A DNA stretch of 37,822 nt from Acidobacteria bacterium Mor1 (GTDB lineage: Bacteria > Acidobacteriota > Polarisedimenticolia > Polarisedimenticolales > Polarisedimenticolaceae), in NCBI GenBank assembly GCA_001664505.1, contig CP011806.1, positions 5,722,794 through 5,760,615 on the forward strand, given 5' to 3'. Positions 1-37,822 of this stretch are shown here, in pieces (positions within the stretch are counted from its first letter, which is position 1; each line of letters begins with the position of its first letter). Both the position numbers and the translations under genes were made by a program. The notes under the pieces are model-generated. The model saw only the letters and a list, made by a program, of their open reading frames with translations. It had not been told where the DNA came from and did no database searches.

Positions 1-1
1 C

Positions 2-919
2 GGCCGGGTGTTCCTGTTCAGCTCCTCGTCGACCGGTGTCTGGGAAGCGGGGATGCGCAACCTGGTCTCGCAGAAGGTGCTCTGCTGCATGCAGGGCGCG
101 TTCTCCGATCGCTGGCAGAAGGTCGCCACCTCCAACGGCAAGGATTCGGTGGCGCTCCAGGTCGACTGGGGCAAGGGCATCAGCGCCGCGATGATCGACG
201 AGGCGTTGAGCGCCGGCGGTTTCGACGCCGTCACCGTGGTGCACAACGAGACCTCCACCGGCACGATGAACAAGCTGGACGAGATCGCCGGCGTGATGCG
301 CAAGTATCCCGACGTGATGTTCATGGTCGATGCGGTGTCCTCGATGGCCGCGGTGGATATCCCGGTCGACGAACTGGGGATCGACGTCTGCCTGGCGGGC
401 CTGCAAAAGGCCTTCTCGCTGCCGGCGGGTCTGGCGGTGGCCAGTGTCTCGGACAAGGCGATGAAGAAGGCCGAGACCGTCGAGCAGCGGGGCTACTACT
501 TCGACTTCCTCGAGATGGCCAAGTACGACGGCCGCAACATGACTCCGTCCACCCCGGCGATTCCCCAGATCAACGCCCTGGACGCCCAGTTGACCGACAT
601 CCTGGATGAGGGCTTGGAGAATCGCTACGCTCGTCACCGTGAGTTGGCGGCCATCGTCCAGGCCTGGGCCCGGCGTCACTTCGCCATCTTCGCCGAGGAG
701 GGCTACGAGTCTCCGTCGATCACATGCGTGGAGAACACCCGGGGGATCTCGGTGGCCGACCTCAACGGCGAGCTGGGCAAGCAGTGGGCGATGATCTCCA
801 ACGGCTACGGCAAGCTGAAGGAGAAGACCTTCCGCATTGCCACCATGGGAGACACGCAGGAGTGGGAGATTCGCGGGCTGTTGGCCACCATCGATCGCAT
901 CCTGGGGCTGCCCGCCTGA
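2..919 (+). CDS. Class V aminotransferase, alanine-glyoxylate/serine-pyruvate type (5' end missing)
   Basis: A PLP-dependent aminotransferase that probably moves an amino group between alanine or serine and an alpha-keto acid such as glyoxylate or pyruvate in the cytoplasm. The reading frame is open to the window edge, so only 305 C-terminal residues are visible; family members are about 360-390 residues, so roughly 60 are missing. Family landmarks, numbered from the first visible codon, are the Ser-rich SSSSTG near residue 10, HNETSTG near 82, the cofactor-binding Asp in MVDAVSS near 110, and the Schiff-base lysine in GLQKAFSLPAG near 136. The C-terminal KTFRIATMGD block is also typical. An in-frame GTG at 8 falls inside the conserved fold and is not a credible start. 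The gene lies 52 bases upstream of an ABC exporter pair on the same strand and may share its transcript. Exact substrates cannot be read from the sequence. Confidence 0.88.
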   Translation, partial: GRVFLFSSSSTGVWEAGMRNLVSQKVLCCMQGAFSDRWQKVATSNGKDSVALQVDWGKGISAAMIDEALSAGGFDAVTVVHNETSTGTMNKLDEIAGVMRKYPDVMFMVDAVSSMAAVDIPVDELGIDVCLAGLQKAFSLPAGLAVASVSDKAMKKAETVEQRGYYFDFLEMAKYDGRNMTPSTPAIPQINALDAQLTDILDEGLENRYARHRELAAIVQAWARRHFAIFAEEGYESPSITCVENTRGISVADLNGELGKQWAMISNGYGKLKEKTFRIATMGDTQEWEIRGLLATIDRILGLPA

Positions 920-971
920 GCCGGTCGACGACCGAGAGCGATCGTCCCGTGCCCAAGCGGAGGGCCGGCGG

Positions 972-2726
972 GTGCTGAGTCGTTTCTGGCAGCTCGGCAA
1001 GCCCTACAAGTGGGCCTTCCTGGCCGGCTTCGCCTTCCTGCTGTTGACCAACGGGCTCAACCTCTGGATCCCGTGGCTGTTGCGGGATGCCGTCGACGCC
1101 ATGGAGTCTGGGGAGCCGCTCTCGACGGTGGCTCGCCTGGCCATGGCCATGATCGGCATCGCCCTGGCCCAGGCGGTGGTGCGCACCATCTCGCGGCTGC
1201 TGGTCCTCGGGGCGAGCCGCAAGGTGGCCTACGACCTGCGTAACACCTTCTTCGCCCAGCTCCAGCGGCTGGGAGCGAGCTTCTACGACCGCAACCGCAC
1301 CGGCGACCTGATGTCCCGGGGGGTGAACGACATCCAGATCATCCAGTCGTTCTACGGCCCCGGCATGCTCAACTCCCTCAACACCACCATCGTCTACGTG
1401 GCGGTGTTGATCCTGTTGTTCCGCATTGATGTCGGTCTGACCCTGATCTCGCTGACCTTCTACCCGGTGCTGCTGTTCGTGGTCAACCGGCTGGCCCGGC
1501 ACACCTACTCCCGTTCGGTGGCGGTGCAGGAGCAGCTCGGCGAGATCTCGAGCCGGGCCCAGGAAAACCTGAGCGGCATCCAGCAGGTCAAGACCTACGT
1601 GCAGGAGGCCCGGGAGATCCAGGTCTTCTCGCAACTCTGCGACGAGTTCCGCACCCGCAACCTGGCGCTGGCCCGCACCCGGGGTTCGATGATCTCGGTG
1701 ATGGGCATCGCCTCGGGGGCCGCCACCCTGATCGTCATGTTCGCCGGCGGCCAGCGGGTCATCGCCGGCAGCATCTCCCTGGGTGATTTCGTCGCGTTCA
1801 ATGCCTACGTGGCGATGCTGGCCTGGCCGACCATCGCCCTCGGCTGGATCATCAACGTGTTCCAGCGGGGCGCCGGTGCCATGCGCCGGGTGGATGAGCT
1901 GCTCAACGAGCAGCCCGATCTTCCGGTGGCCGCCGAGCAGGGCGCTCAACCCGGGTTCGTCGAGGGGGATATCGAGATTCGCGACCTGACCTGGTCGCAC
2001 CCCGCGGACGAAGGGTCGGAGCCGGCGCGCCCCGCGCTACGCAACCTGAACCTGACCATTCCCCGGGGGAGCCGCTACGCCCTGGTCGGCCCGGTCGGTT
2101 CGGGGAAGTCGACCCTGGCCGACCTGTTGGCCCGGGTCTACCCGGTGGAGCCGGGCAAGATCCTGATCGGCGGCCGGGACATCAACGACATTCCCGTCGA
2201 CGTGTTGCGCCGCAGTGTCGGCTACGTGCCCCAGGAGGCGTTCCTGTTCTCCCAGTCGATTCGGGACAACATCGCCCTGCGGGATCCCGACGCCTCCGAC
2301 GAGGTGGTCGCCCGGGCGGTGACCGCCGCCCATCTCGACGGTGACCTGGCCAAGTTCCCTCAGGGGCTCGAGACGGTCGTCGGTGAGCGAGGCTTCACCC
2401 TCTCCGGGGGGCAGCGTCAGCGCACGACGTTGGCCCGGGCGCTGGTCGGCACACCGCCGCTGCTGATCCTCGACGACACACTGTCCGCCGTGGATGCCGA
2501 TACCGAAAAGGCGATTCTCGAGGAGCTGATGCAGGCCTCCCAGGACCGCACCTGCCTTCTGATCTCTCACCGGCTCTCGACCCTGAGCGGCGCCGACCGG
2601 GTGATCGTCCTCGACGAGGGCAGCATCGTCGATCAGGGTAGCCACGAGGAACTGGTCCAGCGTGAGGGGCTCTACTCCCGCCTGTTCGTTCGCCAGCAGC
2701 TGGAACAGAGGCTCGACGTCCGATGA
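972..2726 (+). CDS. ABC exporter half-transporter, degenerate-ATPase subunit of a heterodimer
   Basis: A membrane-embedded ABC exporter half (584 residues): six transmembrane helices in about residues 10-320, then a nucleotide-binding domain. Walker A is GPVGSGKST near 373, the signature LSGGQRQR is near 477, Walker B is near 497-503, and the H-loop is SHRLST. The residue after Walker B is Asp (LILDDT) instead of the catalytic Glu, which marks the degenerate-site subunit of heterodimeric exporters such as TM287/288 and BmrCD. The GTG at 972 is chosen because it follows a GGAGGG-like ribosome site and directly precedes the first conserved residues; the ATG at 837 would overlap the aminotransferase. 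The stop overlaps the next gene's ATG (ATGA), so the two halves are translationally coupled. The substrate is unknown; drugs, lipids or peptides are all possible. Confidence 0.92.
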   Translation: MLSRFWQLGKPYKWAFLAGFAFLLLTNGLNLWIPWLLRDAVDAMESGEPLSTVARLAMAMIGIALAQAVVRTISRLLVLGASRKVAYDLRNTFFAQLQRLGASFYDRNRTGDLMSRGVNDIQIIQSFYGPGMLNSLNTTIVYVAVLILLFRIDVGLTLISLTFYPVLLFVVNRLARHTYSRSVAVQEQLGEISSRAQENLSGIQQVKTYVQEAREIQVFSQLCDEFRTRNLALARTRGSMISVMGIASGAATLIVMFAGGQRVIAGSISLGDFVAFNAYVAMLAWPTIALGWIINVFQRGAGAMRRVDELLNEQPDLPVAAEQGAQPGFVEGDIEIRDLTWSHPADEGSEPARPALRNLNLTIPRGSRYALVGPVGSGKSTLADLLARVYPVEPGKILIGGRDINDIPVDVLRRSVGYVPQEAFLFSQSIRDNIALRDPDASDEVVARAVTAAHLDGDLAKFPQGLETVVGERGFTLSGGQRQRTTLARALVGTPPLLILDDTLSAVDADTEKAILEELMQASQDRTCLLISHRLSTLSGADRVIVLDEGSIVDQGSHEELVQREGLYSRLFVRQQLEQRLDVR

Positions 2727-4516
2727 GAGGCGGTACCTCGGCGACCCTCCACGAAGAGGAATCCCTGGGCAAGGCCTACGATGCCCGGCTGATCCGGCGT
2801 ATCTGGCCCTATCTCCGGCCCTACCGCGGCCAGGTGTTCCTGGCGCTCTTGATTCTGGTGCTGGTCGCCGCGGCCCAGTTGGCCCAGCCGTACCTGATCA
2901 AGATCGCCATCGATGAACACATCACTCCGGGGCAGCTCGAGGGCCTCGCCGCCGTCGCCGGGATGTTTTTCATCGCACTGCTCGCCGAGTTCCTGCTGCG
3001 CTACGCCCAGTTCTACGTGATGGAGCGCACCGGGCAGAACGTGGTCTACGACATCCGCACCGCGGTGTTCGGTCACCTGCAGCGGCTGCCGGCGAAGTTC
3101 TTCGACAAGAACCCGGTGGGCCGCTTGATGACCCGGGTGACCTCCGACGTCGAGGCGCTCAACGAGGCGTTCACCTCGGGGCTCGTGATGATCCTGGCGG
3201 ATCTGGTCAAGCTGGTCGGCATCGTCGCGATCCTGCTGTGGATGGACTGGCGCATGGCGTTGATCACCTTCGCCATCCTGCCGGTGATGCTGGTGGTCAC
3301 CTGGCAGTTCCGCAGCCGGGTCCGGTCCGCCTACCGCCGGGTGCGGGGAGTGGTGGCCAAGCTCAACGCGTTCCTTCAGGAGAGCGTTTCGGGGATGCGG
3401 CTGGTGCAGCTGTTCGGCCGGGAGAAGGCCAACGCCGAGCTGTTCGAAGGGGTCAACGGGGAGCACCTGGGAGCCCAGCTCAAGGGGGTCCGCTACGACT
3501 CGTCCTTCTCGGCGGTGGCGGAGATGATCGGATCGATCACCCTGGCCGCCATCGTCTGGGCCGGCGGGGGGCGCATTCTGCAGGGCAGCATCACCTTCGG
3601 CACCCTGGTGGCGTTCATCGACTACGCCGAGAAATTCTTCCGCCCGGTGCAGGAGTTGTCTCAGCGCTACACCACCATGCAGGCGGCGATGGCCTCGGCG
3701 GAGCGCTTGTTCAAGCTGCTGGATACCGAGCCGACCATCGTGACTCCCGACTCGCCGAAGAGTTTGCCCCGGCCGATGCGCGGCCGGGTTGGGTTCGACG
3801 GCGTGACCTTCGGCTACGACCCCGAGCAGCCGGTCCTCCACGACGTCTCCTTCGCCATCGAGCCGGGGCAGAAGATCGGAGTGGTCGGCTGGACCGGCTC
3901 GGGCAAGTCGACGTTGATTCGCCTGTTGACCCGGCTCTACGACATCCAGCAGGGGAGCATCACCCTCGACGGGGTTGACGTCCGCGAGCTGGACCTGGAA
4001 GAGCTGCGCCGCTCGGTGGGCGTGGTGCTTCAGGATCATTTCCTGTTCGCCGGGACCCTCGAGTACAACGTCTCGTTGGGCGATCCTCGGATCACCCCCG
4101 AGCGGGTGCGGGAGGCCGCCCGGGCGGTCCGCGCCGATCGTTTCGTCGAGCGGCTACCGAAGGGTTGGGATGAAGAGGTCCGTGAGCGGGGCTCGAACTT
4201 CTCGATGGGTGAGCGGCAGCTTCTGTCTTTCGCCCGGGCGCTGGCCTTCGACCCGGCGGTGCTGGTGCTCGACGAGGCCACGGCGTCGGTCGACCCGGAG
4301 ACCGAGCACCACATTCAGGAAGCCCTCGAGACCCTGATGCAGGGCCGCACCTCCATCGTGATCGCCCACCGGCTGAGCACGATCCGTGACGCCGACCGCA
4401 TCCTGGTGCTGCATCAGGGGCAGCTCGTCGAGTCGGGAACCCACGACGAACTGGTCGAGGTCCAGGGTGGCATCTACCGCACCCTGCATCGCCTGCAGAC
4501 CGCCTCGGTGGCCTAG
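2723..4516 (+). CDS. ABC exporter half-transporter, catalytically competent subunit of a heterodimer
   Basis: The partner ABC exporter half (597 residues): six predicted transmembrane helices in about residues 30-330 and a C-terminal ATPase domain. Walker A is GWTGSGKST near 389, Walker B is VLVLDEA near 513 with the catalytic Glu intact, and the H-loop is AHRLST. Its signature is FSMGER near 492 instead of LSGGQ. In known heterodimeric exporters the degenerate ATP site combines the Glu-less Walker B of one subunit with the deviant signature of the other, which is the combination this pair provides. Closest known types are MdlB, YheH/BmrD and TM288. It starts in the 4-base overlap with the upstream half and its stop lies 1 base from the stop of the opposing PQQ gene. 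Substrate unknown. Confidence 0.92.
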   Translation: MRGGTSATLHEEESLGKAYDARLIRRIWPYLRPYRGQVFLALLILVLVAAAQLAQPYLIKIAIDEHITPGQLEGLAAVAGMFFIALLAEFLLRYAQFYVMERTGQNVVYDIRTAVFGHLQRLPAKFFDKNPVGRLMTRVTSDVEALNEAFTSGLVMILADLVKLVGIVAILLWMDWRMALITFAILPVMLVVTWQFRSRVRSAYRRVRGVVAKLNAFLQESVSGMRLVQLFGREKANAELFEGVNGEHLGAQLKGVRYDSSFSAVAEMIGSITLAAIVWAGGGRILQGSITFGTLVAFIDYAEKFFRPVQELSQRYTTMQAAMASAERLFKLLDTEPTIVTPDSPKSLPRPMRGRVGFDGVTFGYDPEQPVLHDVSFAIEPGQKIGVVGWTGSGKSTLIRLLTRLYDIQQGSITLDGVDVRELDLEELRRSVGVVLQDHFLFAGTLEYNVSLGDPRITPERVREAARAVRADRFVERLPKGWDEEVRERGSNFSMGERQLLSFARALAFDPAVLVLDEATASVDPETEHHIQEALETLMQGRTSIVIAHRLSTIRDADRILVLHQGQLVESGTHDELVEVQGGIYRTLHRLQTASVA

Positions 4517-4517
4517 C

Positions 4518-6221
4518 TCAGCCCTTGCGCGGCAGCCGGAAGGCGGCCATTTCGCGGTCGTTGCGCACGAGCACCAGGTCACCCACCAGCACCGGGTGGT
4601 TCCAGGTCTTGCCGTCGATGGCGTCGATGCGAGACAGCTCACGGAAGCCGTCGGGCTCGGCGGCGACCAGGGCCAGCTCGCCCTTGTCCGAGAGCACCAG
4701 CAGGAGATCCTGATCGGTGAGGAGCAGCATCTGACCCTTGCCGTACCGCCCGCCCTTCCAGCGGCGCTCGCCGCCGTCGAGTTCGATGCAGGACAGGATG
4801 CTGCCGTCGAAGCCGTAGGCGTGGCCGCGGTGGAGCACGAAGTCGTTGAAGTAGGGCTTGAGGCCGCGGCTGGTCCAGCGTTCCTCGACGGTCCATTGGT
4901 CGGCGCTGTCCCGTGCGACGCCGAGTCGCCGCAGTCCGCTCTTGTCGCTGACGCTGATCAGCACCTCACCGTCGCGGGTGATCGCAGGCTGCACGATGGG
5001 GTAGCCGTCCCAGGCGTGGCTCCACAGGTGGTCGCCGGTAGCCGCGTCGTAGCCGTCGAGGCCGATACCGCTCAGCTGGAGTACCTGGGGAGTGCCTTGC
5101 AGGATAGCCGGCACCGGTGAGGTGTAGCCGGAACGCCCGTTCCCTGATTCGGTGGCCCAGAGCAGTTCGCCGCTCTCCCGGGAGTAGGCCAGCAGGGTGC
5201 CGGCCGCTGCGATCAGGACATGCTCGCCATCCACGACCGGGGAGCCGGAGAAACCCCAGAAGGGTTGCTGAGCGCCGGAGTCCAGCAGGGCATTGCGCGA
5301 CCACAGCACCCGGCCGTTGCGGGAATCCAGGGCGTTGACCAGGCCGGTAGCACCCATGGTGAACAGGGTGGTGCCGTCCAGCGCCGGCGTGCCCCGGGGG
5401 CCGGCTCCGGCGTTGGATTCGTAGAAGCGCACCGGATCGCCGTGCTGCCAGATCGGTTCACCGGTGGAGAGCCGGTAGCTGGACACGGTTTCCTGTTCAC
5501 CGCGTTGCTCCTGGGTGAAGAACACGTCGCCGGACACGGCGAAGGAGGACCAACCCGGCCCGACCTCACGGCGCCAGACGAGTTCCGGCGGCGACGCCGC
5601 CCAGTCGGTGGCCAGGTCGGTACCGCGTACGATCCCGGTCCCTTCCGGCCCGCGGAACCCGGGCCAGGCTGCAGCGCCCTGTTGCAGTAGCGCCGACGCG
5701 TCTCCTTCGGCGGGGGAGGAGCTCGTTGCCAGCAGCCTTTGCTCGGGAGTCGCCGACCAACGCCAGGTGAATTCGGAGCCGGCGTCCTGAATCCCGCCGG
5801 TGCGAAGCAGGGTCAAGGCCAGCCCGCCGACGAGCATGGATGCGACCAGCGCGATCAGCCGCGGCACGCCCTCGACGTTTCGGGTCAGCACCGCCCAGCT
5901 GACGAGAGCCAGGCTCATCAGCGGGATCACGTAGACCCCGTACAGCATGCCCATGAAACCGCCGGCCAGGGAGGGGTGCAGCAACCGGCTTCCGAGGAAC
6001 ATCGAAAGCGCCATCAACGGCAGAACGAGCAGGCGCTCCTTCCAGGGTGCGCGGCTGAACAGCAGCCACCACAACAGGATCACGGGGCCGAGGGCCAGGC
6101 CGGCCATGATCGCGTTCTCACCCGAGTCCGGTGCGACCCGGGGCACGACGAAGCGCAGGATCCACTGAAGCACGACCAGGATCACGCCGGGCCACAGTCT
6201 CAGTTTGCGGGGAGCGGACAT
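4518..6221 (-). CDS. Membrane-anchored PQQ-like (BamB-type) beta-propeller protein
   Basis: A 567-residue protein with about five hydrophobic helices in residues 10-140 (for example near 10-27, 37-55 and 120-139), then a periplasmic beta-propeller of PQQ-like repeats from about residue 185 to the end. The propeller opens with the common WPGFRGPEGTG motif and contains repeated blades of the type SGELLWATES and ATGDHLWSHAW. No enzymatic motif is evident, and the propeller may be a binding platform rather than a quinoprotein dehydrogenase. The ATG at 6221 follows a strong AAGGAGGA ribosome site. It lies 65 bases downstream of the PrsW-like protease gene on the same strand and is probably cotranscribed. 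The fusion of a multi-helix membrane domain to the propeller differs from the lipoprotein BamB. Confidence 0.8.
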   Translation of the reverse strand: MSAPRKLRLWPGVILVVLQWILRFVVPRVAPDSGENAIMAGLALGPVILLWWLLFSRAPWKERLLVLPLMALSMFLGSRLLHPSLAGGFMGMLYGVYVIPLMSLALVSWAVLTRNVEGVPRLIALVASMLVGGLALTLLRTGGIQDAGSEFTWRWSATPEQRLLATSSSPAEGDASALLQQGAAAWPGFRGPEGTGIVRGTDLATDWAASPPELVWRREVGPGWSSFAVSGDVFFTQEQRGEQETVSSYRLSTGEPIWQHGDPVRFYESNAGAGPRGTPALDGTTLFTMGATGLVNALDSRNGRVLWSRNALLDSGAQQPFWGFSGSPVVDGEHVLIAAAGTLLAYSRESGELLWATESGNGRSGYTSPVPAILQGTPQVLQLSGIGLDGYDAATGDHLWSHAWDGYPIVQPAITRDGEVLISVSDKSGLRRLGVARDSADQWTVEERWTSRGLKPYFNDFVLHRGHAYGFDGSILSCIELDGGERRWKGGRYGKGQMLLLTDQDLLLVLSDKGELALVAAEPDGFRELSRIDAIDGKTWNHPVLVGDLVLVRNDREMAAFRLPRKG

Positions 6222-6286
6222 TCGCGCAGTTCCTCCTTGTGCGAGAGGAAACGTGCTGCGCCGAAATGGGTTTCAAAAAAGCGCGG

Positions 6287-7015
6287 TCAGGTCCTTGCCC
6301 GGGCCGGATGACGCCGCCAGTTGGCCGAGAGATCGCGGCCGACCAGACGGCGGGCGTAGGCGATCACCGGCAGCCAGATCGCCAGGGTAATGGCGCTGGC
6401 GGCCCAGGTCGCCTCGGCGGCGAGCAGGGCGAAGTCGTAGAGGCCGTGCAGCAGCATCGAGGCCGCCAGGGGCAGGACCATCCACATCGCCCGGCCGGCG
6501 GCGGTCGCCGTGCGCAGGCGGGCGCGGCTCAAACCGAAACCCCAGACCGCAGCGAACAGCGAGTGGGTCAGCGGGGAGGCGATCGAGCGGGCCAGTCCCT
6601 CGCTCCAGGGTAGGTAGGGCAGGAACAAGAGGTTCTCGAGGGCCGCGAACCCGATGCCGATGGCGCTGGCGTAGACCAGGCCGTCGACCGGTTCATCGAA
6701 GGCGTGCCAGCGGTAGACGAACAGGCGGGCCACCAGGAACTTGGCCCCCTCTTCCAGCGGGCCGACCAGGAGCAGGCAGTAGGCCAGGATCGAGACCGTG
6801 CCGCCCGACGGGTACGAAGGCGCGCCCAGTCGCGCCGCTGCCGCGAAGCCGCCGAGGGCCAACAACGCCGAGCCGAGGCCCAGGGCGAAGGCGGCCAGCA
6901 GCAACAGCCGAGGCTCCGGCTTCATCCGGTCCTTCATGTCCCAGTACAGAACCCAGAACAGGGCCCCGCCCAGGACGAAAGCACCGCTGCGGAGGATGAC
7001 GAGGTCTTCCAGCAC
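6287..7015 (-). CDS. PrsW-family intramembrane metalloprotease
   Basis: A polytopic membrane protein of 242 residues. It carries EExxK (GPLEEGAK, Glu88-Glu89-Lys92), an ENLLF block near Glu117, HSLFA near His141 and HGLYD (HxxxD, His180/Asp184). These match the conserved motifs of PrsW, the Bacillus site-1 protease that cleaves the anti-sigma factor RsiW; the second motif (FExxxY in PrsW) is altered here. The N-terminal KDRxKPEP segment after the first helix is also typical. The GTG at 7015 is chosen because upstream codons are non-hydrophobic and run into the divergent gene; its ribosome site is weak, so the start is uncertain by a few codons. The likely cotranscribed partner is the membrane-anchored propeller protein. 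No anti-sigma factor is visible nearby, so the substrate is unknown. Confidence 0.85.
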   Translation of the reverse strand: MLEDLVILRSGAFVLGGALFWVLYWDMKDRMKPEPRLLLLAAFALGLGSALLALGGFAAAARLGAPSYPSGGTVSILAYCLLLVGPLEEGAKFLVARLFVYRWHAFDEPVDGLVYASAIGIGFAALENLLFLPYLPWSEGLARSIASPLTHSLFAAVWGFGLSRARLRTATAAGRAMWMVLPLAASMLLHGLYDFALLAAEATWAASAITLAIWLPVIAYARRLVGRDLSANWRRHPARART

Positions 7016-7097
7016 GGAGCAGAAGATGGGACCCGCCGATGCGGGGATCCACTCAAGGTTCCGGGATCGGGGACGATAAGCCCGCCGGAGACCCTGA

Positions 7098-7610
7098 ATG
7101 TATTTCAAGCTCGCATCGGCTCGTTCTCGCCGCCCCGTTTCCCGGATCCTGCTGGGAGTGCTGTTGCTGCTGGTAACGGCGGCCGCACACGCCGGCAGCG
7201 TGGAGGGACGGGTCGACGCCAAACTGGGCAAGCTCCCCAGGGACCTGAGGATCCGAGCCCATCAGCTCCACCGGGACCTGCCGCCGGTGCTGGCCCCGGT
7301 GGACAGACGCGGCCGCTTCCTGCTGCAGGATCTGGCTCCGGGGACCTATCGGTTCGATTTCCTGCTGCCCAACAACACCGTGGTCGCCCAGGCCGGCGAG
7401 TCCTTCCTCGAGGTCGAGGAGGGTAAAAAGTACCGCCTCGACGTCGAGATGCCCCGCGGCGTCGGCAGCGCCGCCGAGACCCCGTTTCTCGACTGGCCGC
7501 TCCAGTACAAGGCGATCGCCGTGGTGGGGGCGGTCGCTGCGGCGGCGGTGATCTGTGAGGCCGACGACTGCACCGGCGACGACGATTCCGCCTCACCGAG
7601 CAGCCCCTGA
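7098..7610 (+). CDS. Small exported protein with carboxypeptidase-regulatory-like domain
   Basis: A 170-residue exported protein of unknown role. Residues 1-32 form a signal peptide (basic start, Leu-rich core, AAAHA cleavage region). Residues 33-115 resemble the beta-sandwich carboxypeptidase-regulatory/CnaB-like fold, with the recurrent pattern GRFLLQDLAPGTYRFDF near 75-90. A hydrophobic segment at about 135-152 could anchor the C-terminus, followed by an acidic tail rich in Asp and Ser. The ATG follows GGAG at 7087-7090. It is transcribed divergently from the PrsW gene and sits 80 bases upstream of the hybrid kinase, with a weak terminator-like hairpin between. Such domains usually mediate binding or structure rather than catalysis. 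Confidence 0.7.
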   Translation: MYFKLASARSRRPVSRILLGVLLLLVTAAAHAGSVEGRVDAKLGKLPRDLRIRAHQLHRDLPPVLAPVDRRGRFLLQDLAPGTYRFDFLLPNNTVVAQAGESFLEVEEGKKYRLDVEMPRGVGSAAETPFLDWPLQYKAIAVVGAVAAAAVICEADDCTGDDDSASPSSP

Positions 7611-7618
7611 CCGGCCCG

Positions 7619-7636
7619 GCCCCCGAGGGGGCGTTT
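7619..7636 (+). terminator. Weak terminator-like hairpin
   Basis: GCCCC and GGGGC pair around a CGAG tetraloop (7619-7632), followed by GTTT. The T-run is short, so this may only attenuate transcription between the small exported protein and the kinase gene. Confidence 0.3.
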
Positions 7637-7659
7637 CCGGGGCTCTAGCCCGCCTGGTG

Positions 7660-7665
7660 TAGAAT
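7660..7665 (+). promoter_or_regulatory. Candidate -10 element for the hybrid kinase gene
   Basis: TAGAAT matches the sigma-70 -10 consensus at 5 of 6 bases and lies just upstream of the GAGAGGGGGG ribosome site of the kinase gene. No good -35 is present at 16-18 bases, and the leader would be very short, so support is modest. Confidence 0.28.
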
Positions 7666-7690
7666 TCCTCCGAGAGGGGGGACTTCTTCG

Positions 7691-9844
7691 ATGGCCGAGC
7701 AGGCTCTCCGGCAGGTCCGCAGGGGCAGTGTGTTCAGTTGGATCACCGCCGTGGTCTTCGCGGCGACCCTGTCCGTCTACTTCCTGCCGATTCTGGATAC
7801 CGCATCGCTCAAGACCTTCGCGTCGGAGTTTGCCCAGTTACCCCTGCGCCTGCTGCTGATCGTCGCTCTTGTCTCGGTCCGAGCCCGGCCTCCGGCTGAG
7901 CGCTGCTTCTGGGCCTACCTGCTGGCCGGCTTCGCGACCTGGTTCGTCACCGACCTGGTCTTCCAGTTCGCCGATAGCGGGATCGGTTGGGCGATGGTCC
8001 AGGATCTCGGGTTCCTCGCCTTCTACCCGCTGCTGGTCTTCGGCCTCGAAGAACGGCCCGATCGCTATCGTCTGCCCCTGCGTGCCTCGACAGCCCGGGC
8101 CTGGGTCGCCTACACCGGCGTAGCGTTGGTGTTTTTCATCTACGCCTACTTCGGTTGGCTTACCGCCTGGGCGGCCCCGCAGGTGTTCCTGTCGGTGGTG
8201 CCGAGCTACGCGTTCTTCGTCATCGGTGACCTGCTCGTGCTGGGCCTGTTGATCGAGCGGGTCGTCACCTCCGGCCCCGGCTGGCGCCTGCCCTACGGGT
8301 TGATGGCCGGCGGGATAGCCGTGTGGGTCGTCGCCGACGGGATGGACCTGCTTGACCGCGCCGGCGTGCAAGCGTTCGAGTACGGCACCTACCTGGACTT
8401 TCTGACCTACGCCCCCTACGTGCTGTTCATTGCGGCCTGCCGGGTGCGAAGGCGCCAGACCGATCCGGAGCCGTTGATCTTCGAGCCCCCTCAGCGGGCC
8501 TCGGTGGCGACCGGCTTCGCCTTCGCGGTGGTTCTCCCGCTGGTCCACGTCGGCGTCTACTTCTCCGGTTGGTTGCCCGAACTGGCGCGCAAGCGGGATG
8601 CGCTCGTGTTCCTCGCCACCGGCACCCTGTTCTTGATGGCATTCCAGGCGCTGCGGATCCGGCGGCGGGAATCCCAGGACATGCGGGTCGTCGTGTTGGA
8701 CGCCGAACTCGAACGGCACCAGAAGATGGAAGCCCTGGGGCAGCTCGCCGGCGGAATCGCTCACGACTTCAACAACGTGCTGCTGATGCTCCAGGGACAC
8801 GTGGAGCTGATGGGCCCCCAGTTGGCCCGTGTGCCCGGTGGGGGCAAGTTCGTCGAACAGGTGCGGGCGACCGTCGAGCAGGGGAGTTCGCTGACCCGGC
8901 AGCTGCTGGCGTTCGGCAGCCGCCAGGTGGTGCGCCCGGAGCCGGGCTCGACCCGCAAGGCCCTTTCCGATGCCGAGGAGCTTCTGCGCCGCACCCTGGG
9001 CGAACACATCGATCTGCAGATCCACTCCGACGAGGATGTCTGGAACGTGGAGATCGAGCGGGGCCAGCTGGCCCAGGTGCTGATCAACCTGGCGCTGAAT
9101 GCGCGTAGCGCCATGCCCGATGGCGGCGTGCTCGAGGTCCGGGCCCGCAACGTCAAGCTGCGTACCGGCGATTCCAAGGGGGCGCCGCTGGACTACGTGC
9201 AGATCGAGGTGACCGACACCGGCCGCGGCATGGACGAGAACGTCCGGGCCCGGGTTTTCGAGCCCTTCTTCACCACTCGCCGGGAAACCGGCGGGACCGG
9301 GTTGGGGCTCTCGGTGGTCTACGGCATCGTCAAGCAGCGCGAGGGCTACATCACCTGCGAGAGCAAGGAAGGGCGGGGCACGACGTTCTGCATCCACCTC
9401 CCCCGAAGCACCGGTGAACTGGTCACGGATCAGCCCCTCGACTCGCTGCCTCCGTTACCCACCTGCTACGAGACCGTTCTGGTCGCCGAGGATCAGCAGG
9501 AGATCCGCGGCCTGATCGCCGACTACCTGCGGGGTGAGGGTTATCAGGTGCTCGAGGCGGCCGACGGCCTCGAGGCCCTGGAACTCGAGCGCAGCTACGC
9601 TCACCGCATCGACGTGCTGGTGACTGATGTGGTGATGCCCCACGTGGGGGGCGTCGAGCTGGCCGACCGGCTCAAGCACTCCCGGCCCGAGACCGAGGTG
9701 GTGTTCGTCTCCGGCTACGCCCGGGACCTGGCCAGTCGGCCCTCGGATACCGCGACCCTCAACTTCCTGCAGAAGCCCTTCCGCATGAAGGAACTGGGAT
9801 ACGAGGTGCGCCGGGTGTTGGACCGGCGCCCGTCGACCCACTGA
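7691..9844 (+). CDS. Hybrid sensor histidine kinase with multi-helix membrane domain and C-terminal receiver
   Basis: A membrane sensor kinase of 717 residues. The N-terminal ~330 residues contain about nine hydrophobic helices and no recognisable ligand domain. The dimerisation/phosphoacceptor helix has GGIAHDFNNVL with His358. The ATPase domain follows with the N-box (NLALNARSA), DTGRGMD, FEPFFTT and GTGLGLSVVYGIV motifs. A receiver domain occupies about 595-712, with acceptor Asp646 (LVTDVVMP) and Lys695 (LQKPF). HDFNN-type kinases with a fused C-terminal receiver often work by internal phosphotransfer or as feedback modules. The ATG follows a long GAGAGGGGGG ribosome site. No separate response regulator is adjacent, so the downstream output lies elsewhere. 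It ends 37 bases before aceK, and whether the two are cotranscribed is unknown. Confidence 0.9.
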   Translation: MAEQALRQVRRGSVFSWITAVVFAATLSVYFLPILDTASLKTFASEFAQLPLRLLLIVALVSVRARPPAERCFWAYLLAGFATWFVTDLVFQFADSGIGWAMVQDLGFLAFYPLLVFGLEERPDRYRLPLRASTARAWVAYTGVALVFFIYAYFGWLTAWAAPQVFLSVVPSYAFFVIGDLLVLGLLIERVVTSGPGWRLPYGLMAGGIAVWVVADGMDLLDRAGVQAFEYGTYLDFLTYAPYVLFIAACRVRRRQTDPEPLIFEPPQRASVATGFAFAVVLPLVHVGVYFSGWLPELARKRDALVFLATGTLFLMAFQALRIRRRESQDMRVVVLDAELERHQKMEALGQLAGGIAHDFNNVLLMLQGHVELMGPQLARVPGGGKFVEQVRATVEQGSSLTRQLLAFGSRQVVRPEPGSTRKALSDAEELLRRTLGEHIDLQIHSDEDVWNVEIERGQLAQVLINLALNARSAMPDGGVLEVRARNVKLRTGDSKGAPLDYVQIEVTDTGRGMDENVRARVFEPFFTTRRETGGTGLGLSVVYGIVKQREGYITCESKEGRGTTFCIHLPRSTGELVTDQPLDSLPPLPTCYETVLVAEDQQEIRGLIADYLRGEGYQVLEAADGLEALELERSYAHRIDVLVTDVVMPHVGGVELADRLKHSRPETEVVFVSGYARDLASRPSDTATLNFLQKPFRMKELGYEVRRVLDRRPSTH

Positions 9845-9881
9845 GCTTTCGGCACCGCCCCGGGACAGGTAAGATCCGCGG

Positions 9882-11642
9882 GTGTCCATCTCCGAGACCA
9901 GGACCGAGCTTCTCGCCGAACGCGCCTCCCGCTTGATCCGCGACGGGTTCCGCGGCTTCCTCGTCGAGTTCGGCGATCTCAGCCGGCAGGCGGCGGTGCG
10001 CTTCGCCCGGGCGGAGTGGGCCGAAGGCCAGGAAGATGCCCGGAGCCGTCTGGAGACCTACCCGGCCGCCGTGAGCCATGTGGTCGCCCGGGTGAGGGAG
10101 CTCTACGGCGACGCATCTCAGGACCTGCGTCTGTGGCGGCGCACCAAGGCGCTGTTCGCCGTGCTGCTCGACGATGAGGAAAACCCGGAGCTGGCTCGCA
10201 CGTTCTTCAGTTCGGTCTCCCGGCGGGTCTTCGGCACCATCGGAATCGATCCGGAGATCGAATTCGTGCTCGAGACTTCGGCGTTGGCCGGGGCCGAGGA
10301 CGATCCCCGCGCCTACCGCAGCTATGCCTGTCCCGATATGCTGGCGCCGGTGGTGCGGCAGATCCTCGAGGATTACCGCTTTCCCGTCGACTATGCGGAT
10401 CTGGACGGCGACGCGCGGCTGGTCGCCGGTGAGGTGGCCAGCTATCTCCAGGCGGTGATCGGCGTCGATCAGGTCGACGCCTTCGAGACCCTCGTGCCGG
10501 TCTTCTACCGCAGCAAGGGGGCCTACATCATCGGCCGTATCCGCAGCGGCAATCAGACGATTCCCTTCGTCCTGCCCCTGCGCCACGCCGAGGGAGGGGT
10601 CGCCGTCGATGCGGTGTTGCTCAGCTCCTCGGAAGTCAGCATCCTGTTCAGCTTCACCCGTAGCTACTTTCAGGTCGACGCCCCCTGCGCCCGTTCGCTG
10701 ATCGCCTTCCTCAAGTCGATCATCCCGCTCAAGTCGGTGGCCGAGCTCTACATCAACCTCGGTTTCGACAAGCACGGCAAGGCGGAGCTTTTCCTCGGCT
10801 TGCGGCGGCACCTGGAGAGCTCGGGCTCCCGCTTCGAGTTCGCCGCGGGAGAGGTCGGCATGGTCATGATCGTGCTGACCCTGCCGTACTACGACATGGT
10901 GTTCAAGATCATCCGCGACCGCTTCGCGTATCCCAAGTCGGCGACCCGGGAGAAAGTTCGGCGCTGCTACCGGATGGTTTACGAGGCGGACCGGGTCGGT
11001 CGCCTGGTCGAAGCCCAGCCCTTCGAGTCCCTGCGCTTCCCGCGGAGTCTGTTTCGCCGGGAGGTGCTCGCCGAACTGGAGCAGGAGGCGGGCCACGCCG
11101 TGACCTTCGACGGGGATGACGTGGTGCTGGAGCACCTCTACATGGAGCGCAAGGTCACCCCGCTCAACCTCTACGTGCAGCAGGCGGACCAGATCGCGGC
11201 CCGGCGGGCGCTGGTGGACTACGGCGACGCGATCAAGGAACTCTCGGCGGCCAACATCTTCCCCGGCGACTTTCTGCTGAAGAACTTCGGGGTGACCCGG
11301 CACGGCCGGGTAGTGTTCTACGACTACGACGAACTGTGCCTGGTGACCGAGTGCACCTTCCGCCGCATTCCACCGCCGCGCACCGTCGAGGACGAGCTGT
11401 CGCCGGAGCCCTGGTTCGTCGCCGACGAGTTCGACATCTTCCCCGAAGAGTTCCACAAGTTTCTCGAGCTGACCTCGCCGATGCTGGAGGTCTTCCGCCG
11501 CCACCACGGAGACCTGTTCGACCTTCCGTTCTGGCGGGGTATCCAGGAGCGGCTACGCGCGGGTGAGATCGTCGACGTCTTTCCCTATCCGTCTGCCCGC
11601 CGCTTTCAGCGCACCCCCGGCGGGCTCGAGGATGAGGCGTGA
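9882..11642 (+). CDS. aceK: Isocitrate dehydrogenase kinase/phosphatase
   Basis: A bifunctional cytoplasmic enzyme that phosphorylates isocitrate dehydrogenase (switching carbon into the glyoxylate shunt) and dephosphorylates it again. At 586 residues it is close to E. coli AceK (578). Highly characteristic blocks are ARTFFSSVSRRVF, VFKIIRDRF (Lys342), EHLYMERKVTPLNLY, NIFPGDFLLKNFGVTRHGR (Asp463) and FYDYDE (Asp481-Glu484), so the nucleotide-binding and catalytic residues look intact. The GTG at 9882 aligns with the usual N-terminus; the ribosome site is moderate (ACAGGTAAG). It overlaps plsY by 4 bases. The usual neighbours aceA and aceB are not in the window, and no isocitrate dehydrogenase gene is seen. 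Confidence 0.95.
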   Translation: MSISETRTELLAERASRLIRDGFRGFLVEFGDLSRQAAVRFARAEWAEGQEDARSRLETYPAAVSHVVARVRELYGDASQDLRLWRRTKALFAVLLDDEENPELARTFFSSVSRRVFGTIGIDPEIEFVLETSALAGAEDDPRAYRSYACPDMLAPVVRQILEDYRFPVDYADLDGDARLVAGEVASYLQAVIGVDQVDAFETLVPVFYRSKGAYIIGRIRSGNQTIPFVLPLRHAEGGVAVDAVLLSSSEVSILFSFTRSYFQVDAPCARSLIAFLKSIIPLKSVAELYINLGFDKHGKAELFLGLRRHLESSGSRFEFAAGEVGMVMIVLTLPYYDMVFKIIRDRFAYPKSATREKVRRCYRMVYEADRVGRLVEAQPFESLRFPRSLFRREVLAELEQEAGHAVTFDGDDVVLEHLYMERKVTPLNLYVQQADQIAARRALVDYGDAIKELSAANIFPGDFLLKNFGVTRHGRVVFYDYDELCLVTECTFRRIPPPRTVEDELSPEPWFVADEFDIFPEEFHKFLELTSPMLEVFRRHHGDLFDLPFWRGIQERLRAGEIVDVFPYPSARRFQRTPGGLEDEA

Positions 11643-12250
11643 GCCTCGCCTACGCGGGCCTCTGCGGCTACCTGCTCGGATCGCTGGCCTTCGGGGTCTG
11701 GTGCGGCCGGTTGCTCGGAATCGATCTGCATCGGTACGGCAGCGGGAACCCCGGAGCGACCAACGTGCAGCGACTGGCCGGTTGGCGCGCCGGCCTCTTC
11801 GTGCTGTTGCTGGACATGATCAAGGGGGCTGCGGCGGTTCTGCTGGCCCGCATGATCTGGGGCCCGCCTGCGGGCCTGGCCGCCGGTCTCGCCGCGATCG
11901 CCGGCCACGTCTGGCCGCTCTTCGCGCGGTTCCGCGGCGGCAAGGGGGTTGCGACCGCTTTCGGCGTGTTCGCCGTGGCTGCTCCCTGGTCGGCAGGGTT
12001 CGGCCTGCTCCTGTTCGGTCTGGCCCTGTGGCCGACGCGCACCGTTTCACTGGCCTCACTCACCGGGGCCCTGGGGCTCGGTGCCGGCATGTGGCTGTTC
12101 GACGGTCTCGGCATCGAGCGGGTCACGCCGGGTTGGCTGGCTGCCGGTATGGCGCTGCCCGCCTTCCTGGCCTGGACTCACCGGGAGAATCTGCGGCGGC
12201 TGCTCAACGGTGAGGAGCCGCGGATTCGCCTCGGCCGCCGCGACGGCTAG
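11639..12250 (+). CDS. plsY: Acyl-phosphate:glycerol-3-phosphate acyltransferase PlsY
   Basis: An integral inner-membrane enzyme that transfers an acyl group from acyl-phosphate to glycerol-3-phosphate, the first step of phospholipid synthesis with PlsX. The 203 residues form about five hydrophobic helices. The three PlsY motifs are present: GSGNPGATN (34-42), GHVWPLFARFRGGKGVAT (about 88-105, phosphate loop) and the C-terminal HRENLRRLLNGEE. The start is a GTG inside the stop of aceK (GTGA), so translation is probably coupled to AceK. The stop TAG forms the palindrome CTAG and is shared with the stop of the opposing gene. No plsX is in the window. Confidence 0.95.
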   Translation: MSLAYAGLCGYLLGSLAFGVWCGRLLGIDLHRYGSGNPGATNVQRLAGWRAGLFVLLLDMIKGAAAVLLARMIWGPPAGLAAGLAAIAGHVWPLFARFRGGKGVATAFGVFAVAAPWSAGFGLLLFGLALWPTRTVSLASLTGALGLGAGMWLFDGLGIERVTPGWLAAGMALPAFLAWTHRENLRRLLNGEEPRIRLGRRDG

Positions 12251-14163
12251 TCGACGGTCCGGTCCACGGTGTCCTCGGCCGGCGGGACGGGCGCCGGGAA
12301 GCGGCAGGCCGACGGCAGCAGGCCGGTGCGCAGCTGTTCCCCCGGGGAGACGGTGAACGTGCGGGGTTGGTTGCCGTGGACGACGCTCATCCAACCCTCG
12401 CTTCCGGCGGGCCGCACGGCGATCCCGAAGTCGCCGCCGGGCAGGGGAGTCGCCTCGAAGGGGAACGCACCGGCGTCCACGGTGACATCCCGCAGCAGGA
12501 GCTCCTGGGTCGGTTCCCCGGAGGAGCCATGGGGATAGTGCAGCACGGCGATGTCCAGCGCCTCGGGTGGGTCGGCGTCGACACAGGCGACGGCTCCTTC
12601 GAGAGTCGCCGCCGGGAGCACGGTGATCCGTAGCGACTGGCTGCGGTCGGGAACCACCTCGAGCACCACCCGGGGCCGCATGGCGGAACCTGCCCGGAAT
12701 CGGGCGATGCGATGCTGCGAGTCGTCACCGTTCATCTCCACGATGGCGAGATAGCGGCCGGGCCAGACGCCGTCGGCCCGCAGGTTGCCCCGTTCGTCGG
12801 AGCGGGCTTCGACGCGCCGGGCTTTCTCCCGCAACTCCGGGTCGGACAGCAGGACATCCAGGTCGCCGTCTTCTCGCTCCAGCACCAGGGTGACGTTACC
12901 GTCGGCGGTACCGTCGATGCCGGTGGCGAGCCCCAGCAACGTACCGGCCGGTTTCAACTGGGCCCGTACCTCCCGGGCGTAGTTCTTCTCGCCGCTCACT
13001 CCGGGGACCCGCTTGCGTCCCTCGGCGAACTCGAGGTGCCCGACGACGGCGATGTAGTCTCCGTCGGGAACGCCGTCCAGTTTGGCCGGCGCGTAGAAGC
13101 CTGCTTCGGCGGCGGCCACCGGTTCGTCTCCTCGTTCCGACTCATCCAACGGCCAGAGCTCTACCCAGGAGCCGCTGATCCGCCCTCCGCGGGGATCGAA
13201 GACCGTGACCTCGACCCGCGAACCGTCCAGGCGCTGGCTCGAGACCTCGAAATCCAGCCTGAAGTCGGCGCCCGGCGCCAGCTCGACCTCGCCGAAGGGA
13301 GGGTAGGTCTCCTGGACCTGCCGTCCTTCGACGGTGACCTCCCAGACCCCTGCGGGGAGGGTCATGGAATAGCGGCCGGATTCGTCGACCGCGGTGGAGA
13401 TCAGGTTGTTGGAGGCATCGGGGGCCGCGAGTCCATCCCAGTCGCCGGCGGCGATGAGGTGGGCTCTGACCTCGGTGTTGACCGCGGGCCCGTCAAAAAG
13501 GATCTCCCCTTCGAGGCGGGCCTGGGCACGGTAGGACCAGTTGATCTCTACGGCGGAATCTCCCGGCGCGAGTTCCAGCTGCGCCTGGGGGCCCTCCAAC
13601 TCCAGGCCGTCGATCTCGAGACTCTCGAACAAGAGGCCCGGATCGGTTTCGAGGGTGACCTGCCAGTCTCCCGGGGGCAACACCGCGCGGCCGCTTCGTT
13701 CGATGGCGACGGCGCGTTCGGTACCGGAATCGACCTGGCGGAAGCGTGCCGTCGCCGACGGCGCCGGGCCGCGGTTGACGTCGAGCCGGCAGACCACATC
13801 GACCCCTCGACGGATCCTCAGCTCCAGTTGCTGAACGTCGTTGGCCGAGGTCAGCACCACCTCCCGGGAGGGCGCGGCGGGATCGTGTTCGGGGGGGATC
13901 ATTCCCGGGACTTTCGGAAAGGGCAGATTGACCGAATAGGTGCCGGCCGCAAGGCCCGCAAAGCTGGCGCGGCCACTGAAATCGGTGTCGGCTCGGGGGA
14001 GCGGCCCGGTGGGAAGCGGCCCGTTCTTCATCTGCAGCGGGCGAAGGGTGACGGTCTCTCCGGCCAGCGCCGATCCCTGCTCGTCGACGACCCGTACCTC
14101 GAGGGTCGCGGCGTGGGCCGTTTGTGCCGACAGCAGGATCGCGAGTGCCATGGAGCGCCACAT
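12247..14163 (-). CDS. Large secreted protein with several carboxypeptidase-regulatory/Ig-like domains
   Basis: A 638-residue exported protein of unknown function. Residues 1-19 are a signal peptide (AQTAHA before the cleavage site). The rest is all-beta in appearance, with several successive domains having the pattern DxxGRYSMTLPAGVWEV or FSGRASFAGLAAGTYSV, at roughly 20-105, 205-300, 310-385, 405-490 and 510-610. These resemble CarboxypepD_reg/CnaB-like sandwiches. No catalytic motif or C-terminal sorting signal was recognised. The ATG at 14163 has only a weak ribosome site; an ATG four codons later is an alternative. Its last four bases overlap the end of plsY on the opposite strand, and it is divergent from the MscS gene. 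Confidence 0.7.
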   Translation of the reverse strand: MWRSMALAILLSAQTAHAATLEVRVVDEQGSALAGETVTLRPLQMKNGPLPTGPLPRADTDFSGRASFAGLAAGTYSVNLPFPKVPGMIPPEHDPAAPSREVVLTSANDVQQLELRIRRGVDVVCRLDVNRGPAPSATARFRQVDSGTERAVAIERSGRAVLPPGDWQVTLETDPGLLFESLEIDGLELEGPQAQLELAPGDSAVEINWSYRAQARLEGEILFDGPAVNTEVRAHLIAAGDWDGLAAPDASNNLISTAVDESGRYSMTLPAGVWEVTVEGRQVQETYPPFGEVELAPGADFRLDFEVSSQRLDGSRVEVTVFDPRGGRISGSWVELWPLDESERGDEPVAAAEAGFYAPAKLDGVPDGDYIAVVGHLEFAEGRKRVPGVSGEKNYAREVRAQLKPAGTLLGLATGIDGTADGNVTLVLEREDGDLDVLLSDPELREKARRVEARSDERGNLRADGVWPGRYLAIVEMNGDDSQHRIARFRAGSAMRPRVVLEVVPDRSQSLRITVLPAATLEGAVACVDADPPEALDIAVLHYPHGSSGEPTQELLLRDVTVDAGAFPFEATPLPGGDFGIAVRPAGSEGWMSVVHGNQPRTFTVSPGEQLRTGLLPSACRFPAPVPPAEDTVDRTVD

Positions 14164-14203
14164 GGCTACTACCTATACCGGATCGCGCGCCACCGGGCCA
14201 CAC

Positions 14204-14212
14204 TGATACTAT
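14204..14212 (+). promoter_or_regulatory. Candidate extended -10 promoter for the MscS gene
   Basis: TGATACTAT contains an extended -10 (TG-N-TACTAT) 31 bases before the TTG start, in the 80-base gap between divergent genes. No clear -35 is present, which extended -10 promoters tolerate. Confidence 0.4.
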
Positions 14213-14232
14213 TCGGGCTCCACGAGCGATAC

Positions 14233-14237
14233 GGAGG
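14233..14237 (+). promoter_or_regulatory. Ribosome-binding site that sets the TTG start of the MscS gene
   Basis: GGAGG lies 6 bases before TTG at 14244. The TTG is directly followed by a typical signal-like hydrophobic sequence, whereas upstream in-frame codons overlap the divergent gene and look non-coding. Confidence 0.6.
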
Positions 14238-14243
14238 CACTTC

Positions 14244-16016
14244 TTGAACGCGCGAATCGGTATCGGCTACCTCCTGCTGGCGATCCTGTTGACGGCGGCC
14301 GTGGGCTTGCCCGCCGCGGCCCGGGAATCGGGGCCCGGCGCGGCCGGTCCGGATCGCTCCTCCCCCCGGGCAACCTTCCGCACCTTCCTCCAGGCGATGA
14401 TCGACGCCAAGGAAGGTAGCAACGACCGGATCGCCGATGCGGCCGCCTGCTTCGACCTGTCGGGGGTGACCGCAGGGTCGCGGCCGACCGCCGGGAGGCA
14501 GCTCGCCTCGGATCTCAAGAACTACCTCGACCGGGTCGAGCTGATCGATCTGGAGCGGATCCCCGAGGAGGTGGACGGCTCTCGTTGGGTCTATCTGCGG
14601 GATCGCAACGGTGAGGTGTCGCTGACCCGCGACGACGGCGGTCTCTGGCTGTTCTCCCGGGAAACCATCGCCGCCATGCCGGAGCTGTTGGCCTCGGTGC
14701 GCGGCAAGGCGATCGTCGAGGGCATCCAGGGGGGCGGCGGCGCGCCGAGTTCGGTGGCGGGGCTGATCCGCGAACGGATGTCCCCCCAGTTGCTCAAGCG
14801 CATCTTCCTGCTCGAGAACTGGCAGTGGCTGGCTCTGATGGTGCTGGCCTTCCTGGGGGTGATCCTCGACTGGGTCGTGCGCTTCATCGTCGGTACCTGG
14901 CTCAAGCGCCTGCTCGCCGCCAGCGACCGGCTGCGCGAGGACAAGTTCCAGTCGGACTTCCTGCGTCCCATCGGCATCCTGGCCATGGGTCTGTTGTGGA
15001 TGGCGTTGCTGCGGGTGCTCGACCTGCCGGTCAAGGCATTCGATGCCCTGAACTTCGCGGTGCAGCTGGTCATCGCCTGCGGTGCGGTCTGGGGCGCCTA
15101 CCGGCTGGTCGATCTGGTTGCCGCCCACTTCCTGGCTCTGGCCCAGGAGACCGAGACCAAGGTCGACGACATCCTGGTGCCGATGCTGCGCCGGGCGATC
15201 AAGATCGTCGTCATCGCCTTCGGCGTCCTGTTCATCGCCGGCAACCTGGATATCGACATCACCAGCCTGCTGGCCGGCCTCGGTATCGGCGGCCTGGCCT
15301 TCGCCTTGGCGGCCAAGGACACCGTGGAGAACCTGTTCGGCTCGGTCACGGTGCTGATCGACCGCCCGTTCCAGATCGGCGACTGGGTCAAGATCGGCAA
15401 CACCGAGGGGACCGTCGAGGAGATCGGGTTCCGCTCGACCCGGATCCGCACCTTCTACAACTCGCGGATCACGGTGCCCAACTCGACCTTGGTCAATGCC
15501 GCCGTGGACAACCTGGGTGAGCGGCGCTACCGCCGCATCTCCTGCAAGATCGGCGTGCAGTACGACACGCCGCCGGCCAAGATCGACGCCTTCTGCGAGG
15601 GCATCCGCGAGATCGTGAGGCGTCATCCCTACACTCGCAAGGACTACTACAACGTCTACTTCAACGAGTTTGCCGACAGCTCGCTGAACATCCTGCTGTA
15701 CGTGTTCCACGAGTGCCCGGACTGGACCACCGAGCTGCGCGAACGGCACCGTCTGTTCGTCGACATCGTCAAGCTGGCTCAGGGCCTGGGCGTCGAGTTC
15801 GCCTTCCCGACCCAGACCCTGCACCTGGCCAGCGTGCCCCACGGGATGGCGGGCGCCGATCCCGCCGCGGTGGCTGTGCCGCCCGCCGATGGATCGGCCG
15901 ACGAGGCGATTCGCCTGGGGCGTAGCGAGGCCGACGCGATCCTGGCGAGCCTGGGCGCCGAGCCCCAGGCCCCGGTCAAGTTCAACGACCCGGATTCGCT
16001 GCGGACCGGAAAGTAG
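14244..16016 (+). CDS. MscS-family mechanosensitive ion channel
   Basis: A membrane channel likely to open under membrane tension and release solutes on osmotic downshock. It has 590 residues from a TTG start. A signal peptide covers about 1-26 and is followed by an alpha/beta periplasmic domain at about 30-170. Four or more transmembrane helices lie in about 190-380. The pore-lining TM3 is Gly/Ala-rich (LAGLGIGGLAFALAAKD), followed by the MscS beta-domain (VLIDRPFQIGDWVKIG, RSTRIRTFYNSRITVPNS) and an alpha/beta C-terminal domain. The extended topology with a periplasmic head resembles the larger YnaI/YbdG/MscM-like members more than the 286-residue E. coli MscS. Two small genes follow on the same strand, the first after 2 bases. 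Confidence 0.9.
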   Translation: MNARIGIGYLLLAILLTAAVGLPAAARESGPGAAGPDRSSPRATFRTFLQAMIDAKEGSNDRIADAAACFDLSGVTAGSRPTAGRQLASDLKNYLDRVELIDLERIPEEVDGSRWVYLRDRNGEVSLTRDDGGLWLFSRETIAAMPELLASVRGKAIVEGIQGGGGAPSSVAGLIRERMSPQLLKRIFLLENWQWLALMVLAFLGVILDWVVRFIVGTWLKRLLAASDRLREDKFQSDFLRPIGILAMGLLWMALLRVLDLPVKAFDALNFAVQLVIACGAVWGAYRLVDLVAAHFLALAQETETKVDDILVPMLRRAIKIVVIAFGVLFIAGNLDIDITSLLAGLGIGGLAFALAAKDTVENLFGSVTVLIDRPFQIGDWVKIGNTEGTVEEIGFRSTRIRTFYNSRITVPNSTLVNAAVDNLGERRYRRISCKIGVQYDTPPAKIDAFCEGIREIVRRHPYTRKDYYNVYFNEFADSSLNILLYVFHECPDWTTELRERHRLFVDIVKLAQGLGVEFAFPTQTLHLASVPHGMAGADPAAVAVPPADGSADEAIRLGRSEADAILASLGAEPQAPVKFNDPDSLRTGK

Positions 16017-16018
16017 CC

Positions 16019-16333
16019 ATGGTGCGGCTCGATCTCGAACTGCGGGACCAACTCGCCGAGGCGATCCAGCTCGAGGTGGTCTCGGAGCAGGCCTCGGCGC
16101 TGGGGCGGATCTCCGGTCAGCTCGAGGGGTTGCTCGAGCGGCTGGAGACGCTGCGGGAAGAGGTCGCCGCCGCCACACCCACGCAACGAGCCGGCCGGGT
16201 GCGGCTATTCAACGCCACCCGGGACGAGGCGGCCCGCTGGTTCTGGTATCTCGAGGTTCAGCGGGAGGTGCTGGGCTTCACCGACCGGGAGGCGCTGCTC
16301 GAGGCGTACCCGGTACCCGACCCGATTCGCTGA
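16019..16333 (+). CDS. Small helical protein of unknown function
   Basis: A 104-residue protein I do not recognise. Residues 3-50 form a long amphipathic, Leu- and Glu-rich helix with coiled-coil character (LEGLLERLETLREEV). It is followed by a Trp/Arg-containing helix (RDEAARWFWYLEVQREVLGF) that looks conserved in style. There is no signal peptide or membrane segment, so it is probably cytoplasmic. The ATG is 2 bases after the MscS stop, which suggests cotranscription and translational coupling. A role alongside the channel is possible but not shown. Confidence 0.65.
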   Translation: MVRLDLELRDQLAEAIQLEVVSEQASALGRISGQLEGLLERLETLREEVAAATPTQRAGRVRLFNATRDEAARWFWYLEVQREVLGFTDREALLEAYPVPDPIR

Positions 16334-16347
16334 CCTGGGCGTCGCTG

Positions 16348-16363
16348 CGGCAAGGCCGGTTTT
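16348..16363 (+). terminator. Weak terminator-like hairpin
   Basis: CGGC-AAG-GCCG followed by GTTTT lies 14 bases after the small helical gene. The stem is only 4-5 base pairs, so termination would be partial at best. Confidence 0.25.
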
Positions 16364-16437
16364 GAGCTTCGACGATGCAGCGGGGGCTTGCCCCGGCGTC
16401 GGTGAGGCGGTAAGAAGAAGATCGAAGGAGGAACCCG

Positions 16438-16716
16438 ATGTCCGAAGAGCCGAAAGCGAGCGGTGGCCCCGAGGCCGAACTCGAGGCCTGGAAAAAGCAG
16501 TGCGAGGCTGGGGAGGTCTCGCCCCAGGACACCTTCAAGAAGATCTCGAACATCGCGGTCCTGATGTCCTACGACATGATCGACAAGCTGCGATTCCTGG
16601 AGCAGGAGACGCTGCCCCTGTCCGACGAGCAGATCGTCGACCGGGTCGAGCACATGACCCAGTTCGTCGAGCGGCTGCGCACCGCCTACCTCAGCCTGGG
16701 CGAGACCGAGGACTAG
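16438..16716 (+). CDS. Small acidic helical protein of unknown function
   Basis: A 92-residue acidic, probably all-helical cytoplasmic protein that I do not recognise. It has a Pro/Gly/Glu-rich start (MSEEPKASGGPEAE) and then three likely helices. It is preceded by one of the strongest ribosome sites in the window (GAAGGAGGA, 5 bases before the ATG), which together with normal codon usage supports a real gene. It lies 104 bases after the previous small gene and is convergent with the zinc-finger gene, whose end is 15 bases away. Confidence 0.7.
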   Translation: MSEEPKASGGPEAELEAWKKQCEAGEVSPQDTFKKISNIAVLMSYDMIDKLRFLEQETLPLSDEQIVDRVEHMTQFVERLRTAYLSLGETED

Positions 16717-16731
16717 CGCCGGCGGTGCCGC

Positions 16732-17262
16732 TCAGTCGTCCGCGGCCAGCGCTGCTTCCAACGCGGCGACGTCCTCGTCGCTCAGCTTCGGATTGAAGTG
16801 CCGCGCCCGGGCGACCACATCCCGGGTGCCCAGGTAGTCCTGGGCGCAGGCGGCGTGGATGAACCCCGCCGCCGAGAAGCGCCCGTCCTCGTAGAACACC
16901 AGCGATAGACGCCAGTCTCCCTTGGAGATCGGCAGCCGGCAGTAGCGGCACTTGGCCCGCCCGGTGGGGGCGTGGCTGGCGCCGTCGACCCGGGCCAGCC
17001 TCCGGTGCTGCACGCCCTCCTCGGCCAGCTTCACCAGCTCCGCCCGCTCGTCGATCGGGTCACCGATGCGGCCCAGAGTTTCCAGCACCGACTCCGGCCG
17101 CTTGTAGGCGCCGCAGCGGAGGTGGAACCAGAGGGTCATCTCCCCCTCGCCGTATGCATTGGGTAGCCGTTCACCGAAGCGCAGCTCCCCCTTGGCGATC
17201 TTCTGACCGCAGCCCTTGCAGCCGGCGCGACCGCTGGCCGCGGGTTCGATGGTGTGATGCAT
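16732..17262 (-). CDS. Protein with two PARP-type zinc fingers
   Basis: A 176-residue, probably cytoplasmic protein with two tandem fingers of the poly(ADP-ribose) polymerase/DNA ligase III class. Finger 1 is Cys15-x2-Cys18-x28-His47-x2-Cys50 and starts SGRAGCKGCGQKIAKGELR. Finger 2 is Cys105-x2-Cys108-x27-His136-x2-Cys139 and starts TGRAKCRYCRLPISKGDWR. Spacing and the GRAxCxxCxxxIxKGxxR consensus match PF00645-type fingers, which in PARP1 recognise DNA breaks. No ADP-ribosyltransferase or ligase domain is attached. The C-terminus (FNPKLSDEDVAALEAAL) is a short acidic helix. The ATG follows GAGGGAA and lies 7 bases after the alpha-2-macroglobulin gene, so cotranscription is likely. DNA-end binding is inferred from family knowledge only. 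Confidence 0.8.
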   Translation of the reverse strand: MHHTIEPAASGRAGCKGCGQKIAKGELRFGERLPNAYGEGEMTLWFHLRCGAYKRPESVLETLGRIGDPIDERAELVKLAEEGVQHRRLARVDGASHAPTGRAKCRYCRLPISKGDWRLSLVFYEDGRFSAAGFIHAACAQDYLGTRDVVARARHFNPKLSDEDVAALEAALAADD

Positions 17263-17269
17263 GCTTCCC

Positions 17270-20200
17270 TCAGCGATCCTCGACGGTGATGCGCACCTCG
17301 GCGCCGTTGGCCCGGATCTCCGGCACGTACATGGCGTGGCCCATCAGGGGCAACGCGTGGAAGTAGCCGGGCACCTCCGCCCGGAGATCGTAGCGGATCT
17401 CCCACAGACCCTGGGGCAGTTTGTCGATGAAGGCGGCGACCTTGCGGTCCCGCAGCTCCTGGTAGACACGCACGCTGCGGCCGGTGTAGTCCCGCTGATC
17501 CCGGGCGTGCTGCTCCAGCACGTGCTCGGTGTCTCGAAGTTGCCGGGCGTAGACCGGGGCGCCGCTCTGGAGCGCGATCGCCTCCAGGCCGGCGGGTTTC
17601 AGGTCCTCGAACAGCAGGTACTCGTAGTCGTTCTTGGCCTCGATGGTCAGCACCACCTGGACCCGGTCGCCGCTCCGCAGCGTCGCGCCGTCATGAAGCG
17701 GCTGCTGCTCGTAGCGGTAGCCCTGGAGCAGGGTCGGCTTGCCGATCAGCCCCAGGTACTGGCGCCGGACGAACAGCTCGTTGCCGGCGGCGGCGATCGG
17801 ATTCTCCAGGCTGAAGAACTCAGCCTCGGCGGAGAAGTAGAGCGGTCCCTCGCCCGAGGTGCGCACGATGCGGATCTCGTTCTCCCCATCGCGCACCAGC
17901 TCGGCCGGGACGGTGAAGCGGCTGGGAGCACTCAACACCTCGGAGGGGGTGACCCGCTCCCGGGCCACGGTCTCGCCGTTGACCGACAGTTCGTACTCCA
18001 GATCGCTGCTCAGTTCGCCGCTCGCGACCAGGTAGTCCGCAAGGGTCATCACCGCGATGGCGGTGTCCCGGGTATTGCTCCACTGGGCGCCCCGGCGGTT
18101 CTTGATCAGCCAGTTGATCGTCGGCTCGATCAGCTCGTTGTCGGGATCGACGGCCAGCATCGCCCGCAGGGCGAAGGCCGTCGACTCTACCGGGGAATCC
18201 GCCCAGCGCCACCAGACGCCGTCGGCGCCCCAGTGGGCGGTCCCCACGGCGGAGCGATCCGCCCGGCGGCCGCCACGGATCACGATCGAGGTGTCCGGCT
18301 TGCGGTCCCGCTGCACCCCGTTGCTCAGGTTGCGCACCAGGGTTTGTGCCTTGTCGGTCGCGCCCAGTTCATGGGCGGCCAGGGCAAACAGCGCACGGGT
18401 GTAGGCGTTGAGCCCGTTTTTCTGGGCCCAGAGGTTGTCGAAGGCGGTGCGGCGGAACTTGTTGTCCTTGCCCTCTCCGGCGACGGAGACCGCGTGGAGC
18501 AACCAGGCCAGCATCTCCGGGCGGTTTTCGTAGTTGACCAGCTCCTTGTCCAGCCAGTTGACGGCGCGGCGCAGCCGGTTGCGCTCGATCTTGACACCGG
18601 CGTCGTCGGCCAGGGCCAGGCCCCAGACCACGTAGGCGGTCATGAACGGATCGCTGTCGCTGTCCTTCCACCAGCCCCAGCCGCCGTCGCCCCGCTGGAA
18701 GTCGGCCAGGCGTTTCAGGCCGGCCTGGACCATGGCGTCGAGTTCGGCCAGGTCCTTGGCGCCCTTCGGATGAGTCGAGTCGGCGTGGGCTGCTTCGATG
18801 CCGCCGAACATCCGGCCGGCGATGGCTTCCTGCTCGATACCGAGCTGCTCCAGGGTGCGGGCGGTGATCACCGCCGGCAGGAAGCGGCTCATGGTCTGCT
18901 CGGTGCAGCCGTAGGGGTAGTCGATCAGGTAGGGCAGGGCGTCGAGCATGGTCACCGCCATGCTGGGCGTGACCTGCACCGTCATCACCGTCGAACGTCT
19001 CTCGTCGGGAAGCTCGAGGGTCACGGTGACGTCGTCCCCCCGGACCTTGCCCGAGCGAGCGATCAGCTTGTCGATGCCGTGTTCGAAGACCGGGTATTCC
19101 CGCTCCATGGCGTCGCTGTGGCCGTCGGCCCGCACCACGGCGCGCAGGGTCGCGTCTCCGGCGACCCGGGCGGTCGCGGTCCAGTCGACCCGGGTCTCGC
19201 CTCCGGCGGGCACCCGCACCGCGTCGGCGGTGCCGCGGCCGTCGAGGACCAGGCCGGCCACGTCCAGCGAGGGGGTGACGGTCAGGTCGGTTTCGCCGTT
19301 GTTGTTGACGATGGCCGAGAGGGTGACCTTGTCGCCGGCGACGAAGAAGCGGGGCGCCTGCAGCCGCACGATCAGCGGCTTGTTGGTGCGGGTGTCCGCC
19401 TCGCCGAAGCCGAAGGCGCTGTGCGCGGTCACCGCGCGGGCGGTGGCGTGCCAGGTGGTCAGCGAGTCCGGGTAGCTCACCTCGACGGTCGCCTTGCCGT
19501 CGGCGCCGGTGACCACGTCGGGCTGCCAGAAGACCGTGGAACGGAAGTCGCTGCGGACCTCGACGGTGTCGCCGCCGCCCTGTCCGTCGTCGCTGTCGCC
19601 GCCGCCGATGTAGCCCAGAGCGCTCAACGATTCCGCGTCTGCTTCCATGGCCATCGGCGCGGCCGCAAACTGGTCGCGACGCATGGATTTTTGGGCGACA
19701 GCGCCTCGCATTCGGGCGCCCGACTCCTCCTTTAGGTCCATAGCGCCGGGTGCCAGGGCCACATTGCTCGTGAACGTGCGGGAGATCGGCAGGTCCTTCA
19801 AGGAATCGTATGTGATCAGGTCGCCGCCATCCTCATCCCGCACCAGCTGCACGTACTGGAACTGATCGAAGCTGGAGTTGGTCCGGACCCGGTTGCCCCG
19901 TTTCGATCCGTAGAAGAACGGCCGGGGATCGCCGGCCAGGTCTTCCTGGATGTAGAACACCGACGCATCCACCAGACCCAGGGCGATCTCGGCCGAGACC
20001 GGGTTGCCCTCATGGTCGGTGGTCGTGACCTCCAGGGTGCCCTCATCGCCGGGCAGGTAGCTCTCGGCGTTGCCCTCGACGGAGACGTTGACGAACTGTT
20101 TCTCCGCCGGCACCACCACCGGCTTGCTGTCCCGGTGGAGCATGCCGCCCATGACCATGGCGGCTTCGAGGTGCACGTCGGGCACCCAGCGCTCGTCGAC

Positions 20201-23179
20201 GTCCAGCTCGACCAGCTTGACGGTGCCGTTGAGCTTGACCACCCGGTGCTCGAGGATGCCGCCGGCCTCGACGGTGAACAGCACGTGGGCTCCGGCAAGC
20301 TGGGAGACCAGCATCACCGGCGTCCGATGGCCGGAGCGGAAGGTGTCCTTGTCCAGAATGATCTCGACGCCGTCCCGGTGGTATCCGAGATCGGTGCTGT
20401 CCCGTTCGGCGACCCAGATCGCCGCCTGGGTCTCGATCGGCAGTTCGTCGGTGTCGATGCTCTCCCAGGCGACCTGATAGTAGCCGGGACGGTCGGGAAC
20501 GAAACTCAGTTCGGCCTTGCCCTCGGCGTCGGTGCGCACCTTGCGGGTCAGCACCTCGTCGCTCTTGTAGCCACGAAACTTGACGCGCCAGCCGGGGTCG
20601 CCGGGGCGGGGGGGCATCGGCGGGAAATCCCCGCGCCGCCTGATCTTGTCCAATTCGGCGCCCCGCACTTCACGACCGTAGGGATCGAGCCAGACCTCGG
20701 TCCAGCGCTGCCGGGTGACCCGCAGGGTGCCCTCGACCTCTACCGGGCGGCGGTTGGCGTCGACCACGTCGATGTTGAACCGGGCCGGCTGGCCCGGGCG
20801 GTGCAGGTAGTGGTCGGGGCGGATGAACGGGTAGTGCCCCTGGCGGCCGACCTTGAGGCTGCCGCGGCCGAGGATCTCCCGGCGGGAGGCGTCGATGACC
20901 CGGGCCTCGACGGTGTACTCGAAGTCCTGGCCGGCGTTCTCCGGCGTATCGAAGCGCACCGTGGCCCTACCCTCGGCGTCGGTGGCCAGGGTCTCGCGGT
21001 GGACGATCTGACCGCTGCCGCCACCCCAGTAGGGGGCGTGCCCCCGGTCCTCGAAGTACCAGGGGTACTTCCGGGGCTGGGGCATGTAGATCCAGAGCGG
21101 CTTCTGGTAGACCAGCACCTCCACCGAGGCTTCGGCCACCGGACCGCCGAAGTAGTACTCGGCGGTCACCGAGGCTTCGACGGTTTCGCCCATACGCATC
21201 GAGCGAGGCTTGCCCTCGTCGTCCACCGGCGGCTCGACCGTGACCTTGAACTCGGGAAGCTTGTATTCCTCGAGGCGGAACAGCCGGGCGTTGCCGATGT
21301 TGCGTTTCTTGTCGGCGGTGGTGAAACGCAGCTGGTACTCACCTAGCGGCATCTCCTCGGTGACTTCCAGGGAGCTCCAGAAGCTGCCGAAGTCGTTGAG
21401 CGTCGAATCACCTTCAGCGACCTTGGTACCCCTGGGGTCGAAGATCTCCCAATGGAGGACGCGGCCCGATGGGGTGTCGTAGCCCATGCCCTTGGTGGTG
21501 CGGGCCACCACCTTCCACTCGACAGTTTCACCCGGGCGGTAGGCCGGCCGGTCCGTAAAGGCGTAGAGCTTCCAGTTGCCGTCGGCGTCGTGGTGTCCCT
21601 GGCTGTAGCTCTGGGCGAAGGCCTGATGGTCTCCGTCCTCGATGGCGACCCAGAGTTGGGCGTAGCGTCGGCTGTCGGGAATGGGGAAGCGCACCAGGCC
21701 GTCATCGCCGCTCTTGCCGTCGATGCGGCTCCAGCGTTCCCCCTTGCGGGCGCTGGAGTCCCGGATCCAGAGCACCGCCGCGGCGTCGCGAGGTGTGCCG
21801 TCGACGGCGTCGACGACCCAGGCCAGGGCTTCTCCCGCCGCAGCCTTGACGACCACCGAGGCGCGGCTGACCAGCACCAGCGCCCGGCTCTGTTGCCCGG
21901 CGCCCCGGGCCTGCAGCACGTAGGCGCCGCTGGCGAGCTTGTCGTCGAGGGTGAGGGCCTTCTGCCCGGGGAGGTGTTCCCCGTTGTCCTCGGTGTCGAA
22001 CTTCCAGGCGCGTAGCGGCTTCGCCGGTAGCCGGATCCAGTCGATCCAGCTCTTGTTGTCCCGTGGTTCGAGATCCCGGGTCAGGGTCACCGGGTACAGC
22101 GCGAGATCGAGCTCGCCGACGTTGCGCCAGCTCAACTGGTACTGCACCTCGGAGCCGGGGAGGAACGCGTTGCTGACCGAGACCCCGGCCTGGGGCTTGG
22201 TGATCTGTTCGATCCGCGAGCGGGCCTGGTCGTGGTAGCGGCTTTCACCCTTGGCGAACTCCCGCACGACCCGGCGATAGAGCTCCAGCGCCCGGGGGAA
22301 GTCTGGCTGCTGGCGGTAGCCGCCCTGGGGCAGCTTCTCCAGCTTGCCGCCGCCGGCCAACCACTCGGCGTAGTTGTAGAGAGCGTCGTCGAACCAGTCG
22401 GTGCCCGCTCCCGTCTCGACGGCGGTTTCGAACGCTTCGCGAGTGCGGCGGTGATTGCGCGGGGTGGAACCCTGATAGCGCAGGGAACTGGCCAGCAGGT
22501 AGGACGCCCGGGCGCGCTCGTCCCGGTCGCGGGCGAGGGACAGGGCGTTTTCCAGTACCTGAAGCGGCATCTGGTTGCCGTAGTAGCCGTAATGTTCGTA
22601 GGGACGCGCCTGTGGCGGACGCGCCGCCCTCCAGACGATGCTCAGGTAGCGATCCCGGGCGAGGGTGAGCTCGGTGCTCCCGGCCCACCACTGGAGCGCT
22701 TGCTGGTAGTGGTTCCAGGCCGAGCCCCAGTCGCGCATCTCCGGGCGGACCCACCAGAAGTCGCCGAGGGATTCCTGCACCTCGACCCAGACTCGGTCGC
22801 GGTCCTGCTCCCGTTTGATGTCCCGGATCAGCAGATCGAGCGCCTGCCGCGCCTGCTCCAGCTTGCCCGGATCGGGCTGCTTGCTGCCGGCCAGGGCGCG
22901 CCAACGGGTGTCGGCCAGCCGGAAGTCGATCCAGCGGGCCTCATCCTCGGGCAACCCGGCGGCGGCCAGGGCCTCGAGCAGGGGAAGCGCCAGGGCGTAG
23001 GAGCCCTCGGCGATCAACCCCTCGGCCTTTTCCAGGCGCGGGTCGTCGGTTCGGGCCGGGGGGCTATCCACCCGGGCAGGTCTGGAATCGTCGGATCGCA
23101 CACCGGGATCGTACCCGGCGAGCAGCACGCCACCCAACAGGGCGAGAAGAACGGTCAAGAGGGGGAGGGGTCGTCTCAC
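17270..23179 (-). CDS. Very large alpha-2-macroglobulin-like protein with thioester motif
   Basis: A bacterial alpha-2-macroglobulin relative (1,969 residues from the GTG at 23179), likely exported to trap proteases in the periplasm. After an N-terminal hydrophobic export signal (about 4-24), residues 40-310 form a helical TPR-like region. Macroglobulin beta-domains follow (MG2-type YAFTDRPAYRPGETVEW), then the A2M domain (RSDFRSTVFWQPDVVTGADG) and the helical thioester domain. The thioester motif is intact as YPYGCTEQTMSRFLP (Cys1425, CxEQ), like E. coli YfhM. A low-complexity Met/Ala/Arg then Gly/Asp segment just before the A2M domain may be the bait region. The signal ends LLAGY rather than LAGC, so it is not an obvious lipoprotein. 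The GTG at 23179 has a good AGAAGGAG site; an alternative GTG at 23230 has none. Usual bacterial forms are about 1,500-1,650 residues. Confidence 0.88.
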   Translation of the reverse strand: MRRPLPLLTVLLALLGGVLLAGYDPGVRSDDSRPARVDSPPARTDDPRLEKAEGLIAEGSYALALPLLEALAAAGLPEDEARWIDFRLADTRWRALAGSKQPDPGKLEQARQALDLLIRDIKREQDRDRVWVEVQESLGDFWWVRPEMRDWGSAWNHYQQALQWWAGSTELTLARDRYLSIVWRAARPPQARPYEHYGYYGNQMPLQVLENALSLARDRDERARASYLLASSLRYQGSTPRNHRRTREAFETAVETGAGTDWFDDALYNYAEWLAGGGKLEKLPQGGYRQQPDFPRALELYRRVVREFAKGESRYHDQARSRIEQITKPQAGVSVSNAFLPGSEVQYQLSWRNVGELDLALYPVTLTRDLEPRDNKSWIDWIRLPAKPLRAWKFDTEDNGEHLPGQKALTLDDKLASGAYVLQARGAGQQSRALVLVSRASVVVKAAAGEALAWVVDAVDGTPRDAAAVLWIRDSSARKGERWSRIDGKSGDDGLVRFPIPDSRRYAQLWVAIEDGDHQAFAQSYSQGHHDADGNWKLYAFTDRPAYRPGETVEWKVVARTTKGMGYDTPSGRVLHWEIFDPRGTKVAEGDSTLNDFGSFWSSLEVTEEMPLGEYQLRFTTADKKRNIGNARLFRLEEYKLPEFKVTVEPPVDDEGKPRSMRMGETVEASVTAEYYFGGPVAEASVEVLVYQKPLWIYMPQPRKYPWYFEDRGHAPYWGGGSGQIVHRETLATDAEGRATVRFDTPENAGQDFEYTVEARVIDASRREILGRGSLKVGRQGHYPFIRPDHYLHRPGQPARFNIDVVDANRRPVEVEGTLRVTRQRWTEVWLDPYGREVRGAELDKIRRRGDFPPMPPRPGDPGWRVKFRGYKSDEVLTRKVRTDAEGKAELSFVPDRPGYYQVAWESIDTDELPIETQAAIWVAERDSTDLGYHRDGVEIILDKDTFRSGHRTPVMLVSQLAGAHVLFTVEAGGILEHRVVKLNGTVKLVELDVDERWVPDVHLEAAMVMGGMLHRDSKPVVVPAEKQFVNVSVEGNAESYLPGDEGTLEVTTTDHEGNPVSAEIALGLVDASVFYIQEDLAGDPRPFFYGSKRGNRVRTNSSFDQFQYVQLVRDEDGGDLITYDSLKDLPISRTFTSNVALAPGAMDLKEESGARMRGAVAQKSMRRDQFAAAPMAMEADAESLSALGYIGGGDSDDGQGGGDTVEVRSDFRSTVFWQPDVVTGADGKATVEVSYPDSLTTWHATARAVTAHSAFGFGEADTRTNKPLIVRLQAPRFFVAGDKVTLSAIVNNNGETDLTVTPSLDVAGLVLDGRGTADAVRVPAGGETRVDWTATARVAGDATLRAVVRADGHSDAMEREYPVFEHGIDKLIARSGKVRGDDVTVTLELPDERRSTVMTVQVTPSMAVTMLDALPYLIDYPYGCTEQTMSRFLPAVITARTLEQLGIEQEAIAGRMFGGIEAAHADSTHPKGAKDLAELDAMVQAGLKRLADFQRGDGGWGWWKDSDSDPFMTAYVVWGLALADDAGVKIERNRLRRAVNWLDKELVNYENRPEMLAWLLHAVSVAGEGKDNKFRRTAFDNLWAQKNGLNAYTRALFALAAHELGATDKAQTLVRNLSNGVQRDRKPDTSIVIRGGRRADRSAVGTAHWGADGVWWRWADSPVESTAFALRAMLAVDPDNELIEPTINWLIKNRRGAQWSNTRDTAIAVMTLADYLVASGELSSDLEYELSVNGETVARERVTPSEVLSAPSRFTVPAELVRDGENEIRIVRTSGEGPLYFSAEAEFFSLENPIAAAGNELFVRRQYLGLIGKPTLLQGYRYEQQPLHDGATLRSGDRVQVVLTIEAKNDYEYLLFEDLKPAGLEAIALQSGAPVYARQLRDTEHVLEQHARDQRDYTGRSVRVYQELRDRKVAAFIDKLPQGLWEIRYDLRAEVPGYFHALPLMGHAMYVPEIRANGAEVRITVEDR

Positions 23180-23186
23180 GATCAGG

Positions 23187-23194
23187 CTCCTTCT
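23187..23194 (-). promoter_or_regulatory. Ribosome-binding site that sets the start of the alpha-2-macroglobulin gene
   Basis: On the minus strand AGAAGGAG sits 7 bases before GTG at 23179. This places the start 17 codons downstream of the longest possible frame and directly before the signal sequence. Confidence 0.6.
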
Positions 23195-23243
23195 GCCCTG
23201 GGTGGGGCTTCCTGGCCCCTTATCGGACACCGCCTGCGGCGGG

Positions 23244-23291
23244 AAGTTCCCCGTTCATGCCCCGATTCGACCATTCATGGGGCTAAGTTCC
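23244..23291. repeat. Paired AAGTTCC direct repeats in a divergent promoter region
   Basis: AAGTTCC occurs at 23244-23250 and again at 23285-23291, 41 bases apart, in the 147-base gap between the alpha-2-macroglobulin gene and the kinase operon. A nearby CCCGTTCAT at 23250-23258 resembles one LytTR half-site (pattern [TA][AC][CA]GTTN[AG][TG]) at 8 of 9 positions. The LytTR spacing rule (about 21 bases) is not clearly met, so this is only a candidate operator. Confidence 0.25.
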
Positions 23292-23326
23292 ATTCCGACG
23301 GCACTTTAGCGTACATTGGCCCTGTC

Positions 23327-25297
23327 ATGAACCTGTACACGCCCATCGCCCTTCTGGTCAACAGTTTCGGCGTCCTGGCTTACGCCACGGTGCTGGGGAT
23401 GATGCTGGCTGGGCCCCGCCGCAGCAGTTGGACCGTCGATCGCAGCTCCCGCGAGTCCTACGTGATGTCGCTGGTGATGAGTTCGGTCTGCCTCGTCTGG
23501 TTCGCCAACGAGGTGCTGATGCTGTTGATCGACCCGGAGTTCGACGGCTACATCCTGCGCAGCCTGTCGCTGATGATCGGATTCATGTTCCCGCCGCTGA
23601 TCATGCACTCCAGCGCCGCCGAGTCCGAGCCGTTGCCCTCCCGCGGGCGGCTGCGGATCCGGCCGACCCGTTCGGCCAAGCGCTGGGTCTGGGCCATGTG
23701 GATCTTCAGCCCGGGGCTCGGCCTGTTTGCGTTGACCACCTTCTGGTACCCGCCGCTGACCAAGGCCGTGCGCGATGCCGGTTTGCTGTACTTCCTCGGA
23801 TCGGGGGGGCTGGGGCTCTGCTTCATCCTCGCCGCGATCTTCTCGATCCGGCAGATGTCCCAGAAGCCCGCCGCGGAGAAGGCCGAGGACCGCAAGCTGC
23901 GCAAGGTGATGATCCTGCTGTTCGGCGCGGTGATTCTGTTGTTCGTGCCGCTGGTGCTCGAGGGGCTGGGCCTGCTGCGCTTCGGCAGCTATCTGCAGCT
24001 GGTGGCCAAGTCGCTGCCGCTGATCTTCCTTTTTGCCGGCACCTACTACTCGAATCGCTTCGAACTGTTCGACCTGTTCATCAAGCGGGGCACGGCGCTG
24101 CTGGTCACCGCCTCGGGCCTGACCCTGTTCTTCGCCCTGGCGCTGCCCTGGCTCGAGACGCTCCCCGCGGGTTCGGTGCGCCCCTGGGCCTGGGCGGTCG
24201 CCTTGCTGCCGGTGGCCCTGGCGCTCCCCTGGCTCTGGCGCCGGCTGTTCCGGTTCCTCGAGAACGCCTGGTTCGGACGGCACTTCACGTTGGTCGAGGC
24301 GGTCAAGCACTTCGTCTCTCGGCTGCGCGGAGTGTCCAGCGAACGGGAGGCGATCGAGACCGCCGAAGGAGCGCTGACCGAGATCTTTCAGGCGCCCTGC
24401 AGGATCGACCTCGGCTCCCTGGCCTCGGCGCCGGACTTCGAGCCGGAACTGGAACGGCCGCTCTCGACCCGGGAGGACGGACTGGTTGGCACGGTGAGGA
24501 TGGGCCCCCGGGCCGGCCAGCGCCCGTACTTCAGCGAGGACGTCGAGCTCCTCGGTTCCCTCGGCGAGGTGTTCTGCGACCTGCTCCAGGGGGTGCGCGC
24601 GCTGGAACAGAAGCGGATCCAGGAGCAGCTGACCCAGGAGTTGCAGCTCCAGAGCAGCCGCTCGGAACTCAAGGCGCTGCGGGCCCAGATCAACCCGCAC
24701 TTCCTGTTCAACGCGCTCAACGCCATTGCCGGATTGATTCATCAGGATCCGCAAAAGGCGGACCGCACCGTGGAGAAACTGGCCGACGTCTTCCGCTACA
24801 CGTTGCGCGGCTCCGACCAGGAGTGGGCGCTGCTGGGGGAAGAGCTGGAGTTCGTCGAGGCGTATCTCGCCATCGAACAGGCCCGTTTCGGCAAGCGGCT
24901 GGAGGTGACCATCGCCGTCGATCAGGCGATTCGCGGCGAGCGGGTCCCCGGCATGATGTTGCAGACCCTGGTCGAGAACGCGATCAAGCACGGGGTCGCC
25001 ACGGTACGAGGCCCGGCACGTCTCGAGGTCCACGGCGCCCGGGTCGCCGGGGGAGGTCTGGAGCTGTCGGTCCGGGACAGTGGGCCCGGCTTTCCCGAGA
25101 GCGATCCCGAGGGACGGCGAGAGCGCACCGACGGCGGCTACGGCCTGGCCAATGTGCGCCAGCGCCTCGAGGGGCACTTCGGAGCTGCAGCCTCGCTTCA
25201 CGTCGCGCGGCTCGATGAAGGCTTGACCGCCGTCACCCTGCGGCTACCCTCGACGCCTACGGGCCGCGAAGCGGACCGGTCCAACCAGGGAGCGTAG
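23327..25297 (+). CDS. LytS/YehU-type sensor histidine kinase with multi-helix membrane domain
   Basis: A membrane kinase of 656 residues. About eight or nine hydrophobic helices occupy residues 5-310, followed by a short GAF-like linker (about 325-435). The His_kinase (PF06580) module has ALRAQINPHFLFNALNAI with His458, and a HATPase domain has LVENAIKHG (Asn551), DSGPGF and GYGLANVRQRL. Kinases of this class usually phosphorylate LytTR-type regulators. The ATG at 23327 is chosen because the protein there begins with a transmembrane helix; the open frame extends 365 codons upstream but is antisense to the alpha-2-macroglobulin gene. The stop TAG is immediately followed by the ATG of the next gene. 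It heads a three-gene operon with two receivers. The input signal is unknown. Confidence 0.9.
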   Translation: MNLYTPIALLVNSFGVLAYATVLGMMLAGPRRSSWTVDRSSRESYVMSLVMSSVCLVWFANEVLMLLIDPEFDGYILRSLSLMIGFMFPPLIMHSSAAESEPLPSRGRLRIRPTRSAKRWVWAMWIFSPGLGLFALTTFWYPPLTKAVRDAGLLYFLGSGGLGLCFILAAIFSIRQMSQKPAAEKAEDRKLRKVMILLFGAVILLFVPLVLEGLGLLRFGSYLQLVAKSLPLIFLFAGTYYSNRFELFDLFIKRGTALLVTASGLTLFFALALPWLETLPAGSVRPWAWAVALLPVALALPWLWRRLFRFLENAWFGRHFTLVEAVKHFVSRLRGVSSEREAIETAEGALTEIFQAPCRIDLGSLASAPDFEPELERPLSTREDGLVGTVRMGPRAGQRPYFSEDVELLGSLGEVFCDLLQGVRALEQKRIQEQLTQELQLQSSRSELKALRAQINPHFLFNALNAIAGLIHQDPQKADRTVEKLADVFRYTLRGSDQEWALLGEELEFVEAYLAIEQARFGKRLEVTIAVDQAIRGERVPGMMLQTLVENAIKHGVATVRGPARLEVHGARVAGGGLELSVRDSGPGFPESDPEGRRERTDGGYGLANVRQRLEGHFGAAASLHVARLDEGLTAVTLRLPSTPTGREADRSNQGA

Positions 25298-26365
25298 ATG
25301 CGAGCGCTGTTGGTCGACGACGAGGAGCCGGCGCGGCTGCGGCTGCGCAGCATGCTCGAGGAGGCGGGTTTCATCCAGGTGGTGGGCGAAGCCGAGGACG
25401 GTGAAGCCGCGCTCGAGGCGGTGAACTCGCTACGCCCCGATCTGCTCTTCCTCGACATCCAGATGCCCGGTATGACCGGACTGGAGGTGGCCGCGAGCCT
25501 CGTGCCGCCCCGGCCCCAGGTTATCTTCTGTACCGCCTACGATCAGTTCGCCATCGAGGCCTTCGAGCACCACGCCGCCGACTATCTGCTCAAGCCGCTG
25601 AACCGGGACCGGCTGAAGAAGGCGCTGGACAAGGTTCGCGGCCGTCACGAGTTGGCCGAAGCGGGCCGCACCCAGCAGGCCCTGTTCCCCAGCGGAGCGG
25701 GCGCCGTCTCGACCCTGGACTACGACGGAAGCTGCCGCCCGGCACGGGAGATCGGCGGCGACTACTACGACTTCCTGCCGGTGGGGCAGGGGAAACTCTG
25801 CATCGTGGTCGCCGACGTGGCCGGCAAGGGCTTGCCCGCCGCCCTGACCATGGCCGGGCTCCAGGCCCGGGTACAGATGCTGCTCGCCGACCATGCGGCC
25901 GATCCGGCCAGGCTCGCTGCTGAATTGAATCGCGGACTCTGCGGGGCGACCGAATCCAATCGCTACGTGACGCTCTTTCTGGGAGTCTACGACGCCGGCG
26001 AACGTTCGCTGCACTACGTCAACGCCGGCCACGAGCGTCCGCTCTGGATTCGGCCTGACGGTGAGGTGCGGCGGCTGGACAGTACCGGCATGGCGGTCGG
26101 CCTGTTCGACAGTGCCTCTTACGAGGCGTCGCGGGTGCAGCTCGATCCCGGCGATGCGATCGTCGCCTTCAGCGACGGCCTGACCGAGACGACCAACGCC
26201 GAGGGGGTGGAGCTCGGTGAAGAGCTGCTGGCCGGCTGGGTCCGCGCCGATCCGGGTTCTGCGGCCGAGCTGCGGGCGCGGATCGTCGAGCGCGCCGATG
26301 CCTACCGGGCCGGCGGCGCTCAGGCCGACGACCTGACCGTGGTGGTCGCCAAGGTGCTGCCGTGA
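25298..26365 (+). CDS. Response regulator with PP2C/SpoIIE-type phosphatase output
   Basis: A cytoplasmic regulator of 355 residues. The receiver (1-118) has the acidic pocket VDDEE, acceptor Asp53 (FLDIQMPG) and Lys99 (LLKP). The output domain (about 135-355) is a SpoIIE/RsbU-like Ser/Thr phosphatase with all metal-binding motifs: GGDYYD (153-158), DVAGKG (173-178), SDG (292-294) and ADD (343-345). Such enzymes usually dephosphorylate an anti-sigma factor antagonist (STAS protein) in partner-switching pathways, but no STAS or RsbW-like gene is in the window. The receiver is strikingly similar to that of the downstream LytTR regulator and is of LytTR subfamily type, suggesting duplication with an exchanged output domain. 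The gene abuts the kinase stop and overlaps the next gene by 4 bases. Confidence 0.92.
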   Translation: MRALLVDDEEPARLRLRSMLEEAGFIQVVGEAEDGEAALEAVNSLRPDLLFLDIQMPGMTGLEVAASLVPPRPQVIFCTAYDQFAIEAFEHHAADYLLKPLNRDRLKKALDKVRGRHELAEAGRTQQALFPSGAGAVSTLDYDGSCRPAREIGGDYYDFLPVGQGKLCIVVADVAGKGLPAALTMAGLQARVQMLLADHAADPARLAAELNRGLCGATESNRYVTLFLGVYDAGERSLHYVNAGHERPLWIRPDGEVRRLDSTGMAVGLFDSASYEASRVQLDPGDAIVAFSDGLTETTNAEGVELGEELLAGWVRADPGSAAELRARIVERADAYRAGGAQADDLTVVVAKVLP

Positions 26366-27087
26366 TCCGGGTGCTGCTGGTCGACGACGAGGAGCCCGCC
26401 CGGGAGCGGCTGCGGCGCCTGCTGGCCGCGGTCCAGGACATCGAGATCGTCGGTGAGGCCGAAGACGGGCCCCAGGCGGTGGAGCAGATCGCGGAGCTGG
26501 AACCGGACGTGGTGTTCCTCGACATCCAGATGCCCGGATGCAGCGGCCTCGAGGTGGCCTCTTCGCTTTCCGATCCCAGGCCGCGGATCATCTTCTGCAC
26601 GGCCTACGACCAGCATGCCGTCGACGCCTTCGAGCTTCACGCCGTGGACTACCTGTTGAAGCCGGTCAGTCAGGCCCGGCTCGATGCGGCGATCGAGCGG
26701 TTGCGGGGCCCGGCCTCTCCCCGAGCGGTCACCGAGAAGGTCAACGAGGCCTCGGGGTTTCCCCGGCGCCTGCTGGCCAAGAAGGGTTCTCGCTTCCACG
26801 TCGTGCCCCACGATGCGGTGCTCTACTTCCTCTCCGAGGGGGGAGCGACCAAGCTGCAGGCGGGGGACGGCCACTACTGGATGCAGCCGACCTTGAACGA
26901 TCTCGAGAAGCGTCTCGATCCCCGGCAGTTCTTCCGGGTCTCCCGCTCGGCAATCGTGCACCTGGACGCGGTTTCCGAAGTGGTCCCACTGGGAGGCGGA
27001 CACGCCGAGGTGGTGATGCGGGACGACGCCCGCCTCGAGGTCAGCCGCCGCCGCTACAAGGATTTGCTGGAGTTCCTCGAGCAGTAA
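26362..27087 (+). CDS. LytTR-family response regulator
   Basis: A DNA-binding response regulator of 241 residues. The receiver (1-115) has acceptor Asp54 and Lys100. A LytTR domain (about 135-238) carries the hallmark FFRVSRSAIVHLDAV. It is probably the transcriptional output of the LytS-type kinase two genes upstream. LytTR proteins bind pairs of 9-bp direct repeats spaced about 12 bases apart, and a possible site lies in the promoter region at 23244-23291. The start is GTG in the overlap GTGA with the phosphatase gene, so the three proteins are probably made together. A strong bidirectional hairpin follows the stop after 5 bases. Target genes are unknown. Confidence 0.93.
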   Translation: MIRVLLVDDEEPARERLRRLLAAVQDIEIVGEAEDGPQAVEQIAELEPDVVFLDIQMPGCSGLEVASSLSDPRPRIIFCTAYDQHAVDAFELHAVDYLLKPVSQARLDAAIERLRGPASPRAVTEKVNEASGFPRRLLAKKGSRFHVVPHDAVLYFLSEGGATKLQAGDGHYWMQPTLNDLEKRLDPRQFFRVSRSAIVHLDAVSEVVPLGGGHAEVVMRDDARLEVSRRRYKDLLEFLEQ

Positions 27088-27089
27088 CG

Positions 27090-27120
27090 AAAAAGGGCCG
27101 CGCCAGGTGGCGCGGCCCTT
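27090..27120. terminator. Bidirectional rho-independent terminator
   Basis: A perfect 12-bp stem (27093-27104 with 27109-27120, arms AAGGGCCGCGCC and GGCGCGGCCCTT) closes an AGGT loop. It is flanked by AAAAA on its left, which reads TTTTT at the 3' end on the minus strand. It sits in the 54-base gap between the converging LytTR regulator and TonB receptor genes. It is stronger for the minus strand, but the TT tail also allows plus-strand termination. Confidence 0.88.
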
Positions 27121-27141
27121 CGGTTCAGCAGTGCGTTGCGA

Positions 27142-29586
27142 CTAGAAGCTGCGGCGGGTGCTCACGCCGTAGGTCCGGGGCTGGTTGGTCAGGTAACCGA
27201 CCCGCGCCAGGGTGCCGCGCTCCTGGTCGAGGGCGAGCAGCGCGCGCTCGTCGCCCACGTTGTTGATGTAGAACGCCCAGTCCCACTTGCCGTCGGCGAA
27301 GCCGAGTCGCAGGTTGACCAGATCGTAAGAGGGCAGTTCCGGGTTGAAGGTGAAGGTCGACTGGGTCAGCGGTCCACCGATGTTGCTGGGATCGAAGGCC
27401 AGCAGGTCGACGGTGCCGAAGCCGGCGGCCTGGTCGCCGATCTGGGTGAAGCGGGAACCGACATGCTGGTAGACCAGCGTCAGGTAACCCAGCCAGCTGT
27501 TCTCCATCTGCCACTGGTAGGTCGCCGCAGCAGCGACCTGCAGTTCAGGAACGCTGGGCAGGCGGTTGCCGTCCTGGATGCCGCTGACCACGCTGACGCC
27601 GCCGCCTGCATCGGTGGAGGTGATGGTCGACTTGAGTTCCGCTTCCAGCACGCTGGCCGAGATCGCGAAGTCGAAGTTCTCGTTGGGTGCCGCGGCGAAC
27701 TCGAATTCGAGGCCCTGGCTCTGGGCCTCGGGAACGTTGAACACCAGACGCGAGGAGCAGGAGCCGGCGGTGACGGTGGCTTGCAGGTCGGTGATGTCGG
27801 CGAGGAAGGCGGCAACGTTGATCGTGCCGCGGCCGCCCATGACCTTGGCCTTGGCGCCGATCTCGTAGTTCCACAGCTCCTCGTCTTCCCAGGTGTCGCG
27901 GCCGCCGAAGGTGATTTCATCCTCGGGGGTACAGAGCGGCACGTTCAGCGGATCGTTGATGCCGCCGAGACGGAAGCCCTGGGAGGCCTGAGCGTTGAGC
28001 CGCACGTTGTCGTTCAGTTCGAAGCTGGCGATGACGCGGGGCACGAAGCCGTCGGCCTCGACCGAACCCGGGGTCTCGACCAGCGCCGTACCGTTGTTGT
28101 CGTTGCCGAAGATGCCGTCGAACACCTGGGTGCGGTCTTCCTCAAAGTCGTAGAAGCGTCCACCGACGGTCAGGTCGAAGCGGTCGGTGATGGCGATGTT
28201 GGCTTCACCGAAGAGGGCGATCTGATCCAGGTCGTAGCCCAGGCGGGAGAAGAACAGGGTGTCCCGGGGAGCCAGCAGGCCGGTGGTTCCGATGCCCGAC
28301 AGATCCTCGAAGCCGAAGACCAGCAGGTCCTGGCTGTAGTCCCGCTCGATGGTGCTGTAGAACAGACCGCCGACCCATTCGACCCGGTCGTTGCCCCCGG
28401 AGATACGCAGCTCCTGGGTGAACATCTCGGCAGTGGTGGCGTCGTCCAGCGGAGCATCCAGGCTGAAGACCTCCTGGGCCAGGCCCAGGGTGCCGCCGGT
28501 GATGCTCGCGGTAAGGGCGGTGGCGTCGCGTACGACCAGGATGTCCCGGTCGGTATACGAGGTGACCGAGGTCAACTCGGCGCCGCCGAAGTCGTAGCTC
28601 AGCGTCACGTCGGCCAGGAAGAACTCGTCGGTGAATTCCTCTTCGAGCTGGGTGAACTGCTCCCGCTCACCCAGGGTCACCGCCGGGCGGGTAGTGGTGA
28701 ACGGGTTGGCCAGGATGTTGTAGTCGTCGATGCGGTTCCAACCGTCCATCTCGACTTCCTGGTAGATGATCCGCGGGGTGATGCTGAAGTTCTCGTTGGG
28801 CTCATAGCGCAGGGCGATGCGGGCGCCGGCCCGGTCGCCGCTGTTGACGTCCCGGTCGATCTGCAGATCCGGGCGCCGGGCGTCCAGGAAGCCGGGCATG
28901 CTAGAGGTATAGGCCGAGACGCGCAGGGCGGAGTTGTCGCCCAGCGGCATGTTGGTCGCCAGCTTGACGTCGCCGCCGAACTCGCCGCCGTCCACCGAGG
29001 TGAAGTTGAACTCACCGAAGGTCTCGTCCTTGCCGATTTCCGGTTGGTTGGTGATGTAGCGCACCGTGCCCGAAAGCGATCCGGAACCGAACAGGGTTCC
29101 CTGGGGGCCGCGCAGCACCTCGATGCGGGAGGTATCGAACAGATCGATATCCGGGGTGAAGAGCGAGAGCGAGATCACCGATTCGTCGAGGTAGACGCCG
29201 ACCTGCTCCTTGACGCCGGGCTGATCGCGGACGATCTGGCCCGCGGAGACACCGCGCATGGCCACCTGGCTCTGGCCGGGGCCGAGGTTCTGAACATTGA
29301 AGCCGGCGACGTTGGCCGCGACGTCTTCGATATTCTGAGCGCCTCGTTGGCGTAGCACCTCTTCGGTCGGCGCCGCCACGGACATCGGGACCTCCTGGAG
29401 ATCCTCTTCCCGTTTGCGCGCCGTGACCTTGACGCTCTCGACGTAGGTGCTCTGCCCGGCCTTCTCGTCCTTGTCGTCGTCCTCGGCGTGAACGCCGGGG
29501 GCGCCGGACACCAGGATCAGCAGCGCGAAGACGAATGCCGCTCCCAGCAGGAAGGGCAGTCGCGAAATGTATCCATTCTGTTTCAT
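27142..29586 (-). CDS. TonB-dependent outer-membrane receptor
   Basis: An energised outer-membrane transporter for an unknown scarce ligand such as an iron complex, vitamin or glycan. It has 814 residues. A signal peptide ends near Ala34 (GVHA), and a TonB-box-like segment (YVESVKVTA, near 48-56) follows. The plug domain (about 57-180) carries the diagnostic RGPQGTLFG (149-157) and SLSGTVRYITNQP. A 22-strand-type barrel follows and ends in Phe (TRRSF), as expected for Bam-assembled proteins. The ATG at 29586 follows GGGGAG; a longer frame from 29619 adds 11 unconvincing residues. No SusD partner, siderophore gene or regulator is adjacent, so the substrate is undetermined. It has its own candidate promoter downstream of the giant repeat protein gene. 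Confidence 0.92.
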   Translation of the reverse strand: MKQNGYISRLPFLLGAAFVFALLILVSGAPGVHAEDDDKDEKAGQSTYVESVKVTARKREEDLQEVPMSVAAPTEEVLRQRGAQNIEDVAANVAGFNVQNLGPGQSQVAMRGVSAGQIVRDQPGVKEQVGVYLDESVISLSLFTPDIDLFDTSRIEVLRGPQGTLFGSGSLSGTVRYITNQPEIGKDETFGEFNFTSVDGGEFGGDVKLATNMPLGDNSALRVSAYTSSMPGFLDARRPDLQIDRDVNSGDRAGARIALRYEPNENFSITPRIIYQEVEMDGWNRIDDYNILANPFTTTRPAVTLGEREQFTQLEEEFTDEFFLADVTLSYDFGGAELTSVTSYTDRDILVVRDATALTASITGGTLGLAQEVFSLDAPLDDATTAEMFTQELRISGGNDRVEWVGGLFYSTIERDYSQDLLVFGFEDLSGIGTTGLLAPRDTLFFSRLGYDLDQIALFGEANIAITDRFDLTVGGRFYDFEEDRTQVFDGIFGNDNNGTALVETPGSVEADGFVPRVIASFELNDNVRLNAQASQGFRLGGINDPLNVPLCTPEDEITFGGRDTWEDEELWNYEIGAKAKVMGGRGTINVAAFLADITDLQATVTAGSCSSRLVFNVPEAQSQGLEFEFAAAPNENFDFAISASVLEAELKSTITSTDAGGGVSVVSGIQDGNRLPSVPELQVAAAATYQWQMENSWLGYLTLVYQHVGSRFTQIGDQAAGFGTVDLLAFDPSNIGGPLTQSTFTFNPELPSYDLVNLRLGFADGKWDWAFYINNVGDERALLALDQERGTLARVGYLTNQPRTYGVSTRRSF

Positions 29587-29642
29587 GTAACGCTCCCCAG
29601 CGGCATGGAGCCCTCTCACAGCCGAGGGTTCCGGGGCCGTGA

Positions 29643-29667
29643 CCCGGCGCCCACAAGGGACGCCGGG
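29643..29667. other. Stem-loop in the leader of the TonB receptor gene
   Basis: CCCGGCG (29643-29649) pairs with CGCCGGG (29661-29667) around an 11-base loop. No T-run follows, so it is unlikely to be a simple terminator. If the promoter at 29672-29700 is used, this hairpin would be at the very 5' end of the receptor mRNA. Confidence 0.45.
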
Positions 29668-29671
29668 CCGG

Positions 29672-29700
29672 AGCGTAACATGACTAATGCAGTTCGTTAA
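29672..29700 (-). promoter_or_regulatory. Candidate sigma-70 promoter for the TonB receptor gene
   Basis: On the minus strand TTAACG (-35, 4 of 6 consensus bases) is followed after 17 bases by TACGCT, preceded by TG one base upstream (extended -10). It lies 86 bases before the ATG and is in a locally AT-richer stretch that stands out from its surroundings. Confidence 0.4.
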
Positions 29701-29713
29701 TCCGGTTTCACAC

Positions 29714-32700
29714 CTAGAACTTGCCCAGGAGCTTGATGAACCAACCGTCGTTGTCGTAGTCCAGGTCGGTCAGATCGTCGGAGAAGTCGGTGAAGTTGTA
29801 GCCGACGCCGACCTTGAGGTTTTGCTGAATGTGCCGGTAGAGCGCCGCCAGCGCACCGCGCCGTTCGTCGCCGGCCTCGTCGGAGGTCAGCACCCGGTAG
29901 TCGACCACCGCATCCCAGCTGTGCAGCATGTGGTAGCGGATCTGCGCCAGCGCCAGACGGGCGTCGGAACTGAGCCACAGACCCTGATCCCGCACCAGGC
30001 GCATCTCACCCCGCCGTTCGGCCAGCTTCGCGCCGACCTGCCAACGAGCGGACAGTTCGTAGAGCGCCTCGGTGGAAACCACATGAGTGCGCTGATCCGG
30101 CCGCAGGTCCCGCTGGCCGGCACTCGGTAGATCGAACAGGTAGGAGTACTTGCTCAGCAGGTTGAAGCGGTCGTGGCGCACCGGGCGGAAGGCCACCCCG
30201 ACGCTGCTCTCGACGAAGCGCGCGTTGTTGGCGCCGCCGGCCCGGTTGTCGGACTGAGAGCTGTTGAAGCGCATCACCAGGCTGGTGCTCGGGTTGGCGC
30301 GGTAGCGCAGGAAGTTGGTCTGCACCCACTGCCGCTCGTTGCGACCGCCGCTGTCGTGGCGGTACTCCACCTTGCCGCGGTAGGTCGAACGCTCACCGGC
30401 GTAGTCGAACAGGAAGCTGACCGCGTCCCGGTCGATCCCGCCGAGGAGCGGGCTGTCCAGCGCGGCCCGTTGGACGGTGACGCCTACGCGCCAGCGCTCG
30501 TCGGGGCGGTAGTCCAGGCCGACCACGTTGGATAGCGCCGATTCCCCACGGCGCTCGGTGAACTGGGCCTCGTTGAACAGCTGCAGCTGGTTGCTCAGCT
30601 GCGAGCGCCGGCCGACGACCATCGCGCCGGTCTGTCCGTCGAGGCGGTCCACCGATTCGGTGTAGTTCATGTAGACCTGGGACCCGCCGGGCATGGTGTA
30701 GTCGGCACCGACCCGCACCGCGTCGCCGCGATCGCCGGAGCTGGCTTCGGCACGCAGGCCGGCCCGTTCGCCGACCTTGGTCCGTACACCGAGGGTCGCC
30801 AGGTTGTTGTCCTGGTAGTTGTCGTCGCTTTCGATCTCGAGCTGGACCGCGCCGTAGACGTCGGTCTGCTCGGTGACCGGCACCGACAGGCGGAAGCCGG
30901 CCAGGGTGCCCTCGACGGCGCCGGCGTTGCCGATCTCCTCCTGCACGTGGCGGATCTCGCCGCTGATGCCCACGCCGCCGCTGGAACGGTGGTCGAGCTG
31001 GATACCCGCCGCCTCGTCGCGGAGCTCGTCGTTGCCGATCTCGGTGACCGCGGCCCGGGCCGCGAGAGTCGTTCGTTCACCGACCTTCCAGCGGACCTCG
31101 CCGCCGTACTCGGTGACGTCCCGGTCGGTGGCCAGGCGAGCCGTGGAGAAGCCGGCGCTGCGGTCGCGCCACCACACGGCCGCCGTGCCCTCACGGTCGC
31201 CGAAGTCGGCCATGTTCAGCCGGCCCTCGATGGCGATCGCTTCGCCCGAAGTCCGCTGACCCGCCACCTCGCCGGTGGTGATCTGAGTGAAGGTCAACCC
31301 GCCGTCCAGCGAACCGAAGGAACTCTGGAGCTGGGTCGACTCGGTCTCGACGTACTCGGCCTTGACGTAGGTGCCCTCACCCTTGCGCAGGGTCAGATCC
31401 ACGCCCTGCATCTGGTAGTCCAGGTTGTTTCGCTCTTCGTTGACGTAGGTGGCGCCCACCGCGAAGTCGTCGGTTACCCAGCCCTTGCCGCGGAAGCCGG
31501 CGGTGGCGTCGTCGGCACTGAAGCCGCCGGGGATGTATTCGTAGTCGACCAGCAGCAACACCCGGTTTCCGTCCAGCGGCGTGTCCCGGATGATCGAGGG
31601 CGCGGCCTGGTCGGCGACCTGGGTCAACGGCCGGGTCAGGATGACCCGCCCCTGCAACTCGTCCAGGTCGTAGTCCCGCCCGCGCTCCAGCACCTGGCGC
31701 TCGATGACCCGGCCGGAATCCCGGTCGCGGATCTCGATCCAGACCTTCTCCGAACCGATCACGATGTCGGTGTCGCGCAGGTAGTAGAGGCTGCCGCCGG
31801 TGCCGACGAACTCGTTGTGCCCGAAGGCGCTCTGCGCCTGCGAACCGAAGGCGTTGATCTCGGCCCGGTGCTCGCCGTACTTGGTCGTGTCCTTGCTGCG
31901 GTGGTGCACCTTGGCGCCGTACAGCGTGCGGTTGAATTCGGCGAACTCGGTGCCGGTGAAGTTGGTGTGGTAGTTGCCCCACAGCGCCTCGGACTCGTCC
32001 CAGGCGAAGTGGACGTACATCCGGCCCTGGGAGTTGACGTCGTTGACCGTGGTCGAGTCGTCTCCGTAGACCGGGTAGTAGCGGTCGGGATCGATCCGCC
32101 GGAACAGCTGGCGCGGATCCTCCCGGTCGAGGTTGTCGAACAGGTCGTCGATGTCCTCCTCGGTGGTGTCCACGTGGGCGGTCAGCAGGTGCTTGCCCTT
32201 GACCTTGCCCTTGAGGTAGACCGCGATGCGGCCGTCGACGTAGGTCTCGCCGTCGTAGCGTTCGTCCCCTTCGAGTAACTCGACGTTACCGGCAGGGGAG
32301 TTCTCGCCGGCGGTGAAGTCCGCCAGGCCGACCACGAACCAGTAGCGCTCGGAGACGTCGATCCGCCGGGACTCGGACCAATCCTGGTCCATGCCGAACT
32401 CCAGTTCGTAGGCGCCCGGCTGAACCAGGCTCTCGGCGGCGACCCGGCCGTCGTCACTGACCGCCATCGGCTTTCCGTTGAGGGTCAGCGCGGCGTCGGC
32501 GGGGACGCCCCGGCCGTGGACCCGGATGCGGCTGGCCTGGATCGGGATCCGCGCCGTCTGCGGCGGGGTCTCGGTGCTGGCGCGGCCGGCCTCGGGGTCG
32601 CGATCGGCGTCGAGGTCGACACCCATCGGACGCTGGACCTTCGCCTGGAGTCCGCCGGCGGCGGAGGTGTCCATACGGCCGTCGGCGTCGTAGACCCGCA

Positions 32701-35700
32701 GCCGGTAGGTCAGGGCGGTTCCGGGCAACACCGGGTTGCCCTCGGCGTCCTTGCCGTCCCAGGTGATCGACTCGTGGCCGACCAGCCGCTTCCCTTCGAG
32801 CACCCGCATCGGGCGGGAGAAGTCGGTATCCCGGGCATGGAACAGTTCGAGCCGGTAGTGATCGATAAAGGCGCCGTAGTTGGCGTACAGAGAGAAGTCC
32901 ACCGGATCTCCGGCGGGGAAGGTGCCGTCGGCCGGTCCACGGACAGCCAGGCGGCGTTCCCGGGAAGCCGGATCCTCGGTGATCCAGAGCGTGCCGCCGC
33001 CGGGTAGTTCGACCGGCTCGACTGCGCGCTTGGAGGGACGGTCGCTGGCGACGGCCCCGGGAGCCGGGCGCACGCCGAAGTTGATCCGTCCCATCAACGC
33101 CTGGGTGATGTGGATCACCCGCGGGTTCTCGGTGGTGAAGCTGAAGCCGGGGGGCAGGGTGGTCGGATCCACCTTGACGATCACGTTGCGCCCGCGATCG
33201 GCCCTTCCGGCGTCGACATCGGCAATGTGATAGCGCCCTTCCGCATCGGTCTCGATCAGGAGGCCGGTGGCGGTGCCCAGGCGCACCCCGGGAATGCCCG
33301 GCTCACCCTCGTCCTGGCGTCCGTCGCCGTCGATGTCGACGAAGACCTTACCGATGATGGTGGTCTTTTCCAGGATCGGGTCGCCGGCCAGGACCTCCAC
33401 CGACGCGGTGGCGGTGTTGCCGATCACGTTGCCTGCCGCGAGCGGCGTGGCGTTGTTGACCGCACGGCCGGGCAGCACGCCCGAACCGACCCGCAGCACG
33501 TAGCTGATCGAGACGCTCTCGTTGGGGCCCAGGTCGAAGGGGCCGAACTCCATCGGGCGAGTTCCGCTGGGCGCCAGCGGTTCGATGACATCGTCGGCGG
33601 TGCCGAGCTGGCCATCCATTCCGCTGCGGTGCAGGCGGCCGGATTCATCGACGTACTTGAAGCCGGCGGCCTGGGTGTCTCGAATCGAGAGGCCGGTCAC
33701 CGGTGCCGCCGAGAGGTTCTCGGCGATCACGCTGTAGCTGACGAGGCCGGCGATGCCGGTCTCGCGGATGCCGGCGCTCTTCTGCACGAGCACCACGCCC
33801 ATGCTTCCGGAATCGCCGTCCAGGTAGTCCGGCGTGCCGTCGCCGTCGGAGTCGTCGTTGCGCGGGTCACCGTCGCCGTCCGGATCCTCGGCGGCGGTCG
33901 GCGTCCCGTCGTTGTCGTCGTCGGTATCCCGCCAGTCGCGGGTATCGTCGCCGTCGGTGTCCTGGAGCGGTGCGTTGGAGCCCGCCGAGTTGCCGGCGGC
34001 CGGCGCGTTGACCGTGTCGAAAGCGTCGTCCAGGCCGTCACTGTCGGCGTCGTTTCCGCTGGGCACCCGGTCGGGCACGCCGTCCATGTCGGCGTCGTGG
34101 CCCTCGGTGGCGTCGGGCACCGTGTCGTTGTCCGAGTCGAGATCCAGGTAGTCCGGCGTGCCGTCTTCGTCGGTGTCGACGGGGTCGATCGGCGTGCCTC
34201 CCTGGTCCGGGTCGAACGCATCGTCCAGGCCGTCGCCGTCCTGGTCGCTGCCGGTCGGCAGCGTCAGCGGTCCCTCGGGCTGGCCTTCCACCAGATCGGG
34301 GATGCCGTCGTTGTCCGAATCGATGTCGAGGCTGTCGATGACGCCGTCTCCGTCGGAGTCGCCGTCCCCTTCGTCGACGTCGAGGATGCCGTCGTTGTCG
34401 TCATCCACGTCGATGCCGTTGGGGATGCCGTCGCCGTCGTTGTCCTCGACCACGTCGGTGTCCAGGTAGTCCGGTGTGCCGTCCCGGTCGGAATCGTCGT
34501 TCCGCGGGTCGCCGTCGCCGTTCTGGTCCTCTTCGGCGGTGGGAACGCCGTCGCCGTCGTCGTCGGTATCCCGCCAGTCGCGGGTCTCGTCGCCGTCGGT
34601 GTTCTGGAGCGGGGCGTTGGAGCCGGTGCTGTTGAGCGGATCGGGGCCGGGGACGGTGTCGTAGGCATCGTCCAGGCCGTCCATGTCCGCGTCGCTACCG
34701 CCGGGCAGGGTGTCGGGCACCCCGTCCATGTTCGCGTCGTGACCCTCGGTGGCGTCGGGCACCGTGTCGTTGTCCGAGTCGAGGTCCCGGTAGTCCGGGG
34801 TGCCGTCGCCGTCGGTATCGACCGGATCGATCGGGGCACCCCCCTGATCCGGATCGAAGGCGTCGTCGATGCCGTCGCCGTCGGTGTCGTTGCCGCTGGG
34901 CAGGGTCGCTCCGTCTTCGGGCTGGCCCTCCACGGTATCGACGATGCCGTCACCGTCGGCATCGATGTCCAGCCGGTCCGGCCGGCCGTCGCCGTCGGTG
35001 TCGCCATCCCCTTCGTCCACGTCAAGGATGCCGTCGTTGTCGTCGTCGGGGTCGATGTTGTCCGGCACCCCGTCGCCGTCGCTGTCGGGCTGCTCGGCGG
35101 TGTCCGGATCCAGGTAGTCCGGTGTTCCGTCGCCGTCCTGATCGTCGTTGCGCGGGTCGCCGTCTCCGTTGGCGTCCTCATCCATGGTCAGGATGCCGTC
35201 GCCGTCGTCGTCGGTGTCCCGCCAGTCGCGGGTGTCGTCGCCGTCGGTGTCCTGAAGCGGCGCGTTGGAGCCGGTTGCGTTGAACGGATCGGGGCCCGGG
35301 ACGGTGTCGTAGGCATCGTCCAGACCGTCCCCGTCGGCGTCGCTACCGCTGGGCAGCGTGTCCGGCACGCCGTCCATGTCGGCGTCGTGCCCTTCGGTGC
35401 TGTCGGGCACCATGTCGTTGTCCGAGTCCAGGTCGCGGACGTCGGGGGTGCCGTCGTTGTCGGTGTCGACGGGAATGATCGGCGAGCCCCCCTGGTCCGG
35501 GTCGAAGGCGTCGTCGATGCCGTCGCCGTCGGTGTCGTTGCCGCTGGGGAGCGTGGTGCCGCCCTCGGGCTGGCCTTCCAGCGTGTCGACGATACCGTCG
35601 TTGTCGGAGTCGATGTCGAGCCGGTCGGGAATGCCGTCGCCGTCGGTGTCGCCGTCTCCCTCGTCGGGATCGAGGATGCCGTCGTTGTCGTCATCGGGAT

Positions 35701-37822
35701 CGATGTTGTCAGGCACGCCGTCGCCGTCGCTATCGGGTTGCTCGGCAGTGTCCGGATCCAGGTAGTCCGGCGTTCCGTCGCCGTCGGTGTCGTCGTTGCG
35801 CGGATCGCCGTCGCCGTTGGCGTCTTCCTGACGGGTCGGTACGCCGTCGCCGTCGTCATCGGTATCCCGCCAGTCGCGGGTGTCGTCTCCGTCGGTATCT
35901 TGCAGCGGCGCGTTGGAACCGGTGGCGTTGAGCGGATCGGGGCCCGGGACGGTGTCGTAGGCGTCGTCCAGGCCATCGTTGTCTGCATCGCTGCCGCTGG
36001 GCAGCGTGTCCGGCACGCCGTCCATGTCGGCGTCGTGGCCCTCGGTGCTGTCGGGGACCGTGTCGTTATCGGAATCGAGGTCCCGGAAATCCGGGGTGCC
36101 GTCGCCGTCGGTATCGACCGGGTCGATGGGAGTACCTCCCTGGTCCGGATCGAAGGCGTCGTCGATGCCGTCGCCGTCGGTGTCGTTGCCGCTGGGGAGC
36201 GTGGTGCTGCCCTCGGGCTGGCCTTCCAGCGTGTCGACGATGCCGTCGCCGTCAGCGTCGATATCCAGCCGGTCGGGCAGGCCGTCGCCGTCGGTGTCGC
36301 CGTCTCCTTCGTCGGCGTCGAGGATGCCGTCGTTGTCGTCATCGGGGTCGACGTTGTCGGGCACCCCGTCGCCGTCGCTATCCTCGAGCTCGCCGGTATC
36401 CGGGTCGAGGTAGTCCGGCGTTCCGTCGCCGTCCTGGTCGTCGTTGCGCGGGTCGCCGTCGCCGTTGGCGTCTTCGTCCCGGGTGGGTATGCCGTCGTTG
36501 TCATCGTCGGTGTCCCGCCAGTCGCGGGTCCCGTCGCCGTCACTGTCCTGCAGCGGCGCGTTGGAGCCGGTGCTGTTCAGCGGGGCGGGGCCGTCGACGG
36601 TGTCGTAGGCGTCGTCCAGGCCGTCGCCGTCGCTGTCGTTGCCGGTGGGCGCCGTATCGGCGACGCCGTCCATGTCGGCATCGTGGCCTTCGGTGGCGTC
36701 GGGCACGTTGTCGTTGTCGGAGTCGAGATCACGGAAGTCCGGAGTCCCGTCCCCGTCGGTATCGACCGGGTCGATGGGGGAGCCCCCCTGGTCCGGATCG
36801 AAGGCGTCGTCGATGCCGTCGCCGTCGGTGTCGTTTCCGGTCGGAAGGGTGGTGCTGCCCTCGGGCTGGCCTTCCAGCGTGTCGACAATGCCGTCGCCGT
36901 CGGAGTCGATGTCCAGGCGGTCGGGGAGACCGTCCCCGTCGGTGTCGCCGTCTCCTTCGTCGACATCGAGGATGCCGTCGTTGTCGTCATCGGGATCGAT
37001 GTTGTCCGGCACCCCGTCGCCGTCGCTGTCCGGCTGCTCGGCGGTGTCCGGGTCCAGGTAGTCCGGAGTCCCGTCGCCGTCGGTGTCGTCGTTGCGCGGG
37101 TCGCCGTCGCCGTTGGCGTCCTCCTGGCGGGTCGGGACGCCGTCGCCGTCGTCGTCGGTATCCCGCCAGTCGCGAGTCCCGTCGTCGTCGGTGTCCTGCA
37201 GCGGCGCGTTGGAGCCGGTGCTGTTCAGCGGGTCGGGGCCGGGGACGGTGTCGTAGGCATCGTCCAGGCCGTCGTTGTCGCTGTCCTCGCCGGTCGGCAG
37301 GGTGTCCGGCACCCCGTCCATGTCGGCGTCGTGGCCTTCGGTGGCGTCGGGCACGCTGTCGTTGTCGGAATCGAGATCCCGGAAGTCCGGCGTGCCGTCT
37401 CCGTCGGTGTCGACGGGGTCGATCGGCGTGCCCCCCTGATCGGGATCGAAAGCGTCGTCGATGCCGTCGCCGTCGGTGTCGATGCCCGTGGGCAGGGTCG
37501 TCGAGCCCTCGGGTTGGCCCTCGAGGGTGTCGACGATGCCGTCGCCGTCGGAGTCGATATCCAGCCGGTCCGGCAGGCCGTCGCCGTCGGTGTCTTCATC
37601 CCCTTCGTCTACGTCGAGGATGCCGTCGTTGTCGTCGTCGGGGTCGATGTTGTCCGGCACCCCGTCACCGTCCCGGTCGGGCTGCTCGGCGGTGTCCGGA
37701 TCCAGGTAGTCGGGCGTTCCGTCGCCGTCGCTGTCGTCGTTACGCGGGTCGCCGTCGCCGTCAGCGTCCTCGTCCCGGGTGGCGACACCGTCGCCGTCGT
37801 CGTCGGTGTCCCGCCAGTCGCG
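29714..37822 (-). CDS. Giant calcium-binding-repeat protein with C-terminal outer-membrane barrel (5' end missing)
   Basis: At least 2,702 residues; the frame stays open past the window edge, so start and signal peptide are not seen. Visible order: residues 1-1335, Asp-rich thrombospondin-type-3-like repeats (DxDxDG) in 216-residue units. About 1340-1480 is a DUF11-like beta-domain (YSVIAENLSAAPVTGLSI). About 1490-1545 is an SdrD-B/CnaB-like domain (GKVFVDIDGDGRQDEGEPG). About 1630-1720 is an FlgD-like Ig domain (ITWDGKDAEGNPVLPGT). From about 1820 to the end is a large beta-barrel starting near YWFVVGLADF and ending in GWFIKLLGKF with terminal Phe. The C-terminal half resembles large SdrD-B plus barrel proteins known from proteobacteria, which have no assigned function that I can name. 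Asp clusters probably bind calcium and stiffen the repeat stalk. Whether the repeats face the outside or the periplasm is not resolved. Confidence 0.88.
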   Translation of the reverse strand, partial: RDWRDTDDDGDGVATRDEDADGDGDPRNDDSDGDGTPDYLDPDTAEQPDRDGDGVPDNIDPDDDNDGILDVDEGDEDTDGDGLPDRLDIDSDGDGIVDTLEGQPEGSTTLPTGIDTDGDGIDDAFDPDQGGTPIDPVDTDGDGTPDFRDLDSDNDSVPDATEGHDADMDGVPDTLPTGEDSDNDGLDDAYDTVPGPDPLNSTGSNAPLQDTDDDGTRDWRDTDDDGDGVPTRQEDANGDGDPRNDDTDGDGTPDYLDPDTAEQPDSDGDGVPDNIDPDDDNDGILDVDEGDGDTDGDGLPDRLDIDSDGDGIVDTLEGQPEGSTTLPTGNDTDGDGIDDAFDPDQGGSPIDPVDTDGDGTPDFRDLDSDNDNVPDATEGHDADMDGVADTAPTGNDSDGDGLDDAYDTVDGPAPLNSTGSNAPLQDSDGDGTRDWRDTDDDNDGIPTRDEDANGDGDPRNDDQDGDGTPDYLDPDTGELEDSDGDGVPDNVDPDDDNDGILDADEGDGDTDGDGLPDRLDIDADGDGIVDTLEGQPEGSTTLPSGNDTDGDGIDDAFDPDQGGTPIDPVDTDGDGTPDFRDLDSDNDTVPDSTEGHDADMDGVPDTLPSGSDADNDGLDDAYDTVPGPDPLNATGSNAPLQDTDGDDTRDWRDTDDDGDGVPTRQEDANGDGDPRNDDTDGDGTPDYLDPDTAEQPDSDGDGVPDNIDPDDDNDGILDPDEGDGDTDGDGIPDRLDIDSDNDGIVDTLEGQPEGGTTLPSGNDTDGDGIDDAFDPDQGGSPIIPVDTDNDGTPDVRDLDSDNDMVPDSTEGHDADMDGVPDTLPSGSDADGDGLDDAYDTVPGPDPFNATGSNAPLQDTDGDDTRDWRDTDDDGDGILTMDEDANGDGDPRNDDQDGDGTPDYLDPDTAEQPDSDGDGVPDNIDPDDDNDGILDVDEGDGDTDGDGRPDRLDIDADGDGIVDTVEGQPEDGATLPSGNDTDGDGIDDAFDPDQGGAPIDPVDTDGDGTPDYRDLDSDNDTVPDATEGHDANMDGVPDTLPGGSDADMDGLDDAYDTVPGPDPLNSTGSNAPLQNTDGDETRDWRDTDDDGDGVPTAEEDQNGDGDPRNDDSDRDGTPDYLDTDVVEDNDGDGIPNGIDVDDDNDGILDVDEGDGDSDGDGVIDSLDIDSDNDGIPDLVEGQPEGPLTLPTGSDQDGDGLDDAFDPDQGGTPIDPVDTDEDGTPDYLDLDSDNDTVPDATEGHDADMDGVPDRVPSGNDADSDGLDDAFDTVNAPAAGNSAGSNAPLQDTDGDDTRDWRDTDDDNDGTPTAAEDPDGDGDPRNDDSDGDGTPDYLDGDSGSMGVVLVQKSAGIRETGIAGLVSYSVIAENLSAAPVTGLSIRDTQAAGFKYVDESGRLHRSGMDGQLGTADDVIEPLAPSGTRPMEFGPFDLGPNESVSISYVLRVGSGVLPGRAVNNATPLAAGNVIGNTATASVEVLAGDPILEKTTIIGKVFVDIDGDGRQDEGEPGIPGVRLGTATGLLIETDAEGRYHIADVDAGRADRGRNVIVKVDPTTLPPGFSFTTENPRVIHITQALMGRINFGVRPAPGAVASDRPSKRAVEPVELPGGGTLWITEDPASRERRLAVRGPADGTFPAGDPVDFSLYANYGAFIDHYRLELFHARDTDFSRPMRVLEGKRLVGHESITWDGKDAEGNPVLPGTALTYRLRVYDADGRMDTSAAGGLQAKVQRPMGVDLDADRDPEAGRASTETPPQTARIPIQASRIRVHGRGVPADAALTLNGKPMAVSDDGRVAAESLVQPGAYELEFGMDQDWSESRRIDVSERYWFVVGLADFTAGENSPAGNVELLEGDERYDGETYVDGRIAVYLKGKVKGKHLLTAHVDTTEEDIDDLFDNLDREDPRQLFRRIDPDRYYPVYGDDSTTVNDVNSQGRMYVHFAWDESEALWGNYHTNFTGTEFAEFNRTLYGAKVHHRSKDTTKYGEHRAEINAFGSQAQSAFGHNEFVGTGGSLYYLRDTDIVIGSEKVWIEIRDRDSGRVIERQVLERGRDYDLDELQGRVILTRPLTQVADQAAPSIIRDTPLDGNRVLLLVDYEYIPGGFSADDATAGFRGKGWVTDDFAVGATYVNEERNNLDYQMQGVDLTLRKGEGTYVKAEYVETESTQLQSSFGSLDGGLTFTQITTGEVAGQRTSGEAIAIEGRLNMADFGDREGTAAVWWRDRSAGFSTARLATDRDVTEYGGEVRWKVGERTTLAARAAVTEIGNDELRDEAAGIQLDHRSSGGVGISGEIRHVQEEIGNAGAVEGTLAGFRLSVPVTEQTDVYGAVQLEIESDDNYQDNNLATLGVRTKVGERAGLRAEASSGDRGDAVRVGADYTMPGGSQVYMNYTESVDRLDGQTGAMVVGRRSQLSNQLQLFNEAQFTERRGESALSNVVGLDYRPDERWRVGVTVQRAALDSPLLGGIDRDAVSFLFDYAGERSTYRGKVEYRHDSGGRNERQWVQTNFLRYRANPSTSLVMRFNSSQSDNRAGGANNARFVESSVGVAFRPVRHDRFNLLSKYSYLFDLPSAGQRDLRPDQRTHVVSTEALYELSARWQVGAKLAERRGEMRLVRDQGLWLSSDARLALAQIRYHMLHSWDAVVDYRVLTSDEAGDERRGALAALYRHIQQNLKVGVGYNFTDFSDDLTDLDYDNDGWFIKLLGKF
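33822..37822 (-). repeat. In-frame 648-bp tandem repeat array (216-residue super-repeat)
   Basis: The anchor word encoding DYLD (plus-strand AGGTAGTC) recurs at 37704, 37056, 36408, 35760, 35112 and 34464, exactly 648 bases apart, and then at 33822 after 642 bases. This gives six units: 37703-37056, 37055-36408, 36407-35760, 35759-35112, 35111-34464 and 34463-33822, plus 119 bases of another unit at the edge. Each full unit encodes about 12-13 DxDxDG-like motifs and fixed landmarks such as EGQPEG, STEGHDADMDG or ATEGHDADMDG, and GSNAPLQ. The last unit, next to the folded domains, is 2 residues shorter and the most divergent. The array continues beyond the window. Confidence 0.95.

Follow-up and report, generated by a model that had tools for sequence, protein, structure and literature searches.

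The locus described here raises the question of whether a single histidine kinase can direct a transcription factor and a Ser/Thr phosphatase at once, an arrangement that would unite two regulatory worlds usually studied apart. In the window (the whole stretch of 37,822 nucleotides of Acidobacteria bacterium Mor1 DNA that was analysed), three plus-strand genes encode a membrane histidine kinase of 656 aa (23327..25297), a response regulator of 355 aa that joins a receiver to a PP2C phosphatase (REC-PP2C, 25298..26365) and a response regulator of 241 aa that joins a receiver to a LytTR domain (REC-LytTR, 26362..27087). The original prediction had described them as a coupled trio, and its coordinates, domains and junctions were all correct: the TAG of the kinase gene abuts the ATG of the REC-PP2C gene (25295-25300), while the REC-PP2C stop and the REC-LytTR start share a GTGA overlap (26362-26365). 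The same three-gene order, when searched for as had been proposed, was found at 11 other loci of Acidobacteriota; at one of these the contig ends before the LytTR gene. Stop/start overlaps (ATGA or GTGA) recur between the kinase and REC-PP2C genes of L161, L162, L163, L166, L168-L171 and L173. The neighbouring genes were considered as targets and rejected, as distant operons show no conservation of the genes around them. At E 1e-55, no orthologous kinase was detected in Latescibacterota (16 genomes), Krumholzibacteriota (80 genomes) or Pseudomonadota (398 genomes), a weak result of a search run without a positive control, and plasmids gave only weak matches (<60% identity) to generic REC and PP2C proteins. 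A scan of genome contigs for REC-PP2C genes that was seeded with exact peptides returned mostly unrelated PP2Cs and missed the true orthologues.

Our findings point, with a probability of roughly 0.6, to a branched system in which the kinase feeds both receivers, the REC-LytTR protein binds a repeat upstream of the operon and the REC-PP2C protein acts on a STAS protein. We hypothesize that the HK5/LytS-type membrane kinase autophosphorylates at H458 and that the phosphate may pass to two sister receivers of the same translationally coupled operon; one signal could then probably act on the cell along two routes at the same time, through a DNA-binding and a phosphatase regulator. The kinase carries His_kinase (PF06580, 2e-28) and HATPase_c domains in Pfam, and the phosphoacceptor H458 is invariant in 10 kinase orthologues together with N462, N551, G586 and G606. 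About eight predicted N-terminal helices (roughly residues 4-316) precede a GAF-like alpha/beta domain (about 322-402), which is seen in the AlphaFold2 model (pLDDT 76.5), and these two catalytic domains; the cytoplasmic part spans about residues 403-656. The description of this protein as a LytS-type kinase stands for the core, recognised by PF06580, whereas it does not extend to the N-terminal half, which matches no Pfam sensor family (best sub-threshold match DUF6814, E 0.014) and in which the LytS-type 5TM sensor domain was not found by Pfam up to E 1. A fold search gave GanS (6swj) as the nearest solved kinase core; the matches listed were kinase or photoreceptor-kinase structures, uninformative for the sensor part. 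The HK5 core and the REC-LytTR regulator nevertheless occupy the same operon, the combination by which a LytS/LytTR two-component system is recognised, and the kinases of the operons form one clade (support 100).

The likeness of the two receivers, noted in the original prediction, amounts to 62% identity over 115 residues (E 2e-47), far beyond chance. The prediction had further proposed a duplication, to be checked in a receiver tree, and there the receivers of both operon genes fall not far apart but in one clade (99/95), separate from all other REC-LytTR and REC-PP2C proteins sampled, which supports the duplication. The idea that a LytTR operon recruited an unrelated REC-PP2C gene was ruled out for the receiver, since grouping the operon REC-PP2Cs with unrelated ones was rejected (p-AU 0.012). 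A recent duplication within the Mor1 genome was likewise ruled out because the layout is common to several Acidobacteriota families; the event is ancient and predates their split. The LytTR output may have been replaced, as first proposed, or a receiver may have been added to a PP2C gene that was already there. The REC-PP2C receivers have since evolved faster than those of REC-LytTR (orthologues 50-68% vs 65-77% identical to the receivers in the window), and therefore some of them may be losing phosphotransfer, which counts against the branched system.

The alpha1 helix is the part of a receiver that docks on the kinase. Across 11 operons in 8 clades, alpha1 identity was 64% when both receivers came from one operon against 54% between operons (permutation p=0.0004), higher even than the 59% between orthologous LytTR receivers, and the same test gave no significant within-operon excess for alpha2, alpha3, alpha4 or alpha5, the helices of the output face included. 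In a gene conversion test, identical codons in alpha1 reached 0.48 within and 0.33 between operons, while two f58 operons with common unusual alpha1 residues had only 1/8 and 0/8 identical codons. Some gene conversion may contribute to the signal. The covariation of alpha1 offers independent, though indirect, support for one kinase branching to both receivers. These data also bear on an alternative explanation, which we consider unlikely, that the kinase serves one regulator only. The other would then receive its phosphate from a different kinase or from small-molecule phosphodonors, with the shared operon a convenience of co-expression. This alternative has a direct precedent in the RsfSR system, where RsfS phosphorylates the REC-PP2C protein RsfR and not the adjacent REC-HTH protein (PMC10950880). 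The RsfSR receivers, however, are not known as sister copies, whereas the operon receivers here form one clade and their alpha1 helices match operon by operon; moreover, in the three operons without the phosphatase gene (L164, L165 and L175) kinase and REC-LytTR persist together.

For the phosphatase arm of the proposed branched system, the REC-PP2C protein consists of a receiver (1-115), a linker (116-140) and a SpoIIE/RsbU-type PP2C domain (141-355), with Pfam matches to REC (6.8e-26) and SpoIIE (PF07228, 1.1e-45). As the match covers positions 2-191/192 of PF07228, the phosphatase domain is complete, in agreement with what had been claimed. In 11 orthologues the acidic pair D7/D8, the phosphoacceptor D53, T79 and K99 of the receiver are invariant, as are the metal-binding D155, D158, D173, D293, D344 and D345 of the phosphatase; the gene is under purifying selection (dN/dS 0.14-0.16), and the PP2C domains of the operons form one clade (support 96). 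The conserved aspartates and the purifying selection weigh against the idea that REC-PP2C acts chiefly as a phosphate sink, tuning the threshold of the LytTR branch or how fast it shuts off, with phosphatase activity of secondary importance. Such a sink needs a second copy of the receiver in the operon, which is present, yet it needs no catalytic domain, and we regard it as very improbable. In the favored explanation, REC-PP2C is an RsbU/RssB-type Ser/Thr phosphatase that would be switched, up or down, by phosphorylation of its receiver acting through the linker, in which a helix (118-129) is predicted at a pLDDT of about 48. Structural precedent exists for linker-switched REC-PP2C and RsbU-type phosphatases (PMC12143880).

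The most likely substrate would be a phosphorylated STAS protein encoded elsewhere. The prediction had seen no STAS target in the window, and no STAS or RsbW gene was found near the operon in the 11 operon genomes searched, this one and 10 others, several of the latter fragmented; the nearest STAS gene of the Mor1 genome lies about 412 kb away. This genome has eight STAS-domain matches, and its RsbW-STAS pair at G000:C1 437930-438669 is the first candidate for the target. RsbW-type and STAS genes occur elsewhere in 12/12 genomes searched, mutually adjacent in several, and a partner-switching cascade acting in trans is plausible. The suggestion of a sigma-factor target found no support in the case of a SigB-like factor, as none of the 12 genomes has a SigB/F/G match above the curated TIGR02980 cut-off. 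This result and the lack of a linked STAS gene count in favor of a different Ser/Thr phosphoprotein as substrate, such as a cyclase under STAS control, a target of an eSTK or a protein of the envelope, rather than an anti-sigma antagonist. The PP2C/STAS system SiaABCD of Pseudomonas controls a cyclase (cited in PMC9239204), and the parallel TM-PP2C/LytS/LytTR module adjoins a bactofilin-like gene. SpoIIE/RsbU-type PP2Cs of known substrate nevertheless mostly target STAS proteins, and the genomes searched do contain RsbW-STAS pairs; we consider this alternative doubtful, although less so than the others. It is compatible with a branched kinase and differs from the preferred explanation in the substrate only.

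In the other arm, the REC-LytTR protein comprises a receiver (1-116; REC, 4.4e-26) and a LytTR DNA-binding domain (144-239; 3.2e-21), and best matches the BtsR model (186 bits vs 246 required); the genome has two other LytTR loci with REC-LytTR proteins. Upstream of the kinase, a gap of 96 bases separates its start from the alpha-2-macroglobulin gene, which is divergent, and contains a plus-strand direct repeat, CCGTTCATG-N11-CCATTCATG (23251..23279). This candidate LytTR operator has a chance expectation of 0.02 per window and is matched exactly nowhere else in the 5.985-Mb genome. Repeats of this type, with 21-base spacing, are enriched upstream of orthologous kinases (13.5 observed vs 11.2 +/- 0.24 in shuffles; 0/200). 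This operator-like sequence suggests autoregulation: REC-LytTR would bind it mainly to control its own operon, and perhaps also the alpha-2-macroglobulin gene.

The prediction named no described example of the layout, and none was found in the literature searched (openly licensed papers only). The closest described layout is the RsfR-RsfS-MSMEG_6128 operon of Mycobacterium smegmatis, which likewise combines one kinase gene with a REC-PP2C and a second receiver protein with DNA-binding output; however, its kinase has a CHASE3 domain, an HTH takes the place of LytTR, the RsfB (STAS) and RsbW2 genes lie next door, and RsfR alone is phosphorylated and is inhibited thereby (PMC10950880). RsbK-RsbY of Bacillus cereus also places a REC-PP2C that targets a STAS protein under two-component control, but by a hybrid kinase, with activation of RsbY by phosphorylation, a SigB output and no LytTR partner in the description given there (PMC10950880). 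The nearest solved full-length relative of the REC-PP2C model, P. aeruginosa RssB (3f7a/3eq2), and E. coli RssB share the REC-linker-PP2C architecture (PMC12143880), although RssB is about 25% identical to REC-PP2C and an adaptor for sigma S degradation, and the E. coli protein is a truncated pseudophosphatase (PMC12143880). HsbR and CrsR (PMC6482189), and SypE (described in PMC12826045), are receiver-containing PP2C proteins that target a STAS protein, but in each of them the polypeptide also includes an RsbW-like kinase domain, and they have no LytTR sister. BtsR/LytR-type systems pair an HK5 kinase with REC-LytTR, without a phosphatase arm and with another sensor domain.

A second module links LytS/LytTR to PP2C by one membrane domain common to kinase and phosphatase. 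There the signal would split at the sensor, whereas in the operon, with its duplicated receiver joined to a phosphatase, it would split after the kinase. The PP2C groups of the two come out as sisters (support 83), which would provide a natural example of the exchangeable input domains on one output proposed for RsbU-type phosphatases (PMC12143880). The chances are about even that Acidobacteriota thus possess two designs tying an RsbU-type phosphatase to LytS/LytTR, with exchangeable inputs and one output, one signal driving a DNA-binding and a Ser/Thr-dephosphorylation arm. The two receivers of the operon are ancient sister copies that probably share a kinase partner and differ in their outputs; about a dozen of the sampled genomes have them, and some relatives lack them. 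They are thus well suited to a study of how, after a duplication, both copies can stay cognate to one kinase, the pattern in question being a docking helix held and an output face freed.

Just 3' of the operon, a perfect 10-bp inverted repeat read from the sequence, GGGCCGCGCC-AGGT-GGCGCGGCCC (27095..27118, no strand assigned), stands beside an A5 run (27090-27094). It is terminator-like and fits the convergent minus-strand TonB-receptor gene best, possibly serving both this gene and the operon.

The operon lies wholly on the + strand and comprises three genes identified by ORF and Pfam analysis, which encode a membrane kinase (23327-25297), a receiver fused to a PP2C phosphatase (REC-PP2C; 25298-26365) and a receiver fused to a LytTR domain (REC-LytTR; 26362-27087). 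The gene positions and junctions of the original prediction were confirmed on the sequence, with TAG directly followed by ATG between the first two genes and a GTGA overlap between the last two, and each domain it claimed was found by Pfam, the phosphatase domain being complete. Its description of the kinase as LytS-type held for the core, which is of the HK5 type as in LytS, but not for the N-terminal half, where no Pfam sensor family was matched and a predicted model displays about eight helices followed by a GAF-like domain. A search with the whole kinase against 396 Acidobacteriota genomes retrieved the window itself and 20 strongly matching relatives of that kind. In longer flanks the proposed three-gene layout recurs, being present in 12 operons with the window counted (the contig of locus L173 stops before the LytTR gene); in three others (L164, L165 and L175) REC-LytTR directly follows the kinase without REC-PP2C between them, and six contigs stop too soon to show gene order. 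Most of the operons have an ATGA or GTGA overlap between the kinase gene and that of REC-PP2C. In the receiver D8, D53, T79 and K99 are invariant, as are the aspartates of the PP2C domain, and REC-PP2C showed a dN/dS of 0.14-0.16 in two closely related pairs. A simple in-frame TLG repeat lies inside or beside the REC-PP2C gene of another relative (L166:9603-10799), and TTGAGGTCC-like simple repeats occur at the end of this gene in L163 (about 7150-7184), so REC-PP2C could be length-variable.

The two receivers of the operon share 62% identity across 115 residues (E 2e-47). In a tree of 65 receivers, the 26 operon receivers formed one clade (99/95), separate from every other sampled REC-LytTR and REC-PP2C, which supports the receiver duplication proposed earlier. 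A topology grouping the operon REC-PP2Cs with unrelated REC-PP2Cs was rejected (p-AU 0.012); one giving them a single origin was not (p 0.54). The 12 operon phosphatase domains also formed one clade (SH-aLRT 96), whose sister, with a support of only 83, was the phosphatase found in a different type of LytS/LytTR operon. The kinases constituted a single clade (100) with the operons lacking REC-PP2C scattered within it. The best reading of this history is one duplication, in an ancestor that several Acidobacteriota families have in common, and repeated losses afterwards; whole operons could also have spread by horizontal transfer. In L164, whose downstream DNA is 98% identical to that of its near relative L176, the REC-PP2C gene is deleted and the kinase tail is joined in frame to the last ~14 residues of the phosphatase. 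This fusion may be the scar of a real loss of REC-PP2C, or it may be an assembly artefact, as the source is a metagenome bin.

The helix alpha1 of receivers is the main kinase-docking helix, and the alpha4-beta5-alpha5 face serves for output and dimerisation. Identity in alpha1 was 64% within operons versus 54% between operons (permutation p=0.0004, which survives correction for the 11 receiver regions compared) and 59% among orthologous LytTR receivers, and non-operon REC-LytTRs had only 43% of alpha1 in common with the operon LytTR receivers. A weak within-operon excess was observed for beta2 (p 0.045), and none for alpha2, alpha3, alpha4 or alpha5 in the same comparison; under phylogeny or separate duplications, all regions would be expected to rise alike. 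The alpha1 signal could be mimicked by gene conversion at the 5' end, which may contribute to it, since identical alpha1 codons reached 0.48 within versus 0.33 between operons; nevertheless, in two operons whose receivers have unusual alpha1 residues in common, only 1/8 and 0/8 codons were identical. These sequence comparisons provide moderate evidence that both receivers are served by one kinase.

The same genome carries a second module (L099:4989-9712; about 2343988-2348711 of its contig) of four genes. They encode a PP2C whose membrane domain has four helices, along with an HK5 kinase, a REC-LytTR and a membrane protein that is bactofilin-like. Phosphatase and kinase have homologous membrane domains (99.8% probability in profile comparison), with BLAST identities of 34% in L099 and 50% in L024. 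Synteny of the module extends to L101, L151-L154 and L157; it occurs with a different gene order in L022 and L024, and is represented in L107 by the kinase, LytTR and bactofilin-like genes without PP2C. PP2C has thus become linked to LytS/LytTR in two ways, by a copied receiver in the operon and by a copied sensor in the L099 type. In openly licensed papers on LytTR with PP2C or SpoIIE, no description of the kinase/REC-PP2C/REC-LytTR layout was found, in agreement with the original prediction. The nearest described layout is RsfR-RsfS-MSMEG_6128 of M. smegmatis, in which RsfR is the only protein phosphorylated by the operon's kinase (PMC10950880). Receiver, PP2C and RsbW-like kinase are united within one protein in HsbR and CrsR (PMC6482189) and in SypE (described in PMC12826045).

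By sequence profile and fold, the nearest solved full-length relative of REC-PP2C is RssB of P. aeruginosa. RssB and RsbU-type phosphatases switch via crossing helical linkers (PMC12143880); the linker of REC-PP2C was predicted at low confidence in the structure model. Since phosphorylation activates RsbY but inhibits RsfR (PMC10950880), the sign of the REC-PP2C switch is not predictable. Known receiver-controlled PP2Cs have STAS proteins as substrates (PMC10950880). The conserved STAS or RsbW-type neighbours sought as targets were absent near the operon in the 11 operon genomes, all of which carry both families elsewhere, side by side in several. Action of REC-PP2C on a partner-switching target in trans is plausible. 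The suggested sigma factor output, if SigB-like, is not supported, as 0/12 genomes had a SigB/F/G-family sigma factor over the cut-off.

For the DNA-binding arm, the 96-base gap that precedes the kinase gene contains a direct repeat, CCGTTCATG-N11-CCATTCATG (23251-23279). It is a candidate LytTR operator, and we take it to be of the AlgR/LytTR-operator type. In 12 orthologous upstream regions, repeats spaced by 21 bases scored 13.5 versus 11.2 +/- 0.24 in shuffles; spacings of 19, 22 and 23 were near background and those of 24 and 10 mildly raised. The window's own copy has a spacing of 20. Its pattern (R at variable places) was matched exactly nowhere else in the genome; only this absence is informative, as the pattern was built on the window's site and matches 23251-23279 by construction. 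The simplest inference from the sequence is that REC-LytTR would autoregulate the operon through this candidate operator. The gap is shared with a divergent upstream gene on the - strand (17270-23230) encoding an alpha-2-macroglobulin of 1986 aa with A2M, MG2, TED and bMG10 domains, which the candidate operator possibly also controls.

The genome is a single contig of 5.985 Mb, in which the window occupies 5.72-5.76 Mb. It belongs to the Acidobacteriota, as a search of the phylum that includes Bryobacterales F-183 gave identical loci, with unchanged contig coordinates and E-values. Downstream, ORF inspection revealed a convergent TonB-dependent-receptor-like gene (27142-29619, - strand), separated from the operon by a perfect 10-bp inverted repeat; neither this gene nor that of the alpha-2-macroglobulin is kept beside the operon in distant genomes. 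Further on, a 2648-aa protein (29714-37660, - strand) contains long Asp/Gly-rich DxDxDG-like repeat runs and is probably calcium-binding, and its C-terminal part may form an outer-membrane barrel.
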